From positions 1-64,000 of the forward strand of contig JAUICN010000007.1 of the NCBI GenBank assembly GCA_030427835.1: a DNA stretch of 64,000 bases, written 5' to 3'. The notes beneath the pieces are model-generated. The model made no database searches and was not told the DNA's origin. It saw only the letters and a list, made by a program, of their open reading frames with translations. Positions 1-64,000 of the stretch are shown here, piece after piece (the stretch's first letter is position 1; each line of letters starts with the position of its first letter). The translations under genes and the position numbers were made by a program. This DNA is from Polyangia bacterium (GTDB taxonomy: Bacteria; Myxococcota_A; Polyangia; Polyangiales; JAUICN01).

Positions 1-118
1 CGGCTGCTTTGTTGGCAAGGATTTGAAATACTCGCGGTATTCCTGCACCTTACCGCCTTGCATCCCCATTCCCCTGAGCTTCAAATACACTCGCTTGTAT
101 TTATGAGATGGGTTCTAG
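1..118. repeat. Right part of a MITE-like repeat cut by the window start
   Basis: These bases match 17060-17177 at all but two positions (near 32 and 68), including the right terminal sequence ending in GGGTTCTAG. The full copy at 17011-17177 has perfect 20-bp inverted ends, so this is the right-hand 118 bases of a second copy whose left end lies outside the window. It ends about 40 bases before the MaoC gene. Confidence 0.85.
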
Positions 119-157
119 CTCGTTGGCGAGAACGTGGCGAGCATGTCACACCGGTGC

Positions 158-994
158 ATGGCGCTTGATCTGGAAGCTGTTGGAACCACGACCGAACCGT
201 TTGAAACCACGTTGTCCCACAAGGAGACGATTCTCTACGCACTTGGGGTAGGGGCCCGGGCCGGGGAGTTGGATTACCTGTACGAGGGGCGAGGCCCGAA
301 TGTGTTGCCGACGTATGCCGTGGTTCCCACGTTGCAACCCGTGGCTGCATTGTTTGGTGGTCTTGGTGGAAACCTTCTTGGGGTTGTGCATGGTGGGCAA
401 TGGATCCGTTGTCACCGGCCGTTTTCAGCGGAGGATAGGTTGACCTCTGTTGGAAAAGTGGACGGCGTGTACGACCTGAAGCGCATGGCGACGGCTGAGA
501 TTTCCACGGAAACGCGGGACGCAAACGGTGAGCTGGTGTGTGAAACCCGCTGGTCGATTCTTTTTCGGTTTGATGGTGGGTTCGACGGGCCCCCGCCTCC
601 CCGCAGCGAGAAGGTGCGCCCACCTGAGCGTGCTCCTGATTTTCGTGTGGCGGAGAAGACGACTGCAGAGCAGGCGTTGTTGTACCGGCTCAATGGGGAT
701 TTCAATCCGTTGCACGCCGACCCTGAGATCGGAAAGTCGGCGGGCTTTCCGGGCACGATCTTGCACGGGCTTTGTACCTACGGGTATGTGGGCCGGGCGG
801 TGCTCAACGCCGCAGGGGGCGGTGACCCGGCCAAGCTCAAGGTGTTGGCAGGCCAGTTCCGCAAGCCTGTGTTTCCAGGAGATACCATCGTCACCGAGGG
901 TTGGCAGGAGGATGGAAGGGTGGTGCTTAAGGTCACCGTAGAAGACCGCCCCGAAGACATCGTATTCGCCAACGCCTACGCCGAACTTGGCTAG
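158..994 (+). CDS. MaoC family two-hotdog (R)-enoyl-CoA hydratase
   Basis: About 278 residues, the usual length of the two-hotdog MaoC hydratases related to the hydratase-2 part of the peroxisomal multifunctional enzyme. These hydrate trans-2-enoyl-CoA to (R)-3-hydroxyacyl-CoA in fatty-acid or polyester metabolism. The hydratase-2 signature is intact in the C-terminal half: NGDFNPLHADPE with the catalytic Asp and His at about residues 181 and 186, followed by GFPGTILHG. The N-terminal half is the substrate-binding hotdog. The frame also opens at a GTG (134) and ATG (143), but family alignment favours the ATG at 158 (MALDLEAVG). It stands alone between a mobile repeat and a minus-strand antitoxin gene. 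Family call is firm; substrate is not visible. Confidence 0.9.
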   Translation: MALDLEAVGTTTEPFETTLSHKETILYALGVGARAGELDYLYEGRGPNVLPTYAVVPTLQPVAALFGGLGGNLLGVVHGGQWIRCHRPFSAEDRLTSVGKVDGVYDLKRMATAEISTETRDANGELVCETRWSILFRFDGGFDGPPPPRSEKVRPPERAPDFRVAEKTTAEQALLYRLNGDFNPLHADPEIGKSAGFPGTILHGLCTYGYVGRAVLNAAGGGDPAKLKVLAGQFRKPVFPGDTIVTEGWQEDGRVVLKVTVEDRPEDIVFANAYAELG

Positions 995-1021
995 GATCGA
1001 TAGGTTGCTCAGGCGCTTGAT

Positions 1022-1237
1022 TTAGGGTTCCCACACGGTCGCCACGATATCCCCGGTAATTTTAGCGCTACCTCTGAGGCCTTTGGATGCGTCATCCAAA
1101 TATGCGGGAACTATTTTTGCCACAGGCTTTCCGCCCTTGGTGATGACGAGAGTTTCTCCTTGGGTCACGACCCGATCGAACCAATGGACGAACTTCGAGC
1201 TGAATTCAAAATCTTCCACGGACCATGAATCTTTCAT
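1022..1237 (-). CDS. Orphan Phd/YefM-type antitoxin
   Basis: A 71-residue protein with the Phd/YefM pattern: an N-terminal strand-helix part, then QGETLVITKGGKPVAKIVP, the typical beta-hairpin of this DNA-binding antitoxin fold, and a short variable tail that would contact the toxin. In the usual layout the toxin gene follows at once on the same strand, but here the stop codon lies 28 bases from the end of the opposite-strand MaoC gene and no toxin frame is present. It may be a solitary regulator or the remnant of a module. Family call is good; activity is unknown. Confidence 0.75.
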   Translation of the reverse strand: MKDSWSVEDFEFSSKFVHWFDRVVTQGETLVITKGGKPVAKIVPAYLDDASKGLRGSAKITGDIVATVWEP

Positions 1238-1327
1238 GGTTTAGGGCGTGTGGCGAATCTCGGTGTCATGCAAGTGCTCCTCGCCAAAAGCGTTTTGTGA
1301 GCCTAGGCACTTTTCCGTGTGCGCAAA

Positions 1328-2662
1328 TTAGGGGGAGCATTGGGTGGGGTGGGAGATCCAGCTGTTGCAGGGGTCGTTGGCTCCGTTGGCGTCTCCTGAG
1401 ATGCAGGAGCCGCTTCCGTCGGTACACCAGGCGCATTGGAACTGGTGGGTGCATGTGCCGCAGCCCTGGGGGGTGAGTTCTCCGCAGAGGATGGAGCCGG
1501 GGCATTGGGAGGCTTCTCCCCACCACCAGTCGTTGGCTGCGCAGGATGTTCCTGAGGTGGCGCCGCTGGAGTTTCCTTCAAGGCAACCGGTGCCGTTGCA
1601 CCACCCGCATTGGTCCCAGGGGTTGTTGAGGCAGGAGCCGCAGTCGGTCAGTTCCCCGCATGCGGCTGTGCTTGCGCCGGCATTGCACTGGGAGCGGTAG
1701 AACTCCCACTGATTGCAGGCCTGGTAGTAGGCACCCCCGGCATTGCCAGATATGCACGTATTTGTGTCACCGCACCATCCGCAAAGGCCGGTGGTATCGG
1801 TGCAGGCGCCGCAGGTGGTGGCCGTGTTGCAGGGATCGATGTCCGGTGCGCTTGGGCATTGGGAAAGGGCCGGGCTCCAGGTTCCTTCTGCACACTCTGT
1901 GTTGGAGCCACTGCCGTCCGCAGGGAGGCAGGCACTTTGGTCTCCGTTTTCGCACCATCCGCAAAGGCCCAAAATGTTGGCGGTGCAACTTCCACAGTCG
2001 GTGGCTTCGCAGTCGGCGGAGGCCTGGGTGCAGGTGTTGCTTTGTGCGTCGCATTGCAGGGGAATGGCGCAACTGTTGCCAGCGCAGCAGGTCTCGCCTT
2101 CCTCACCGCAGTTGGATGCCGGTTCGCTGCAGGTGTTGTTGCCACACACGAGGCCACCCTTGCATGGGTAGGCGCCCTTGCAGCAACGTTCACCCTCGGT
2201 TCCGCAGACTCCACAGGCGGACCCTAAACACTCGCGCCCCTGCTCACATCGATCGCCGGTACAACAGCCCTGGCCCACGTCTCCGCAGCTACTGGGTGTG
2301 GCTTGGCAGGTGCCGTCGGCGCCACAGATGTCGCCCGTGCAACACTCGGACGAGGTGTGGCATTGGGTTCCCCTGGCCTTGCAACATATGTTTTCGGAGC
2401 ACTCGGTGTTGCCGCAGCAATCGCTGTTCTCGGTGCAGCTTGCTCCAAAGATGCTTGCGCAGCAGGTACCTTCAGATCCGCACCCCAATCCGGTGTCGCA
2501 GGTCGGGGTTGTTTTGTCACAGCAGGCTTCACCAAGTTCCCCGCAGTCGCTCGCGCGATGATCCTTAAAGATGCCCCCAGACCGGCAAGCCATGCCGAAG
2601 GTACAAAGCAGACCGAGCAGGGCGCCTAGGGTGAGCAGTGAGTGAAGGTGGATCTTGATCAT
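1328..2662 (-). CDS. Cysteine-rich lipoprotein with PSI/plexin-like repeats (paralog 1)
   Basis: 444 residues. A lipoprotein signal peptide ends in the lipobox FGMAC near residue 26. The next 200 residues are small disulfide-knot-like repeats of the type CGExGxxCC, CCxxxxCxxSSxCC. The C-terminal half holds about four copies of a unit containing DCGSC, CGWC or CAWC and a closing CxxW...QC, which resembles the PSI (plexin-semaphorin-integrin) cysteine pattern. Such repeats would be an extracellular, disulfide-bonded stalk or adhesin; that role is inferred. Last of three tandem paralogs transcribed from 5227 towards 1328, 12 bases after the previous gene. Not an enzyme that I can recognise. Confidence 0.8.
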   Translation of the reverse strand: MIKIHLHSLLTLGALLGLLCTFGMACRSGGIFKDHRASDCGELGEACCDKTTPTCDTGLGCGSEGTCCASIFGASCTENSDCCGNTECSENICCKARGTQCHTSSECCTGDICGADGTCQATPSSCGDVGQGCCTGDRCEQGRECLGSACGVCGTEGERCCKGAYPCKGGLVCGNNTCSEPASNCGEEGETCCAGNSCAIPLQCDAQSNTCTQASADCEATDCGSCTANILGLCGWCENGDQSACLPADGSGSNTECAEGTWSPALSQCPSAPDIDPCNTATTCGACTDTTGLCGWCGDTNTCISGNAGGAYYQACNQWEFYRSQCNAGASTAACGELTDCGSCLNNPWDQCGWCNGTGCLEGNSSGATSGTSCAANDWWWGEASQCPGSILCGELTPQGCGTCTHQFQCAWCTDGSGSCISGDANGANDPCNSWISHPTQCSP

Positions 2663-2674
2663 GGAGTGTAGGCT

Positions 2675-3760
2675 CTAGTTACCGCAGTTTCCTGGCAGGT
2701 AAACCCAGTCGGTGCATTGACCGGTGGTGGCCGCGGCAAAGTCCCCGGCCCGGCATTCCTTTAGGGTGCTGCACCAGCCGCAGTAACCCCTGGCGGAGGC
2801 GCAGGTCGCACAGGTGTCCCCGCCGCCGACGGTGGCGGTGTCCTCACAGGGGTCGTCAAAGCCGTCGCAGCTTCCGCCAAAGGTTGCGGGCTGTACCCAA
2901 CGGTCGCCTGTGGCATCGGTGCACTTGGTTTCGTCCAGGGGGCCTGAACCGTCTGTTTTTGAGGCCAGGCACTTGGAGTCCCCCTGGATGTTCTCACACC
3001 AACCGCAGTGGTGGCTTGCGCCTATGCAGCCGCCGCAGTCCAGTTGTTCGCAGGCTTCACGGGGTGGCCGGCATCGGTTGGCCACGGTGTCGCAATAGCC
3101 CTCGTAACAAAGGCTCCCTGAGCAGCAGTTCTTTCCGGATATGCCGCAGTTGGGGGTGGCGGTTTCGGCAAGTGGTCGGCATTTTTTGTTTACACAATAG
3201 AGAGAATTGCCTTCGTGGGTGTCAGGGCATGCCAGGTGGCCCACGCAGCAGGGTTCGTTGTACCCGCCGCACAGCGCACATTTGTTGTCACGGCATTCGA
3301 GTCCTGCCTGGCATTGGTCTTCCACGCAGCAGTCCTGTTCTTCGTCTCCACAATCGGTGCCCACCGCGGTGCATTGCTTTACTGCGCCTCCGATGGATTG
3401 GCAGGTGGCACCTTCACAGCATTCGTTGGAGGAGCGACACTGGGTGCCTTCTGCAATGCAGCAGGCGCCTGAGTTGCAGGTGGCCACACCACAGCATTCG
3501 TTGGTACCTTCGCAGGAGGCCCCGCCGGGTAGGCTGCAGCAGTAGCGCCGGTCGAACTGATCTGGGCCGCTGCAAAGGGCGCCGTTGCCGCACTCTTGGT
3601 CATTGTCGCAGCAGGTGCGCCCGGCGGTGTCGCAGGTGCCGCCGCCGCCGTCCTGTTGGCTACCGACCTTGAGTTTCCCCTTGCACGCGGGTGCAAGGAA
3701 CACACCGATGCACAGGAGCACCGTGCACGTGGCGCGTGCCTCCAAGCCAAAGCACCGCAT
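2675..3760 (-). CDS. Cysteine-rich lipoprotein with PSI/plexin-like repeats (paralog 2)
   Basis: 361 residues, the shortest of the three. Lipobox LAPAC near residue 26, then a charged, glycine-rich linker and disulfide-knot-like repeats (CDTAGRTCCDNDQECG, SSNECCEGATC and similar). Two PSI-like units follow: LDCGGCIGASHHCGWCE and a second one ending in YCGWCSTLKEC. It lacks the extra CGWC units of its neighbours, so the family varies by repeat number. The gene sits 9 bases after paralog 3 and 12 bases before paralog 1, which points to one transcript. Surface or periplasmic location follows from the lipobox; function is unknown. Confidence 0.8.
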   Translation of the reverse strand: MRCFGLEARATCTVLLCIGVFLAPACKGKLKVGSQQDGGGGTCDTAGRTCCDNDQECGNGALCSGPDQFDRRYCCSLPGGASCEGTNECCGVATCNSGACCIAEGTQCRSSNECCEGATCQSIGGAVKQCTAVGTDCGDEEQDCCVEDQCQAGLECRDNKCALCGGYNEPCCVGHLACPDTHEGNSLYCVNKKCRPLAETATPNCGISGKNCCSGSLCYEGYCDTVANRCRPPREACEQLDCGGCIGASHHCGWCENIQGDSKCLASKTDGSGPLDETKCTDATGDRWVQPATFGGSCDGFDDPCEDTATVGGGDTCATCASARGYCGWCSTLKECRAGDFAAATTGQCTDWVYLPGNCGN

Positions 3761-3769
3761 GGTTTGGGC

Positions 3770-5227
3770 CTACCAGTTCCAGCAGGAGTTCTGCTTGGGG
3801 TTGGTGCAGTTGCCAGCCTGGTTTGCTGGAATGCAGGAGCCGTAACCGTCTGCACACCAGGTGCAATCAGGGCCGCCCGGGGCAATGCATGCTGCACACC
3901 CGCCCACGGCACCGCGCTGTTGGCAGACCTGTTGGTTGGGGGGGCATAGGGCCTGGTTTTGGTACACCCAACCGGTGTTGGCGCAGGTGTTGGCAATGAC
4001 AGGGCCATTGGGGTTGCCGCTGATGCAGTAGCCCGTGGAGGCACAGAAGCCGCAACCGTTTTGGGTGAGGCAACCGCCGCAATCAAAGTTGTGCTGGGCG
4101 CAGGGGTCGGTGCCGCCTGTACCTGCAGTGCATTGGCTTCGGCTGTAATCCCAGTCTGGGCAGAACCCAGTGGTGGGGCCAAAGGCGTTTCCGTTTTGGC
4201 AGGTGCGGGTGGAATCACACCAACCACAGTTGAGGCCGAAGGCGGTGGTGCAGGATCCGCAGCTGGTGATGAGCGAGCAGGGGTCGGCGTTGGTGTTGGC
4301 GCAGCTGCCGTAGGGGGGGGTCCACGCGCCCTGGGTGGGTGCGTTGGGGTTGGGGGTGCCAGAGCAGAAGCCGTCGGTGGGCCCTGCGGCGGAACCAGGC
4401 TTGCAGGTGGCGCCAAAGCCGTCGTCGCACCAGCCGCAGCCGTGGGTGGAGTTTACGCAACCGAGGCAGGTGGACTGCTGGCAGCCAGGGGCAGAGCCTT
4501 CACACCGGTTGGTGATGGCGTTGCAGGTGGCACCGGAGCCACAGCTGCCACCTTCGCAGCAGGACTGGCCTGCGGATCCGCAGGTGCCGCCGGTTGCCAT
4601 GCAGGTTCCGGCAGGTCCACATACGAGCCCGCCTGTGCAGGGGGTGGCGCCGGCGCAGCACAGGGCTCCGGCGGAGGTGCCGCAGGCCTGGCAGGATCCG
4701 TTGATGCATTCGTTGCCGCTGTTGCAAAAGGCGCCCTGGCAGCATTGGCCGCCCTGGAAGCCGCAGTTGTTGTCGGTGCTGACTTGGCAGGTGTTGTTTG
4801 CACCGCAAAGCAGGCCGGGTTTGCACTCGATGGAGGAACCGCAGGCGCCGCCCTCGGGCATGAAGCATTGGCCGTTGTCGCAGGTGAGGTTGCCACAGCA
4901 GTCGGCGTCCGCGGCGCAGGTGGAGCGTGCCTGGGCACAACAGGTGTTGCTGTGGCCGCAGGTGGTGCCGGGATTGCAGGAGGTGGTTTGCACGCCGTCG
5001 GGGGTGCAGCAGGGGCGGCCGATGTCACCGCATTCTCCAGGATCCGTGTCGCCGTTGTCCGTATTGCCGGTGTTGAGGCGAACGTCTGGGTTGCAGGCGC
5101 TGAGAGCGAGTGGCCCACCCAAGGAAGCCACAACCGTGGCGGCCGCAAAAAGGAACTGGATGGCTCGCATGGTCGCCTGTGGAGCGGTTGCGGAGCGGGT
5201 GTCGGGGGAAAGGTGGGTGTTGCGCAT
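3770..5227 (-). CDS. Cysteine-rich lipoprotein with PSI/plexin-like repeats (paralog 3)
   Basis: About 485 residues from the ATG at 5227, chosen because AAGGAACGTC precedes it; a second ATG at 5170 would give a more standard signal peptide (MRAIQFLFAAATVV) and cannot be excluded. Lipobox ALSAC. Order of parts: disulfide-knot-like repeats (CGDIGRPCC, CGFQGGQCC, CGSAGQSCC) and then four or five PSI-like units with CGWC, CGFC and CTWC cores, several followed by GP or NxNGP and a WxY/WxP closing segment. First gene of the three-gene set and probably nearest the promoter, 110 bases downstream of the IPT-domain lipoprotein. Function unknown; extracellular binding is an inference. Confidence 0.8.
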   Translation of the reverse strand: MRNTHLSPDTRSATAPQATMRAIQFLFAAATVVASLGGPLALSACNPDVRLNTGNTDNGDTDPGECGDIGRPCCTPDGVQTTSCNPGTTCGHSNTCCAQARSTCAADADCCGNLTCDNGQCFMPEGGACGSSIECKPGLLCGANNTCQVSTDNNCGFQGGQCCQGAFCNSGNECINGSCQACGTSAGALCCAGATPCTGGLVCGPAGTCMATGGTCGSAGQSCCEGGSCGSGATCNAITNRCEGSAPGCQQSTCLGCVNSTHGCGWCDDGFGATCKPGSAAGPTDGFCSGTPNPNAPTQGAWTPPYGSCANTNADPCSLITSCGSCTTAFGLNCGWCDSTRTCQNGNAFGPTTGFCPDWDYSRSQCTAGTGGTDPCAQHNFDCGGCLTQNGCGFCASTGYCISGNPNGPVIANTCANTGWVYQNQALCPPNQQVCQQRGAVGGCAACIAPGGPDCTWCADGYGSCIPANQAGNCTNPKQNSCWNW

Positions 5228-5337
5228 GACGTTCCTTAATAGGCCAGTGTAATCGATCAACTTAAGTAAAACGAACTATGGAACCAGGAAAAAGCAGGTG
5301 ATGGTGTGATCCCAGGTAGGGTTGTGTGTTCCAAACC

Positions 5338-7242
5338 CTAGGGAGTCCCTGTGCAGGGCTCGATGAGGCAGGCGGCCTCAGGCAGTTGCGAAGGCGGTGG
5401 GCACACCCCCTCCTGGGAAATCGCCATGGATGCACCCCATTGGTGGGAGTTAAAAGAGACTTCGCCCTTCTCTACTGCGTTGCCACAGAGGTCATATTGC
5501 ACGATGACACCCCTCCAGGTGAACCGGCTGAGTTGGCGCTGCCATGCTCCCTGTTGGTCGGCATAGACCCATGATTCTGACTGCCGACTCAGTTGCTCCG
5601 CCGTGGAAACACTAAAACCGTTGGCCACGGCTTTGCTGTAGTTCTCCTGGGTGGATTCACTTTGGGCTTCCGCTTGGCTGTAGTTCTGGGCTGCGTTCCA
5701 GGTGCTGGTATGGGTGAAACCGCGGCTGGTTGCTGCACTTGTGGAATCGGCCCAGTGCGTTCCTTGAAGGCGGCTTTTGCTTGAGCTCGCTTGCTCTGCG
5801 GTGCCCCCGGAGACTCCGGCCTTGAGTTTCCGGATGTCTTCGCTGTCAAACTCGGAGAAGAACTGAGTTCCACCCCCTTCTGCGAGGCTGTTTCCTAGTT
5901 TCGAAGACGCACTGGCAAAACCAAGGCCGGCCTGACCCGTGACATCAGAGTTTGTTGTTACATCGCGATTGGTTACGTTCCCAATACGTCCGCCGTTCTC
6001 TGCGGAGTTTCCCGCCTCCATGTCGATGACTGCTGCCATGGTGTGGGTGGTTTGATCGCCAAAGGCCCAGGTGTTGGAATCCTGCGCACCGTCCGTGCGG
6101 GTATCCGTGGCCGTTGTGCCTTCGTTGCGTGATCTGGCCCCCCCTTGGCTGTCGGTGCGGCCACGGGTTGTGCTGAATGAGTTTTGGTAGGCCTGCTGCC
6201 AGCCCTCGTTTTGTGTGGTCGAAAAGCTGTTGGTGACGGTGCGGGTTGTGCTTTCTGTGTAGTTGTATTTTTGGCCATGGGGTCCGCCGGCAACGCAGCC
6301 GCTTACGAACTCGGGCTCGTAAATTTCAGCCATTTCCTTTTTCCCTACCAGGTAAAGTGTTTCTGGATCCCGCACCACGAATGGAAATGTTACACGCCGT
6401 GTGAGGCCGTCTGCACCCTCGGCTTCGGCCGTGATGGTGGCTTGGTAGCCATTTGAACCGGTGGGTACCACATCCCATTCGGTGATCACTGCGTGGGTGT
6501 TGGGGTTTACACCGTCGTACAGGCGAACCGGGCGTTCAATCAACGCGGGTGCTGTAGACGGCCTACCGTTTTGAATGAAACCAGGTGAGAGGGTGTAGCG
6601 CCAACGCAGTGGCCGAAACCCAATGGCTACAACCTGTAGTCCGTAGGGGACAGCGCTAATTACGTTGCTGGCGGGGTACTTGCAGTCCCCCACGAAGTTG
6701 TCGCCCAGGGCTGTGAAGCTTCGAACCACCACGGATGGGAGCACATTGAGCTCTATCTCAATGGGGGTGTTTTCTTGGGGTGTCCAGCTTCCACCGTTGT
6801 AGTAGCGGTTGATGCTGGTGATGTGGCCGCGGAACATGCCGGAGCGTTCGCCGGTGGGGTCGAAGGGTACGGCATAGTCGCCGAAGGATTCCCATAGGAG
6901 TTGGCCGTTGTCGTTGAGTTGGAGTTCTACCGGTAGATCTACGGCCGCTGGGGCGGAGCCGTCGTGGGGGAAGAAGGTGCCCATGAACTTGACCTCGACC
7001 CAGCCATTGTTCTTGTCCACAAAGTTGTGGCCCATGATTTCCAGGTCGTCGCCCACGGAAAGGGCGTTCTTGGAGATGCCGGTGACCTCGGGGATTTCGG
7101 GTTCGGGTGTTCCGTCAAATTGGATGGCACACCCACCTAGAACGAAAAGTGCCGTGGTGGCCAGCGTCGTGGTGAGTGTGGTGGGCCCTGTGGTTGGGTG
7201 CCGGGGGTGGCCGCTTTGGGTGATTTTGGGTGCTTTTCGCAT
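5338..7242 (-). CDS. Lipoprotein with IPT/TIG-like domain and Ser/Thr/Gln-rich tail
   Basis: About 634 residues from the ATG at 7242; a TTG at 7275 would add 11. Lipobox VLGGC near residue 38. Directly after it comes an IPT/TIG-like immunoglobulin fold (IPEVTGISKNALSVGDDLEI, then GHNF and VEVKFMG), as found in cell-surface binding proteins. A second beta-rich region follows. From about residue 330 to 580 the protein is very rich in Ser, Thr, Asn, Gln and Ala with many NSFSTT-like stretches, which looks like a long fibrous or stalk-like surface segment. The last part has a few cysteines (CPPPSQLPEAACLIEPC). It precedes the PSI-like lipoprotein set on the same strand and may belong to the same transcript. 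Confidence 0.7.
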   Translation of the reverse strand: MRKAPKITQSGHPRHPTTGPTTLTTTLATTALFVLGGCAIQFDGTPEPEIPEVTGISKNALSVGDDLEIMGHNFVDKNNGWVEVKFMGTFFPHDGSAPAAVDLPVELQLNDNGQLLWESFGDYAVPFDPTGERSGMFRGHITSINRYYNGGSWTPQENTPIEIELNVLPSVVVRSFTALGDNFVGDCKYPASNVISAVPYGLQVVAIGFRPLRWRYTLSPGFIQNGRPSTAPALIERPVRLYDGVNPNTHAVITEWDVVPTGSNGYQATITAEAEGADGLTRRVTFPFVVRDPETLYLVGKKEMAEIYEPEFVSGCVAGGPHGQKYNYTESTTRTVTNSFSTTQNEGWQQAYQNSFSTTRGRTDSQGGARSRNEGTTATDTRTDGAQDSNTWAFGDQTTHTMAAVIDMEAGNSAENGGRIGNVTNRDVTTNSDVTGQAGLGFASASSKLGNSLAEGGGTQFFSEFDSEDIRKLKAGVSGGTAEQASSSKSRLQGTHWADSTSAATSRGFTHTSTWNAAQNYSQAEAQSESTQENYSKAVANGFSVSTAEQLSRQSESWVYADQQGAWQRQLSRFTWRGVIVQYDLCGNAVEKGEVSFNSHQWGASMAISQEGVCPPPSQLPEAACLIEPCTGTP

Positions 7243-7663
7243 CTCGGTGGAGATCCTATGCGAATCTCGGGCCAACGCCCATTGATCGACGTTTTATGGC
7301 CCTTGGGATTGGATCTGGGGAGCTGGGTCCCCTTAAGGCGGGGACTGCGGGTCTCCTAAGGGTCAGGGGGTGAATTGAGGCTGGGGTTGTTTGTCACCAC
7401 CTCAATTGTCCCCATATTGGGTCATGTGCGACAAGGTTTTACATGGTTTGACATTTCCCCGGGGCCTCTCCACGCGTTGTTAACCATTTGAAATTCAACG
7501 AGTTTTTTTGAACCTGGGTCGTATGCGGGGGCCCATGTCCAAAAATGGTGAGGTATTTCGGGTGTGGCTAGGGTTTACCTTGGTTGACGACTCGCCGGAG
7601 GGCCGTCACATCTGCGGCCGTCTGGGCCCTTTAGACGTTGGGCCCTGCACTTTTGAGGAACAC
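7243..7663. other. Intergenic region between divergent genes
   Basis: About 420 bases between the minus-strand IPT lipoprotein and the plus-strand glycosyltransferase; it should hold promoters for both. A plus-strand frame is open from 7508, but the ribosome-binding site and the first membrane segment both support translation from 7664, so I treat 7508-7663 as leader. A TTGACA lies at 7448-7453 without a convincing -10 box at normal spacing. I see no RNA gene. Confidence 0.5.
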
Positions 7664-9109
7664 ATGATGCAAGCATTGATTGTCGCCGCCTACCTGGTGG
7701 TTCTAGGGATTTTGGCCCTTTACGGGTTTCACCGTGCACACCTTCTGTACCTTTACTGGCGCCATCGCCGTAACGTGCGTGTGGTTGGCCAGCCCTTTCA
7801 GGAGCTCCCCCGGGTGACCATTCAACTGCCCACGTTTAATGAGATGTATGTGGCAGAGCGCCTGTGTGACGCGGTGGCCAAGCTCGACTACCCGAAGGAC
7901 AAGCTTGAGATCCAGCTTTTGGACGACTCCACCGACGAAACGCAGACGATCCTACGCAATAAGGCTACGCAGTTGCAGGCCCAGGGGTTTGATGTGTCGT
8001 ACCTGCACCGTACGGACCGCACGGGCTACAAGGCCGGTGCTTTGGAGGCCGGCCACAAGGTGGCCAAGGGCGACTATTTGATGGTGTTTGATGCGGATTT
8101 TATGCCCACACCCGGGATTTTGAAGCAGCTTATTCACTACTTCACGGATGAAAAGGTGGGCATGGTGCAGGCGCGTTGGGGCCACCTGAACCGGGATTAT
8201 TCCATGCTGACCAAGGTGCAGTCACTCATGCTGGATGGGCATTTTGCCATCGAGCACATTGCGCGGAACCGTTCGGGGCGGTTTTTCAACTTCAACGGCA
8301 CGGCTGGGATTTGGCGCAAGGAAGCCATTGTGGATGCCGGCGGTTGGCAGCACGACACCGTGACCGAGGATATGGATCTGTCGTTTCGGGCACAAATCAA
8401 GGGGTGGGAGTTCATCTACGTGCCGGAGGCCTTGGCCCCGGCCGAGGTTCCCTGCGAGATGAACAGTTTTAAGACCCAGCAGTTTCGTTGGGCCAAGGGT
8501 TCGGCCCAAACGGCAAAGAAGCTGCTTCCCATGGTGCTGCGGGCGAAGCTTCCCTTTAAGGTCAAGCTTGAGGCCGTCTTTCATTTAACTAATAATTTCG
8601 CCTACTTGTTTCTGATCATCTTGGCCTTTTTGCAGCTCCCCAACATGTTGTTGCGGCGCAAGATGGACGACCCGGAGTTGCTTTTGCTGGATGTGCCGCT
8701 GTTTTTGGCGACCAGTGGTTCCATTGTTCTCTTTTACCTCACCACCCACCGTGTGCTTTACGGGAGCTTTTGGGGCGCGGTGAAGCGTTTGCCCATGATG
8801 ATGGCACTGGGGATTGGGCTTTCTGTGAACAATACGCTGGCTGTGATTCAGGGCCTTTTTGGCAAGGATATGGAGTTTGTGCGCACTCCGAAGCACGGCG
8901 TAACGCTGAATACCCAGGGCTGGAAGAAGAAGAAGTACCGCGCCGGAAAGATGTTCCACAGCCTGTTTGAGTTTGGCCTGGGCGTGTACTTTGTGGTGAC
9001 CATTGGCCTGGCCGTGTTTACCGGATCCTGGGCAAGCATTCCGTTTCTGCTGCTGTTTATGGTGGGCTTTCTCTACGTGGGGTCTCTAAGCCTCTTCCAG
9101 CTCCGCTAG
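7664..9109 (+). CDS. Processive family 2 glycosyltransferase, cellulose-synthase/CslA-like
   Basis: 481 residues. The start at 7664 follows TTGAGGAACAC, a good ribosome-binding site, and gives an N-terminal membrane helix at once (MMQALIVAAYLVVLG). The cytoplasmic GT-A domain carries all motifs of processive GT2 enzymes: DD at 87-88, DAD at 143-145, TED with D236, and QxxRW (QQFRW) at 272-276. Four or so membrane helices follow, forming the export channel region. It resembles plant CslA/CslC glucomannan or glucan synthases and bacterial relatives, so it probably polymerises a beta-linked hexose polymer from a nucleotide sugar across the inner membrane. No PilZ domain is present and no partner genes are adjacent. 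Sugar specificity cannot be read. Confidence 0.92.
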   Translation: MMQALIVAAYLVVLGILALYGFHRAHLLYLYWRHRRNVRVVGQPFQELPRVTIQLPTFNEMYVAERLCDAVAKLDYPKDKLEIQLLDDSTDETQTILRNKATQLQAQGFDVSYLHRTDRTGYKAGALEAGHKVAKGDYLMVFDADFMPTPGILKQLIHYFTDEKVGMVQARWGHLNRDYSMLTKVQSLMLDGHFAIEHIARNRSGRFFNFNGTAGIWRKEAIVDAGGWQHDTVTEDMDLSFRAQIKGWEFIYVPEALAPAEVPCEMNSFKTQQFRWAKGSAQTAKKLLPMVLRAKLPFKVKLEAVFHLTNNFAYLFLIILAFLQLPNMLLRRKMDDPELLLLDVPLFLATSGSIVLFYLTTHRVLYGSFWGAVKRLPMMMALGIGLSVNNTLAVIQGLFGKDMEFVRTPKHGVTLNTQGWKKKKYRAGKMFHSLFEFGLGVYFVVTIGLAVFTGSWASIPFLLLFMVGFLYVGSLSLFQLR

Positions 9110-9206
9110 ACCCCGGTATTTGGGTTACCGTAGGGCTTTTTAACAAGGTTGACCTGCTTTTGCGGTAATTTTCCCGTTTGGAACAGAATTTGCTGGAGTG
9201 CGAGGC

Positions 9207-10472
9207 ATGGGTGCACTTACGTCTTCTCGTCCGTTCTTCTCAGCTGCTGCGGTGGCGTTGTGTGTCGCCTGCTCTGCGCCTGGTGCTTCGGGTGGTGAGG
9301 CTAAATCAACGTTGGTGGCCAACACCCCGCTACGTGTTCATTTTCAATGCATCAATAGGGCGATGATTCAGGTGTTGCAGACCCGTAGGGAACGGCAGAG
9401 CGATCCTGAGTACACGCCTGACACCACAGGGACGAATACCTCGTTTGCTGATGCCCTCACGAAGCTTAGGGACGCCCAGCAGAAGTACGCGGATACTGGT
9501 TCCGAGGAGGACGCTCGTGAATACTCTGGCCTTGTTTGGAACAGCCGGATGGAAGCCGTAAAAGCGATGGCTTACAAGATCTTTCCTCAGGATGACGACG
9601 GGGATGGGAACGCGGATGGGGACTTTACTAGCAAGGACTTTGAAGAACTGGATGAAGCAGAAAAGACCCGTCTTTTTGGTGGAAGCATCACAGACAAGTA
9701 CCCGTACTCTGTTTTTCGGGCGATGAAAGAGTTTGCGGAGGAATCTGGGGACCTGACCTGTTTGAACACGTTTGCTTTGCCAGGTGCTCTCCGTAAGGAC
9801 GATACCCTTTGGCACGCGCTGAAACTCGAGACGTACGTACAGCAGGAAGAGATGCAACGTGCGCTCTACAACCAGTTTGCCACGGAACGTTCCTCCACCG
9901 GGTTTGAGAACTCGGTGGATCAGCAACTTGACGGCCCTGATCCTATTCGCCTTAGCCCTCAAGACAGTGCACGGGACCGTAGCCACGAGGGGTTTATGGA
10001 GCAGTACCAGCAGCATAGGGAGAAGCAGGCTGCCATGAAGGATTCTAACTTTGACAGCGGAGCCTTTGACTGGGTGAAATCCCTCGGATCTGCCATGGAA
10101 GCTCAGTTTGGCGCGCCATTCAATGACCTCTTGAAGGGGTACATGTCGGGTGATCAGAATGCTGCGGCAGAGGAATTTAACCAGTTCGTAAACAAGGAAT
10201 GGGTCAGCATCAACGACGCATTCGCGGTGCTCATGTCGCTGATTCCAAGGGTGGAGTGTGGAAGTTTTCAGGGTGGAGATCCCACCGTGAATCCAGCCAA
10301 GTGTGTGTTTCAGCCCGGGCCACTGCTCAATAGTTGCCTTGCCCCAGCCCAGGGTGTGGCGACGGCAGGCCTTTACCATGTGCAATGGGTTAGTCCTGAG
10401 CATGCGCTCAAGTATGCCGTTCAGTTCGAAACCTGTGTGAATCGGGCGGACAACGATCCCACAACCAACTGA
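9207..10472 (+). CDS. Putative lipoprotein with an EF-hand-like loop
   Basis: About 421 residues from the ATG at 9207, preceded by GCGAGGC; an ATG at 9198 is also in frame. The hydrophobic N-terminus ends in LCVACS, an imperfect lipobox (Cys at -3), so lipidation is likely but not certain. Near residues 129-146 is an acidic DDDGDGNADGDF stretch; D133, N135, D137, G138, F140 and D144 fit a calcium-binding EF-hand loop. The rest is charged and helical, with two late cysteines pairs. No family recognised. It opens a run of four plus-strand lipoprotein genes ending before yebC. Confidence 0.65.
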   Translation: MGALTSSRPFFSAAAVALCVACSAPGASGGEAKSTLVANTPLRVHFQCINRAMIQVLQTRRERQSDPEYTPDTTGTNTSFADALTKLRDAQQKYADTGSEEDAREYSGLVWNSRMEAVKAMAYKIFPQDDDGDGNADGDFTSKDFEELDEAEKTRLFGGSITDKYPYSVFRAMKEFAEESGDLTCLNTFALPGALRKDDTLWHALKLETYVQQEEMQRALYNQFATERSSTGFENSVDQQLDGPDPIRLSPQDSARDRSHEGFMEQYQQHREKQAAMKDSNFDSGAFDWVKSLGSAMEAQFGAPFNDLLKGYMSGDQNAAAEEFNQFVNKEWVSINDAFAVLMSLIPRVECGSFQGGDPTVNPAKCVFQPGPLLNSCLAPAQGVATAGLYHVQWVSPEHALKYAVQFETCVNRADNDPTTN

Positions 10473-10572
10473 GTTGGGTTCTAGGTGGGGTTTGTTGTGA
10501 CCATTTAGGGGTTGTCATCCACGTTTTTCGGCTAGATTTTGATTGGTTCGACTTTTGCTTATTTGGTCACCT

Positions 10573-11775
10573 ATGAAGTCGAACAGCAGTCTTTTGTTGG
10601 TAGGTTTGTCAGTTGGCGTCGGTTTGTGGTCGGGGTGCACCGCCCTTTCCGCGGATTCCAAAGCTGTCCTTTTTGACAACGAACAGGCCTGGGCATGTAT
10701 TGACGACGGCGTTTTCTCAGTTTTTCACCAGGAGTTGCAGGAACAGCAGGATGGTTCCCAGGAGTGGCAACCCGTTTCCGCACCTACAGTGATCTCTGAG
10801 CAGGTCGTGGCAAAAGCGTTCTTCAATCACCGCGGAGAAAAGGTTGCCAAGTCTTCGATTGCGATGGCCTTAGAGATTGATTGGTCCGTTGCGGGCATGG
10901 CCAAGTACCAAGCCTTGGAGAGTATCCTGGAAGGCAACTACCGCACCTACACCGAAATGAAAACTGTCGATGATGGTGATGTGAAGGGCGTATTCCGCAA
11001 CGGAGCTGGGCTTGCTTCGTTTCCTTCAGAGCTGTTGCCTAAGGAATGCGATCCGTATGTTGAGGTCGTGGATAGTGAGTTTGGTACCGTTCAGGTCATC
11101 GGGGATACGACCCATCAGGACAAGGCCGGTGATCTGATTCAGCGGAATGCAAATGACGATGTGATGCCGACGGACGTCACGCTTGATTTTGTGTTTGTTA
11201 AGCTAGTGCCCGATGCCAATGGTAAGGCCGTTTGTGACTTTGACTACGACAAGAATGCCAACAACTTTCATTGTTACGATTTGCGTCGGGCAGGCCAGGA
11301 GAACAATCCGCGGGGTTGTCGGTGCTTTGATGGACCGCTTACCGATCGTCAGCAGAGGAAACTCAAGGGTGAAGATGTTTCAGAGGTTGAGGAAGTACAC
11401 GCTGTGGAAGAGGTTGTTGCCAATCCCCTCATGACGCAGATGGACATTCAGTTCCGATTCTTTACAGGTGGTACAGCCACTCGCGCGACTGAAGACACCA
11501 CATTTGGTTTGTATCCGCGTATTAACTCCGCGGTTCAAATTACCTGTGGGACACAACGTTTTATCTATTCGCTACGGGTGGATAAGGCAGACGATGTGAA
11601 GATTTTTGGCGAAGAAAGCTCTCGTGAAAAATACGGAGAGCCCAGGTGCGAGAACCAGGTTCCGTACATAGGCCCCAGCCCTAGAAGCGATGGCCGAGGT
11701 GCTTACTGGTTTCAATACGAACTCGATGCATTCCTTGTGGAACAAGGCATCGACCCAACTGAGCATAGGAAGTAG
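10573..11775 (+). CDS. Lipoprotein of unknown function
   Basis: 400 residues from the ATG at 10573 (MKSNSSLLLVG). Signal peptide with lipobox WSGC at about residue 22. The mature protein is acidic and probably mostly beta-structured, with a cysteine cluster in the middle (CDFDYDKNANNFHC, then GCRCFDG) and an acidic segment after it. I do not recognise a family. The stop codon is only 2 bases before the next lipoprotein gene (11778), so the two are surely co-transcribed. Confidence 0.7.
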   Translation: MKSNSSLLLVGLSVGVGLWSGCTALSADSKAVLFDNEQAWACIDDGVFSVFHQELQEQQDGSQEWQPVSAPTVISEQVVAKAFFNHRGEKVAKSSIAMALEIDWSVAGMAKYQALESILEGNYRTYTEMKTVDDGDVKGVFRNGAGLASFPSELLPKECDPYVEVVDSEFGTVQVIGDTTHQDKAGDLIQRNANDDVMPTDVTLDFVFVKLVPDANGKAVCDFDYDKNANNFHCYDLRRAGQENNPRGCRCFDGPLTDRQQRKLKGEDVSEVEEVHAVEEVVANPLMTQMDIQFRFFTGGTATRATEDTTFGLYPRINSAVQITCGTQRFIYSLRVDKADDVKIFGEESSREKYGEPRCENQVPYIGPSPRSDGRGAYWFQYELDAFLVEQGIDPTEHRK

Positions 11776-11777
11776 TT

Positions 11778-12992
11778 ATGAAAATGTTTTCAAAGTATGG
11801 GTTTCTTGCGGCCGTTGTATTGGCCGGCTGTACGGTAGGAAGTGTGCACCCGTCCAAAAAATCCGTGCCTAGCGACGAACAGGTCGGTCTTCATACCGAA
11901 ACGGGAAAGAAGGCTGCGCTTGGCTACTACTCGGGGATTATTCGCAGTATGTACCGTCGCCACGGTGCGGATTTTCAGCCCGAGTTTGATCTTAATCGGG
12001 AGGATCTTCAGGGCTTGCAGTGGGCGCAATGGGAGTTGTACAAGGCGGGCCATGTACTTGTTCCACCTGCCTATGTTGGAAGTAGTATGGCCGATGAGTT
12101 CCGATGGGATGTGGATTGTAGCTCTCGCAGTGAGTCAGCTACCTGTGAGTTGAAGTTTCCAGTCGCTGATGGGATTTGGGGAGTGCTTCAGATGGAGGTG
12201 TACTTCGATCAGCTCCAACAGATCGTGGTTGAGCGCACCCATCGATGGGTGGACCCCGTCGAGTACTCACGGGAGACCATTGAACGACCGGAGTTGGCTG
12301 CTCCTAAGGGCCCTACACCGTCTTCCCTTGCCTCGTTTAGTTTTGAGTTTGGTCCCTCGTTGTTGAAGAATGAGTTTGGAGTGGATGGTTGTGGCACGGG
12401 AAACCTTGCTATCGATCGACGGCAGGCCTGTGCCGAGAATCCTGCGATCTGCGATCCTGAAATGGCATACCGTCAGCTTCTGCAAGTGAGCCAATGGGTG
12501 GATGATCCGGAGGGCCAATGGGCCAACAAGGGCGACGACGGAGATCGCTTCCCCTTCGGAGGTTTGCTGGAACGGCAACAGGGACTACTCGCTGTAGCGA
12601 TTGAATCCTTGCGAAAAGATCCCCCGCAGATTGCTGGTGAGAACCTTCCACCGAACGCGCTGGATATTGCAACCCACTACGGGATTGAGTCCACAGCTGT
12701 TCGTTTGGACTATGAGCTTTCTATCAACTCGGACCAGTTCAAGACCATGATGACAGCTGGGCTGTTTCCGTGGCGTTTGCGAGCGCACAAGAACCCGGGA
12801 GATTCAACACCGCTTCCCACCTTTAGTTTTTATGTGACGGATTTCAGCAAGGGCTGGCTTAACGAGCATAGTGTGGTTGGATTGTTTGAAGCTCCTTCGA
12901 ACTCGCCGCAACTTCGGAACGGTGGCGTAGGGCGCATGATTGGCCTCATGTGTGCAGCGCCGGCGCAGAGCGCACCGCTTTCCGACAACTAG
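11778..12992 (+). CDS. Lipoprotein, paralog of the next gene
   Basis: 404 residues with a clear lipoprotein signal (MKMFSKYGFLAAVVLAGC). The mature N-terminus has a helical segment containing WAQWELYKAGHVLVPPAYV, followed by a beta region with DVDCSSRSE...CELKFPVADGIWGV and a C-terminal part ending GGVGRMIGLMCAAP. The gene at 13146 repeats each of these blocks in the same order, so the two arose by duplication. Start is 2 bases after the preceding stop. No known domain recognised; an envelope location is the only safe statement. Confidence 0.75.
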   Translation: MKMFSKYGFLAAVVLAGCTVGSVHPSKKSVPSDEQVGLHTETGKKAALGYYSGIIRSMYRRHGADFQPEFDLNREDLQGLQWAQWELYKAGHVLVPPAYVGSSMADEFRWDVDCSSRSESATCELKFPVADGIWGVLQMEVYFDQLQQIVVERTHRWVDPVEYSRETIERPELAAPKGPTPSSLASFSFEFGPSLLKNEFGVDGCGTGNLAIDRRQACAENPAICDPEMAYRQLLQVSQWVDDPEGQWANKGDDGDRFPFGGLLERQQGLLAVAIESLRKDPPQIAGENLPPNALDIATHYGIESTAVRLDYELSINSDQFKTMMTAGLFPWRLRAHKNPGDSTPLPTFSFYVTDFSKGWLNEHSVVGLFEAPSNSPQLRNGGVGRMIGLMCAAPAQSAPLSDN

Positions 12993-13145
12993 ACCGGCGT
13001 GCCGTTGCTGACGATCTGCTTGTGATCTGAAGTTTCGCGTTGTTGTCAGTGGTCGCGGGTGGGTACTTTGCTTCCCAGTTTGGTGAACGGGGTTCTATTT
13101 TTACCCGAGAATTGCATTGGCTCATATTTTGCTCATAACTACTAT

Positions 13146-14366
13146 GTGAAAATACTACTTATATTGGCCGGTTTTTGTTTTGTTTCTGGGTGTGCGGCGC
13201 AGAATGACTCGACTCTTATCAAGTCCGCCGGAGGCGATGACATCGGGCTCGATACCGACGATGGGAAGGCCCTTCTTCAGGAATACTTTGGTCACGCGGT
13301 CGCCAATATGCTTCATGCCCATGGGATGGGTTTCGATCCCGAAAAGGACATGAATAGGGCTGATCTAAGGGCGCTGCAGAAAGCCCAGTGGCGGTTGTAC
13401 GAAGCGGGGCATGTTCTCGTACCTCCTGCTTTTGTTGAGCAAACAATCGCGGCCGAGTTTCGGTGGAAGGTTCGATGTGGGACCGAAGAGAATCGCACTG
13501 CGGTGTGTGAGGTGGAGTTGCCGGTTGCTGATGGGGTTTGGGCGGTAGCAAGCTTCGTGATTCCAGTAGATTTCACCTATAGGGTGTACTGGTCCGCCCA
13601 TGAGGGCGAGTATGTTCGTGAGTCTGCAAGATATCGTTCGCCTGATCCTGATCGGGCAGTTCACTATCCGACGCTTCGCAGTGTCGCATATCAATTTGGT
13701 TCGAGTGTTCTTCCTGTTTCTGGTTGCGGTAGTGGAGAGTTGGCGATTCAGCGTAAGGTTGCCTGCGCAGACAGACCAGACCTTTGTAGCGCCGAAAGGG
13801 TTTACCGCCATCTATTAACCATCGATTCGTGGGTCCGAGACGGTTTACTCGTTGATCAGGGGTTTCCGTTTGGTACTACCGATTGGCGAACGAGAAACCT
13901 AGCTGCAAATCTGCTGGAATCCTTGCGAGAAGAAACCCCAGTCATTGCGAACAAAGATTTGCCTGCTTCTGCAAGACGGGTTGCAAGGGAATATGGAATG
14001 GATCCTGAACGTGTCGAGCTTACACACGCACTCTCTATGCCACATGACGAGTACGTTGCTTTGACGGTCACTGGAGGTTATCCATGGCGGATTCAGTTGC
14101 CGCGCGAGGAGAACGGCTCTTTGCCGTTGTCTACGTTCAGTTTTTACGTGTTTGATATGGACAAAGGGATCAAGGGAGTTGCGCCTCTGTCCTTTATTCC
14201 CACCAGTGTGTTTCTAAACTGGGACAGCGTATCCAAACCCCTTTTGGGCACTGAAGGTCTTCCGAACGGTGGTATGGGTCGTATGTTGGGGCTGCTTTGT
14301 GCGGCGCCAAGTCGGGATGCACCTGCTGTTGGGTCACAGGATGTTGATCCTGATGTCGAACGGTAG
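13146..14366 (+). CDS. Lipoprotein, paralog of the preceding gene
   Basis: About 406 residues from a GTG at 13146, chosen because it gives a compact lipoprotein signal ending in VSGC; the frame is open further upstream to 13059. It mirrors the previous protein: KAQWRLYEAGHVLVPPAFV, then a C...C beta segment with VELPVADGVWAV, FSFYVFDMDKG near the end and GGMGRMLGLLCAAP at the C-terminus. These shared blocks identify a small family of roughly 400-residue lipoproteins. It ends 119 bases before yebC and is transcribed in the same direction. Function unknown. Confidence 0.7.
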   Translation: MKILLILAGFCFVSGCAAQNDSTLIKSAGGDDIGLDTDDGKALLQEYFGHAVANMLHAHGMGFDPEKDMNRADLRALQKAQWRLYEAGHVLVPPAFVEQTIAAEFRWKVRCGTEENRTAVCEVELPVADGVWAVASFVIPVDFTYRVYWSAHEGEYVRESARYRSPDPDRAVHYPTLRSVAYQFGSSVLPVSGCGSGELAIQRKVACADRPDLCSAERVYRHLLTIDSWVRDGLLVDQGFPFGTTDWRTRNLAANLLESLREETPVIANKDLPASARRVAREYGMDPERVELTHALSMPHDEYVALTVTGGYPWRIQLPREENGSLPLSTFSFYVFDMDKGIKGVAPLSFIPTSVFLNWDSVSKPLLGTEGLPNGGMGRMLGLLCAAPSRDAPAVGSQDVDPDVER

Positions 14367-14485
14367 TTCGTGAAGGCTGCTTGACTGTCGGGTTGTCTTG
14401 AGCTCGGGGGGATCGTGGGGTAGGTGGGTGTTGTGGGCTGTTGGGTTTTGGGTGTGTGGACCTGTGGCTTGCGGTGGAGGTATTC

Positions 14486-15253
14486 GTGAGTGGGCATAGT
14501 AAGTGGTCGACGATTAAGCGCAAGAAGGGGGCGATTGATGCCCAGCGGGGGAAGATTTTTACGAAGCTTGTGAAGGAGATCACGATTGCCGCGCGCAATG
14601 GGGGTGGGGATCCTTCAGGCAATCACCGGCTTCGGCGGGCCATGGATGCGGCCAAGGCCCAGAATGTTCCGGGTGACAATGTGGAGCGGGCCATCAAGCG
14701 TGGGACGGGTGAGCTTGAAGGCGTGGAGTACGAGGAGTTGACCTACGAGGGTGTGGGCCCGAGCGGCACGTTGTTTCTTTTGCCGGCAGTGACCGACAAC
14801 CGCAATCGAACGGCGCCTGAGTTGCGTCAGATTTTTGATAAGCACAATGGCCAGCTTGGGGCGACTGGTTCTGCAGCGTGGGCGTTTGATGAGTTTGGGG
14901 TGATTCGTATTCCTGCAACCGATGGTGAGGGTGGCTCCCTAGTGAACGAGGAGACCTTGCTGGAGTTGGCGGTCGGTGCGGGCGCCGATGACTTGAAGCG
15001 AGATGGGGGCGACTGGATGGTGCTGTGTTCGCGGGATGCGCTTGAGTCGGTACGTGATGCTGTTGAAACGGCTGCGGTGCCGGTGAGCTCTGCGGCGCTT
15101 GAGTATTTGCCGAAGACCCCCAAGGAAGTGGATGGCCCGGAAGCCGAGGTTCTTATGAATCTTGTGGATGCCCTGGAGGAACACGACGACGTACAGGAAG
15201 TGTTTTCGGATTTCGACTTGAGTGAAGCGGCTTTAGCGAAGCTGGCTGAATGA
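14486..15253 (+). CDS. yebC: YebC/PmpR family translation or transcription factor
   Basis: 255 residues. The start is a GTG at 14486, 5 bases after GGAGG, giving the canonical N-terminus VSGHSKWSTIKRKKGAID. The three-domain YebC fold is complete: the N-terminal helical part with FTKLVKEITIAARNGG, the middle part with VGPSGTLFLLPAVTDNRNRT, and the C-terminal alpha/beta part ending in an acidic EEHDDVQEVFSDFD. Members act as DNA-binding regulators or help ribosomes through proline stretches. The stop overlaps the ruvC start in ATGA, so the two are translationally coupled, as in many bacteria where yebC leads the ruvC locus. Confidence 0.96.
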   Translation: MSGHSKWSTIKRKKGAIDAQRGKIFTKLVKEITIAARNGGGDPSGNHRLRRAMDAAKAQNVPGDNVERAIKRGTGELEGVEYEELTYEGVGPSGTLFLLPAVTDNRNRTAPELRQIFDKHNGQLGATGSAAWAFDEFGVIRIPATDGEGGSLVNEETLLELAVGAGADDLKRDGGDWMVLCSRDALESVRDAVETAAVPVSSAALEYLPKTPKEVDGPEAEVLMNLVDALEEHDDVQEVFSDFDLSEAALAKLAE

Positions 15254-15807
15254 AGGAAGCGCGGATCATTCTTGGGGTGGACCCAGGTTCCCGAGTGACC
15301 GGGTGGGGTGTGATTTCCTGTGTGGGCCGGAAGGTTACGGGTGTGGACGCCGGTGCGTTGAAGCTTGGGGACCGGGCGTCGATGGCGGAGCGGTTGGAGC
15401 GACTTCACACAGGGCTTACCCAAGTGATTGAGCAGCATCAACCCACGGCGTTTGCGATTGAGGATATCTTTTATTCCAAGTACGCGAAGGCGGCGATGCA
15501 GTTGGGGCATGCGCGGGGCGTGGCGGTGTTGTGTGGTGCCCAAGCGAAACTGGATGTGGCTACGTACCCACCCGCCCTGGTGAAGCGTACGGTGGCGGGC
15601 AAGGGAGCTGCGGACAAGGCACAGGTGGCCCAGTTGGTGGGAGCGATCCTGGGTTGGAAAGAGCTGCCCAGCCTGGACGCCACCGATGCCCTAGCCATCG
15701 CCATCACCCACTCGCGGGTATCCATGATGACAGCTGGTGGTGCTGTTCCCACCAAGCCAAATCGGAAGTCGCAGGAGATATCCAAACTCTTTGGAAAGAC
15801 CGTATGA
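15250..15807 (+). CDS. ruvC: Holliday junction resolvase RuvC
   Basis: 185 residues, with the RNase-H-like fold of RuvC. The acidic catalytic residues are in place: Asp in ILGVDPGSRVTGWG near the N-terminus, Glu in FAIEDIFYSKYAKAA, and two Asp in LDATDALAIAITH. It cuts Holliday junctions symmetrically together with RuvAB. The start overlaps the yebC stop by 4 bases. ruvA follows in the same direction but 596 bases later, because a minus-strand HicBA module lies between the two. The last 20 residues are variable and basic. Confidence 0.96.
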   Translation: MKEARIILGVDPGSRVTGWGVISCVGRKVTGVDAGALKLGDRASMAERLERLHTGLTQVIEQHQPTAFAIEDIFYSKYAKAAMQLGHARGVAVLCGAQAKLDVATYPPALVKRTVAGKGAADKAQVAQLVGAILGWKELPSLDATDALAIAITHSRVSMMTAGGAVPTKPNRKSQEISKLFGKTV

Positions 15808-15865
15808 TGCTGACTACGACTACAAGCATGACCGGAGACACGTCTCATCTAAATCCCGAAGCGGT

Positions 15866-16090
15866 CTAAAGTTCCGAAATGAACTCCTCGACTGTTATGC
15901 CTGCTTCGCGGATCAATCTCCGTAGAAGTCCAGTTTTTAGTGTTCGGTGATTTGGGACTGTGAGCGGTTGCCGTTTTCCAGTCTTGTCGCGTAGTCGTAT
16001 GTGACTTCCTCTTTGGCGGACCGTCTCGTAACCCAATGATTCGAATACGGTAATCGCTTGTTGGCCTGAGACCTGAGGTACCTTTGGCAT
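15866..16090 (-). CDS. hicA: HicA-family mRNA interferase toxin
   Basis: 74 residues with the double-stranded RNA-binding-like HicA fold: an N-terminal helix with SGQQAITVFESLGYE, then RQRGSHIRLRD, in which the His of GSH is the catalytic residue of HicA ribonucleases, and a C-terminal LRRLIREAGITVEEFI. In known systems it cleaves mRNA until bound by HicB. The gene follows the antitoxin gene with a gap of 5 bases, so the order is antitoxin first, the reverse of the original E. coli locus but common elsewhere. The pair is inserted antisense between ruvC and ruvA. Confidence 0.9.
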   Translation of the reverse strand: MPKVPQVSGQQAITVFESLGYETVRQRGSHIRLRDKTGKRQPLTVPNHRTLKTGLLRRLIREAGITVEEFISEL

Positions 16091-16095
16091 CCGAA

Positions 16096-16329
16096 CTATC
16101 CGCCGACGGCCACTTTTCCAATGAGTTCGCCATCTGGATTGGGGATGGGCTCCGCATGGGCCTTCATGTCTTCAATGGTGAGCTCGATAGATTCCTGGGC
16201 GTTGGCCATGGCTTCTTCCACAGTGTCCCCTTGGCTGAAGCAACCGGGAAATGCTGGGACAACAACGACATACCCTCCGTCTGGATCTGGCTCTAGCACG
16301 ACGCTGTAGCTGCGGATTATTGGGTCCAT
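16096..16329 (-). CDS. hicB: Short HicB-family antitoxin
   Basis: 77 residues covering only the degraded-RNase-H part of HicB: YSVVLEPDPDGGYVVVVPAFPGCFSQGDT, then EEAMANAQESIELTIEDMK. This matches the short HicB type that lacks a C-terminal helix-turn-helix or ribbon-helix-helix domain, so it may neutralise HicA without strong DNA binding of its own. It lies immediately upstream of hicA on the same strand. Its promoter must lie in the 73 bases before ruvA, back to back with the ruvA start. Confidence 0.9.
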   Translation of the reverse strand: MDPIIRSYSVVLEPDPDGGYVVVVPAFPGCFSQGDTVEEAMANAQESIELTIEDMKAHAEPIPNPDGELIGKVAVGG

Positions 16330-16402
16330 ATCGGAAAATTACCCGGTTCTGCGTCTGGTGTCGAGGAGTGGCTTGGATTTGTACAGCTGGTAGGTAGTGG
16401 GG

Positions 16403-17014
16403 ATGATCGGTCGGTTGGTTGGGTGTGTGGTGGAGCAGGGGTTGGATGGGACTTGCATTCTGGATGTGCAGGGGGTGGGGTATGAGTTGTTTGTTCCCCT
16501 GGGCAGTGTGGGGAAGTTTGCGACGCCGCCGGAGCTGACGACGCTGTTTGTACACACCCACATCCGTGAGGATCAGTTCACGCTGTATGGGTTTCGATCG
16601 CTGGAGGACAGGGAGGGTTTTCGAAAGGTATTGGGTGTGACGGGCATTGGGCCAAAGATCGCCCTGGCGCTTGTGAGTGCGCTGCCGGGTGATGGCCTTG
16701 CCCGGGCGGTGTCGTTGCAGGATCCGAAGGCGTTTAAGGGGATTCCGGGGGTGGGTAAGAAGACGGTGGAACGGCTTTTGTTGGAGCTGAAGGACAAGCT
16801 TCACGTCACTAGGAAGGGTGGAAACCGAGCGACCATGCCTGCACCCCCACCCCAGGCCATGGGCCCACAGGACGATATGACCATTGTGTACGGTGCCCTG
16901 GTGCAGATGGGCTACAAGCCCCCCGAAGCCGAACGGGCCATTGCAGGCTTGACCGATACCGAAGGAAAACCCGTCGAAGAACTCCTACGCACCGCCCTCA
17001 GCTCCTTGGGCTAG
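16403..17014 (+). CDS. ruvA: Holliday junction branch migration protein RuvA
   Basis: 203 residues from ATG 16403 (MIGRLVGCV), the usual RuvA start; a GTG two codons upstream is also in frame. Domain order is standard: OB fold (1-65), two helix-hairpin-helix motifs with GIGPKIALALVSAL and GIPGVGKKTVERLLLELKDK, a variable linker rich in Pro and Met, and the C-terminal domain III (YGALVQMGYKPPEAERAI) that contacts RuvB. It binds four-way junctions and loads RuvB. The TAG stop codon lies inside the left terminal repeat of a small mobile element (17011-17177), so the last bases of the gene were supplied by, or served as, the insertion site. ruvB is elsewhere (19584-20648). Confidence 0.95.
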   Translation: MIGRLVGCVVEQGLDGTCILDVQGVGYELFVPLGSVGKFATPPELTTLFVHTHIREDQFTLYGFRSLEDREGFRKVLGVTGIGPKIALALVSALPGDGLARAVSLQDPKAFKGIPGVGKKTVERLLLELKDKLHVTRKGGNRATMPAPPPQAMGPQDDMTIVYGALVQMGYKPPEAERAIAGLTDTEGKPVEELLRTALSSLG

Positions 17015-17177
17015 AACCCATCTCATAAATCCCGCGGCGCCTTGAAGCCCATGCAAACGCGGCTGCTTTGTTGGCAAGGATTTGAAATACTGGCGGTATT
17101 CCTGCACCTTACCGCCTTGCATCCCCGTTCCCCTGAGCTTCAAATACACTCGCTTGTATTTATGAGATGGGTTCTAG
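17011..17177. mobile_element. MITE-like non-coding element with 20-bp perfect inverted ends
   Basis: The left end at 17011-17030 (CTAGAACCCATCTCATAAAT) is the exact reverse complement of the right end at 17158-17177. The 167-bp element encodes no transposase. A nearly identical second copy occupies the window start (1-118), which proves it is dispersed. The CTAG at both outer tips may be a 4-bp target duplication or part of the ends. The interior contains a small palindrome, AATAC-N5-GTATT. The left tip overlaps the ruvA stop codon. Confidence 0.85.
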
Positions 17178-17239
17178 TTGTGTTTCAGTGATCACAAAGA
17201 TTGATTGCAAAAGCTTTCATTTGATGTCACCATTGGAGA

Positions 17240-17440
17240 ATGGTCGCTGTGACACACCGTATGGAAGAGGATCTTAAGGAAGCGCTGGATGAGTTTTGTG
17301 AGCAACATGGCTTAAAGCAACAGGCTGTGATGTCGGAGGCGTTGGCTTCATGGCTTGAGGACGCAGAAGATCTTGCGCTGATTGAATCTAGGCGTGAAGG
17401 CCCCTTCGAACGATGGGCGGACGTCCGTGACAAGATCTAG
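17240..17440 (+). CDS. Ribbon-helix-helix antitoxin of a RelE/ParE-type module
   Basis: 66 residues. The N-terminal VAVTHRMEEDLKEALDEFC looks like a ribbon-helix-helix strand and first helix, followed by KQQAVMSEALASWLEDAED as the second helix; the acidic C-terminal part would wrap the toxin. The next gene starts 14 bases before this stop, in the usual antitoxin-toxin coupling. The promoter must lie in the 62 bases after the mobile element. The exact antitoxin subfamily is not clear to me. Confidence 0.75.
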   Translation: MVAVTHRMEEDLKEALDEFCEQHGLKQQAVMSEALASWLEDAEDLALIESRREGPFERWADVRDKI

Positions 17441-17717
17441 CAACTGCTTCGAAGTTATCCTCCATAAAGAAGCCCGTAAAGCGATTCAAAAAGCTCCCGC
17501 TGCGGTTCGTCGTTCGGTGAAGGAGGCGATTGATATGCTGTCGGAGATTCCGATACCGCGGACGGCGGTTCGAATCGTTGGTAGGAAAAATGTCTACCGT
17601 ATTCGGTTCGGCGACTGGCGCATGCTCTACGAGGTTCATGCCACGGAAGTGGTTGTTTACATTTTTGGTTTTGGCCACCGCCGGGAAGTCTGCCGCAAAC
17701 TACTCAAGGCACGTTAG
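17427..17717 (+). CDS. RelE/ParE-superfamily toxin
   Basis: About 96 residues from a GTG at 17427 that overlaps the antitoxin gene by 14 bases. The sequence has the RelE/ParE pattern: FEVILHKEARKAIQKAP at the N-terminus, KEAIDMLSEIP, then VYRIRFGDWRMLYEV and a C-terminal VVVYIFGFGHRREVCRK. The R-I-R-x-G-D-x-R core and the final HRREVC match ribosome-dependent mRNA interferases of the RelE group. Its 3' end overlaps the convergent bioD gene by 18 bases. Confidence 0.85.
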   Translation: MTRSSNCFEVILHKEARKAIQKAPAAVRRSVKEAIDMLSEIPIPRTAVRIVGRKNVYRIRFGDWRMLYEVHATEVVVYIFGFGHRREVCRKLLKAR

Positions 17718-18392
17718 CAACCGAGAGAGTTTGGCTTTTTTTGCGGCCTCCAGCAGTGCGCTTGGGGTTGTTTCCGCGACATGGGGGAAGGGGAGGACGG
17801 GGATGGGTAGGCGTTGTTGTAGGATGGGTAGGTTGGTCTTGTGACTGATGTGGCTGGCCGTGTCGGATGAGGTTTCGTTGAGTACGACGCCGAGTACTTG
17901 AATGCCGCGGCGTACGGCGCACTCCACGGTGGCGAGGGTGTCGGATAGGACGCCGAGTTTGTTGGCCGCTACGATGATGAGGGGAAGTTCAAGTTCCATC
18001 ACCAGGTTGGCAATGGAGGTGTCTTCGTGAACGGGGACCAGTAGCCCGCCCGCGCCCTCTACAATGAGCACGTCCTTGGAATGGGTGTGTTGGCGAACTG
18101 CGTGGGCGAGCTGTTCTAGGGACGGGGGTGTGGCTTCACTTTCCATGGTGGCGGCCAGGGGCGCGAGCGGTAACTTTGCCCTGTAGAGATCGGAAATGTG
18201 GGCAAGCTCTGGCCTTCCACAGGCGTTTGCAAGGGCCACCGCGTCGATGGGATCTGGGTTGCAGCCTGTTTCAATGGGTTTGATGGCAGTGACGCTGTGG
18301 CCCTGGTCATGCAGGGCGTGGATCAAAGCGCAGGTGACGATGGTTTTTCCCACATCGGTGGATGTGCCAGTAACAAAGGCGCCAGCTTTCAT
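17700..18392 (-). CDS. bioD: Dethiobiotin synthetase BioD
   Basis: 230 residues from ATG 18392. It closes the ureido ring of dethiobiotin from 7,8-diaminopelargonic acid, CO2 and ATP, the step before biotin synthase. The P-loop GTSTDVGKT is at 9-17, with TAIKPIETGC and EGAGGLLVPV downstream as expected. An alternative ATG at 18410 would add six residues (MKGTGT) and would overlap the bioF stop as ATGA; the ambiguity comes from an 18-bp tandem duplication exactly at the junction. The C-terminal end overlaps the convergent RelE-type toxin gene. Other bio genes are not in the window. Confidence 0.93.
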   Translation of the reverse strand: MKAGAFVTGTSTDVGKTIVTCALIHALHDQGHSVTAIKPIETGCNPDPIDAVALANACGRPELAHISDLYRAKLPLAPLAATMESEATPPSLEQLAHAVRQHTHSKDVLIVEGAGGLLVPVHEDTSIANLVMELELPLIIVAANKLGVLSDTLATVECAVRRGIQVLGVVLNETSSDTASHISHKTNLPILQQRLPIPVLPFPHVAETTPSALLEAAKKAKLSRLLTCLE

Positions 18393-18425
18393 TGTACCAG
18401 TGCCTTTCATTGTACCAGTGCCTTT
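18390..18425. repeat. 18-bp tandem duplication at the bioF/bioD junction
   Basis: CATTGTACCAGTGCCTTT occurs twice in a row at 18390-18407 and 18408-18425. On the coding strand each unit ends in ACAATGA, so each carries both the end of bioF (K-A-L-V-Q-stop) and an ATG for bioD. Translation coupling is kept at the first ATGA, while a second ATG sits 18 bases on. Confidence 0.95.
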
Positions 18426-19558
18426 CGACAGGCGGCGAAGGCGCTGGTGAGAGCACGTATTTCATCATCCGTGTGGGAGGCGGTGGGAACGATGCGGAGG
18501 CGTGAGGTGCCCTTGGGCACGGTGGGGGGGCGAATGCCCTGTACGAAGATTCCCTTGTTCCACAGGGCTTGGGACATCTCCATGGTTGTGGCGTTGTCGC
18601 CGAGAATCACCGAGAGGATCGGTGTTCCGTGATGCAGCACGTTCCAACCCTGTGACTTGAGGGTTTGGGCGATGTGGCCGGCGCGCTCGAGCACGTGTGC
18701 CCTTTGTGGGTTCGCTGTTTTGATTTGCTCGAGGGTACGCAGGATGTGTGTGGGTAGAATGGGTGGCGTGGCGGTGCTGTAGATGTAGCTGCGCGCCTTT
18801 TGTTCCAGCATGGAACAGAGATGGCTGGACCCGACGATGGCGCCACCCCATAGGCCGAAGGATTTTCCCAGGCCCAACATGCGGATGTCTGCCTGCACGC
18901 CAACCTGTGCGCAAAGGCCGCTACCGTTTGGCCCAAGTACGCCAATGCTATGGGCTTCGTCCACCATGAGTGCGGCGTTGTGGGTGTCGCACAGGGTGCG
19001 CAGTTCTTTCAGGGGTGCGAGGTCACCGTCCATGGAAAAGACTGCGTCGGTCACCACGAGTGCGCGCCGAAAGGTACTGCGGGTGGATTGCAGTCGCTGG
19101 GCCAGGTTACCTGGGTTGTTGTGGCGGTAGATCTCCACGTGGGCCTTGGAAAGGCGGCAGCCGTCAATGATGGAGGCGTGGTTGTGGGCGTCACTGTAAA
19201 TCACGTCGCCCTCGGTGCAGATGGCACTGAGTGTACCCAGGTTGGCGGCGTACCCTGAGGAGAAGATGCGGGCGTCTTGTGCGTTGGCAAACTTTGCGAG
19301 TTCGGATTCTGCGTGTCGGTGTGTGGCTGTGTTTCCGGACACGAGTCTTGAGGATTGCCCTGAGAGTTGATCCCTTGTGGTTGTGGTTGTGGCTGTGGTT
19401 TGGAGAGCTTGTGTGCTTGCCCCAAACCCTAGGTAGTCGTTGGAGCAGAAGTTGATGGGTGCGGTGTCAGCCTGGAGCGCATGGGGAGTGCGCAGGGAGT
19501 TTTGTTCGCCCAGTGCGTTCAGTTCCCGGTGTAGATCGTCCTGAAGTGACACGGGCAT
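18407..19558 (-). CDS. bioF: 8-amino-7-oxononanoate synthase BioF
   Basis: 383 residues of the alpha-oxoamine synthase family; PLP-dependent condensation of pimeloyl-CoA or pimeloyl-ACP with L-alanine, the first committed step of biotin ring assembly. Visible landmarks: FCSNDYLGFG near residue 36, FSSGYAANLG, HNHASIIDG, VDEAHSIGVLGPNG with the cofactor-binding Asp and His, and GLGKSFGLWGGAIVGS holding the Schiff-base lysine. Start 26 bases after the ruvB stop on the same strand, stop at the bioD start, so ruvB-bioF-bioD is probably one transcript. Length is normal. Confidence 0.93.
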   Translation of the reverse strand: MPVSLQDDLHRELNALGEQNSLRTPHALQADTAPINFCSNDYLGFGASTQALQTTATTTTTRDQLSGQSSRLVSGNTATHRHAESELAKFANAQDARIFSSGYAANLGTLSAICTEGDVIYSDAHNHASIIDGCRLSKAHVEIYRHNNPGNLAQRLQSTRSTFRRALVVTDAVFSMDGDLAPLKELRTLCDTHNAALMVDEAHSIGVLGPNGSGLCAQVGVQADIRMLGLGKSFGLWGGAIVGSSHLCSMLEQKARSYIYSTATPPILPTHILRTLEQIKTANPQRAHVLERAGHIAQTLKSQGWNVLHHGTPILSVILGDNATTMEMSQALWNKGIFVQGIRPPTVPKGTSRLRIVPTASHTDDEIRALTSAFAACRKALVQ

Positions 19559-19583
19559 GTGGATTTGGGCCGATCGAACCGGT

Positions 19584-20648
19584 TTAGAAAAGGGCGGATT
19601 GCCCCTGGGGTTTTGGAACTTCTAGTTTGAGGTGCCGGTAGGCCTGTTCGGTGACCATGCGGCCCCGGGAGGTACGGGCCAGGAACCCCTGTTGTAGTAG
19701 GTAGGGTTCGTAGACGTCTTCCAGTGTGTCGCGGGGTTCGCTCAGGGCGGCGGCAAGGGTTTCGATCCCCACGGGGCCGCCCCTGTAGTGTTCGATGATG
19801 ACGCGCAGGAGTTTGCGGTCCATGTCGTCCAGACCGGCGTGGTCCACGTCCAGGCGGTCGAGGGCGGCCCGTGCGGAGGATTCATTGAGTTGGCCGTCGC
19901 CGAGTACTTCTGTGAAGTCCCGCGCGCGCCGCAGCATGCGGTTGGCGATTCGCGGGGTGCCACGGGAGCGTCGCGCGATTTCAAGTGCACCGGGCCCGTC
20001 GATGGTGAGGCCGAGTAGACCGGCACTTCGGGTGATGATGCGGGCCAGGGATTGCACGGGGTAGTAGTCGAGCCGGGCGACGTAACCAAACCTGGAAAGC
20101 ATGGGGCTTGTGAGCAGGCCGGTACGGGTGGTGGCGCCCACAAGTGTGAACGGCTGCAGGGGAAGTTGGATGGACGCGGCGTAGGGGCCGTCCCCATGGA
20201 CGACATCCACACGAAAGTCTTCGACGGCGGTGTAGAGGTTTTCTTCCACGACGGGAGAAAGCCGGTGGATTTCATCAATGAAGAGAACGTCCCTTGGCTC
20301 GAGTTTGGTGAGCAGTGCTGCAAGTTGGCCCTTGTGCTCCACGGCGGGGCCCGAAGCCATGACTAGGTTCACGCCCAGTTCTTCCGCAATGATATGGGAG
20401 AGGGTGGTTTTCCCCAGGCCCGGTGGGCCGCAGAACAGCACGTGATCCAGGGGGTCGCTTCTTCGGTTGGCGGCCTCGGCGAACACGCGAAGGTTTTCGA
20501 TGATCTTTTCCTGGCCCACGAACTCATCGAAACGGTGGGGGCGCAGGGCGATCTCGTAGCGACGCTCTTCAGGTGTGGTGGCCGCGTCCACAGGACGAGA
20601 CTCTAGGTCTCCTTCGAGCCTGCTTTGGGGTTCGTTCAACTCCACCAC
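19584..20648 (-). CDS. ruvB: Holliday junction branch migration ATPase RuvB
   Basis: 354 residues. AAA+ motor of the RuvAB complex. Walker A GPPGLGKT at about 74-81, Walker [10 protein letters not shown], sensor 1 in [11 protein letters not shown], the arginine-finger region LSRFG, and the C-terminal winged helix ending [21 protein letters not shown] are all present. The first 30 residues are a variable extension. It is separated from ruvCA by about 2.6 kb containing a mobile element, a toxin module and the biotin genes, and reads in the opposite direction, so ruvA and ruvB are not co-transcribed here. Confidence 0.96.
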
Positions 20649-20702
20649 ACCCGGCCTCTAGCACACACTCGCCTCTAGCCTAGGGGCCCAGGGCTGGCCA
20701 CA

Positions 20703-21338
20703 CTATTTTGGAAGGGGAATTTCCTTGGTGTCGGTGTCTTCGAGGCCGAGGTAGCGGAACAGCATTTGGCTGACCTCTTCTTCAAACTCGGCGGTGAGCA
20801 ATTCGGGCCGTTTGCAGGTGGTGGCGTCCAGGATGCCGGAAACGGCGTGTACACTCAGGAATGCGGCCTGCTCGGTGTTTCTCAATGTCAGCTCGTTTGA
20901 CCATTGGTTGTAGAGCATGCTGACAAAGGTCACCAGGGCGTTAATCTGGCTTTCCAGTACCTCTTGCATGCCAAGTTGGCCGGCGTAGGGGCGTATGCGT
21001 TTGTAGAACTCGGGCTCCTGTCGACGGCGGTCGAACGCAAGCTTTACAACTTTCCGAACCGCGTTGCAGGGGCTGCTTCGACTGGCTTCAAGTAGCACCT
21101 GTTCGGAGATGGACTGGTACTCGTCGGTGAAGCGACGAACCACCTCGCAAAGCAGGGCATCCTTGTCAGGAAAGTACTGGTACAGGGAGCCAATGCTGGT
21201 CCCCGCCCGGCGGGCGATCCTTTGGGTAGTGGTTTGCTCGTACCCAAGGTCACAAATGACTTGAATGGTGGCATCCAACAGCGCGTCTACCGTGGCACGG
21301 GAGCGGGCTTGGGTGGGTATTTTGCGCGAAGACTTCAT
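20703..21338 (-). CDS. TetR family transcriptional regulator
   Basis: 211 residues. The N-terminal 60 residues form a TetR helix-turn-helix: SRATVDALLDATIQVICDLG, TTTQRIARRAGTSIGSLYQYF, PDKDALLCEVV. The C-terminal ligand-binding part (about 65-211) has no recognisable ligand signature; its end QMLFRYLGL is typical of TetR proteins near lipid or efflux genes. It stands alone, 357 bases from the divergent membrane protein gene at 21696, which is the most likely neighbour to be controlled besides itself. No obvious palindrome stands out at the start. Confidence 0.9.
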   Translation of the reverse strand: MKSSRKIPTQARSRATVDALLDATIQVICDLGYEQTTTQRIARRAGTSIGSLYQYFPDKDALLCEVVRRFTDEYQSISEQVLLEASRSSPCNAVRKVVKLAFDRRRQEPEFYKRIRPYAGQLGMQEVLESQINALVTFVSMLYNQWSNELTLRNTEQAAFLSVHAVSGILDATTCKRPELLTAEFEEEVSQMLFRYLGLEDTDTKEIPLPK

Positions 21339-21695
21339 GGCAAATCCCTATTCTTGATAGTGAGAAATAAAGTTCCCGAAATATGAAACAAAAACGAGAT
21401 TTTTCAACGTTTTTTTCTTCAGCATGGCCGGATTTTTTCCAAGGACGTGTGAATACGATCTATTCGGCCGTTTCTTCCTTTCTATTTTAATGATCAATTC
21501 CTTTATCTTACGAATAATACATTCCGTCTGATTTGTTTTTTTCGGCCAGAATAGTGGTAAACAATTCTCTCACGGGCAGCCGGTAGAAGTTGCTTCCGTG
21601 AGATAGGTGCAAGGATCTTTTTTGTAGGCTCTGGGCATTGTTGACGGCCAGGGCTCTGGCGCGCAGATTCGGGTTCGGTGAGGACAAGCGTACCC
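21339..21695. other. AT-rich divergent intergenic region
   Basis: About 357 bases between the TetR gene and the DUF2723-type gene. The first 200 bases are clearly richer in A and T than the surroundings, with several T runs, and probably contain the promoters of both genes and a TetR operator. I could not identify a clean operator palindrome or an RNA gene. Confidence 0.5.
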
Positions 21696-23633
21696 ATGGG
21701 TGAGGTGTTGGCGTTTGCACTGCCGTTTGTGTCGTTGCTGGTGGTGATTTGTGGGGATTTGCCCCCGGGGGATGGATCTGGCTTTTTTGCTGCGGCAGTG
21801 GCAGGTGGTTTGCCCGCTCCTCCCGGCTATCCCGTTTCGATGTTGTTGCATCAGGGGGCACTGTGGTTGCCGGTGGGTACGTTGGTGTTTCGCACCGCTG
21901 TGGTTTCGGCATGTCTAGGTGGGTTTGTTTCCCTGGGTTTGTTTCGGTTGGTTTGTGCATTGCTGGCCGCCTTGAATGTGGTGCACCGGCCCCTGGTGAT
22001 TGCCCTTGGGTTGGGTGGGGCCTGGGCGGTGCTGGGTGTGCCAGGGTTTGTTTCCCTCGCGGCGGGACCGGGCCCCGTGTTGCTGCAGGTGGCGATTGGC
22101 CTGTGGATGTTGGTGGTTCTTTGCGAGATGGAGTTGGGTTTTCCGCGTCGTGATGTGCGGCCCCTCTATTCCGTAGGGCTGTTGTTTGGGTTGTGGTTGG
22201 CGGAGGCCCCGGGGGTGGCGCTTTGGGTGCTTCCTGTGGTGGCAGCGACGGCGGCGCGGGCGTGGCTCTGGACTGGCCGTGTGCCGGTGCAACGGGCGCT
22301 AGGGTTTTTGCTGGTGGGGTTTCTTCCACGCACGCACGTGTGGTTGGCCGGCCTTCTGGGGGACGGCTTGTGGGGCGGTGGTACCTGGGGTGAGGGTGCC
22401 TCCCCGTTGCATGTGGGCGCGCGCTACCCGGGTTGGGGTGGGGGCGGTTCCTTGTGGTCGCTCTGGGATCGGTGGACGAGTTACGGAGCTGCGTCCTGGG
22501 AGGGGCCGCTGGGGGACCGTGGCTTGGATGCGGTTGCTTTGGGTGCGGCGGATGGAGCGTCATTTTTAGATCGTCTTTCCGCGTGTGTTTGGGGGCAGGG
22601 GGCCTGGGCGGCCTTGTTTGTGGTGGGGGCGCTCGCGGCGGTGGTGGTGCTTTACCGCAACCCTGTGGGGAGACGGCTCGGCGGTTTGCATTGGGTGTTT
22701 GCGGCCATGTTGCTCGTGATGTTGGGGGTGGTGGATGGTAGTGCGGGTGCCCAGGTTGCCACGTTGTTTGGGAGCCTCATGGTGGGGGCTTTGGTGTTTG
22801 CACACGCCCTTGTTTGGTTGGGGGTGGCCCTGGACCGCATGGGTGTTGTGACCGGATCGAGGCGTAATCCTGTGGCCGTACTGTTGGCCTGGGGAGGTGT
22901 GCTCTGGAGCTTGGTGGCGGGGATTCAGGGTTCTATTTCTCCCAGCTCCAATCCTTCTGGCTCGGATCTTTCTGGCTCGGGGCTGGCTGCTGCGGATTCC
23001 GGGAGGCGACCATGGCCCACCGTGGGGGTGGATGCCCTAGACGACGCACGACGGCGGAGTCTTGTACAGGGTGGTGTGGTTGTGGTGGACGATCCTGCCC
23101 TGTGGTCCCACATGAGTGGGGCGTTTGCTGTGGACCAAACCCGCACGGATCTGCTGTGGTTTTCCACGGCCCATTTGAGCGTGCCTGGGTATGCCACCGC
23201 CCTTGTGGCTGCTCACCCAGAGGTGCGCCCACTGGTGGTGGATGTGTTGGATCAGGGTCAGGTGGGGTCGGCGGCCCTGCAGTCCCTTTCTGCCCAGCGC
23301 CCCTTGTATTTGCAGCCCCGGGTATTCACCCTTCCGGTCGCCCAAACTGTGGTGCCGGATGGATTTTGGTACCGCGTGTTGGGGGAACGGGCCTACCAGG
23401 ATGATCGTACGCTGGCGGACGAGCACACCGAGGATGTGTTGCAGGGTTTTCTAGATCGAACATGGGGCGATGACGTTGGTGGGGATGGCGCGCGTGACCC
23501 GGGGGGTTGGGCTGGGCGACATGTGCAGTACGTCGTGGATGCTGCCGCGCACTACCACGCGCTTCTTGGAAACGGCGAGCAGGTACAACAGTGGTTGGAG
23601 TGGGCCGGTCGCCATTCTGTTCCTGGTTCCTAG
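21696..23633 (+). CDS. DUF2723 (TMEM260-like) polytopic membrane protein
   Basis: About 645 residues from the ATG at 21696; a start six codons upstream is also possible. The N-terminal region matches the DUF2723 pattern: GDLPPGDGSGFFAAAVAGG followed by PAPPGYPVSMLLHQG, LPVGTLVFRTAVVSA and many hydrophobic helices to about residue 410. This family includes the TMEM260 O-mannosyltransferases and bacterial relatives with a GT-C-like membrane fold, so a lipid-linked sugar transferase role is plausible but unproven. The C-terminal 230 residues are soluble, with a Ser/Gly-rich linker (SPSSNPSGSDLSGSGL) before it. Alone on its strand, facing a VapBC module. Confidence 0.75.
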   Translation: MGEVLAFALPFVSLLVVICGDLPPGDGSGFFAAAVAGGLPAPPGYPVSMLLHQGALWLPVGTLVFRTAVVSACLGGFVSLGLFRLVCALLAALNVVHRPLVIALGLGGAWAVLGVPGFVSLAAGPGPVLLQVAIGLWMLVVLCEMELGFPRRDVRPLYSVGLLFGLWLAEAPGVALWVLPVVAATAARAWLWTGRVPVQRALGFLLVGFLPRTHVWLAGLLGDGLWGGGTWGEGASPLHVGARYPGWGGGGSLWSLWDRWTSYGAASWEGPLGDRGLDAVALGAADGASFLDRLSACVWGQGAWAALFVVGALAAVVVLYRNPVGRRLGGLHWVFAAMLLVMLGVVDGSAGAQVATLFGSLMVGALVFAHALVWLGVALDRMGVVTGSRRNPVAVLLAWGGVLWSLVAGIQGSISPSSNPSGSDLSGSGLAAADSGRRPWPTVGVDALDDARRRSLVQGGVVVVDDPALWSHMSGAFAVDQTRTDLLWFSTAHLSVPGYATALVAAHPEVRPLVVDVLDQGQVGSAALQSLSAQRPLYLQPRVFTLPVAQTVVPDGFWYRVLGERAYQDDRTLADEHTEDVLQGFLDRTWGDDVGGDGARDPGGWAGRHVQYVVDAAAHYHALLGNGEQVQQWLEWAGRHSVPGS

Positions 23634-23636
23634 TTC

Positions 23637-24068
23637 CTATTGAAGGGGATTCACTGCGCGGATTTCCTTGTAGCGATGGAAGTCCGTGTCTGCGGTCCAA
23701 ATTTCGCTGACGCCATGTTCGATGCACAGCGCGAGGATGTGAAGATCGAAGTGGGCATTGCCCGTGACTCGGTACTTGCGTTCAAGATTTGAAAAAATGG
23801 CGAGGCCGTCCGGACCTTCGGCAAGGAGCTCCACGGATGGGGAGATGCACAGGGAAGTGATGGATTGCTCTGCGGATTGGGCGGGGGTGGGTGGTTTGAA
23901 GTAGTGGGGGTGGGTGACCACACGGAGGAACTCGTAAATGCAGGGCCAGGGGATGGCCCACTTTTGCTTTCCCTCGGCAAGGTCGCGAATGATTTTGTTC
24001 GCTTGATCGTGAAACGGACCTTCGTGCCTGTGGGAGTACACAAGCAGGTTTGTGTCCACCGCAATCAC
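23637..24068 (-). CDS. VapC-type PIN domain toxin
   Basis: 143 residues. PIN-domain ribonuclease signatures: MIAVDTNLLVYSH with the first catalytic Asp, an Glu in CIYEFLRVVTHP, and a late acidic pair in IWTADTDFHRY. The subgroup with YEFLRVVTHP is a common VapC type that cleaves RNA, often tRNA, when free of VapB. The start overlaps the antitoxin stop in ATGA, the standard arrangement. It is convergent with the DUF2723 gene, 3 bases away. Confidence 0.9.
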   Translation of the reverse strand: MIAVDTNLLVYSHRHEGPFHDQANKIIRDLAEGKQKWAIPWPCIYEFLRVVTHPHYFKPPTPAQSAEQSITSLCISPSVELLAEGPDGLAIFSNLERKYRVTGNAHFDLHILALCIEHGVSEIWTADTDFHRYKEIRAVNPLQ

Positions 24069-24313
24069 TTGCCGGGATCCCGATCAAAGAAGTCGTACAG
24101 TGCGTTTCGATCGGAAACATCGAAGGGGGGCGGCTCGGTGCCGCGCACAACTTCCCAGTGGAGTTTGTATTTTTCCTTGGGTGGATTGGCGGCTTCTTTC
24201 AGGGTTTGCCGTAGGGACGATTCGATGAGTTCACGCAGGCGAATGCCCTGTTTTGCGGCAAGCGCCTTGGCGCGACGGTAGATTACGTCGTTGATGTCTA
24301 GGGTGGTTCTCAC
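24065..24313 (-). CDS. VapB-type ribbon-helix-helix antitoxin
   Basis: 82 residues. MRTTLDINDVIYRRAKALAA followed by RLRELIESSLRQTL is the typical ribbon-helix-helix DNA-binding part of VapB proteins; the C-terminal 40 residues (EKYKLHWEVVRGTEPPPFD) form the toxin-binding tail. It is translationally coupled to the PIN toxin gene by a 4-base overlap. Its promoter lies in the 114 bases shared with the divergent clpB start. Confidence 0.88.
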   Translation of the reverse strand: MRTTLDINDVIYRRAKALAAKQGIRLRELIESSLRQTLKEAANPPKEKYKLHWEVVRGTEPPPFDVSDRNALYDFFDRDPGK

Positions 24314-24427
24314 ATGTTTATGTTTTCATGGATGCATATTTATGCAAACTATTTTCTTCCTCTTCGGAGAAAGGTAAACGATCACGGTAGGAGTTGATCT
24401 GGGTGGGGGGGTGCTTACTGTGTGGGT

Positions 24428-27004
24428 ATGAGGCTGGATCGACTGACTACGAAGACCCGTGAGGGTTTGATGGGGGCACAGCAGGAGGCGACGGAGCGGG
24501 GGAACCCCGAACTCTTGCCGGAACACCTGATGTTTGCGTTTTTGCAACAGGCGGACGGGGTGGTACCCGCGTTGGTGAACAAGGCGGGTGCGAATCCAGG
24601 GAAGGTCACCGAAGCGCTGCGGGGTGTGTTGGAAAAATCTCCTCGGGTAGATGGGGGCTCTGAGCCTGGGCTTTCGAGCCGTCTGCGCGGTGTGCTTAGC
24701 CAAGCATGGAAGGAAACGGAAGCGTTGAAGGACGAGTACACGTCTGCGGAGCACGTGTTGCTAGCGGCCTTTGCCATGAAAGATGGTTTGGCGGACTTGC
24801 TGCGTGCCAACGGGGTAAGCCGGGAAGCGTTGCTTGGAGCCTTGCAGGAGGTGCGGGGAACCCAGCGCGTGACGGACCCGGACCCTGAGGGGCGTTTTCA
24901 GGCGCTTGAGAAGTACACCCACGACCTTACCGGTGCGGCACGTGACGGAAAGCTCGACCCAGTGGTGGGACGTGATGAGGAAATCCGCCGTGTGATGCAG
25001 GTGCTCTCGCGCCGTACCAAGAACAACCCGGTGCTGATTGGGGAGCCGGGCGTGGGCAAGACCGCCATTGTGGAGGGCATTGCCAGCCGGATTGTGGCGG
25101 GGGATGTGCCCGAGGGGTTGCGTGACAAGCGTGTGCTCGCGTTGGACCTGGGAAGCTTGCTTGCGGGGAGCAAGTTCCGCGGGGAGTTTGAGGAACGGCT
25201 GAAGGCTGTGCTGAAGGAGGTGGAATCGGCGGAAGGCGGGATTGTGCTGTTCATCGATGAGCTTCACACCCTGGTGGGTGCGGGTGCCTCGGAGGGCGCC
25301 ATGGACGCTTCCAACATGTTGAAGCCCGCCCTGGCGCGGGGTGAGCTGCGGTGCATCGGTGCGACTACCTTGGATGAATACCGAAAGCACATTGAAAAGG
25401 ACGCGGCGTTGGCCCGGAGGTTCCAATCGGTGCTGGCAGGGGAGCCTTCCGTGGAAGATACGGTTGGGATTCTGCGTGGGCTGAAGGAACGCTACGAGGT
25501 TCACCACGGGATTCGCATTCAGGACGCGGCGTTGGTGGCGGCTGCGACCTTGAGTGACCGTTACGTCACGGACCGCTTTTTGCCGGACAAGGCGATCGAC
25601 CTTGTGGACGAGGCGGCAAGCCGACTGCGGATGGAAATCGATTCCATGCCGGCCGAGATCGACCGGGTGGAACGGCGGATCATGCAGTTGGAAATCGAGC
25701 GCCAGGCCCTGAAGCGAGAATCTGACGAGGCGAGTCAAAAGCGCATGGGTGAGTTGGAAGTGGAACTGGCGGAACTCAATGAACAGAAGAGCGCCATGCG
25801 TGGCAAATGGTTGCGGGAGAAGGAGCTGATTACCCAGATCCGGGAGAAGAAGGCCCTGGTGGAGCAGTTGCGTGGGGATTTGGAGCGGGCGCAGCGCACG
25901 GGGGATTTGGATGTGGCTGCGAGGATCCAGTACGGGGATATTCCAGCGGCGGAAAAGAGCGTGACGACGGCCCAGGATGGGTTGCAGGCGGCCCAGGCAG
26001 AGGGTGGCTTTCTTAACGAGGAGGTGACTGAGGAAGACATTGCGGCTGTGGTGGCCAAGGCCACGGGCATTCCTGTGAGCAAGATGCTGCAGGGGGAGAA
26101 GGACAAGCTGCTGGAGATGGAAGCGCGACTGGGTGCCCGTGTGGTGGGGCAGATGGAAGCGGTGGTTGCGGTGAGCAACGCCGTACGTCGATCCCGGGCG
26201 GGGTTGGGTGAACCTTCGCGGCCAGTGGGCTCGTTTCTATTTTTGGGGCCCACGGGTGTTGGTAAAACGGAGCTGGCCCGGGCGCTGGCGGAGTTTCTGT
26301 TTGATGACGAGCGGGCCATGATCCGGTTGGACATGAGCGAGTACATGGAGAAGCACTCCGTGTCTCGGCTGATCGGCGCCCCCCCAGGTTACGTGGGCTA
26401 CGAGGAGGGCGGCCAGTTGACGGAGCCGGTGCGGCGACGGCCCTACAGCGTGATTTTGTTTGATGAGGTGGAGAAGGCACACCCGGATGTGTGGAACACC
26501 CTGCTTCAGGTGTTGGATGACGGCCGGTTGACGGACGGCCAGGGGCGAACGGTGGATTTTCGCAACACGGTGATCATTTTGACATCCAACGTGGGCTCAC
26601 AGCATGTGATGACGCTTGACGATGATGAGGCGATTCGCAAGGCGGTGATGGGTGAGGTGCGAAGTTCTTTTCGGCCCGAGTTCATCAACCGGTTGGACGA
26701 GACGGTGGTGTTTCACCGGTTGGAGCAGGTGCAGATTCGCAAAATCGTGGAGGTCCAGCTCGCGCGGTTTGCAGCGCGCCTAAAGGACCGGGGCATGGAG
26801 TTGGACATCAGCGACGGTGCAAAGGACTTGCTGGGTGAGATCGGTTTTGACCCCACCTACGGTGCACGGCCGTTAAAGCGCGCGATTCAAAAGCACCTGG
26901 AGAACCCCCTGGCCCAGGAGATCTTGGCGGGCCGCTACGCGTCAGGCGACACGGTGGTTGTGGACGTGGGCGCCAACCGCGAGCTTGGTTTTGGTAAGCG
27001 TTAG
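24428..27004 (+). CDS. clpB: ClpB protein disaggregase
   Basis: 858 residues, normal length. Starts [14 protein letters not shown] at ATG 24428, the canonical ClpB N-terminus. Order: Clp N-domain (1-150), first AAA+ domain with Walker A GEPGVGKT at 205-212 and [12 protein letters not shown], the coiled-coil middle domain (about 400-530, highly charged), second AAA+ domain with Walker A GPTGVGKT at 607-614 and [13 protein letters not shown] pore loop, and the small C-terminal domain. It rescues aggregated proteins with DnaK. No ClpP-binding tripeptide loop is apparent. The last 68 bases are repeated 1 kb downstream, so the native 3' flank has been displaced by an insert. Confidence 0.97.
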
Positions 27005-27006
27005 GG
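26939..27006. repeat. Left copy of a 68-bp direct repeat (clpB 3' end)
   Basis: The last 66 bases of clpB plus two bases after the stop recur at 28013-28080 with two mismatches. The two copies bracket a 1,006-bp segment that carries a small mobile element and a two-gene nucleotidyltransferase module, as expected if a cassette entered at the 3' end of clpB and rebuilt or duplicated it. Confidence 0.9.
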
Positions 27007-27165
27007 CGCACCTCATTCGATCTGATCGAGTTTTGACCTTGATCTTTGGCCCTGGAGCTGTGTCGTACGTGCTCGCCGTAGCTTTGGCTACGCCTGCGTG
27101 CGCCTCCTCGCTCCCGAACCAAATCTACTGCGGTCAAACTCTCAATCATCTCAAATGAGGCGCGC
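27006..27165. mobile_element. 160-bp repeat-like element with imperfect 33-bp inverted ends
   Basis: The left arm (27006-27038, beginning GCGCACCTCATTCGA) and the reverse complement of the right arm (27132-27165) agree at about 27 of 33 positions and both end in TTTGACC. In the middle is a perfect hairpin, CGTAG-CTTTGG-CTACG at 27077-27092. No coding capacity. This looks like a MITE or large REP-type element; no second copy is present in the window, so mobility is inferred from structure. Confidence 0.65.
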
Positions 27166-27234
27166 TGTAGACGGAAAGTTCACACTTGGGATCTATGATG
27201 TTGTGATTCAGTTCCATGCAGCTAGACTCTACCC

Positions 27235-27441
27235 GTGGAAGACGTGAAACCTGAGGCACGTGAGTATCAGCTCAAGCGCCTGCGGGAAATGAGCTCTGAG
27301 GAAAAGCTACGTGCTGCGACCCGATTGTACTGGTCCGCGCGCCGCCTCAAGGAAGCGTTCTTCCGCGACCAACACCCTGACTGGACCGACGAAGAAGTCT
27401 ACCAAGCGGCGAAAGAAGCCTTCATGTATGCCCGAGACTGA
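27235..27441 (+). CDS. Small helical protein, partner of the nucleotidyltransferase
   Basis: 68 residues from a GTG at 27235. Entirely charged and helical: REYQLKRLREMSSEEKLRAA, then RLYWSARRLKEAFFRDQHP and EEVYQAAKEAFMYARD. Its stop lies 14 bases inside the next gene, the tight overlap typical of toxin-antitoxin pairs. I recognise the general type found upstream of small nucleotidyltransferases, but not a named family. The likely role is antitoxin or regulator of the following gene. It lies in the 1-kb segment between the two copies of the clpB end. Confidence 0.65.
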   Translation: MEDVKPEAREYQLKRLREMSSEEKLRAATRLYWSARRLKEAFFRDQHPDWTDEEVYQAAKEAFMYARD

Positions 27442-28009
27442 GAAGCCGCTTTTCGCTGTTTTCATCGAGAAGTTCAACCTGCTCGGCCACACCTACATGG
27501 TGACGGGGAGCGTTGCTGGCACGTTGTACGGTGAACCCCGTGTTACTCACGACGTGGATATTGTGCTCCAGCTCCCCGCGGCGCGGCCCGTGCTCGACCG
27601 GTTTGTGGAGACCTTTCCCCTTGAGGATTTTTATTGCCCTCCCTGGGAAGTCCTTCTTGAAGAAGCCCTTCGTTCGCACCATGGCCATTTCAATCTTATC
27701 CACCACGATACTGGATTCCGTGCAGACGTGTACCTTGCGAACAGCGACCTTCTGCATACTTGGGCACTCAAGCGCCGTAGACCACTGCAGGTCGATGGAA
27801 CAACCCTTCACGTGGCCCCCCCTGAATATGTCATTTTACGAAAACTTCAGTTCTACAAGGAAGGTCAGTCTGAAAAGCACCTTCGCGACATCCGACACAT
27901 GTTGAGCGTATCCGGAGAAAATATTCAGACAGAAGTCATTCGTGACTGGGCTACGAAGTTGGGTGTGGACGCGGAGTGGCAATCTTTCGCAGTGAGCAAT
28001 AGGACCTAG
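27428..28009 (+). CDS. Nucleotidyltransferase-fold protein of a two-gene module
   Basis: 193 residues from ATG 27428, overlapping the small upstream gene by 14 bases. The N-terminus has the nucleotidyltransferase signature: MVTGSVAGTLYGEPR followed by HDVDIVLQL, i.e. GS and a DxD metal-binding pair; a third acidic residue is likely in FRADVYLAN. The second half is helical (EYVILRKLQFYKEGQSEKHL, IRHML). This resembles the AbiEii/MNT-like toxins that transfer nucleotides to RNA or protein targets, so a toxin role is plausible. It ends 3 bases before the duplicated clpB end. Confidence 0.75.
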   Translation: MPETEKPLFAVFIEKFNLLGHTYMVTGSVAGTLYGEPRVTHDVDIVLQLPAARPVLDRFVETFPLEDFYCPPWEVLLEEALRSHHGHFNLIHHDTGFRADVYLANSDLLHTWALKRRRPLQVDGTTLHVAPPEYVILRKLQFYKEGQSEKHLRDIRHMLSVSGENIQTEVIRDWATKLGVDAEWQSFAVSNRT

Positions 28010-28012
28010 ACT

Positions 28013-28080
28013 GCGCCAGGCGACACGGTGGTTGTGGACGTGGGCGCCAACCGCGAACTTGGTTTTGGTAAGCGTTAGGG
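28013..28080. repeat. Right copy of the 68-bp clpB 3'-end repeat
   Basis: Matches 26939-27006 except at two positions. It has no start signal and no frame connected to clpB, so it is a fossil or insertion-boundary copy of the clpB terminus. The sequence after it (28081 on) is probably the original downstream flank of clpB. Confidence 0.9.
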
Positions 28081-28099
28081 ATTTTCCAAGCTGTAGTAC

Positions 28100-29146
28100 C
28101 TACGGGGTGATGAGAATGAGTTTGCGGAGCTGTGACAGCACCCGGAGTGCGCCGCCAAGGGCGTACCAGGGGGCGTTGATGAAGGCTTCCTTGAGTACGT
28201 CCACAGCAGTGGGTGTGCTCTGAAAGCCAGCAGCCTCTGCCCGGACCACTACCTGGGAGACTTCCTTGTCTAGTGTTTTGACAAAATTGGAAATGATATT
28301 GAACATGAGTTGATCTGCGTGGGCCTCGTTTCTTGGGGCGACGCAGCGCTCCAGCAGGGTGCTTTGGAATTCTGGGGAAGTCATCTCGGGTGACACTGCG
28401 TGGTGGAGTGACCAACAGAAGATCGAGGATCTTGTTCTGTTCGCTCCGGTGCTGGGGAAGAGCAGGTAGTACACCCAGTGGAGGTTGTAGAGTTGGGTGT
28501 TTCTCAAAATAACCCTGAGGCCAAAGTGGCGGGCATCGCCACGCACACAACCGTGGATGTAGTGGCATTCCTGGGATACTCGAATGCCGAGTGGATCTCC
28601 GTTGTGGGCGTCTTGTAGCGAATAGTGGTCGTTTTTGGTCTGTGTGTAGCGTTGTTCACCGCAGTGTTTGAACGATGGGTTGCCATCGGTGCCACGCCAT
28701 AGATCGAGTTGGTTGTCGGTTGGGTTTTTGATCCCTGGTTGCCGGAGCTTTGAGCACTGTGGATTTGCCTTCAGCAGTGGTGACAGAGCGTGATCGGTGG
28801 ATGGGGGTTGGTCTAGCTCTTCTGCGTTTAGGGTGAGTACGAAGTCGAGGGCGTTTGTGCCTTTCACTTCGATTTGTTGGAGGGTGGCCTCAAGGGTGCC
28901 TAGGGAGTCTACGGTTTGCAGCCATTGGGCGAGGGGTAGTTCGGTGTGTTCGGTGAACGCCTGATTGTACTGTGCGACTAGGTTGTCGGTTTCCTCTGTT
29001 GTGGTTTTGATGACCGTTGAAGTGCTCGGTGCATCGGGTGCGCAGGCGACAAGCGTGAGTAGGCAGACGGTTGCGCAAGCAAGGTTGATCGATGTTAGTG
29101 TTCTGCAATTCGCCAAGCGGTCACGACCGGGTACTTCGATGGTCAT
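28100..29146 (-). CDS. Lipoprotein of the five-gene cluster (family 1, copy A)
   Basis: 348 residues from ATG 29146 with lipobox LVAC near residue 35. Family 1 blocks, shared with the genes at 29158 and 32053: LVAQYNQAFTEHTELPLAQWL near the N-terminus; NPSFKHC; CHYIHGCVRG followed by HFGL; LYNLHWVYYLL; SSIFCWSLHHAV; and a C-terminal NAPWYALGGALRVL that reads as a hydrophobic helix. Cysteines are conserved among the three, so disulfides are likely. No known domain recognised. Last gene of the minus-strand cluster, 11 bases after its neighbour; ends near the right clpB-end repeat. Confidence 0.75.
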   Translation of the reverse strand: MTIEVPGRDRLANCRTLTSINLACATVCLLTLVACAPDAPSTSTVIKTTTEETDNLVAQYNQAFTEHTELPLAQWLQTVDSLGTLEATLQQIEVKGTNALDFVLTLNAEELDQPPSTDHALSPLLKANPQCSKLRQPGIKNPTDNQLDLWRGTDGNPSFKHCGEQRYTQTKNDHYSLQDAHNGDPLGIRVSQECHYIHGCVRGDARHFGLRVILRNTQLYNLHWVYYLLFPSTGANRTRSSIFCWSLHHAVSPEMTSPEFQSTLLERCVAPRNEAHADQLMFNIISNFVKTLDKEVSQVVVRAEAAGFQSTPTAVDVLKEAFINAPWYALGGALRVLSQLRKLILITP

Positions 29147-29157
29147 GGTAGGGTGCC

Positions 29158-30174
29158 TCAGAAGGTGTACTGAAGTAGCTTGCCAAGCTTCCCTAGAATA
29201 CTGAGCGCGCCTCCCAGCGCATACCAAGGCGCATTGCGCGCTGCCTGTTCCAGTATCTGCACGCCAGTGGCGCCCACTTGGTAGCCGCCCTGCTCTAGAC
29301 GTTTGCCTACTTTATTGATTTCTCCTTGCTGAAAACTAAAGAGATTTGAGATTGCGTTTACAAGCCTTGTACTTGTCTGTTCGTCTGAATGGACGTCGAA
29401 ACACTTTTCGTTGCCAATGGATCCAAACATATGCGTCTTCATGTTCCCTGCGACGGTATGAGCAAGCGCTGTGCAGACTATTGAGTTTGAACGCACGTTG
29501 TTTCCTTGGCCGGTCGGTAGTAGGTAGTAGGCCCACTTGAGATGGTAAAGTTCGCGTTGATAGGGGTCAGTTAGGAGGAGGCCGAATCCATTGGAGTTTC
29601 CTCGAACACAGGCGTCCACGTAGGCGCAACCCGTCGTTGCGACCAAACTCAGTAGCTGTTGAGACCCGGTTTTTATTAGCGTGGCAGGGATGTTTGAACT
29701 GGATCTTGTTTGCATTGAGTTCCCTACACAATGGTTAAAACTTGGATGTGTTTCCGTGCCGCGCAGGGTATTGTACTCCTTGGCGCTAGGTCGCGATGCG
29801 CCCTGGCCGCGATCTCCGGGAGCGCGTTTGTGAGAACATCGAAGAATACCGAACTCGCTGGTTTTCGGGGTGCCGACTTCTGTTGTGGTGTTTTCGGTTT
29901 CGTTGAGCTCCTTTATGAACTCCCATGCGCTTGTTGTGCCAACGGTCACTTCACTTAGGGTTTCTGCGAGCCGTTCGAAGTCTGGGTTGGTACTCAACCA
30001 CTCGCCTAGGGGTAGGCCCGTGTGGTCTTCGAAGGCTTGGTCGTATTGGGTGATGAGGCTGGCGGTTGTTTCTTCGGTTGGGGTTTTGCTGCTGCCGAGT
30101 TCTTGGGTGGGAGCGCAGGCTGCAAGTGTGGCGGCACATAGGCATGCGGTTGGGTTGGATAGGTGCTTTTTCAT
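29158..30174 (-). CDS. Lipoprotein of the five-gene cluster (family 1, copy B)
   Basis: 338 residues from ATG 30174, preceded by GAGAAACGAC; the frame is open much further upstream but the ATG gives an exact lipoprotein signal (MKKHLSNPTACLCAATLAAC). Carries every family 1 block: LITQYDQAFEDHTGLPLGEWL is split across residues 40-60, then HPSFNHC, CAYVDACVRG with FGL, LYHLKWAYYLL, NSIVCTALAHTV and the C-terminal NAPWYALGGALSILGKL. Relative to copies A and E the middle segment differs most. Gap of 19 bases to the preceding gene. Function unknown; outer-membrane or surface lipoprotein by inference. Confidence 0.75.
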   Translation of the reverse strand: MKKHLSNPTACLCAATLAACAPTQELGSSKTPTEETTASLITQYDQAFEDHTGLPLGEWLSTNPDFERLAETLSEVTVGTTSAWEFIKELNETENTTTEVGTPKTSEFGILRCSHKRAPGDRGQGASRPSAKEYNTLRGTETHPSFNHCVGNSMQTRSSSNIPATLIKTGSQQLLSLVATTGCAYVDACVRGNSNGFGLLLTDPYQRELYHLKWAYYLLPTGQGNNVRSNSIVCTALAHTVAGNMKTHMFGSIGNEKCFDVHSDEQTSTRLVNAISNLFSFQQGEINKVGKRLEQGGYQVGATGVQILEQAARNAPWYALGGALSILGKLGKLLQYTF

Positions 30175-30193
30175 GTCGTTTCTCGTTTGAATA

Positions 30194-31051
30194 CTAGGGG
30201 CGAGTTTGGGTGGTGTCGTTGCGGGCGCCTTCGATGGCTTGCCGTACGGCTTCATCAATATCGATTCCCGTGTCCTCGCAGAAGCCGAAGTCCGTACAGG
30301 TTTCGCGTCGCCAGTCATTGGAAAAGGTTGGGTCTTCCCAAGCCTGGATGGCCTCTGCGGTGAGGGAGCCCATGAATCCGCAGACGAGGCCCACGAGCAC
30401 AAACACGAGGAGGCTTCCGAAGCCCGTGCCCGCCGTGATGAGGCCGGCTTTCATGGCAAGACCCATGCAGCCCATGGAAGCCGAGCCACCTAGTCCTGTG
30501 GCGAGACCCACTACGATTCCTTTTAGAAAATCGAGGCAGTCTTCGCATGTGATTCCGTTGCCTGTGAGGGGTTGGGCGGTGCCGTTGACGATTTCGAATC
30601 CCTGGATTTCGGGTCCAGGGTTTGGGTGGTCGTTGGTGTTTTCTGGGCCGTCTGCTGAGGAGTCCTCAGGGGTTTGCGTTGTGAGAACTGCAATGGTCTT
30701 TCCGTCTTGATCCTGGGCGAGGGACCAGAATCTGGTGTTTGCTTCGGTTTCGTTCGGGCAGGTTTCTTTGAGTACGAAGCCTTCCATTCCATCCTGGGCG
30801 TGGTGCTCGGATAGGCCGATTTCCGGGTCTTCGCAGAGTGGGTCTACGACGCCACGCACGGCGCCCACGGAACCCGCCAATGCGGTTTGTGTTCCGCCCC
30901 AGGTGAGGTTGTCCAGGCTCCAGGTGGCTTCAGGTTCCACACCATTTTTGTTGCCAGCGGTGGATTGCACCTGGTTGGCGGTGCAGGCGGTGAAGCCAAC
31001 GATGAGACTGAGACTGAGGGCAATGTTTTGCAGTACTTCTTTGTGGTGCAC
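30194..31051 (-). CDS. Lipoprotein with glycine-rich, halocin-C8-like cysteine module (copy 1)
   Basis: 285 residues from a GTG at 31051, chosen for the strong AGGAGA 8 bases upstream and the lipobox FTAC that follows. An N-terminal soluble part of about 155 residues (KETCPNETEANTRFWSLAQD and so on) precedes a module that begins CEDCLDFLKGIVVGLATGLG, continues with GSASMGCMG, a long hydrophobic FGSLLVFVLVGLVCGFMG, and ends with CTDFGFC. The spacing C-x2-C, GC, CG and a final Cx5C recalls the halocin C8 bacteriocin domain, where the mature peptide is also C-terminal. Similarity is by pattern only. Paralog at 31281. Confidence 0.65.
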   Translation of the reverse strand: MHHKEVLQNIALSLSLIVGFTACTANQVQSTAGNKNGVEPEATWSLDNLTWGGTQTALAGSVGAVRGVVDPLCEDPEIGLSEHHAQDGMEGFVLKETCPNETEANTRFWSLAQDQDGKTIAVLTTQTPEDSSADGPENTNDHPNPGPEIQGFEIVNGTAQPLTGNGITCEDCLDFLKGIVVGLATGLGGSASMGCMGLAMKAGLITAGTGFGSLLVFVLVGLVCGFMGSLTAEAIQAWEDPTFSNDWRRETCTDFGFCEDTGIDIDEAVRQAIEGARNDTTQTRP

Positions 31052-31230
31052 GACGACTCTCCTGGGTGGGAGGCGTCTAAAGCAATCCACGTACCGCCCG
31101 CTTTCTTCGGGCAATTTGTTGTAGAGCTCGCGTTACACTCACATTTAGTGTCTCATCTAGTGGCGACTTCAATAGCCGATCCTGTGCCAGTAGATTCTGT
31201 GGCTCACATTTGGGCCTGCCTTGCGCCAGC

Positions 31231-31265
31231 AGAAATAAATATTTTACCGGGCAGATAATTTTAGT
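31231..31265 (-). promoter_or_regulatory. Conserved motif in the leader of the 31051-28100 genes
   Basis: The 229-base gap 31052-31280 contains, on the plus strand, AAATATTTTACCG then GGCAGATAATTTTA. A closely similar block occurs at 33347-33384 upstream of the gene at 33114. Both lie 190-250 bases before a minus-strand start, which suggests a shared promoter or regulator site at two points of the cluster. Confidence 0.45.
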
Positions 31266-31280
31266 TTCTGCCGAGGTGAT

Positions 31281-32018
31281 CTAGGGCTGGATTGTGGGGG
31301 GGTCGTTGGGGAAGAGGTTTTTGGTCATTTCGTGGACGATGTCGCCTATGTTGGGGCCGCATAGGCCTGCGGTGGTGCATATGCCGTAGCGGATGCCCAG
31401 GGTCATGTCTTTGTCGAGGTAGGATTTGAGGGCTTCGGTAGGGATGCCGGCGAGGAAACCGCACGCAAGTCCCACCACCACAAAGGAAACGAGGGACCCG
31501 GGGCCGGTTTCGAGGGTGACTCCGGCTGCGGTGAGGGCGGCGGACATGCATCCGCCTGCGGCGAGTCCACCTGCAAACGAAATGACGCTGTCAAAAATGG
31601 CCTGCACGGTTCCAAGGCACCATTCACAGTAGTCGCCTGAGGTGTTTGCCTGTAATTCGAGTGCGCCTTGGCTCTGGATGATGGAGGCCACCATGGTTTG
31701 TTTGTGGCTATCCTCTGCAGCGGCCCAAATGCGTGTGGTGGTTTCGGAATCCAAAGGGCAGGTCTCTTGGATGAGTAGGATTCGATTGCCCTGTAGGTTC
31801 TCCTGGGCGAGCACCTGGAGCTCAGGTGTGTTGCAGAGACTTTCGCCCATTTGCTTGCGCTGTGTTTCTTCCGCCAGGTTCGTAAACTCTTGAGTGACGT
31901 TGTTGTGAATGCGGTGCCAGGGTTGATTGGATTTGGTGGAACCAGGTGCCGTGTTGGCGCTGCAGGCGGCGGCAAGGGTGACAAGGGCGAGGGCAAGTAA
32001 TGTGGATTTGTAGTTCAT
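31281..32018 (-). CDS. Lipoprotein with glycine-rich, halocin-C8-like cysteine module (copy 2)
   Basis: 245 residues, lipobox AAAC near residue 19. Same plan as the gene at 30194: a soluble N-terminal part containing LIQETCPLDSETTTRIWAAA (copy 1 has a matching ETCPNETEANTRFW), then CEWCLGTVQAIFDSVISFAG, GGLAAGGCMSAAL, SLVSFVVVGLACGFLAG and a C-terminal CTTAGLCGP. The AGLC close to the end is also how halocin C8 ends. The hydrophobic stretches are glycine-zipper-like and could enter membranes. It follows the gene at 32053 by 34 bases and is followed by a 229-base gap, so it may end the first transcript of the cluster. Confidence 0.65.
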   Translation of the reverse strand: MNYKSTLLALALVTLAAACSANTAPGSTKSNQPWHRIHNNVTQEFTNLAEETQRKQMGESLCNTPELQVLAQENLQGNRILLIQETCPLDSETTTRIWAAAEDSHKQTMVASIIQSQGALELQANTSGDYCEWCLGTVQAIFDSVISFAGGLAAGGCMSAALTAAGVTLETGPGSLVSFVVVGLACGFLAGIPTEALKSYLDKDMTLGIRYGICTTAGLCGPNIGDIVHEMTKNLFPNDPPTIQP

Positions 32019-32052
32019 GGCTTAACTCTTGGGTGTTGGAGAATGTTGAGAT

Positions 32053-33114
32053 TTAGGGGATCCCCAATACGAACTTTCCGAAGTACTTGAGCACTACCAG
32101 TGCGCCTCCCACGGCGTACCAGGGTGCGTTTGTTGCGGCAGCTTCAAGGATGTCGATTGCGGTTGCGTCGAGATCGAAACCCATGTCTTCGAGCCGTTGC
32201 CGCACTCGTTTGACTTCGGCTTGCTGCAGCAAACTCTGATCTGTGATGACTTGTGTGAGTGCAGCACGGGCCCCCTTATTGGTGGACACGCTCTTGCAGC
32301 GTTCACCTGTGGCACCGCGGAAGTCCTCGTTGCCGATGTCGTACCCCCCGTAGGAGTCACCCACGACGTGTTGCCAGGTCCAACATACGATGGGGTCGAC
32401 AGATACGTTTCCCCCCTTGCCGCGTTCGAGCAGGTAGTAGGACCAATGGAGGTTGTAGAGCACGATGTCGCCCACGGTTACCATGAGGCCGAAATGGGGC
32501 GCGAGACCGCGAATACAACCGTTCATGTAGTGGCACTCGTGTGAGATCCGTACGTCAATTCGCCGAAGGGTTTGGGTGTGCCCGAGCTTTCCCTTGAGCT
32601 TGACGCGGGTGTCTGATGTGACGCTTCTACCCGTGTCGCCGCAGAGGTTGAAGCTAGGGCTACGTAGGGAGCCGCGGGCGCGGACTTCCTCGTAGGTAGG
32701 CCACGGTATTCCCGGTGTACGTTCTCGACTACAGTTCAGAACGTTGTCTACGCGTTTGGCACCTGACACGGCGTGTGCGTCGTGTGATGGCGTGTGTTCC
32801 ACTTCTACGGGTTGTGAGCCTGCCACGAGCTGAAGGGCGAAATCGCTTGCTGAGGTTCCCTTGACGTAGATCGATTCAAGCATCGACTCGAGGTTGTCGA
32901 ACGGGTTGTCCTGCTGAAGCCAGTCTCCAAGGGTGAAGCCGGTGTGGTTTTTGAAGGCTTGGTCGTACTGTGTGATGAGGGCGTCAGTTCTTTCCGTGGA
33001 CTTGCTCGCCCCCGGGTTGTCCGGTGCACAGGCCCCCACCGTGCACATCGTCATTGCTAACACTGCCATCCCACAGGTTGGCCAGGCCCAGCGGCAACGG
33101 GGTGCGCGTGACAT
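32053..33114 (-). CDS. Lipoprotein of the five-gene cluster (family 1, copy E)
   Basis: 353 residues from ATG 33114 with GAGGACCACC just before it. Lipobox VGAC near residue 29. Family 1 blocks in order: LITQYDQAFKNHTGFTLGDW, SPSFNLC, CHYMNGCIRG with HFGL, LYNLHWSYYLL, DPIVCWTWQHVV and NAPWYAVGGALVVLKYFGK at the C-terminus. It is the first gene of the cluster; the 424-base region upstream, shared with rpsU, holds the promoter and the motif also seen at 31231. Closest to copy A in its cysteine pattern. Function unknown. Confidence 0.75.
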   Translation of the reverse strand: MSRAPRCRWAWPTCGMAVLAMTMCTVGACAPDNPGASKSTERTDALITQYDQAFKNHTGFTLGDWLQQDNPFDNLESMLESIYVKGTSASDFALQLVAGSQPVEVEHTPSHDAHAVSGAKRVDNVLNCSRERTPGIPWPTYEEVRARGSLRSPSFNLCGDTGRSVTSDTRVKLKGKLGHTQTLRRIDVRISHECHYMNGCIRGLAPHFGLMVTVGDIVLYNLHWSYYLLERGKGGNVSVDPIVCWTWQHVVGDSYGGYDIGNEDFRGATGERCKSVSTNKGARAALTQVITDQSLLQQAEVKRVRQRLEDMGFDLDATAIDILEAAATNAPWYAVGGALVVLKYFGKFVLGIP

Positions 33115-33538
33115 GGTGGTCCTCTAGGTTCTGTTCTTTACGAGTGGTTCTCTGTTTGTTTTTTGGTTCGTACCAAGACCGGTAGAAACTGAGCTTATTC
33201 AGCAACCTTTGTGCCACTGGCACTAAAGCCGGTTTGTCTACTGCTCCAGCCCGAACAGTCCCAGTCCATTGGGGTTGGGCTCTGGTCTGACGTGTGTTGT
33301 TCCCTGGGCGGTGTTGTGTTCTGAAAGGATTTCCACCCTGGAATGTGTAAAATATTTTTCTGCCGCGCAGATAATATTTTTTTTCACGCAATGAGATGTG
33401 TACGAGCGACGTGGTGTCGAGCGTGATCTCTGTTGAAGTTGCGTTTGGGGGGTGGGCGTGTCACTTTTGGCGGCCGTTTTGGTGGAGCCCTAATTTTGTG
33501 GCGCCGCTCCCTTCGCGATTCGTTTGGTGAAATAAGGT
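33115..33538. other. Divergent promoter region between the lipoprotein cluster and rpsU
   Basis: 424 bases without a gene. It must contain the promoter of the minus-strand cluster and of rpsU. An A/T-rich block at 33347-33384 (TAAAATATTTTTCTGCCG then CGCAGATAATATTTTT) resembles the block at 31231-31265. No RNA gene recognised. Confidence 0.5.
33347..33384 (-). promoter_or_regulatory. Conserved motif upstream of the lipoprotein cluster
   Basis: Shares with 31231-31265 the arrangement AAATATTTT, a short spacer, CCG(G/C)GCAGATAAT and a T run. It lies about 235 bases upstream of the 33114 start in the transcription direction. The match is strong for intergenic sequence, but its function is inferred. 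Confidence 0.45.
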
Positions 33539-33838
33539 ATGGATTACAACCCTGAGCAGAATGTCCCTTCCCCCGAGGCCCCCGTGGTGCCGATTTCCGT
33601 GCGTGGGCCGGAGCCCATCCAGTGCAAGCCGGTAGAGGTTTACGTGGATGACAAGGGCGTGGAACGGGCTTCCAAGCATCTCAAGCGCAAGATGGCTTCC
33701 GAGGGTATTCCCCGGGAGCTCAAGCGCCGCCGCCACTACATGAAGCCTTCCATTGCCAAGCGTAAGAAGTCTGCCGAGGCTGCCCGCCGTCGCCGCAAGC
33801 GCGTGCGCATTGTTGTGCCTGGCCCGATGGAACGCTAG
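33539..33838 (+). CDS. rpsU: 30S ribosomal protein bS21 with N-terminal extension
   Basis: 99 residues; bS21 is usually 58-75. The core from about residue 30 is standard: PVEVYVDDKGVERASKHLKR, then EGIPRELKRRRHYMKPSIAK and a very basic RRRRKRVRI tail. The first 28 residues, rich in Pro, Val and Glu, are extra. The start ATG follows AATAAGGT. bS21 binds at the 16S 3' end and assists initiation. The stop overlaps the convergent lipoprotein gene by 4 bases. Surrounding lipoprotein genes are not related to translation, so this is a conserved gene inside an accessory region. Confidence 0.92.
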   Translation: MDYNPEQNVPSPEAPVVPISVRGPEPIQCKPVEVYVDDKGVERASKHLKRKMASEGIPRELKRRRHYMKPSIAKRKKSAEAARRRRKRVRIVVPGPMER

Positions 33839-34866
33839 GTTCTTTTGTCGTAGTCGTTGGAGCTTTTGCGGGTTCCTTTCTGTGGAACCCACGGGCCGAA
33901 CCAGGGCTCTTCGTTTTCGGCGAGGTTGCCCACCATGATGAGTGCGGGTGTGAGCAGGAATCTACCTTTTGCACTTTTGATGGGCGTACCTAGCTTTGTG
34001 TGAAACGTTGCATGGCTCACGCAGCTGCGCTCCATTGGAATGCTGTAGCCCACAACGGTGCCTTTGTGCTCCAGGATCCGTGCGGTCCACCCGGGAATGT
34101 AGCTAACTGTGCAGTGATTCGTATCGATGGCTTGGGTGACCTTTGGTTCCGGCCCCAGGGGCCCGGCCCACTTTTGAACCAACTGCTCGGCTGTGCCGAA
34201 GTAGTGCTCAGGGTTCCGCACGATGTGTTCGTTTAGGAGCCCGCCTTTGATGCTGTTGGTGAAGTAGTCGGCGAGGTTTTCGTTGTTCGATTCACACTCG
34301 ATGGAGAAGGTGACATCGGGGTTGAACGAATCCTGACCCTCAGTGTCTAAGTATTCTTGGCCCTCAGGGTCTACATGCTCCTGGCCATCGTTGTAGCTCA
34401 GCGCTTGCTTGTGGGTTTGTTCTTGCTCGGCGTTGGGCACGGGTGGGTTCGTTTCTTGCCTTGTGAAGGTGCAATCCTTTTCCCGCTGCAGGAACCCGAA
34501 GGTGGATCCATCCGTGGGCCATGTGAGCCACCGGAGAGTGACGTGAAAGGTTCTGCTGTCGCCTGTGGCCATGTCGTTCCACCAGGGGCCTTCCACGGGT
34601 TCCGGTTGGAACTGCTGGGTAGAAGGTTTGTAAAAGACGACTTTTCCAGGGAGGGTCATTGCCCAATCTGAGGGGGATTCGGGGGCCTCAAAGTGTTGTT
34701 CGTTGAGAGCCGCGGTGAGCGCGCGGAGTGTGGGGTTGTTCCTGACTCCTTTGCCGAAGGCGGGGCCCGCTGGGTTGTCGTTGCCTGTTGGGTTGCCGTT
34801 GCCTGTTGGGGCGCACCCACAAAGGGCCATGGTGGTGAGGTACGCGTACAGCTGCGTTTTGTCCAT
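33835..34866 (-). CDS. Lipoprotein with a short acidic repeat
   Basis: 343 residues from ATG 34866 (MDKTQLYAYLTTMALCGC); an ATG four codons upstream is an alternative. After the lipobox comes an Asn/Gly/Pro linker with GNGNPTGNDNPAG. Near residues 160-185 an eight-residue acidic unit is repeated three times (GQEHVDPE, GQEYLDTE, GQDSFNPD), encoded by 24-bp DNA repeats around 34317-34395. Four cysteines, no domain I can name. It is convergent with rpsU and overlaps it by 4 bases. Divergent from the plus-strand lipoprotein pair at 35194. Confidence 0.7.
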   Translation of the reverse strand: MDKTQLYAYLTTMALCGCAPTGNGNPTGNDNPAGPAFGKGVRNNPTLRALTAALNEQHFEAPESPSDWAMTLPGKVVFYKPSTQQFQPEPVEGPWWNDMATGDSRTFHVTLRWLTWPTDGSTFGFLQREKDCTFTRQETNPPVPNAEQEQTHKQALSYNDGQEHVDPEGQEYLDTEGQDSFNPDVTFSIECESNNENLADYFTNSIKGGLLNEHIVRNPEHYFGTAEQLVQKWAGPLGPEPKVTQAIDTNHCTVSYIPGWTARILEHKGTVVGYSIPMERSCVSHATFHTKLGTPIKSAKGRFLLTPALIMVGNLAENEEPWFGPWVPQKGTRKSSNDYDKRT

Positions 34867-35193
34867 GGATGAGAACACTCAGCAAAACCCGTGCCTGCTA
34901 AAAGTTGCAGTGCTGTTTGCTGTTCTTCGGGGGAACTGGACCTCCGGGTGGCTTGTCTGGCTTGGGGGTGGCTCCCATGATTGCGGCAGATCAGGTATGT
35001 CACCCATGTCTGAGGCTGTTCACAGGCTGTTCAGCCCTTGAATGGCGCTTGGGGTGGCTGGTTGGGTGGTCAGTTTTTGTAAAACAACCCGTATTTACAG
35101 CGTTTCTTCCATGGCCTGGTTCTTGTAAGAGCAGTCCGTATTGTGCGTCTTTTGTTGCGACAGCCCTATTCTATTCGTGTAGGCCCCTTGGGC
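34867..35193. other. Divergent intergenic region
   Basis: About 327 bases between two divergent lipoprotein genes. The reading frame of the right gene is open from a GTG at 35143, so the true gap may be shorter. No promoter boxes, repeats or RNA genes stand out. Confidence 0.4.
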
Positions 35194-37155
35194 GTGAAGT
35201 CGGCGGGTTTGGTGTTGGCTGGCCTGGTGGTTTTGGGGTGTACGGCGGCGTTGCCTGTGGGGTCAACCAAGGGTGGGGGGGGTGTGCCCAAGCTTGACCC
35301 CGGTAAGCGCACGGTTCCGTATGGGGTTGCGGTATCGGTTGTGCCCTTTCAACCGGGTGAGCCTGCATTGCATTTGGCGTTTGGCACTGTGGACTGGGAT
35401 TTGGATGGGTTACCTGAGAGCGTTACCAAGCTTAGGGGTAAGACTGAAAAGGCGTACTTAGACTATCGCGGGTTGCTTCCCTGTAGTCGCAGAAGCAATC
35501 GTTCTCCCCGCCCGAGTGACCTCACCCATTTTTCGTTGCTTCCCGGGGACCATTGCCACCTTTGGTCCACTGGAACCACTGATTGGACAAACCATGGCGG
35601 TGACTATTTCCATAGGTACCCTAGTGTCACATTGCATTCGTCCAGCAGCGAGTTGGAGAACAGCCAGATGGCGGACTGGGATCGATGGGAGGCCCAATCC
35701 AACTGGTTGGAACTCGCTAAGGCACCCCGGAACGTCACGTCTGGCCGTGGCCAGGGCTTGAACACCGCCTACATGATTCAGCTTCGCCAATGGTTCGGAG
35801 TGAATGTGGGGGGGACTCGGGTAGTGTCCAAACAACCTGCGGTGGGGTTGCTTGTGAGCCCGGCCCATTCTTCCATGGAGAAGGGTGCGGACGGTCAACC
35901 CTTGCCGCCGGTGCAACTGGGTTGGATTGAACTTAAGGACAGTGAAACTGGTGTTCCCCAGAGGGTGTGGATCTACATGCCGTTTATTCGAACACCCACT
36001 TTGTATGAAACTCCGATCGCCGCGCAAGAGGGCGCGGCGACACAGATGAACCGCATGGAGTATTGGGGCGAGCTTGCTTCGCGGGTGTTGCAGTCCATGA
36101 GTGAGATTGCGGAAGGCTTGCCCTACAGCAAGCCCAACAACATTTCCTCAAACCATATCGTTTCAACGACGAACAACTGTATTTTTCGCACGGTGCCCTG
36201 GAGCCGTGTGAAAGCCCAGGTACCCGCAGAAGCGCAACGCTGCCTGACCCACCACCTGAGGCGTGTGGGCTACTACAGCCCGGAGTCGCGCAATAAGGTT
36301 CCACCCGAGTTGCGGGTTCGCCAGATGCAGACCGTGCCCCCTGAGAACCTGCAGGCCATTCAGATCTGTGTGCCACAAAAAAATAGAACGAAGGGTAGTT
36401 CCACGTGGAAAAAAAGGGGCCCATATCTTGATGCTCCCGAGCTTCGGAGTTCCCTGGATAGCGACGGCCCTCAAATGGACATTGAATCCCTGGAAATGTA
36501 TCCGTGCGACAATGAGAAGGAGTCTGCGGGTGGCCACGGTTGGGCCTTTGCCTTTTCGGGGAACCCACTTGAAAACTTCACAAGATACTATTTCTGGATC
36601 CCCCAACAGGACTTTACGGAGCTCCGAAGTGGTAAGAAACGCCGCCGCCCGGATTTTGGGTATTCTGCCCGTAGCAGTTACTACGCACGAATGTTTATGG
36701 CTTGTGGCAAGGGGATCTCTGTTGGGGTTACACCGGTGCCGAAGGATGATTCTGGCATGTTGGATGTGGACTCCTTTTGGCGTTGGGACATTGATTCTGA
36801 CTTTGACGAGATTGCGTTCTGTGAGGCTCCCCAGGAACTGGGGGTGCCGAACTTCAATGATCGTGTCGACGATTTTTCGTCGACAGGCATGTACGAACGT
36901 TCGCTCGACACGGCTCTTCGTGTGGTGGGCCAAGATCAAACATGGGCACCAGGTTTCGGTATTCCCTCAGGCGTGCAGCGACTTCGATCGCCTAAAGTCC
37001 GCAGTTGCTTTTCCGAATACGCCCAGAGCTACCGAACCTGCCGATATGGGGAATCCATGCTTGCGGTCAGCTCACCCAAGAAGTCCCACGACCATTGTGA
37101 GCCCTATGCTCGGATTGGGTTTGTGGACTGTATGCAGAAGGTAATACCAGAATGA
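35194..37155 (+). CDS. Large lipoprotein with C-terminal twin Cx10C motif (pair member 1)
   Basis: About 653 residues from GTG 35194, which gives VKSAGLVLAGLVVLGC; a GTG at 35143 would add 17 residues. Blocks shared with the next gene: FRTVPWSRVKAQVPAEAQRC followed by LRRVGYY; YYFWIPQQD; MFMACGKGISVGVTP; and FDEIAFCEAP. The C-terminus ends with two helices, CFSEYAQSYRTC and CEPYARIGFVDC, each with cysteines ten residues apart. The same hairpin ends the lipoproteins at 46489-63084. Stop overlaps the next start as ATGA. Enzymatic motifs are absent; a structural or binding role in the envelope is inferred. Confidence 0.75.
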   Translation: MKSAGLVLAGLVVLGCTAALPVGSTKGGGGVPKLDPGKRTVPYGVAVSVVPFQPGEPALHLAFGTVDWDLDGLPESVTKLRGKTEKAYLDYRGLLPCSRRSNRSPRPSDLTHFSLLPGDHCHLWSTGTTDWTNHGGDYFHRYPSVTLHSSSSELENSQMADWDRWEAQSNWLELAKAPRNVTSGRGQGLNTAYMIQLRQWFGVNVGGTRVVSKQPAVGLLVSPAHSSMEKGADGQPLPPVQLGWIELKDSETGVPQRVWIYMPFIRTPTLYETPIAAQEGAATQMNRMEYWGELASRVLQSMSEIAEGLPYSKPNNISSNHIVSTTNNCIFRTVPWSRVKAQVPAEAQRCLTHHLRRVGYYSPESRNKVPPELRVRQMQTVPPENLQAIQICVPQKNRTKGSSTWKKRGPYLDAPELRSSLDSDGPQMDIESLEMYPCDNEKESAGGHGWAFAFSGNPLENFTRYYFWIPQQDFTELRSGKKRRRPDFGYSARSSYYARMFMACGKGISVGVTPVPKDDSGMLDVDSFWRWDIDSDFDEIAFCEAPQELGVPNFNDRVDDFSSTGMYERSLDTALRVVGQDQTWAPGFGIPSGVQRLRSPKVRSCFSEYAQSYRTCRYGESMLAVSSPKKSHDHCEPYARIGFVDCMQKVIPE

Positions 37156-39020
37156 AGATCTACTCTGTTTGTACAGGTGGAGTGTGGTTTGCCCTGGGTT
37201 TGGTGTGGTTTGGTTGTGGTATCGCTCCTGCCGGATTGGGTATTGCGGGCAGTAACCAAGGCAAGAATTCCCGTGGAGTGAAGCCCAATCCCCATGTGCC
37301 GTTTGAGGTGCGGATCAGCGCAATGGCAGACTACGAGTCCTTCCGGCAACCGCAGCTACACGTGGTGTTTGGCAGCTACGAAAAGGACGACCCGAACCAG
37401 CAACTGGGTAGCTACATGAACCATTCGCGGCAGACGCAAGCGTCGGCTCTTGTTCAGTCCAGGGGATTGGCTGCCTGTGTGCGTAGGTTTTCTCTGCGTA
37501 TTGCACCTGGGGTACGGTGCTTACTTTCCCGTTCGGAGAGTAGGTTCGATGACCTGCCTTTTGAGGTTACAAGCGTAACTCACCCCATGGAGATCCTTGA
37601 TGACCCGTGGAAAATTCAAAAGACCTGGTTGAAGCTGGGTGGCAAAGGGAGGGAGGTGGTGCTTCGTGGCCAGCTATCTGACGAACACGCAAAGGGATAC
37701 TTAATCAGCGCGAACTTTCACTCCTATCCGCAGTTCGAGAACCCCGAGGCGATTGTGGTGGCCCCGGAATACCGGGAACCGGGCGCCAATCCTATGTTTG
37801 GCCCCCGTATTCAGTTGGGTCGGATCCTGTTGCGCACGGGCCCTGACGACCCCGCCGGAACGTGGGTTTATGTGTTTGCACCCTATTCGGACGCGTTGAT
37901 GGCATTGGCGCACGAACCTGTGCCCGAGATCATGGATTCTGAGGCAATACTGCAACGACCACTCGCAGATAAAACCCGGGAGCACATGGCGTTTGTGGCC
38001 GGGCGGGTGCTGCGTGCCATGAGCGAGGTGGCCCAGGGCATGCCCTACCACGTGCGCAAGAGCGTTTCGGACAATGCGCCCAAACGCCACAAGCAGAGTT
38101 GCTTTTTTCGGCGGGTGCCCTGGAGCAAAGTGGAAAAGTTTGTGCCGGTGAAAGCCCAACGCTGCATGCAACGCCTGCGGGATGTGGGCTACTACGTGCC
38201 CGAGCCCGGCAGTGATTCCTTTCCGGGTAACGACCGCCGTATTGAGGTGACTCGCCCAACGGGCCTTGAAGTATTGCAAGTCTGTGTGAAAAAGCAGTGG
38301 CACTACAAGCCAGGAAGGCCTCTTCCTGAACCTGAGATGTCCACCGAACGGGGTGATACCGATTTGGACGCCTCCCATGATGACTGGTGCAGCCCGCTTG
38401 AGTACGAAGGGTATGCCTGGACCATGGCCTACTCCGGGGATGTGGGGTTGGACGCCCGATATTACTTTTGGGTGCCCCAGGGGGAAGACCCCACCGGTGA
38501 CTACGGTGGGCTGGAAGCCACCGAACTCAAAAGGCAGAACTCATTGGCGTCCATGTTCATGCGATGTGGCTACGGTAAATCGGTGGGAGTCATGGAGTAC
38601 CCCTACGGGCCCCAGGGCACATTTGATATGGACAAGTTTGAGAGCATTACCGGAGAAGCGCGATTTGACGAGTTTGCGTTTTGTGAACCGGATTCTGCAC
38701 CCGACGTGCACTGGCCCACGGAAGAGGAGCGTGCCGTGGAACGGCTGGAGACGCGCACCACTGAACTTGTGGATCGTCTTCGCGACAGGTGGCGTAAAGT
38801 CACCACAGAACGGCATTATTTTGCGGATGGAAACGTAACGGAGCCGAACGCTAGCCTCAAATCCTGTGTGGAAACCTATTCCACTACCTATTGGAGCTGC
38901 AAAGACAAGAGCACTTGGAATAGCGACCGGATGTGTGAGGAAGACAAAGCTCGACCTGCCCTGTTCCAGTGTGTGAAGGAATATCTGGGCACGCTTCGTG
39001 AAGCCCAGTGGCCCCGCTGA
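37152..39020 (+). CDS. Large lipoprotein with C-terminal twin Cx10C-like motif (pair member 2)
   Basis: 622 residues; signal MKIYSVCTGGVWFALG ending in lipobox WFGC. Matches the preceding protein in order: FRRVPWSKVEKFVPVKAQRC with LRDVGYYVPE, ARYYFWVPQGED, MFMRCGYGKSVGV and FDEFAFCEPD. C-terminal pair CVETYSTTYWSC (Cx10C) and CEEDKARPALFQC (Cx11C). The pair arose by tandem duplication followed by strong divergence. Coupled to its neighbour by a 4-base overlap. It is followed after about 55 bases by a housekeeping dehydratase gene. Function unknown. Confidence 0.75.
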   Translation: MKIYSVCTGGVWFALGLVWFGCGIAPAGLGIAGSNQGKNSRGVKPNPHVPFEVRISAMADYESFRQPQLHVVFGSYEKDDPNQQLGSYMNHSRQTQASALVQSRGLAACVRRFSLRIAPGVRCLLSRSESRFDDLPFEVTSVTHPMEILDDPWKIQKTWLKLGGKGREVVLRGQLSDEHAKGYLISANFHSYPQFENPEAIVVAPEYREPGANPMFGPRIQLGRILLRTGPDDPAGTWVYVFAPYSDALMALAHEPVPEIMDSEAILQRPLADKTREHMAFVAGRVLRAMSEVAQGMPYHVRKSVSDNAPKRHKQSCFFRRVPWSKVEKFVPVKAQRCMQRLRDVGYYVPEPGSDSFPGNDRRIEVTRPTGLEVLQVCVKKQWHYKPGRPLPEPEMSTERGDTDLDASHDDWCSPLEYEGYAWTMAYSGDVGLDARYYFWVPQGEDPTGDYGGLEATELKRQNSLASMFMRCGYGKSVGVMEYPYGPQGTFDMDKFESITGEARFDEFAFCEPDSAPDVHWPTEEERAVERLETRTTELVDRLRDRWRKVTTERHYFADGNVTEPNASLKSCVETYSTTYWSCKDKSTWNSDRMCEEDKARPALFQCVKEYLGTLREAQWPR

Positions 39021-39074
39021 TCCCAGTCACTTGAGGATTCTGTGCTAGAGGTCTCCCTTGAGGTTGGGGTAGGC

Positions 39075-40055
39075 ATGTTGAGTATTGAGGATATTTGGGA
39101 GGCGGCGGAACGGATTGACTCGGTGGTGCATGCCACGCCGGTGGTGCAATGCGAAGCGATTGACGATCGGTGCCAGGCTAACGTTTTGCTCAAGTGTGAG
39201 AACCTGCAGAAGGTAGGGGCGTTTAAGGCACGGGGTGCAAGTAACGCGATCCTTTCCCTTTCGGACAAGCAGGCCCAGCGTGGGGTGGTGACCCATTCGT
39301 CTGGTAACCATGCCCAGGCAGTGGCCTTTGCGGCACGGAGTCGCGGCATTCCTGCCTACATTGTGATGCCACGGGATTCGCCTTCCGTGAAACGTCGCGC
39401 GGTGGAGGGTTACGGTGGCCAAATCACCCTGTGTGAACCCACCCAGGCTGCGCGCGAAAAGGCCTGTGCTGAGATCCAAAAGAGGACGAGTGCTGCGCTC
39501 ATTCACCCCTACGCGGAGGAGCGGGTGATGGCAGGCCAGGGTACGGTGGGTCTGGAGCTCATGGCCCAGGTGGAGGATCTGCACGCGGTTCTGGTCCCCG
39601 TGAGCGGTGGTGGTTTGGTCTCTGGGATTGCGACTGCCATTAAAGCCCTGCGACCTGAGGTGGCGGTGATCGGAGTAGAGCCCGCCGGTGCAGATGACGC
39701 CACCCGTTCATGGACGACTGGTGAGCTCCAGGGCAACACCAAGCCGCAAACCATTGCGGACGGACTACGCGCCAACCTTGGGGAGCTCAACTTCGAGATC
39801 CTACAGGAACGTGTGGACGACATGTGGACCGTAAAAGAGGAGAGTATAGTGGAGGCGATGCGGTGGATTTTTCAACGGGCCAAAATGGTGGTGGAGCCCA
39901 GCGGCGCCGTGGCGCTTGCAGGCCTCATGGAACATGGAGTGGTTAGACTTCAATTCGAAGGCCCAGGCCGACCCAATGTGGGTGTGGTCGTCAGCGGCGG
40001 AAACATCGATCTGGAGCCCTTTTTCGAGCTCCTGCTGCCCAAGGTTCAGGCATAG
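39075..40055 (+). CDS. PLP-dependent threonine/serine dehydratase or serine racemase
   Basis: 326 residues from ATG 39075. Fold type II PLP enzyme: GAFKARGASNAI holds the Schiff-base Lys, SSGNHAQAVA binds the substrate carboxylate, and VPVSGGGLVSG binds the cofactor phosphate. There is no C-terminal ACT regulatory domain, so it belongs to the short catabolic threonine dehydratase (TdcB) or serine racemase type, not the biosynthetic IlvA type. The products would be 2-oxobutyrate or pyruvate plus ammonia, or D-serine. A frame opens at 39042, but MLSIEDIWEAAERI is the usual start. Neighbouring genes do not settle the substrate. Confidence 0.9.
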   Translation: MLSIEDIWEAAERIDSVVHATPVVQCEAIDDRCQANVLLKCENLQKVGAFKARGASNAILSLSDKQAQRGVVTHSSGNHAQAVAFAARSRGIPAYIVMPRDSPSVKRRAVEGYGGQITLCEPTQAAREKACAEIQKRTSAALIHPYAEERVMAGQGTVGLELMAQVEDLHAVLVPVSGGGLVSGIATAIKALRPEVAVIGVEPAGADDATRSWTTGELQGNTKPQTIADGLRANLGELNFEILQERVDDMWTVKEESIVEAMRWIFQRAKMVVEPSGAVALAGLMEHGVVRLQFEGPGRPNVGVVVSGGNIDLEPFFELLLPKVQA

Positions 40056-40087
40056 ATCGCTTGCCCTAGGAGTGGGTAGAATCGAAT

Positions 40088-41656
40088 ATGGAAACTCATC
40101 TTGAAATAACGATGCTGGTGCTTTTTTCGGTGGCGGCTTTGGTTGCCATGGTTTCGCAGCGTTTGCGGCTTCCGTACACCATTGCGCTTGTGGTGGCGGG
40201 GCTTGCTATCGGTGGGCTAGGGATGTTTGAGGCGCCCCATCTGACCAAGAAGATTCTGTTTCTGGTGGTGCTGCCAGGGCTTCTTTTCGAGGCGGCGTAC
40301 CACATGGATTTTCGCGAATTTTGGAGCGCGAAAGTCACCATTTTCACCCTGGCCATTCCTGGCCTTGTGGTTGCGACAGGCTTGGCGGGGTTTGGAGTTT
40401 GGGTAGGGATCAACGGTACGGGGCTTGGGGAGATTACCTTTGTGGAGGCGCTGGTCTTCGGATCACTCATCAGCGCCACCGACCCCATCAGTGTGCTTTC
40501 TGTTTTCAAGACACTTGGGGTGAACAAGAAACTTTATACTCTGGTTGAGGGAGAATCCCTCTTCAACGATGGCACCGCTGTGGTGATCTTCACCATCTTG
40601 CTTGGCATTGCTACGGGCGGAGAAATCAGCGCGGCGGATGCGGTGGTGGAGTTTGTCCGTGTGGCCGGGGTGGCCACGATCCTGGGCGCGGGCATCGGTA
40701 TTGGGGTTGGATACCTCACCAAGGCGGTACGTGAACCCACCATCGAAATCACGCTCACCGCACTCTGCGCCTACGGTGCGTTTATCGTTGCAGAGCACTT
40801 TCATTTTTCAGGGGTGATCGCCTGTGTGGTTGCGGGCATGTTGACTGGCAACTGGGGTGCCCGGGTGGGGATGACGGCGTCTACCCGCATTGCTGTGGTT
40901 TCATTTTGGACCTACGCGGCTTTTGCCCTCAACTCGTTTGTGTTCCTGCTGGTGGGTTTTCAAATCGAGCTTGCCCACCTTTGGATGCATGTTGTGCCCA
41001 TCGTGGTCGCGTGGATTGCGGTGACCGGTGGCCGGGCCATCGTTGTGTACGCGAAATGGGCCTTCATGAAGATGCTTGGCAAGGAGTACGCGTTCCCGCT
41101 TTCCTGGGCGACTGTACTGACCTGGGGAGGGCTTCGTGGCGGTCTGTCCATGGTACTTGCGCTGGGCCTACCGCGAAATTTTGAACACCGTGAGCTAATA
41201 CTGCATTTAACCTTTGGGGTCGTTTTGATTTCTCTGCTGGTACAGGGCCTCACCATGAAGCCACTGCTTGAGAAGCTTGGCCTTGTGGGCAAGAGCCCCA
41301 ATCGCGATCGCTATGAAGAAAAGCGGGCGGAGCTAGGGGCTGCGAAAGCCGCGTTGGACGAGCTTGATGCCATGCATGCTAGGAAGGCCATACCGACCCC
41401 GATCCACGACTCTCTTGTAGCTGAATACAAAGCGCGAATGGCGCAACTCGACAATGAAGTAAAGGAAGTTCAGCTGGCAAAGGGGGAGATTGTGGAGGCT
41501 GAGGAAGAGGCCATGCGACGTCACTTGCTTGCGGTCGAGAAGGATTCTATTCGTGAAACACTTCATGAAGGACGCATTGGCCAACGCGTGTTCCAGACCC
41601 TTGACGAGCGCCTCGATGAGCGTTCTGTTCTTCTCGAGGCGCATCACGATTCGTGA
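40088..41656 (+). CDS. CPA1-family Na+/H+ antiporter (NhaP/NHE type)
   Basis: 522 residues. About 12-13 membrane helices over residues 1-400. The ion-binding signatures are clear: ATDPISVLSVFKTLG and VEGESLFNDGTAVVIF, with the paired Asn-Asp typical of electroneutral CPA1 exchangers, and TWGGLRGGLSMVLALGLP later. The C-terminal 120 residues are a charged, probably coiled-coil cytoplasmic tail that could regulate activity. Role: sodium or potassium for proton exchange across the inner membrane in pH and salt balance. It follows the dehydratase gene in the same direction by 32 bases and is convergent with the M16 gene. Confidence 0.92.
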   Translation: METHLEITMLVLFSVAALVAMVSQRLRLPYTIALVVAGLAIGGLGMFEAPHLTKKILFLVVLPGLLFEAAYHMDFREFWSAKVTIFTLAIPGLVVATGLAGFGVWVGINGTGLGEITFVEALVFGSLISATDPISVLSVFKTLGVNKKLYTLVEGESLFNDGTAVVIFTILLGIATGGEISAADAVVEFVRVAGVATILGAGIGIGVGYLTKAVREPTIEITLTALCAYGAFIVAEHFHFSGVIACVVAGMLTGNWGARVGMTASTRIAVVSFWTYAAFALNSFVFLLVGFQIELAHLWMHVVPIVVAWIAVTGGRAIVVYAKWAFMKMLGKEYAFPLSWATVLTWGGLRGGLSMVLALGLPRNFEHRELILHLTFGVVLISLLVQGLTMKPLLEKLGLVGKSPNRDRYEEKRAELGAAKAALDELDAMHARKAIPTPIHDSLVAEYKARMAQLDNEVKEVQLAKGEIVEAEEEAMRRHLLAVEKDSIRETLHEGRIGQRVFQTLDERLDERSVLLEAHHDS

Positions 41657-41675
41657 GCGGTAGACGGCCAGTGTT

Positions 41676-43055
41676 TTAGGTACGCCCTGAGAGGTCGATT
41701 CGGTCGTGGGGGAGCGTGTTCAGGGTGGTGGTGCCGGGAAGTTTGGCAAGCCCCTTGGCCAGGTGTTCTTCAGAACCCACGAGCACGATCTGTAGCCGGT
41801 TGGGGTCGATTCGAGCCTGCACGGCCTCCTTGCATGAGGCGTGGGTGACCGCGCGGATGCGTTCTGGAAACAGGCGTACCTTGCTCAGGGGGCGGTTGAG
41901 TACCCAGGCGAAGATCACTTGATCCAGCCTTTTTGCGGGTGTGTCCACGTCGAAGCAATGGCTTTCCAATAGGTAGTTCTTTGCAAACTCAATGGAGGCT
42001 TTGGGCATGCCGCGCATGACCCACTGTTCTACGAGCTTTAGTTGCAGTTGGATGCAGGGCAGGGTTTGTTCGGTGGCGGGAAAGGTGCTCATGTACCAGG
42101 CACCGCGCTTGTGCTCTCCGGTGAACCCGCTGGATGCGCCGTAGCTCCAGCCCCGTTTTTCACGTACTTCCTGGGTGAGCTTTGAAGTGAACGTGCCGCC
42201 AAATGCGGTGTTGGCCACAGTGAGGCTGTCCCGCCAGGGATCACGGGTGTGGGTGCCTGCGGTGCCGATCAGGATTTGGGATTTTGCGCGATCGGGCTTA
42301 CTCACTAGGGTGATGTGTCGGCCCTTCCGTGGGGCCTTGGGCGCGCTCACGTGGTTGCTTTTGGGCCCTGCTGATGCGGGTTCGTTTTCCAGGGGGAGGG
42401 ATGCAATGAGTCGTGTTGCGATGTGGGTGGCCTCGGTAGGTTCCAGATCTCCCGAGAACCCCACCGAGACTTGCCCTGGGGAGAACCTGTTCTTGTAGTG
42501 GGCGCGTACATCTTTCACGCGAATCTTGGGGAGGGTACTGGGCCACCCTGCAATGGGGTTTGCGTAGGAATGCCCACGGAACATGGCTTGCCTAAAATGA
42601 AGCTGGGTGAGGCTACGGTCGTCGTCCTTGATGGAGAGTTGCCGTGCGATGATTTCCCGCTGCTTTTGCTCTAGGTCTTCTTTTCGAAACGCGGGGGCGC
42701 GCAGTAGCTTGCACAGGAGATCCACAAAGGTATCTAGGTGCCTCTTCAGTACCCAGCCATGAACCTGTATGTGTTCCCGCTGAACATCGATGCCTAGACG
42801 TGCGCCCATACGATCGATGGCCTCTTCCACCTGATCGGAAGAAATATCCCGTGTTCCTTTTCGCAACAATGCCCAGGTGAGGAACGTAAGCCCGAGTTGG
42901 TTGCTCGGGTCTGCAGCGGTGCCTTTCTTGAGTGTTACCACAAAGTCCACCACGGGGAGTTGATGGCCGGCTTCCAGGAATACCGGCATGCCGTTCACGT
43001 GGTTGAGGGGCCCCTGATGAAACGATGAAAAGGCGGTGTTGCTGAGTTTAATCAT
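41676..43055 (-). CDS. M16 family peptidase, probable non-catalytic partner
   Basis: 459 residues from ATG 43055, which overlaps the stop of the upstream M16 gene in ATGA. It has the M16 fold (GLTFLTWALLRKGTRDISSD, FSPGQVSVGFSGD, EVREKRGWSYGASSGFTG with the R/Y pair that holds substrate) but lacks the zinc motif HxxEH. In other bacteria such proteins form heterodimers with a catalytic M16 subunit, supplying the R-Y side. The gene pair here fits that plan. The frame remains open to 43310 because of the repeated tail of the neighbour, but that part is a shadow. Confidence 0.9.
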   Translation of the reverse strand: MIKLSNTAFSSFHQGPLNHVNGMPVFLEAGHQLPVVDFVVTLKKGTAADPSNQLGLTFLTWALLRKGTRDISSDQVEEAIDRMGARLGIDVQREHIQVHGWVLKRHLDTFVDLLCKLLRAPAFRKEDLEQKQREIIARQLSIKDDDRSLTQLHFRQAMFRGHSYANPIAGWPSTLPKIRVKDVRAHYKNRFSPGQVSVGFSGDLEPTEATHIATRLIASLPLENEPASAGPKSNHVSAPKAPRKGRHITLVSKPDRAKSQILIGTAGTHTRDPWRDSLTVANTAFGGTFTSKLTQEVREKRGWSYGASSGFTGEHKRGAWYMSTFPATEQTLPCIQLQLKLVEQWVMRGMPKASIEFAKNYLLESHCFDVDTPAKRLDQVIFAWVLNRPLSKVRLFPERIRAVTHASCKEAVQARIDPNRLQIVLVGSEEHLAKGLAKLPGTTTLNTLPHDRIDLSGRT

Positions 43056-44485
43056 TGGGCCGTACTCGATTGCAGTGCGCTCGACTGGGTGGCGTTCGAT
43101 TGGGCGGTGTTCGATTGGGCGGTGTTCGATTGGGCGAGCACATGAACGCGGCAGCGGTGTTTGGGTATGAGATAGGTTTGGGCGACCCGCTGAATATCTT
43201 TCTTGGTGGTCGCCAATGCCTGGTCGAGCATTTTCCACCCGTAGCTGGGGTCGTTTGCGGCCATGGTGAAAAAACCCGCCTGTTCGGCCCGGCCACCCAC
43301 GGATTCGCATTCCGAAAGGGAGGACACCTCAAACCGGTTCTTGGCCTTTTCCAATTCCCAGGGCTTCACTCCCTTTTTCTGGATGAGGGCGATCTCCTGT
43401 TCTAGCAGTTCCAGTGCACGTTGGGCTTTTTGCCCTGGGCGCATGTCCAACCAGAAATCAAATAGTCCGGGATCCTGAAAGGGTGCTAAGGAGGCGCGCA
43501 CCTGTAGTGCCGACTCTTCCTTTTCCACAAGTCGGCGTGTCAGCCGCGCACTTCGGCCACCCACAAGGATGTCGCGCAACATGGACAGGGGTACGAAATC
43601 TGGGTGGGTCAGCTCTGGTGTGCGGTAGCCCATGAGCAATTTTTCAGTCTCGGTGGGCCAACGTAGCTTTTTCACACGCTCGGCACGTTGGGCGGCTTCC
43701 TTGGTGCGCGGTGCTGGTGGTGTTTTTCGCGCGGGAATGGCGCCGTAGTGATCTTGTACCAGGGTGAGGAGATCCATGTCGGTGACGTTTCCGGAAACGA
43801 CGACCACGGCGTTGCCCGGGTTGTAGTAGGTGCGGTGGAACTTGATGCAGTCCTTGGTGCTGTAGTTTTGAATGTCGTTCATCCACCCGATGGTGGGCCA
43901 GCCGTAGCCGTGCTTGCGAAAGGCAAGGGCATGCAAGGCTTCGTTGGCAGCGCCTTCCACGTCGTCATCCACCACCAGTCGCCGTTCGTTGGCTACCACT
44001 TCCTTTTCCGGAAGCACCTGGCTGTCGTCTAGCAGTAGGTTTGCAAGGCGGTCGGACTCCAGTTCCACGGCCACGTGAAGTGCGCTCGCGGGTAGGTTCT
44101 CGTGGTAGTAGGTCCAATCTGTCCAGGTGGCGGCATTGTTGTGGCCACCGTGGGACTCGATGGTGCGGTCGAAGCTGCCCTGGGGTCGGTTCTTGGTGGA
44201 TTTGAACATCAGGTGCTCAAACATGTGGGAAAGGCCCGTTTTCCCGGGTTGTTCGTAGCGTGAACCCACACGAAACCAGGTGTGGTAGCTGATGGTGGCA
44301 GACGTGGGGTCTGGCAGTACCTGGACTTCAAGCCCGTTGCCCAGATGGTAACGGCGTATGAAAAGTGCGGGGCCAAAGGGAATTTCCTCAAGGTAGGTGA
44401 CCTGAGCGCTCTTTCGTCGGGTCCTACGATTGAGGATCGGTGCAATTTCTTCGGGTGAAACGTGATCGCCGGGCGCCATGGCCAC
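43052..44485 (-). CDS. M16 family zinc metallopeptidase, catalytic subunit
   Basis: 477 residues. The inverted zinc motif HMFEH is at 87-91 with the third ligand Glu167 in VANERRL, 76 residues later as usual. GVGSRYE-like FRVGSRYEQPGKTGLSH and YYNPGNAVVVVSGNV are typical. It probably cleaves peptides inside a closed chamber together with the next gene product. No secretion signal is seen, though the first 40 residues are a basic extension. The last 25 residues are an odd Gln/Ser/Asn/Thr repeat (QSNTA, QSNTA, QSNAT, QSSAL, QSSTA) made by a 15-bp DNA repeat that abuts the start of the next gene. Confidence 0.93.
   Translation of the reverse strand: MAMAPGDHVSPEEIAPILNRRTRRKSAQVTYLEEIPFGPALFIRRYHLGNGLEVQVLPDPTSATISYHTWFRVGSRYEQPGKTGLSHMFEHLMFKSTKNRPQGSFDRTIESHGGHNNAATWTDWTYYHENLPASALHVAVELESDRLANLLLDDSQVLPEKEVVANERRLVVDDDVEGAANEALHALAFRKHGYGWPTIGWMNDIQNYSTKDCIKFHRTYYNPGNAVVVVSGNVTDMDLLTLVQDHYGAIPARKTPPAPRTKEAAQRAERVKKLRWPTETEKLLMGYRTPELTHPDFVPLSMLRDILVGGRSARLTRRLVEKEESALQVRASLAPFQDPGLFDFWLDMRPGQKAQRALELLEQEIALIQKKGVKPWELEKAKNRFEVSSLSECESVGGRAEQAGFFTMAANDPSYGWKMLDQALATTKKDIQRVAQTYLIPKHRCRVHVLAQSNTAQSNTAQSNATQSSALQSSTAQ
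43079..43137. repeat. 15-bp tandem repeat in the 3' end of the M16 gene
   Basis: Unit GTTCGATTGGGCGGT at 43094-43108 and 43109-43123, partial at 43124-43137, with a degenerate unit before (43079-43093). It encodes the five-residue repeats at the end of the catalytic M16 protein. Being a multiple of three, copy number can change without a frameshift. Confidence 0.85.
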
Positions 44486-44531
44486 CGACTGTGGAGTTTG
44501 TGTGGGATCCCGTCAAGGTGTCCATTTCGCT

Positions 44532-44619
44532 GATTTTCATCGAAAATTGACGACAGAGTTGTGGATTTTCATCGAAAATTGACGACAGAGTTGTGGATTT
44601 TCATTGAAAATTGACGACA
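44532..44619. repeat. Three 32-bp tandem repeats with palindromic cores
   Basis: Units start at 44532, 44564 and 44596; the first two are identical and the third differs at one base in its core before diverging into the next gene. Each contains ATTTTC-N3-GAAAAT, a 6-bp-arm palindrome, then TTGACGACA. They directly precede the AAA_14 ATPase start, which suggests tandem operators or a leader. Confidence 0.9.
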
Positions 44620-44620
44620 T

Positions 44621-45784
44621 ATGGTCCACCCTCCTCAGATCATGGTGGACCGGGTAGCACCGCTAGAGCGCTGGTTGGCTCGTAAGTCATTTTTTCTCCT
44701 TGGGCCTAGACAGACAGGAAAGAGTACGCTGCTTCGGGAAAAGCTACCGGGCGCAACGTACATCGACCTATTGCACACCGACGTGGCTCGCCTGTTTCAA
44801 GCTCACCCTGAACGGCTTCGGGAACAGGCCCCCTTGTTTCGCGATACGGTGGTTATCGATGAGATTCAGAAGGTGCCTGCATTGCTGGATGAGGTGCAAT
44901 CACTCTTGGATCGAAATCGATCGTTGCGCTTTGTCCTTACGGGAAGCAGCGCTCGCAAGTTGCGACGAGGTCAGGTCAATCTACTTGGGGGACGGGCGCA
45001 CACACGACGGCTATTCCCTTTTGTGTCGGCTGAGCTGGGTTACGACGGTTGGGAATCTCGTTTGCATACAGGCTCCTTACCTGGCGTGTACGCGGCGGAA
45101 GATGCTTTTGAAGATTTGGAAATGTATGTGGGTAGCTACCTTCGAGAAGAGATTGCTGCAGAGGGGTTGGCCCGTTCTGTGGGGTCGTTCTCTAGGTTTC
45201 TGGAAATCGCAGCCTTGAGTAACGCGGAGCAGATCAACTACAGCAAGATCGCAAGTGATGCAGGTTTGCCAGCTAGCACGGTGCGAGAGTATTTCCAGAT
45301 TTTGGAAGACACGTTGATTGCTCATCGGTTGCCTTCCACGAAGGAAGCCAAAGGCAGAAAGGTGGTTGCGCGGCCTAAGTTCTATTTTGTGGATGTGGGT
45401 TTGGTGCACGCGCTGCTAGGAGTGCGAAAGCTCAATCCGCATACTGCCGCTTATGGGAAGGCGCTGGAGCAGTTGATTTTCTCTGAGCTTCAGGCGTACC
45501 TGAGTTACCGTGGTCGACCCGAGGTGTTGAGCTATTGGCGAACACACACTCAACAGGAGGTTGATTTCTGTGTGGGCAGCGACCTAGCCATTGAGGTGAA
45601 GGCCAGCACAAATCTGTCTAGGCGAGACTTCCGGAGTTTGATGGCGTTGAAAGAGGACTTGCCTACACGCCGATCCATTGTGGTGTGTAGGGAAAACCAG
45701 CCACGGGTACATGAATCTGGGGTCGAGATTATGCCAGTAAGCTACTTTCTGGAGGCATTGTGGGGCGACGAACTGTTTCTGTAG
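44621..45784 (+). CDS. AAA_14 / DUF4143 ATPase
   Basis: 387 residues. N-terminal AAA_14 domain with Walker A GPRQTGKST at 28-36, Walker B VVIDEIQKVP and sensor FVLTGSSARKLRRG. C-terminal DUF4143 with a winged-helix-like IASDAGLPASTVREYFQILE and a nuclease-like end (VDFCVGSDLAIEVKAS), in which the D and ExK are reminiscent of PD-(D/E)xK enzymes. Such proteins are widespread, dispersed and of uncertain role; some are linked to mobile or defence contexts. Start taken at 44621; an ATG at 44642 is possible. The gene is preceded by three 32-bp palindromic repeats and overlaps the following protease gene by 25 bases. Confidence 0.88.
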   Translation: MVHPPQIMVDRVAPLERWLARKSFFLLGPRQTGKSTLLREKLPGATYIDLLHTDVARLFQAHPERLREQAPLFRDTVVIDEIQKVPALLDEVQSLLDRNRSLRFVLTGSSARKLRRGQVNLLGGRAHTRRLFPFVSAELGYDGWESRLHTGSLPGVYAAEDAFEDLEMYVGSYLREEIAAEGLARSVGSFSRFLEIAALSNAEQINYSKIASDAGLPASTVREYFQILEDTLIAHRLPSTKEAKGRKVVARPKFYFVDVGLVHALLGVRKLNPHTAAYGKALEQLIFSELQAYLSYRGRPEVLSYWRTHTQQEVDFCVGSDLAIEVKASTNLSRRDFRSLMALKEDLPTRRSIVVCRENQPRVHESGVEIMPVSYFLEALWGDELFL

Positions 45785-46461
45785 TTGTGGTGTTGGTGTG
45801 TTTGGGTTGTTCCATTGCTGCTTTTGCGCAGTCCACTGATTCTTTTGCGCAGTCCACTGATTTTTTTGTTCAGCCCACGACGCCCACGCCTACCACAGCA
45901 CTTCGGGCGAGGGTGTTTCAGGTGAGGCCGTTCGTGGCCCGGGTGGATGGGGAACCGGTGGTGGACGAGGATTGGTTGAACGCACAGATCGCTGAGGCCA
46001 ACCGGGTTTTTGAGCCGGCAGGCATTCAGTTCCGTTTGGGTGATGTGGTGCCTATTGGCGAGCAGCACGCTCGGCTGGAGCGCCGTAGGGATCGCCATGC
46101 CCTGGGCCAGTTCATGGGTACGGGGGTGATTCACTGGTTTGTGGTGGGGTTCTTGAGAGATGTGGATGATCCCACAGTGACACGACGTGGCGTGCATTGG
46201 AGACCCAAGGGTTATTCGAAAAAGGGAGAGCCCCGAAAGCACTTTGTGGTCGTGGCGAAATACGCCCGCCCCCATGTGCTAGCCCACGAACTCGGCCACT
46301 TCTTTGGGAACCGAACTCACCCGGAGATCGAAGGCAACATCATGAGTTACCTGCCAAGTGACGCCCCCCGTTCATTCAACCTGGCGCAGCTGCAACGCAT
46401 TCGATTCTTTGCTCAGCGCTTTGCAAATACCGGTGAACTTGCCGTTGGGAATATGGAGTAG
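45760..46461 (+). CDS. Secreted metzincin-like zinc protease
   Basis: 233 residues from a GTG at 45760, 4 bases after GGAGG inside the preceding gene. A signal peptide ends near AFAQ. The zinc site HELGHFFGNRTH is at 176-187, giving His176, Glu177, His180 and probably His187; a metzincin Met-turn follows at 193-197 (NIMSY). The third His is one residue later than in the usual metzincin spacing HExxHxxGxxH. The region after the signal peptide has seven-residue repeats (AFAQSTD, SFAQSTD, FFVQPTT). Likely extracellular or periplasmic protease. Coupling to the ATPase gene may be incidental. Confidence 0.8.
   Translation: MGRRTVSVVVVLVCLGCSIAAFAQSTDSFAQSTDFFVQPTTPTPTTALRARVFQVRPFVARVDGEPVVDEDWLNAQIAEANRVFEPAGIQFRLGDVVPIGEQHARLERRRDRHALGQFMGTGVIHWFVVGFLRDVDDPTVTRRGVHWRPKGYSKKGEPRKHFVVVAKYARPHVLAHELGHFFGNRTHPEIEGNIMSYLPSDAPRSFNLAQLQRIRFFAQRFANTGELAVGNME
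45821..45862. repeat. 21-bp tandem duplication at the signal cleavage site
   Basis: CTTTTGCGCAGTCCACTGATT occurs at 45821-45841 and again at 45842-45862, with a degenerate third part after it. It duplicates the AFAQ/SFAQ segment of the zinc protease, so two possible signal peptidase sites lie in tandem. Confidence 0.9.
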
Positions 46462-46488
46462 GGGAGAGACCTGTTTTAGGAACTGGCG

Positions 46489-47826
46489 CTATTGATAGGC
46501 TTCGTGCACGCACTGTGCGAGTAAGCTTTCTGTTTTCTGCCTGCACGATACTGCGTTGCCCCTTTTTTTCATGCAGATGTCGTACTCGTCAAAGTACTCA
46601 AACAGGCAGTCCTGGATGGTGAGGTGTTCTTGTGCCCATGCGGCTTCTCGTTCAGCCCATGGGAGTTCTAGGTAACGGGAGAAATCCTCCATGAGTTGCA
46701 GCGTGTATTGTTCGGCTTTCGGATCGAGCGGAGGTGGCTTCTTTTCCTTCGCTTTTTTCTTTGGCGGTTCAATTGGCTCTTGCTTTTTAGGGCGATTGTT
46801 TGTGAACTCCTCCACAGGATCTTTCCCTTCATTCCATTGGCGGAGTATGTACCCAACGACCGCGCCCAACTCGTGCTTGTAGCGTCGAAGGTAGGTCGCT
46901 CTTGTAAATGGCTTGGCGCAAAGGGCATTCACGGTGCTTTGTGGTGTGTAGAGTTCTCGTGTTCGTGTGACTTCACAGCGCTCCATGACGAGGTTGTTCA
47001 TGTCGGAGATCCCCCGACCTTCCACATGGTACAGATATGCCATCGTGTCGTAGAGATCGCGCTTCATTCCCTCGGAGGATTTCACCATGGCTTTGATCAG
47101 GTAGAGATCGAGCTCTCCGTTCTCGTTTGTTTTTGGTCTATTGGGGTAGATGTCAAAAAAGTTCCAAATCATGAGGGTGAGCAGGTATCTCCGTAGGGTT
47201 TTTTTGATGTCCGCACTGGTCTTCTCTTCCCAGGCCTGGATGTTTTGCGGATCCGAATACCAACGCAACGCATCCCTCTCTTGCATATTTGTTGGGTTGG
47301 CCGGAGGAGGAAGGTGATCTCTTAGTTGTTGAGCATTTTTGGATACACCGTTGGGTGTGGGAAGATCGTGTTTGAACTGACGATGAAAAAAAAGAATGCC
47401 GGAAACCTCGACCCAATCTTTGGTCACTTTGGCCTTAAACGCGGTAGGGCCCTGTGCTTCTTTGATGCCCAGGCAGGGGTCGCCCGTTTTAGGTTTTTCC
47501 TTGAAGTAGCCCACCCCGATCTGATCGGTTCTTTGGTATCGAAGAACGTAGCGGGTTTCTTTTTCGTTTTCGACGGCAAACGTCACCGGTATGGCGTAGG
47601 CATTCTTGTTTGCGCCACGGTAGATGCACGAGAGTTCAAACCGATTCGACGTTTCTAGTTGTACCGTGAGGTCGATGGGCTTGTGCTTGCGCCAGTCGTT
47701 CAAACTCTTGGAGGTGGGGTGTTCTCCTCCTAGGTTTGCTGTGCAGGATAGCTGCAATGCTGCGGCGGCCAGGATTGGGTATGGGTTTCGGGGGGTCACA
47801 GTGCTGGAGGCTTGAGCAAGTCCCAT
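46489..47826 (-). CDS. Lipoprotein with twin Cx10C end, one-module form
   Basis: 445 residues from ATG 47826; signal ending in LQLSC. One beta-type module opens the mature protein (LSCIYRGANKNAYAIPVTF ... YFKEKPKTGDPCLG), the same C...C pattern seen twice in each large relative upstream. A helical region follows, then a basic Pro/Lys linker (PPKKKAKEKKPPP) and the C-terminal pair CLFEYFDEYDIC (Cx10C) and CRQKTESLLAQC (Cx10C). It is the last and smallest gene of the minus-strand family run 55915-46489. Unknown function; probably outer-envelope. Confidence 0.75.
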   Translation of the reverse strand: MGLAQASSTVTPRNPYPILAAAALQLSCTANLGGEHPTSKSLNDWRKHKPIDLTVQLETSNRFELSCIYRGANKNAYAIPVTFAVENEKETRYVLRYQRTDQIGVGYFKEKPKTGDPCLGIKEAQGPTAFKAKVTKDWVEVSGILFFHRQFKHDLPTPNGVSKNAQQLRDHLPPPANPTNMQERDALRWYSDPQNIQAWEEKTSADIKKTLRRYLLTLMIWNFFDIYPNRPKTNENGELDLYLIKAMVKSSEGMKRDLYDTMAYLYHVEGRGISDMNNLVMERCEVTRTRELYTPQSTVNALCAKPFTRATYLRRYKHELGAVVGYILRQWNEGKDPVEEFTNNRPKKQEPIEPPKKKAKEKKPPPLDPKAEQYTLQLMEDFSRYLELPWAEREAAWAQEHLTIQDCLFEYFDEYDICMKKRGNAVSCRQKTESLLAQCVHEAYQ

Positions 47827-48086
47827 ACCAATGGTGCCCCGGGTGTCTGACGGACCATGGGCTGTACGGTTCTCAGCGGCGCTTGGGTCCCTACACCCCA
47901 TGTTTGACGCCCAAACTCCCTAGCTTTTGGCCGCCCTAGACAATGCCAGGCAACGCAACTCACTAGGTGTTTGTATCCGTGGGTAGCCCTGCCGGATAGC
48001 CTTGCCGGGTAGCCTCTACTGGCCACTCCAGTTTATGGCGTACCCCCCAGCCATTCGTTTTCGGCCCACTGACCGAAGCACGCGTC
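47827..48086. other. Intergenic region within the lipoprotein run
   Basis: 260 bases between two minus-strand family genes. The only structure noted is a small imperfect tandem repeat around 47981-48022 (GGGTAGCCCTGCCGG, ATAGCCTTGCCGG, GTAGCCTCTACTGG). A promoter for the 46489 gene may lie here. No RNA gene seen. Confidence 0.4.
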
Positions 48087-50219
48087 CTAGTGGCGTGTGG
48101 AATGTTGGGCACTGCTGAGGCATTCCGAAAAAATTTGAAGGCCTGCTTGTTTGCAGCGTAGATGGTTCACTGTGGTGTTTATGCATCTGTCGTAGGCGGT
48201 GTAGGCCTGACCTAAGCAATGCCGCACCGTTGGATGTGAGATGCTTTTGGAAATCTCTTCCTGGGTGTTGGAGTTCGATGCATCTAGCCAGGCGTCGCAT
48301 TGTTTGATCCAATCGCTGATATTTTCTACGGGTATCCTTTGCTGTGGTGGGCGGTCAGGTAGGGTACTACCCAGATTGTTGCGCGTCGTATCGCAGAGGT
48401 GCTTTGTGATGGAACCTAGAATCGTGTTGCCTTTCAATCCTGTGGGCAGACGATCAACGGGTTTGCAAAAGTTCTTCTCCTCCTCATGTGTGATCCACCC
48501 CTGCGCCCTTACCGCTTCACACAGGCCATACATGAGGTTTGTCACACTTCCACATGTTCCTGCCAGCTTTGCAAGGTTGTATCGAAAATGATCGTCCAGA
48601 TCGTAGCCTATCTCTTGGGAAATTTGCTGGAAGGGCTGTATGTGCCCGTCGCCGTCATGGGTACGTGTGTCGCCACGGAGTCTCGCAACATAAAGACCAA
48701 TGACCATGGTAATCAGTTCTCTTCGGGCGGCTCGTTCCATGGATTCCAATATGTTGCCCATGCGCTCCTTTCGATACGATTGCTCGTATTGAAGCCGCCT
48801 TTTTTCCTCTGCTCTTTCTCGAAATTCATCCGTCCATAGCGGCGTTACAAATTCCCAAAGTTCGTTCAGATTCGCATTCAATATGTTGCGGGAAAGTGTT
48901 CGGTCCGTCTCTAGGTTGGCCTGTCGCCGAGCCTCTTGCATTATTTGAGCCATTACCACATTTGTGAAGATGGTTTTATCCATGGGATAAGGGTGCTCCC
49001 TAAGGAAGCCCCGGCAATGATCCAAGGGTTGAGGTGGGCGGATATGGGCGCCGTATCCTTCGTAGTCTCCTGCACGAAAATGATTGAGATAGATTTCTGA
49101 TCCGCGGTTGATCGGTTTACCGGGGCCTGCCTCCCAGCTAAAACGATACACCGTTGTGGGAGGTGCATTTTTTTCGCTGTATGTCTTGTACGAACAAAGC
49201 ATATGCTCTGTTTCCACATTGAGCTCGATACTTTTGATCAAGGGTCGGTACTCAGGTGTTCTGTACACCACGTCGTCCATGCAGTACTGAATAACAGACT
49301 CTTCGATGTCGGAACGTCGCTGGGGCCCCTCGCAAAAGGATTCGAGATCTTCTTGGGTGATAAAGCTTGCAGCCTTTGCGGCTTTGCATGTGTGGCGAAT
49401 TTGGAACGCAATCTTGTTGCAGGTTTCCTTGTCTTTTTTGGGGTAGCTATCGACCACTTCTTCAATGGTGAATGGGCTGATGCTGTTGATCGTGGAAACG
49501 AGTTCCCTTCTGCTTTTTTCGCTTTTTACGCGTACGAGAAGCCTTTGTTGTACGTAGAGATAAGCAAACCGTGCGTATGCGGCACGGGTCAATGCGGTTT
49601 GCAAATCATCCTGTAGCGGTGTGATCAAACTTTGTGCAAGCCGCAGTGACGCTGCCACTTCTTGAGGTATGGCATCGGCCAGTTTGCTTCCGGTGTTCTC
49701 TAGGATTTTGTATCGAATGAATCGATCGGGAGCGGTGCCGGGATTCAGGGACTGTTCTAGGCTTCTTTGCAACCAGTTGTTGAGACGAGAGTGCAGTCTT
49801 CCTTGTTGATCTGGGTCATAGCCTTTGCACGGATACCTCGGTGTAGGCTTTTCTTGGAACAGACCGCCGCCGTAGGTATCTTCTGTGATTTTGTGTTTGG
49901 ATATCCAGGTGTGAAAACGGCTGTATCGTCCTCGAACGACCGCGGTAAAGCCCAATGGTAGAAGTGAAGATGATCGATCCTTCTTCTGTTTGTTCCTCAA
50001 GATAGTACAAGTTGTGAACTCTACGGGGCCGATCTCTACTTCTTTTATTCGTAGTGACTCTAGTTCAGGAAACTCTCTGAACTTCACGGACGGTTGGGCG
50101 GGTTCAAATGTGCAACCGGACAACGCGAGCAAAAGTACATGAAGTAGGTACGTTGTGACGGCGCCCCATGGTTTCTCTAGTCTGAACGATGGTTTTTTTA
50201 ACGGGCTGAATCTATTCAT
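48087..50219 (-). CDS. Large two-module lipoprotein with Cx10C helices (paralog 1)
   Basis: About 710 residues from ATG 50219 (MNRFSPLKKP); lipobox ALSGC. Two repeats of the same plan. Module 1: beta part from TTCTILRN to LFQEKPTPRYPCKG, then helices ending CNKIAFQIRHTC ... C. Module 2: beta part from MLCSYKTY through YRFSWEAGPG to IRPPQPLDHCRGF, then helices ending CGSVTNLMYGLC and GWITHEEEKNFC. The chain closes with CLGQAYTAYDRC and CKQAGLQIFSEC. Its start overlaps the stop of the broken relative upstream in ATGA. No known family recognised. Confidence 0.78.
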   Translation of the reverse strand: MNRFSPLKKPSFRLEKPWGAVTTYLLHVLLLALSGCTFEPAQPSVKFREFPELESLRIKEVEIGPVEFTTCTILRNKQKKDRSSSLLPLGFTAVVRGRYSRFHTWISKHKITEDTYGGGLFQEKPTPRYPCKGYDPDQQGRLHSRLNNWLQRSLEQSLNPGTAPDRFIRYKILENTGSKLADAIPQEVAASLRLAQSLITPLQDDLQTALTRAAYARFAYLYVQQRLLVRVKSEKSRRELVSTINSISPFTIEEVVDSYPKKDKETCNKIAFQIRHTCKAAKAASFITQEDLESFCEGPQRRSDIEESVIQYCMDDVVYRTPEYRPLIKSIELNVETEHMLCSYKTYSEKNAPPTTVYRFSWEAGPGKPINRGSEIYLNHFRAGDYEGYGAHIRPPQPLDHCRGFLREHPYPMDKTIFTNVVMAQIMQEARRQANLETDRTLSRNILNANLNELWEFVTPLWTDEFRERAEEKRRLQYEQSYRKERMGNILESMERAARRELITMVIGLYVARLRGDTRTHDGDGHIQPFQQISQEIGYDLDDHFRYNLAKLAGTCGSVTNLMYGLCEAVRAQGWITHEEEKNFCKPVDRLPTGLKGNTILGSITKHLCDTTRNNLGSTLPDRPPQQRIPVENISDWIKQCDAWLDASNSNTQEEISKSISHPTVRHCLGQAYTAYDRCINTTVNHLRCKQAGLQIFSECLSSAQHSTRH

Positions 50220-51495
50220 TGGTCTTCGTTGATGGTTGTGAGGCAATCGTGGAGGGTTCGGGTGGCGACGTCTTTGCAGTGGGGGTGGGAGGATGTGCCC
50301 TCCATGCAGGCGTCGTATCGTATGAAAGCGTTTTTTAGGCAGCTTTGAACTTCATCGTTTGCAATGGCGTGAAACGCGCGGTTCCGGGCTTCTGTTTGGG
50401 AGGAGCCCATCCAGTGCTCGAACTGTTCCACCAGTTCCCGTGCGTTCATTGTTGAATAGCGGTCGTCCATGTAGCTTTGGGTACCCAATCGGGAGTTGGC
50501 GAGAATCTCAGACTGGGTCTCAGGGCTTCTCCATAGGGGCCCGACCACAGTCCATAGTTTGTTGAGGGCGAAATTCGCCTGGCTTGAAGCAAATGGGTGC
50601 TGGGTGGGCAACCCGGTTAGTTCCTTTGCGGGCCAGGTTACCTTTCGCATGATGTGGCCACCCATGGTCATGGGGCGTTGGCCTTGCTCGATCGGCCTGA
50701 ACTCACCTAGGCAGTTTGTACCGTGGGACGGAGGATCGAGGTGAAACCCCATTCCGTGAGTCAAGTTGTTTCCGTGATAGGTCAGGAACACGCGGCCGTT
50801 CTGAACCGCAGGTGTTTCGCCGGAGGCGGCCCAACGGAACCGGTAGATTGTCATGTGCGGCCAGTTTTCGGCCAGGTAGTTCGCGGTGGAACAGCGGGTG
50901 GAGTGTTGTTGTATTTCAAACTGCACCCGGCGGATGAGGGGTGCGTATTGGGGTTTCCGGTTGAGGATTCGTTCTCGGCAGTAGGCACGCACAGCCTGCT
51001 CAATATCGGCTTTGCCTGTTTCTGTTTTCGTGCAGCAGGTCGCGTAGGTCTGTTCTGTTACAAAGCCGGTCTTTTTTGCAATTTCACAACCCTCCCGTGC
51101 CGCAATGGCGACACGATTGCATTCGTGCCTGTCTTTGCCGTTTAGGCTTATGAAGAGTTCCTGTACCGTGATTGGGCTTTGGAGGTTTGCGGTCTCCACG
51201 AAACCAATCTGTTTGTTTTCCGAAACAATGCCGACTCGAATTCGCTGACGGAGATAGAGTTGTGCCAATCGAGATTTCGCGGATCTCAGGAGTGCCATTT
51301 CAAGATTCTCTTGCAGCCCTTCGGTTTCGTGCCTGCCCCAGTGGTGGGCGTGGGTACGGAGCTCGATTTGTGCGTGAAAGAAGGTGCTTCAAATGTGCAA
51401 GAGGATACGAGGGTACCCAGGCACAGCACGGTCAGGCGGTTTGTTTTTCTCCTGTGGTTTGTCGAGTGTCGGCTGGGTAGGTACTTCTGGGTCAT
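50216..51495 (-). pseudogene. Frameshifted, domain-deleted member of the two-module lipoprotein family
   Basis: From ATG 51495 a lipoprotein signal is read (lipobox VSSC, then TFEAPSF, as in paralog 1), but this frame stops at 51286 after KGCKRILKWHS. The continuation of the family sequence (EGLQENLEMALLRSAKSRLA) lies in another frame and runs to 50216: CNRVAIAAREGC helix, second beta part with YRFRWAASGE ... TNCLGEF, and the C-terminal CLKNAFIRYDAC and CKDVATRTLHDC. Relative to paralogs of about 710-740 residues, the first beta part and much of the second helical part are missing. So it combines a large deletion with a frameshift. Re-initiation at an internal start (51298) is possible, but without a signal peptide. 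Confidence 0.8.
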
Positions 51496-51504
51496 GTAAG
51501 TGCT

Positions 51505-53634
51505 CTAGTTTAGGCAGTCATAGAGGGTGCGTTCGGCCAGGCGGGCGCAGTACGGCTGATTGGAAATATCATCTGAAGACATGCAGGTTCTGTAGGCGCC
51601 GAAGTACTCTCGAAGGCATGCTTCCGCCGACGGATCCCTTAGCTTCCCCAAGGCGTCATTCTGTTGCTGTTCTGAGCTTCCGAGCCATGCGGAGTACTCT
51701 GCGATCAAGTCTGTTCCACGTATTTCCGTGGTGCTGTCGCTTCGCTGCTCTCGGGCTTCGGCGGGGTGTGGGATGGCCACTTCAATGTACCTGTCGCAAA
51801 TGTGTTTCAGGACGGAGTAGACGTGGGTTTTTCCTGGAACTCCGATGATGGGTTGTTCTGACTGGGTGCACCTTGCGTAGTGGGTTTGCTCAGAAATCCA
51901 TCCGTAGGTTTCGGCGCGTTTGCAGGTCTTGTAGGAGTCTTTCGCGATTGTGCTGCAGTGCTTGGAGATTTCCTTGTAGCCGTATTTGATGTGGTCGAAG
52001 AGGGAGTATTCGATCGCGTTTGCTGCGTCCATAAACGCGTCAAGGTGGTGGGTGTGGTGCAGGTGCTCAACCACGTCACCCCCTGTGTTGTTCAGGTAGA
52101 GTGCGATGATGAGTGTGAGCGCTTCGCGTCGTGCTTCGTATTCTAGCGCCTTTTCTATGGGATCCAGGATTTCCGCTCTACGTTCCTTTGAGCCGAGTCG
52201 CGCCCGTTTCCAATGTTCTTCTTCCGTAAGGGGTGGGTTCCATATGGGCATCACGAGGCCCCAAATGGGCTCCATGGTCGCGTTCAGTGTCGTGAGTACG
52301 AACCGTTGTGGCTCCGGCTGGGACGCGAGGCGACGCATTCCTTGCATCAGTTGGTTCAGGGTGTGGCCAGACATGATCTGTCGACGCTGGGTCGCGGGCA
52401 CCTTGGAGAATCTTCCCGTGCAGTTCGTACCGTACGCAGGGGTTTCCGTATGGAAACCGCGACCCAGTGTTTCCTGGTCGTTGTGCGCGCTTAGAAATAC
52501 ATCGCTGTTGTAGGTGCGCCCACCGCTTCCATGGAACTCCCAAGCCAGACGAAACACTGACATTTGTGGCCAGTTCGCTTCGTCAAAGTTTCTCAACGCG
52601 CAGGGTACGCGCCGGGCATGGGGGCGTATGGTGAGGTTAGAAACGAGCGGATCGTACGCGGTGACATTGGCAACGATTTCTTTTTTGCAGTAGTTCTCTA
52701 CGGCCCACTCCAGTTCGGTTTGGTTGTTTTGGTGGGCCCTGACGCAATACCGCGTGTGTTGTTCTGCGTTGATCCAATGATTGGCGTAGGCCCGTTCGCA
52801 CCCCGCAAGCACTCGGCTTGCAACGGCGGCGCAGTTATGTTGATGGGCCGACGATGTGTACGCCGCAAGTTGCTCGGTGATGGTGTAGGGCGATAGTACG
52901 TCTGCCTTTCGAGCGGCCGTCATCGGTGTGTGTTCCTCTGCGCTCCTCAGTTCCACATACCATTCCGAGTAGCGTGCAATGCCTGCGTGGACGAGGCTAT
53001 CTGTGGCTGCATCCTGAAACGCCTGGGTTTTCTGGCTGGGCCATTGGGGTTCGTCGCCACCGAGTTGTAGTTGCGGTACGGCGTCTGCAAGTTTGTGTAG
53101 GGCAACCCCTACCGGGTTCCACATGCGATGGCTCCCGTTTTCTGCCGTTGGGGCTGTGGCCTGCCGTAGACGTTGCTGGGTCCAGCTTCCGAGTACCTGA
53201 AATAGTCGGTCATCGTTGCTGTTTGGGTCCCAATTGCCGCGGCACCTGAAAGGGGCTTTGGGTTCCTTCTGAAAGATGTTTCCACGGTAACCTTTACCGG
53301 CGCTGTGTGCGTAGGCACTCGGATACTTGGAAACCCAGACTTGATGCCTTTGGGAAGTGCCTTGCACCACGGTAGTGAAAGCGAATGGAAACACAGTGGC
53401 TATCCTGTGAATGATTCCCTTTCCTTTGTCGTCGAGTCCCTGGCCCATGGTGCATTGCACAGGTTTGAAGGGCCCTACCTGAATATCTTCCACCCGTAGG
53501 GGCCAACCGCCCGTGATCGATTTTGTTGCCGGGGCGGAGCTTGCTGCGCAACTGGCTACCAGGAACGCCACCCACAGTACGGCTGGGTTTGTGTAAAATG
53601 GCGCTGAAACCTTGGATTTTCTAGGCTGGCCCAT
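51505..53634 (-). CDS. Large two-module lipoprotein with Cx10C helices (paralog 3)
   Basis: 709 residues; lipobox VASC near residue 29. Same layout as paralog 1: first beta part VQCTMGQGLDDKG ... FQKEPKAPFRCRG; helix pair CAAVASRVLAGC with NHWINAEQHTRYC; second beta part VPCALRNFDEANW, VFRLAWEFHG, FHTETPAYGTNCTGRF; helix pair CSTIAKDSYKTC with YGWISEQTHYARC; and the terminal hairpin CLREYFGAYRTC, CARLAERTLYDC. Cysteine spacing is kept almost exactly although the rest is diverged. It lies 49 bases after paralog 4 and 9 bases before the broken copy. Function unknown. Confidence 0.78.
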   Translation of the reverse strand: MGQPRKSKVSAPFYTNPAVLWVAFLVASCAASSAPATKSITGGWPLRVEDIQVGPFKPVQCTMGQGLDDKGKGIIHRIATVFPFAFTTVVQGTSQRHQVWVSKYPSAYAHSAGKGYRGNIFQKEPKAPFRCRGNWDPNSNDDRLFQVLGSWTQQRLRQATAPTAENGSHRMWNPVGVALHKLADAVPQLQLGGDEPQWPSQKTQAFQDAATDSLVHAGIARYSEWYVELRSAEEHTPMTAARKADVLSPYTITEQLAAYTSSAHQHNCAAVASRVLAGCERAYANHWINAEQHTRYCVRAHQNNQTELEWAVENYCKKEIVANVTAYDPLVSNLTIRPHARRVPCALRNFDEANWPQMSVFRLAWEFHGSGGRTYNSDVFLSAHNDQETLGRGFHTETPAYGTNCTGRFSKVPATQRRQIMSGHTLNQLMQGMRRLASQPEPQRFVLTTLNATMEPIWGLVMPIWNPPLTEEEHWKRARLGSKERRAEILDPIEKALEYEARREALTLIIALYLNNTGGDVVEHLHHTHHLDAFMDAANAIEYSLFDHIKYGYKEISKHCSTIAKDSYKTCKRAETYGWISEQTHYARCTQSEQPIIGVPGKTHVYSVLKHICDRYIEVAIPHPAEAREQRSDSTTEIRGTDLIAEYSAWLGSSEQQQNDALGKLRDPSAEACLREYFGAYRTCMSSDDISNQPYCARLAERTLYDCLN

Positions 53635-53683
53635 GGAGCTTGAGCATTCTCAGCAAGAACTGTGCTCAGGGGTTGGACCGTGT

Positions 53684-55915
53684 CTAGTCGTCTTCCCATT
53701 CGTCTGTCCATTGGTATTGGCGGGCGCAGGTTCGGAGTGCTTGTTCTGCCTCGCCTTCGCACAGCGTCTGGTTGGTGCTCTGGATCATGCATTGCCTGTA
53801 GGCTTCGAAATAAATCAACAGGCATTCGTGGTCGCTGTAGTGCCCTTCCTTTGCGGCAAGGGCTTCAAAGTCTGCTTGTGTGTGTGTGGGCGTTAGTTGG
53901 CTCTTGTAGGTTTCCATCAACGCGTCGGGGTGAACTTCGTGGTCGTCGCCCCTGTTTTCCGTGCCGCTCCAGGGAGTGACGATGATGGCATTGCGAAATC
54001 GGTTGCAGAGGTGTTCCACCACCAGACCTACGGTGCTTGAGCGGTTTGCACGTGATCCCTTGGCAAGATCGGTGGGAATGGGGTGACTCTTTTTGCAGTG
54101 CCGGGTGTGCTGGTTTTCATTGATCCATCCGTAGGTTAGGGCGCGATCACAATCTTCCACAGCCATGGCGGCCACGTCGCCACAGGTATTTGCTTGCTGT
54201 TTGCTGTTCGTTCGCGACAGCATGTGTTGCATGTGATCGAGTAGCGGGTAGCTGCGATCTTCTGTGGCTTCGAAGAAGGAATTCACGTCGCTGTATTGAG
54301 CTGTATCTTCATGATTGATAGGACGCTCTAGGGTGTAGATCGCAATGACCATCGCGAACACTTCCCGGCGTGCCCAGTGCTCCAACTCTCGCTCAACATT
54401 GGCCGCATGTTTGGGTATTGCTGGCAGGATACGAACACGATTGTGGACTGTGTTTGGGGTTTGTGGTGTTGGATACAAGGGCGCCAATGTACTCAATAGC
54501 GTTTGTACGGCGCTATCGAGGCTTCCGTGTTTCACGATAGGGGGCTTCGCGAAGGGAGTGGCGCTACGGTATGGCGTAGTCAGTGGTGCCAGAAGGTGGT
54601 GCCCAATGGTGGTTGCTTCAGATGCCTTGGAACCGGTAAGTAGCCCACGGCAGTGGCTGCTTCCCCCTGGTTTTCTAGGGTAGAACCCTGCTCCCCTTTT
54701 GTTCAAGCTTTCGAAGTGGCTGAGGTACGCCAGGTTGGGCTTTGCCTCACTTTTGAAATGGGCATGCCCAGCCGCGGCGCGCCACTGAAAAATAAAGGTG
54801 GAGGTTGTGGCATCTCCGTTGGAAACCGCTTTGCACTTGCCCGCCTTCTTGGGAAGGGTAAGGGTAACTTTTCCTACGATGGGATCGTAGCTGTGGTTGC
54901 TGGTGGTGGAACGCTCCAGGCAGTATTGTTCGAATGCGTTTTGCACCACCGAAACGGTATCCTCCTTTTTACAATACTGTGGGCGGTAGGCGAAGTTGAT
55001 TTGACCCTGTTGGCTTGCGTCAACGCACACCCGTTGCATTTGATGGCCTAGCTGCGTGCAGCCTGTTTTCTGGGGTATCTGGTTGTCAAAATAGTCGGCC
55101 AGTGAATAGGGGCTCTGTATGTCTGCGTGGCGTGCGCAGGTGGCACGTGCCTCTGTGGAAACCGTGGTGCTTCCAATTTTTTCGCATTCAAAAAATGTAC
55201 GGAGCAACAGCAATAGGGCGTTGTGGGTTAACGCGTCGTTGATTGCAACAAGCAGATCCTTGCGTGTCTTCCTGAGAATTTTGGGCTTTTTGTGGTTGCT
55301 GATCTGCCCTGGACCTGGAAGTTGCGCGAACAATTCTGCGAGAGGAGCTTTGAGATTGCTCCAGGGGAGGAACGCTTGGATATCACTGTGGCTGTGTATT
55401 GCCGCGTGGTGCACCTGGGCTGCAACTCGCTCTGCCAATAGATCTTCGATGGGTGTTTCATAGGGTGCCTCGTAGTTGTGCCCGTAGCAGTTGGGTGTGC
55501 GGGCTGAATCCCCCGGTATTTCCAGGAGGTACCCCCCAAAGTAGTCTTCCCCGTTTGGTTGATCGGCGTGCTGGGGATCGGGTGTGTGGCCGTGTTCTTT
55601 GGGGTACTTGGTGATCCACATCCGATAGGTTTGGTAGCGTTGCCTAAACTTCACCGTGAACGTGAACTCGGTGGCAGTGCCCTGTTCTAGAACTCTTGCG
55701 TCGGTCCACGCCCGCCGGCAGGTGATTTGTGTTGAGGGCCCGATTTCCAGATCCTGGATTTCGATGGCCTTGGGTTGTACGGACTTTGGCGACGGAGCCG
55801 GCATGGCCGTGCAGGACGCGATGAAGCAGGACGCGGCGAGGCTGGATGCGGCGAGGTACACACAGCGAAGCGGGAGCCAACCTGTTGGGACTGTTTTTGT
55901 TGGTTTTGCACCCAT
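53684..55915 (-). CDS. Large two-module lipoprotein with Cx10C helices (paralog 4)
   Basis: 743 residues, longest of the set; lipobox IASC near residue 35. First beta part ITCRRAWTDARV to TPNCYGHNY; helix CTQLGHQMQRVC; second beta part GKCKAVSNG, FIFQWRAAAG, FYPRKPGGSSHCRG; helix CGDVAAMAVEDC with YGWINENQHTRHC; terminal hairpin CLLIYFEAYRQC and CEGEAEQALRTC. It ends with an acidic tail (TDEWEDD). First gene of the minus-strand run, divergent from the hydrolase cassette, so the region 55916-56176 probably holds two back-to-back promoters. Function unknown. Confidence 0.78.
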   Translation of the reverse strand: MGAKPTKTVPTGWLPLRCVYLAASSLAASCFIASCTAMPAPSPKSVQPKAIEIQDLEIGPSTQITCRRAWTDARVLEQGTATEFTFTVKFRQRYQTYRMWITKYPKEHGHTPDPQHADQPNGEDYFGGYLLEIPGDSARTPNCYGHNYEAPYETPIEDLLAERVAAQVHHAAIHSHSDIQAFLPWSNLKAPLAELFAQLPGPGQISNHKKPKILRKTRKDLLVAINDALTHNALLLLLRTFFECEKIGSTTVSTEARATCARHADIQSPYSLADYFDNQIPQKTGCTQLGHQMQRVCVDASQQGQINFAYRPQYCKKEDTVSVVQNAFEQYCLERSTTSNHSYDPIVGKVTLTLPKKAGKCKAVSNGDATTSTFIFQWRAAAGHAHFKSEAKPNLAYLSHFESLNKRGAGFYPRKPGGSSHCRGLLTGSKASEATTIGHHLLAPLTTPYRSATPFAKPPIVKHGSLDSAVQTLLSTLAPLYPTPQTPNTVHNRVRILPAIPKHAANVERELEHWARREVFAMVIAIYTLERPINHEDTAQYSDVNSFFEATEDRSYPLLDHMQHMLSRTNSKQQANTCGDVAAMAVEDCDRALTYGWINENQHTRHCKKSHPIPTDLAKGSRANRSSTVGLVVEHLCNRFRNAIIVTPWSGTENRGDDHEVHPDALMETYKSQLTPTHTQADFEALAAKEGHYSDHECLLIYFEAYRQCMIQSTNQTLCEGEAEQALRTCARQYQWTDEWEDD

Positions 55916-56176
55916 GGGATAGGCGAGTTGAGCAAGATTCGTGCGCGGGGTTGGGGGGTCGTGTTTGCGGGGATTGTGGGTGACTTGATGGCGATCCCTG
56001 GGTTCTCCGGTGTGCTTGGTGGGTTTCGCGAGCCGGCTACCGGTGTGACCAACAGCACCAAGTCGTCTAGCCGGTTTTCTCTGACCCAGGAGCTCCGATT
56101 CTGGATTCCTCAGATGGATCGGGGTGACTTTCTACGGGTTTTTGCTGTGCACGTTTCTTGCTGTAGGTGCTTCACA
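55916..56176. other. Divergent intergenic region
   Basis: 261 bases between the minus-strand family run and the plus-strand hydrolase cassette. The plus-strand frame of the hydrolase is open through the whole region without a good start, so I regard it as non-coding leader. No clear promoter boxes, repeats or RNA gene. Confidence 0.4.
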
Positions 56177-58315
56177 ATGCTGTTCCCCCGGTTGTTTCGT
56201 TCACTGCCTTTCTTCCTACTTGTGTCTAGCGTGCTTCTATCCTGTGTGCCGGCAACGGGCGCACCGGGGGCGTTGAAGTCGGTACAGGAGGCCAACAACG
56301 AGTGGCAATCTGGATGGTCGTTTGATTTTCGGGTCTACGAAAAGAACTGTGCACCGGGCGCGGACGGCCAACCCCGGATTGCTGGCACGTCGGCGAAGGC
56401 CTACCGCTATGAGTTTCGGTTTGAGGCTCCTCGAGATGGTCAGGCGGTCCACCAAAAGCCCGCCGACACGGTAGTCTATGTTGAGCGCTACCTTCCAAAG
56501 GGCTATCCGCTTCCCCGACGGTTGGATGACCTGAGTTCGGATGCGTTTCGGGTCTATCAACGGGAGAATCTTGAGTACGACGGCACGGATCAAGCTTATG
56601 TGGATGCGGAGGGCGCCTTTTGGGAAAGGCCCTGCAGTGGTACGGAGTTTGCCGGCAATGGGAGCTACCATCGCCCCGCCCTTGCGGATTTTGGGGGAAC
56701 ACCAGATGCCAAGGGACTTTCTCCGGACGCGGCCCTTTCTGCCACGTCACTTGTTGTCAACAGGATACGTAGCGTTCTTGGGCTGGGTAAGATGGACCGG
56801 GCTGCCCTTCGCGACACGGCCGCCCACAAAGCGGTCTTGGAAGTTATTCAGAAGAGGCCTTCTGAAACCACTGCGCTTCAGAAGATTCGACCCTCGCTGT
56901 GGACCAGCATGTGGCTCACAAGCCACCGGTGGCTGAATGCGGACAAGGGAAACGAAACCTGGGAGTATCAAAAGGTACCTGGCATGGTTTGCCAGGACGA
57001 TCCTTCTGGAAGGAACTCGGGAGTTCTTCTCAATTTTGCCGATGCTGACGATTGGGATGGAACCTGGGTAGTCTATCTGAGTGGCGGTGGTGCATGCTTC
57101 AATCCAGCCACGTGTAAGGCGTGGTTGGTGGGGCTCTACGGTCAACATGAGAGCTTTACCGAATCTGATTCGCGGGACACAGCCTCCAAACTTGGCACGG
57201 CATCCATGTTTGATCGTGGTGACTACGACAACCCGTTTTCCGATGCTCACTTCGTGTATGTGCCCTACTGTACGGGGGACATCTTCTTCGGTGACAACCC
57301 CCATGGGGATTACCCGTTTGCGGGCTACCACAACATCTCTCGGGTTTTGGATCGCGTTGTACCCACGGCGTTTGGCATGGGGTTGGACGGGGTAAGCGCT
57401 ATTCGGATGCGGGGCCATGCTGCGCAGAAAACCACACAAGTGGTGTTGGCGGGCAACAGTGCAGGGGGCCTGGGCGCCATGTTGAACTACCCCCGTACCG
57501 TCGACGCGTTTGCGGCCTCCCTGAATCCATTGTTGAAGCACCCCGCGAATAAGGTTCAACTGTCTTCTAAGATTCTCGTTCATCTAGTGAACGACGGCGG
57601 TGCGCAGGTTGCCCGCAAGACGGCGCGTGGCGATACAGGTAAGGAAGTGTTCACAGATTGCCTGCAGCAAAAGATGTATGAAGCCTGGAATTTACAGGAG
57701 CACCTTCCAGATGCCTTTTTGAGGCGTGACCAAAAGAAGTTGGTAGATGGGTACGTGAAGACCTCCAGGGGAATCTTTCCTGCTCTTAGCAACTTTGCTC
57801 ATTTTGTTGCGGACCACTACGCACCCGGTGGCGGAGGCAACCCGAGGCATCTCAATCTACGCCAGGCCTACATCACTTCCAAGCACGACTGGGTGATGCG
57901 CACGTTCCTTGGCCAAGGTTTGCATGATTGCGGTGAACAGGATTTTGATTCCGCGGATGATCAACAACATGCCACCACTGAGAACGCGTTTGCATCGTTC
58001 AAGAATATGGTGCGCAGTGTGCCAGAGGACGATTTTAAGGATGGGCTTGCGCACATGTTTGATTGGATCGACGACGCGAACGACGGTGCATCCCAATATC
58101 GCTACTTTGTGATTCCTGGCGACGATCATGTGGTGACTATTGACCAGTTCCCCTACGTGCAAGCGAAGGATAGTCATGGGATGGCAGTGGGCCTTGGTGA
58201 ATGGCTTGAAAGTATGCTTCTGACGACGGACACGTTTTTGTATGACACAAGCAAGCGTGAGTATTCCCAGGAGGAATGGGATCACGCGGCCTATGAGATT
58301 CGAGGTGGCCAATGA
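56177..58315 (+). CDS. Pectinacetylesterase/Notum-like lipoprotein hydrolase (cassette 1)
   Basis: About 712 residues from ATG 56177; lipobox LLSC near residue 22. The first 200 residues hold a C...C beta part like those of the neighbouring lipoproteins (ENCAPGADG, then VVYVERYLPKG, RPCSG). The C-terminal 400 residues match the pectinacetylesterase/Notum alpha/beta hydrolase pattern: WVVYLSGGGACFNPATC as the oxyanion region, VPYCTGDIFFGDNPHG, GNSAGGLGAMLN with nucleophile Ser428, and a late DDHVV with His651. Expected activity is removal of acyl esters from a polysaccharide or lipid-modified protein outside the cell. Coupled to the next gene by ATGA. Confidence 0.85.
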   Translation: MLFPRLFRSLPFFLLVSSVLLSCVPATGAPGALKSVQEANNEWQSGWSFDFRVYEKNCAPGADGQPRIAGTSAKAYRYEFRFEAPRDGQAVHQKPADTVVYVERYLPKGYPLPRRLDDLSSDAFRVYQRENLEYDGTDQAYVDAEGAFWERPCSGTEFAGNGSYHRPALADFGGTPDAKGLSPDAALSATSLVVNRIRSVLGLGKMDRAALRDTAAHKAVLEVIQKRPSETTALQKIRPSLWTSMWLTSHRWLNADKGNETWEYQKVPGMVCQDDPSGRNSGVLLNFADADDWDGTWVVYLSGGGACFNPATCKAWLVGLYGQHESFTESDSRDTASKLGTASMFDRGDYDNPFSDAHFVYVPYCTGDIFFGDNPHGDYPFAGYHNISRVLDRVVPTAFGMGLDGVSAIRMRGHAAQKTTQVVLAGNSAGGLGAMLNYPRTVDAFAASLNPLLKHPANKVQLSSKILVHLVNDGGAQVARKTARGDTGKEVFTDCLQQKMYEAWNLQEHLPDAFLRRDQKKLVDGYVKTSRGIFPALSNFAHFVADHYAPGGGGNPRHLNLRQAYITSKHDWVMRTFLGQGLHDCGEQDFDSADDQQHATTENAFASFKNMVRSVPEDDFKDGLAHMFDWIDDANDGASQYRYFVIPGDDHVVTIDQFPYVQAKDSHGMAVGLGEWLESMLLTTDTFLYDTSKREYSQEEWDHAAYEIRGGQ

Positions 58316-59604
58316 GTTGTTTCTTCAACCCAACCAAGGTGCTTGGTTTCTTGGTTGCCATGGGTGTTTGTTTGTCCGGTTGTGGGCTTGTGCCCACCGG
58401 CCCCGCGGTTGAGGTGGCGAAGGGGTCGAGCCCTATTGCGGGCGGCTGGGGGCTGGAGATTCAGCGTAGGCCTATTGACTCGGACGCCGGTTCTGGCCCG
58501 GTGGAGCCGATCAACTATTCCCTACGTTTAAGCGACCGGTTGGGCCTTACATGGGTGGCCAATTTTCAGGTAATTCGATACACGGACGAGGATCCCGTGG
58601 TGCATTTTCATTTGGCTGTTCCTTCCGAGAACGTGGCCCGGGAGACGAATAAGGAGTTGGAAACTCTGGTCGAGAAGGAGTCCCCCAAGGCGGCCACGCA
58701 CTTTGCAAGCCTGTATTGGGCCAACCTGACCGATGAGCTTCTTTCCATACCTGAAGCTGCGGAGTTGGCCACTGAGATCGTGCTTTGGTTTGCCAACGCA
58801 CAAATCCCCCCAGAACGAAATCTCTTTATCCCGGCGGACACGGTGGATCTCCAGGGCGCGTTTCAGGATATGTTTGGTTTGCCCATGCAAGCAAAGCCGG
58901 TGGAGCGACAGGACAACAACACGGATTTTGTGATTGCTCACGAAAAGGTGATTGGACTCACGGACCAGATGAGCCGTTATCTCGTGCGAATCTTTCGTGC
59001 GACAACTTCCCATGGCGCGTCGCTCGTGGAACAGCGTTCTACCTCTTCTGACTTTACAACGACCTTTGGTACTACGACCTTTGATTACTCTGGGGACGAC
59101 GCGTTTAACAAGTCGCTCTATGTGTTGGTCGACGAAGATCGTACCCAGGAGACGTTGGGCTTGCTTGTTTCTGGTTGGAAACACGCCTGCTCCAACACGT
59201 TTAAGAATCAGCATACGGCCTGTCGAAAGAGTGACGAGCCGGACAAGACACTATGTGAACCCATGGCCCAGGGTATGCTTGCGATGTGCCTGTCGCAGCA
59301 TGGCCTAAAAGGGGCGATTGATCCGGCCACGCATGCGGAGAATGTGGCCTCCCGGTATTCGATGCGTTTTGTTGAAAACTGGCACAAGCCGGGTGTGGCA
59401 ATCGATACCGAAAACTGGGCAACGACCTACCAGGATCGTTGGGCTCACGCCGCCTACGACGACAATGACCGGCAGTATATCCAGGGGTTTTACAGGAACA
59501 TGATGACCTGTTTGAACGCTAGGAAGGTGAACAACGAGCAACTCCGTAGGCACTATTGCTACTGGGCCGCTTTTGACGAACTGGTGGATACCCTAGCCAA
59601 CTAG
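58312..59604 (+). CDS. Twin Cx10C lipoprotein, hydrolase partner (cassette 1)
   Basis: 430 residues; lipobox LSGC near residue 24. Starts inside the hydrolase stop. A beta region opens the mature protein (GGWGLEIQRRP, NFQVIRYTDEDPVVHFHL), then long helices, then CSNTFKNQHTAC and CEPMAQGMLAMC, the twin Cx10C pair. After it comes a further helical end with QGFYRNMMTCLNAR and RRHYCYWAAFDELV. The gene at 61804 has every block in the same order, so hydrolase plus partner was duplicated as a unit. The partner may bind or place the hydrolase; this is inferred from constant pairing here. Confidence 0.78.
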   Translation: MSCFFNPTKVLGFLVAMGVCLSGCGLVPTGPAVEVAKGSSPIAGGWGLEIQRRPIDSDAGSGPVEPINYSLRLSDRLGLTWVANFQVIRYTDEDPVVHFHLAVPSENVARETNKELETLVEKESPKAATHFASLYWANLTDELLSIPEAAELATEIVLWFANAQIPPERNLFIPADTVDLQGAFQDMFGLPMQAKPVERQDNNTDFVIAHEKVIGLTDQMSRYLVRIFRATTSHGASLVEQRSTSSDFTTTFGTTTFDYSGDDAFNKSLYVLVDEDRTQETLGLLVSGWKHACSNTFKNQHTACRKSDEPDKTLCEPMAQGMLAMCLSQHGLKGAIDPATHAENVASRYSMRFVENWHKPGVAIDTENWATTYQDRWAHAAYDDNDRQYIQGFYRNMMTCLNARKVNNEQLRRHYCYWAAFDELVDTLAN

Positions 59605-59760
59605 GTGCCTTCCCGGTAGGTTCCTGTTTGCATTCGTGACTGGCTAGGGGGGCTTCCAGTTCAGGTTTGGATCTTCCGATCGGGGGGCTTAAGGGTGCTG
59701 ATTTTCTCTATTTTTGCTTGTTAGCACGGCGGGCATGGGTTTTGCCTATGGGCTGTTGTC
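59605..59760. other. Intergenic region between the two cassettes
   Basis: 156 bases between the duplicated hydrolase-partner cassettes. No terminator hairpin or promoter boxes are convincing; cassette 2 may be read from its own promoter here or by read-through. Confidence 0.3.
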
Positions 59761-61803
59761 ATGTTTTACTCACGTTCTGGATCCCCCCCCAGGCGACGGG
59801 CACGGCGGCGCGGAGATCTTCCGGCCTCCCGCCCCGTTTCAACCCGTTTCCTGCTGACTTTTCTTGCGGCTTTCCTAGTGGCCCTCCCGCTGGGATCGCT
59901 GCTGTCCGCCTGCGTTCCCGCGGTGCAGAACCCGGCCACCAAGTCCTCCTCTGCAACCACGTTTCAGTGGCCCTCGGGCTGGTCGGTGGATGTCAAAGTG
60001 AGCGAGGGCCGGTGCCCGAGAAACTCGGATGGTCGGGCGCGTGTTGCGGGTGAAAACCCCACGTACGTGAAGTATGACTTTATTCTGTTTCCACCTAAGC
60101 CTGCGCCCACGGGTTGGTCGATCAAGCGGGCCGATTGGAGAATCGAGGTGGTGCGTTTTCTTCCCAAGAATGCACCTGAAGTTCGCAATCAGGCAGATGC
60201 GTCTCACGACCAGTACCGGGTTCGAGTGCTTGAGGCTCCGGTTTTGCAACCTCGCTATTGCAAAGCTGGCTCCACGTTGGATGTGGAAGGCGCTGCTGTC
60301 CTTGTGGGTACGCGCCTGATCAATTTCGTACGTGGCACACGGGATCTGCCCTTTCTCAAGCTTCCTGCTGTTGCACCCGAACCTGGAGCAAACCTTGGTG
60401 TTCAGGTTATTGGGGGTGACGATGTGGGGTCTATTGACGACCTATCTAATGTCACCGTTGCTCTAGGGAGTTTGCTAAAGCTGCGGCCGTCGAGCCAGGC
60501 GGCCTTGGCGAGATCCGTGCGAGCGTTCAATACGCAGATGTGGATCGAGGCCGATCGCATTCGGAACCACCCAAACCAGATCAATGGATGGAGTTACCTA
60601 CCGATATCTGGAATGCGTTGTCAATCCAGCGATGAGGTTGGAGTGATGTACAACCTTGCGGATGAGGAGGTGTTTGACGGAACGTTGCTCATCTACCTAT
60701 CCGGAGGTGGTGCGTGTTTTGACGCCGCCACATGTGAAGGATGGAAGTTGGATCTGTACGGCGGTCAATATCAGAGGTTTAGCCCGCTTGATGGCGCGGA
60801 GGCTGCGGCTGACCCGAATCTGCTTGCGGGCCAGAACTCTATCTTTGCTCGGACTGACGAGAACCCCTTCGAGAACTCCCATATGATTTATGTGCCCTAT
60901 TGCACGGGCGATATCCACATGGGCAACAACCCCGATGCTGGGTACGTGCACAACGGGTACAACAACCTGACTAAGGTTCTTTCACACGTGGTACCCACAG
61001 CCTTTGGCGTGGAGGCAAAGCGGGTTGTTCTAGCCGGCGATAGCGCGGGAGGCCTTGGCGCCATGCTCAACTACCCTCGTGCCATTGAGTTTTTTGATCG
61101 AGGAAAAAGATTTGGAATTGAGGACAATGCGCTGCCTCGGCTTCCTGTGCATCTGATCAATGATGGTGGCTCTCAGGTTGTGTCTGAAGTGAACGGGGAC
61201 CCTGTGTTTTCGGAGTGTTTACAAAGGGCATTCTACGAGCGATGGCGGCTTGACCGTACACTGCCAGACAAGTTCTTTGATCAATACAGTGGCGACGAGT
61301 TTGACCCGATTTCTACAAGCGCTGGACTTATGCCCAACTTGACGCATTTCCCAAGATTTGTAGCGGAAAACTATCGATTTTCTGTTGTTAATGGTCGAGA
61401 GATTGAACAGCGGCAAGCGTATATCTCGGCGGCAAGGGACAAGATCATGCGCGTGTTCCTTGGCGAGGGATTGGAGGGCTGCAAGGAGCAGGAAGGCATG
61501 GATGACCGGTGGCGAGAAGAGGTCGACTATCGCAATCAAGATGGTGATGGCAAGGTAGAGCTCCTACTCGGAATTCTCCGAACGCTCGATGGGGCAACGT
61601 ACGAAGACGCTCTTTTGGAGTCCCGTGCAAGACTGCCAACGGACTCTCACTTCAAGTACTTTTTAGTCGAGGATGACGACCACCATACCTATGTGCCTGA
61701 TAAGTTTTTTAACACGAAAAACGGCGATGGAGACTACCTACATCGATGGTTGGGGCACCTTCACGGGAGCCCGTTCTGGGATCACTCGGGGATGGTGAAC
61801 TAG
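59761..61803 (+). CDS. Pectinacetylesterase/Notum-like lipoprotein hydrolase (cassette 2)
   Basis: 680 residues. A long basic N-terminus with several arginine pairs (PPRRRARRRGD) precedes a hydrophobic segment ending in LLSAC. An N-terminal C...C beta part (VSEGRCPRNSDGRARVAG ... QPRYCKAGS) parallels cassette 1. The hydrolase domain has YLSGGGACFDAATC, VPYCTGDIHMGNNPDAG, GDSAGGLGAMLN with Ser428, and DDDHHTYV with His641/642. GDS replaces the GNS of cassette 1 at the nucleophile elbow. An EF-hand-like DGDGK is seen near residue 600. Predicted extracytoplasmic carbohydrate or acyl esterase. Its stop directly abuts the partner start. Confidence 0.85.
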   Translation: MFYSRSGSPPRRRARRRGDLPASRPVSTRFLLTFLAAFLVALPLGSLLSACVPAVQNPATKSSSATTFQWPSGWSVDVKVSEGRCPRNSDGRARVAGENPTYVKYDFILFPPKPAPTGWSIKRADWRIEVVRFLPKNAPEVRNQADASHDQYRVRVLEAPVLQPRYCKAGSTLDVEGAAVLVGTRLINFVRGTRDLPFLKLPAVAPEPGANLGVQVIGGDDVGSIDDLSNVTVALGSLLKLRPSSQAALARSVRAFNTQMWIEADRIRNHPNQINGWSYLPISGMRCQSSDEVGVMYNLADEEVFDGTLLIYLSGGGACFDAATCEGWKLDLYGGQYQRFSPLDGAEAAADPNLLAGQNSIFARTDENPFENSHMIYVPYCTGDIHMGNNPDAGYVHNGYNNLTKVLSHVVPTAFGVEAKRVVLAGDSAGGLGAMLNYPRAIEFFDRGKRFGIEDNALPRLPVHLINDGGSQVVSEVNGDPVFSECLQRAFYERWRLDRTLPDKFFDQYSGDEFDPISTSAGLMPNLTHFPRFVAENYRFSVVNGREIEQRQAYISAARDKIMRVFLGEGLEGCKEQEGMDDRWREEVDYRNQDGDGKVELLLGILRTLDGATYEDALLESRARLPTDSHFKYFLVEDDDHHTYVPDKFFNTKNGDGDYLHRWLGHLHGSPFWDHSGMVN

Positions 61804-63084
61804 ATGCTGTTTTCTCTATTTCGCGCCGTGTGCCTAGGTGTTGTGGTTTGTGCGGGTGCCTGTTCAGCATCGCCCATGCTTCCGCTGGATGAGAAGTCTA
61901 CTTACGATAAGCCACCGCCCTTAGTGGGTGCCTGGGGAATGGCTCATCATCGTGCTGTGGGCGCGTGTAACTACTGGTTCAAGGCCAATGCGGTGAATGT
62001 GCAGCATCGTATGGTGCTTTGGGACGCCAAGGGCAGGGAGCAGAATATTTACGCGACGGTGGTTCAAGACGGGCCCCGTTGGGAACGGACCGGGCTGAGG
62101 GTCCATATCTACTACGATCTGCACGATAGCGCGCCCTCCACTGACGTGCTCAAGGCGATCATCGATTCAGAGGAGGAACGAACGGGTTCGGAGTTGGAGC
62201 CTGACGAACCTTGCGATGGCCAGAAGTTTTCGCTTGAGGCCGGCGCCAGTATGTTTGCGCGGATTCTTCTTGGGTTTCAGGGGGCCCAGTTTCATGCCGT
62301 GCGTGAGAAGCACGATGTTCCGCTAGCGGATGGAGCCCAAATCGTGAAGGAGATTGCATCCATGTTTTCCGTTGTGCCTGGCTCCGATTCCGAGAAGTAC
62401 AACAAAGTCTTAGGCAACTTGGAAACCCTTGTGAACCGTTTGGGTCGGTACTACCTGCGGGAAATGCAGGCGCGGGTTTCATGGGGAGGGGCGTATTTGG
62501 AGCAGCGGCATACGTCGCCGAATTTTTCCGGGTACAACGGTCACTACGACGGTGACAAAATGAAAGATACGGTTCGCGCTGTGCTGGAGGACGAGGATTT
62601 GGTGGCGAAAACCATGTACGTGTTGAATCGTGAACCCCAGAGCCGCTGCCGCACGGACTATTTTGAGCACCTTCATGCCTGTGTGACTAACAGTGACCAC
62701 GACTCCTATTCCCACTGCAAACCGGTGGCGTTGGCCATGCTGACCTACTGCGTACGGAATGAGACGTTTGGGGAAGGTCGGACCCCGGATCCTCAAACGG
62801 AAGCGGAAATACGGGCATCATGGCTGGTGGGAGCGTTTGTGAAGGATTGGCATCTGGATACCGCTACTGAGGAAATGGAAGACCACATGGATGATTGGGA
62901 AGAGCACTACGCGACGAACTGGTCGAGCTCAGCCTATGACCAAGGTGGTGCCAGGGAGGATATCAAGCGCTTTTATCGAAACTACTTTCAGTGCATGAAA
63001 GAGATGCAGGTGCCCTACAAGAAGCACTACTGCTTCGTTTCTGCCCGGGAGCACCTGGTCTCCCAAATCGACTCCCGCCGTTAG
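61804..63084 (+). CDS. Twin Cx10C lipoprotein, hydrolase partner (cassette 2)
   Basis: 426 residues, beginning on the base after the hydrolase stop; lipobox AGAC near residue 20. Layout as in the gene at 58312: VGAWGMAHHRAVGACNY beta opening, an acidic helical middle (EEERTGSELEPDEPCDGQ), GGAYLEQRHTSPNFSG, then CRTDYFEHLHAC and CKPVALAMLTYC as twin Cx10C, and a last segment with FYRNYFQCMKEMQ and KKHYCFVSAREHLV. Comparison with the cassette 1 partner shows strong conservation of cysteine positions and weak conservation elsewhere. Unknown function. Confidence 0.78.
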   Translation: MLFSLFRAVCLGVVVCAGACSASPMLPLDEKSTYDKPPPLVGAWGMAHHRAVGACNYWFKANAVNVQHRMVLWDAKGREQNIYATVVQDGPRWERTGLRVHIYYDLHDSAPSTDVLKAIIDSEEERTGSELEPDEPCDGQKFSLEAGASMFARILLGFQGAQFHAVREKHDVPLADGAQIVKEIASMFSVVPGSDSEKYNKVLGNLETLVNRLGRYYLREMQARVSWGGAYLEQRHTSPNFSGYNGHYDGDKMKDTVRAVLEDEDLVAKTMYVLNREPQSRCRTDYFEHLHACVTNSDHDSYSHCKPVALAMLTYCVRNETFGEGRTPDPQTEAEIRASWLVGAFVKDWHLDTATEEMEDHMDDWEEHYATNWSSSAYDQGGAREDIKRFYRNYFQCMKEMQVPYKKHYCFVSAREHLVSQIDSRR

Positions 63085-63089
63085 CGTTT

Positions 63090-63692
63090 CTAGGGGGTGC
63101 TGGCGGGGCTTTGGTTGCGGTGGTGTTGGGCTTGGGTTTGTTGTTCGGGGTTGAGCCAGAGGGCCATGCGTTCTTCGTGGGCGTAGGTGCCGTTGCTGAG
63201 CTTCATGGCGAAGGGCAGGGGGCCCATGTATTGGAAGCCGAGGGATTCGTAGAGTTTGCGGGCTCCGGTGTTGGTGTGGGCTACGGCAAGGGAGAGCATT
63301 TCGACGCCCTGCAGTGTGCGCAGGTGGTCGATGACGGCGTTGATGAGGATCTTGCCGAGACCTAAGCCTTGGGCTTGCTTGGTCACGTACACGCCGCCGA
63401 GCTCGGGCCTGTGCTGCAGTTTCAGCAGTTTCTGGCGTTTGAACCCTGCCTGGGCCAGGAGTTGCTCGCCCTTGAATGCTCCGAGGATCTGGGCCCACCC
63501 TGGGTCGGACCATTGCTCTCGAATGCGCTTGGCAAAGCCTTCGACATCGTCACAGGTTTCTTCTTCGGGGCTGGTCCAGAAGGCGATGGGGTGGTCGGTC
63601 ACGGCTTGGATGCGTAGGGCCCGGTATTGGGCGGCATCGTCTTCGGTGAGTGGGCGTATCTGGATGGATGGCCTATCTTTGTCGTGTTCCAT
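63090..63692 (-). CDS. GNAT family N-acetyltransferase
   Basis: About 200 residues from ATG 63692 (MEHDKDRPSIQIRPLTEDD); an ATG at 63713 adds seven. The acetyl-CoA binding signature is clear: GGVYVTKQAQGLGLGKILIN, the Q/R-x-x-G-x-G/A loop of GNAT enzymes, followed by LSLAVAHTNTGARKLYESLGF, the Asn-Tyr part of the active site. Substrate cannot be told; members modify antibiotics, amino acids, protein N-termini or polyamines. The Gln-rich C-terminal tail is variable. It is convergent with the last lipoprotein gene, 5 bases away. Confidence 0.88.
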   Translation of the reverse strand: MEHDKDRPSIQIRPLTEDDAAQYRALRIQAVTDHPIAFWTSPEEETCDDVEGFAKRIREQWSDPGWAQILGAFKGEQLLAQAGFKRQKLLKLQHRPELGGVYVTKQAQGLGLGKILINAVIDHLRTLQGVEMLSLAVAHTNTGARKLYESLGFQYMGPLPFAMKLSNGTYAHEERMALWLNPEQQTQAQHHRNQSPASTP

Positions 63693-63738
63693 GGCTTTCC
63701 GGCCCCGTATCATGGAGTAAGAAGCCCGGGCCTGCTAG

Positions 63739-64000
<262 letters not shown>

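Follow-up and report, generated by a model that had tools for sequence, protein, structure and literature searches.

Among the described systems closest to the locus reported here are two from the field of bacterial antagonism. The SitA lipoprotein toxins of myxobacteria carry a lipobox and a variable toxin C-terminus, are accompanied by an immunity gene and depend on TraAB for delivery (PMC5562445, PMC8546572). The Cdz two-protein glycine-zipper bacteriocin of Caulobacter consists of ~85-aa proteins with dedicated type I export and a small membrane immunity protein (PMC5380434). We examined a five-gene lipoprotein cluster of a Polyangia bacterium that resembles the SitA/SitB cassettes in placing lipoproteins beside an unrelated secreted protein, in its short-spaced genes and in its myxobacterial setting (PMC5562445, PMC8546572). 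It also resembles Cdz in pairing two kinds of protein, in glycine-rich sequence and, presumably, in surface association. The cluster lies in the window, the whole 64,000-nucleotide stretch analysed, which forms part of a 180-kb contig (JAUICN010000007.1).

The five genes run on the minus strand from 33114 to 28100 in the order E-D-C-B-A. Gene E (32053..33114) encodes a 353-aa lipoprotein of family 1 (F1), as do gene B (29158..30174, 338 aa) and gene A (28100..29146, 348 aa). Gene D (31281..32018, 245 aa) and gene C (30194..31051, 285 aa) encode lipoproteins of family 2 (F2), the former with a C-terminal Gly/Ala-rich hydrophobic module framed by six cysteines and the latter read from a GTG start with AGGAGAG ahead of it as the ribosome-binding site. 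By sequence pattern, all five proteins have a type II signal peptide, in which a hydrophobic signal leads to a lipobox with Cys at +1 (VGAC in E, AAAC in D, FTAC in C, LAAC in B and LVAC in A). The gaps are 34 nt between E and D, 229 nt between D and C, 19 nt between C and B, and 11 nt between B and A. Thus the order, strand, starts, lipoboxes and short spacings (save one 229-base gap) given in a first-pass annotation of this DNA agree with the open reading frames. The same annotation described the two families as alternating; they are indeed interspersed in one cluster, but not in strict alternation, the order being 1-2-2-1-1.

The five lipoprotein genes are real. F1 members share 36-40% pairwise identity and the F2 pair 32%, and in codon alignments identity peaks at codon position 2 and is lowest at position 3 (52/64/36% for A/E), a pattern indicative of selected protein genes under protein-level constraint rather than chance open reading frames. 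The four F1 landmarks proposed from first inspection, QYxQAFxxHTxxxLxxW, CxYxxxCxRG, YxLxWxYYLL and NAPWYAxGGAL, occur in all three members. Besides the lipid cysteine, F1 has six cysteines and F2 has eight, every one of them invariant within its family. Since these are even numbers of fully conserved cysteines in exported proteins, they point to disulfide bonds in both families. The last six cysteines of F2 follow C-x2-C-x22-C-x28-C-x27-C-x5-C, a spacing that both copies keep exactly despite their 32% identity. They enclose a Gly/Ala-rich hydrophobic stretch, and it is within this stretch that the hydrophobicity of mature F2 is highest (KD19 2.2-2.4). In F1 the strongest mature hydrophobic stretch is the C-terminus in E and A (KD19 1.1-1.6), and the corresponding stretch of gene B scores 0.89.

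AlphaFold models computed from alignments of 2-3 sequences were poor, with a mean pLDDT of 52 for F1 and 46 for F2. The F1 model has helices, a beta-rich middle and a pair of helices at the C-terminus; that of F2 combines a beta portion with a C-terminal module that is helical. Structure comparison of these models against the PDB gave no meaningful neighbour, the models being too poor for fold matching, and the domain picture drawn below is therefore provisional. A saposin-like reading of the F2 cysteine frame was also considered, and Pfam gave no match for it.

F1 and F2 are previously undescribed lipoprotein families, new to the libraries searched: comparison with Pfam, NCBIfam, PHROGs and PDB sequences gave no credible match to either. 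Distant kinship between the two was ruled out by hhalign, which detected no relation, so the initial claim of two unrelated novel families is supported. Within their own genome, the three F1 and two F2 copies are confined to this locus. Neither family was recovered from ~140 other members of this order or from ~380 genomes representing the phylum, two overlapping sets, nor did a species-level genome collection yield either of them in two scans by sequence pattern. Weak distant matches outside this genome (E 0.001-0.01 per genome) are short, several with stops, and were discounted as chance. Since the relatives searched included no other genome of the same taxonomic family, F1 and F2 may be older than they look.

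We weighed whether the cluster serves contact-dependent antagonism, either as SitA-like lipoprotein toxins or as a Cdz-like surface bacteriocin in which the glycine-rich hairpin of F2 would be the membrane-attacking part. Two unrelated lipidated types in short-spaced genes, the glycine-rich hydrophobic module of F2, the putative amphipathic C-terminal helix of F1 and the known occurrence of SitA lipoprotein toxins in myxobacteria (PMC5562445) would all suit such a role. Yet F1 and F2 matched no SitA or toxin family model of NCBIfam at E<=10 and none of Pfam credibly, and no nuclease C-terminus was found. Moreover, the C-termini of both families are conserved between paralogues, not polymorphic as in SitA, and SitB has a type I signal where F2 has a lipobox. 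The gaps leave no room for a downstream immunity gene, those inside the units being 11-34 nt long and the 229-nt gap being occupied by the shared element described below. Inspection of the open reading frames between 27 and 34 kb revealed no type I secretion or immunity genes of the Cdz kind. The genome encodes four MYXO-CTERM proteins above the family cut-off, consistent with a myxobacterium-like organism, and among these proteins, the only ones inspected, none was recognisable by eye as TraA. Membership among the SitA/OME toxins is rejected, the lipobox being the one SitA feature found among those tested. The suggestion of a contact-dependent system in the first-pass annotation thus gained no positive evidence, and we regard antagonism of this kind as improbable.

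The opening C-x2-C and closing C-x5-C of the F2 module also prompted a comparison with halocin C8, under which F2 would be an antimicrobial precursor, made up of an N-terminal immunity part and a C-terminal Cys-rich peptide, and F1 an accessory. The overall layout is alike: halocin C8-like proteins (TIGR04449) are secreted, 250-300 aa long, and end in a Gly-rich hydrophobic Cys module opening C-x2-C. However, the module closes with C-x5-C in F2 but with C-x6-C or C-x7-C in the halocin-like proteins examined, F2 has six module cysteines in another spacing where those proteins have ten, and F2 carries a lipobox whereas they are secreted in a released form. The TIGR04449 model matched neither the F1 and F2 proteins nor this genome, and hhalign gave F2 against halocin C8-like proteins a probability of 0.6%; a halocin C8 query served as a search probe only. 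Profile and cysteine pattern rule out the relation, and a precursor role for F2 is very improbable.

A feature common to both parts of the cluster lies upstream of genes E and C, where a 35-nt repeat coincides with two copies of a 40-bp element. One copy (33346..33387, minus strand; core ATTATCTGCGCGG at 33363-33375) sits ~230 nt upstream of gene E, and the other (31230..31271, minus strand; core ATTATCTGCCCGG at 31247-31259) lies within the 229-base gap that precedes gene C. The local alignment score of the two upstream regions was equalled by 1 of 1000 shuffled pairs, and a PWM scan of the 180-kb contig returned these two copies only. Genome-wide, the core ATTATCTGCSCGG occurs in 32 exact copies and in 52 with at most one mismatch, against 2 for a reversed control pattern, while each of 139 relatives holds 0-2 exact copies. 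The 30 copies that we read align roughly to TTCTGCAAATTATCTGCGCGG(C/T)(A/G)GAA...TTTCTGCA with repeated TTCTGC half-sites; most are intergenic, and some are paired 36 or 42 bp apart. The element often stands 100-250 nt ahead of gene starts, and by hand count, at 19 of 27 separate sites a gene of the same strand begins no more than ~260 nt downstream. Judged by eye, the downstream genes are mixed, including a protease subunit, recombinases, a glycosyltransferase and lipoproteins, and many housekeeping genes are also preceded by the element. A scan for sigma-70 promoters found nothing. This lineage-specific element may be the operator of some regulator, one class of promoter or a family of small repeats.

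The copy in the 229-base gap suggests that C-B-A is a second transcription unit, and the cluster probably comprises two such units, E-D and C-B-A, with this promoter- or operator-like element at the head of both. Because both units have the same element upstream, joint expression of F1 and F2 is plausible, and the element is the best evidence that the two families are used together, though it is not private to them. An operator dedicated to the cluster was ruled out, since the element heads many unrelated genes; with so many housekeeping genes among these, it is no specific mark of an F1-F2 system. The two copies might also share ancestry by duplication rather than function. For the earlier proposal that the families are partners in one system, the element thus supplies plausible joint expression; the "repeated co-occurrence" on which the proposal leaned comes down to one locus of one genome. 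The element nonetheless offers a concrete handle, as its binding protein and regulon could show when lineage-specific envelope genes are used.

We further compared all 130 genes called on the contig against one another. Besides F1 and F2, seven groups of adjacent divergent paralogues, mostly orphan lipoproteins, were found in the window (designated by position: 1328/2675/3770; 11778/13059; 35143/37152; 48087/50216/51505/53684; 55775/59761; 58312/61804; 41676/43052). Predicted lipoprotein genes number 19 of 48 in the window versus 15 of 82 elsewhere on the contig, by a scan that misses some genes, including B and 33835. The neighbouring tandem lipoproteins, such as 35143/37152, 48087-55915 and 58312/61804, are like F1 and F2 in being adjacent divergent paralogues of ~20-40% identity, mostly lipoboxed, and among those scanned no Pfam family appeared except PAE and PSI. 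They differ in having no detectable sequence relation to either family and no shared upstream element. The orphan family 35143/37152 was likewise not found in 139 relatives. Between 55775 and 63084 two secreted families alternate on the same strand, each present twice, one pectinacetylesterase-like (55775/59761, with PF03283 in 59761) and the other an orphan lipoprotein (58312/61804).

Tandem duplication of orphan lipoproteins is thus the norm in the window, so that interspersed paralogues are to be expected even in the absence of partnership, and against this background a five-gene interspersed cluster is weak evidence that F1 and F2 work together. The cluster could be one further product of such duplication, with F1 and F2 mere neighbours in independent envelope roles. 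This account, which also draws on the local excess of lipoprotein-like genes and on the restriction of both families to one locus of one genome, is a serious contender, although we think it somewhat doubtful. It sits less easily with the short spacings within each unit, with a rare upstream element common to both units, and with the persistence of both families at 2-3 copies, all within this one locus of the genome.

The reading that we prefer, with about even confidence, is that F1 and F2 are two lineage-specific, disulfide-rich, lipid-anchored envelope families shaped by local duplication and arranged in two units (E-D and C-B-A) under a shared element. Both families would have arisen by local duplication, and the two units would be expressed from that one type of upstream element. 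All five proteins would be lipidated and sent to the outer membrane, as their +2 residues are A, S or T and none is Asp. F1 would comprise a helical N-terminal part, a beta-rich centre with three possible disulfides and a conserved hydrophobic or amphipathic C-terminal helix carrying NAPWYAxGGAL; its main part would be exposed or periplasmic, with the helix docking on the membrane. The Gly/Ala-rich hydrophobic hairpin of F2, within its six-Cys frame, would be embedded in the membrane or rest on it, possibly as a platform for F1, if the two make contact. Both would act for the producing cell itself, in its envelope or at its surface, a role that probably also falls to many of the neighbouring orphan lipoproteins. 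In kind, we judge F1 and F2 to be ordinary envelope lipoproteins, lineage-specific and propagated through local duplication, and the 64-kb stretch to be a setting where orphan lipoproteins multiply in this way, to which the cluster adds two families without known relatives.

A shared F1-F2 device is possible. In its fullest form, which we consider unlikely, the two families would be the components of an outer-membrane device restricted to this lineage: F1 would present or insert the glycine-rich, disulfide-framed hydrophobic hairpin of F2, either in the envelope of the producer or into a touched neighbour, and a lineage-specific regulator would read the 40-bp element. If F1 and F2 do form one device, such a membrane hairpin, framed by cysteines and borne on a lipoprotein, would be of a new kind.

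Several further features of the window were observed. Three tandem Cys-rich lipoproteins occupy 1328-5260, and the one scanned (3770-5260) has a PSI (plexin repeat) domain. At 46489-55915 lie four divergent orphan paralogues of ~360-740 aa (one shorter) and a fifth gene related to them only weakly; a lipobox and conserved cysteines are present in most. On the side of gene A, the last 68 bp of clpB (26939-27006) are repeated with 97% identity at 28013-28080, 1,074 bp downstream. The two copies flank a gene at 27311-28009 that resembles a nucleotidyltransferase and has no Pfam match, an arrangement suggestive of cassette insertion at the 3' end of clpB; gene A ends ~20 bp away. Additionally, a ~166-bp interspersed repeat (27006-27171) lies just downstream of the clpB stop and is 89-98% identical, one copy being partial, to those at the four other places read (contig C7 near 159.8 and 161.8 kb, L029 and L038).
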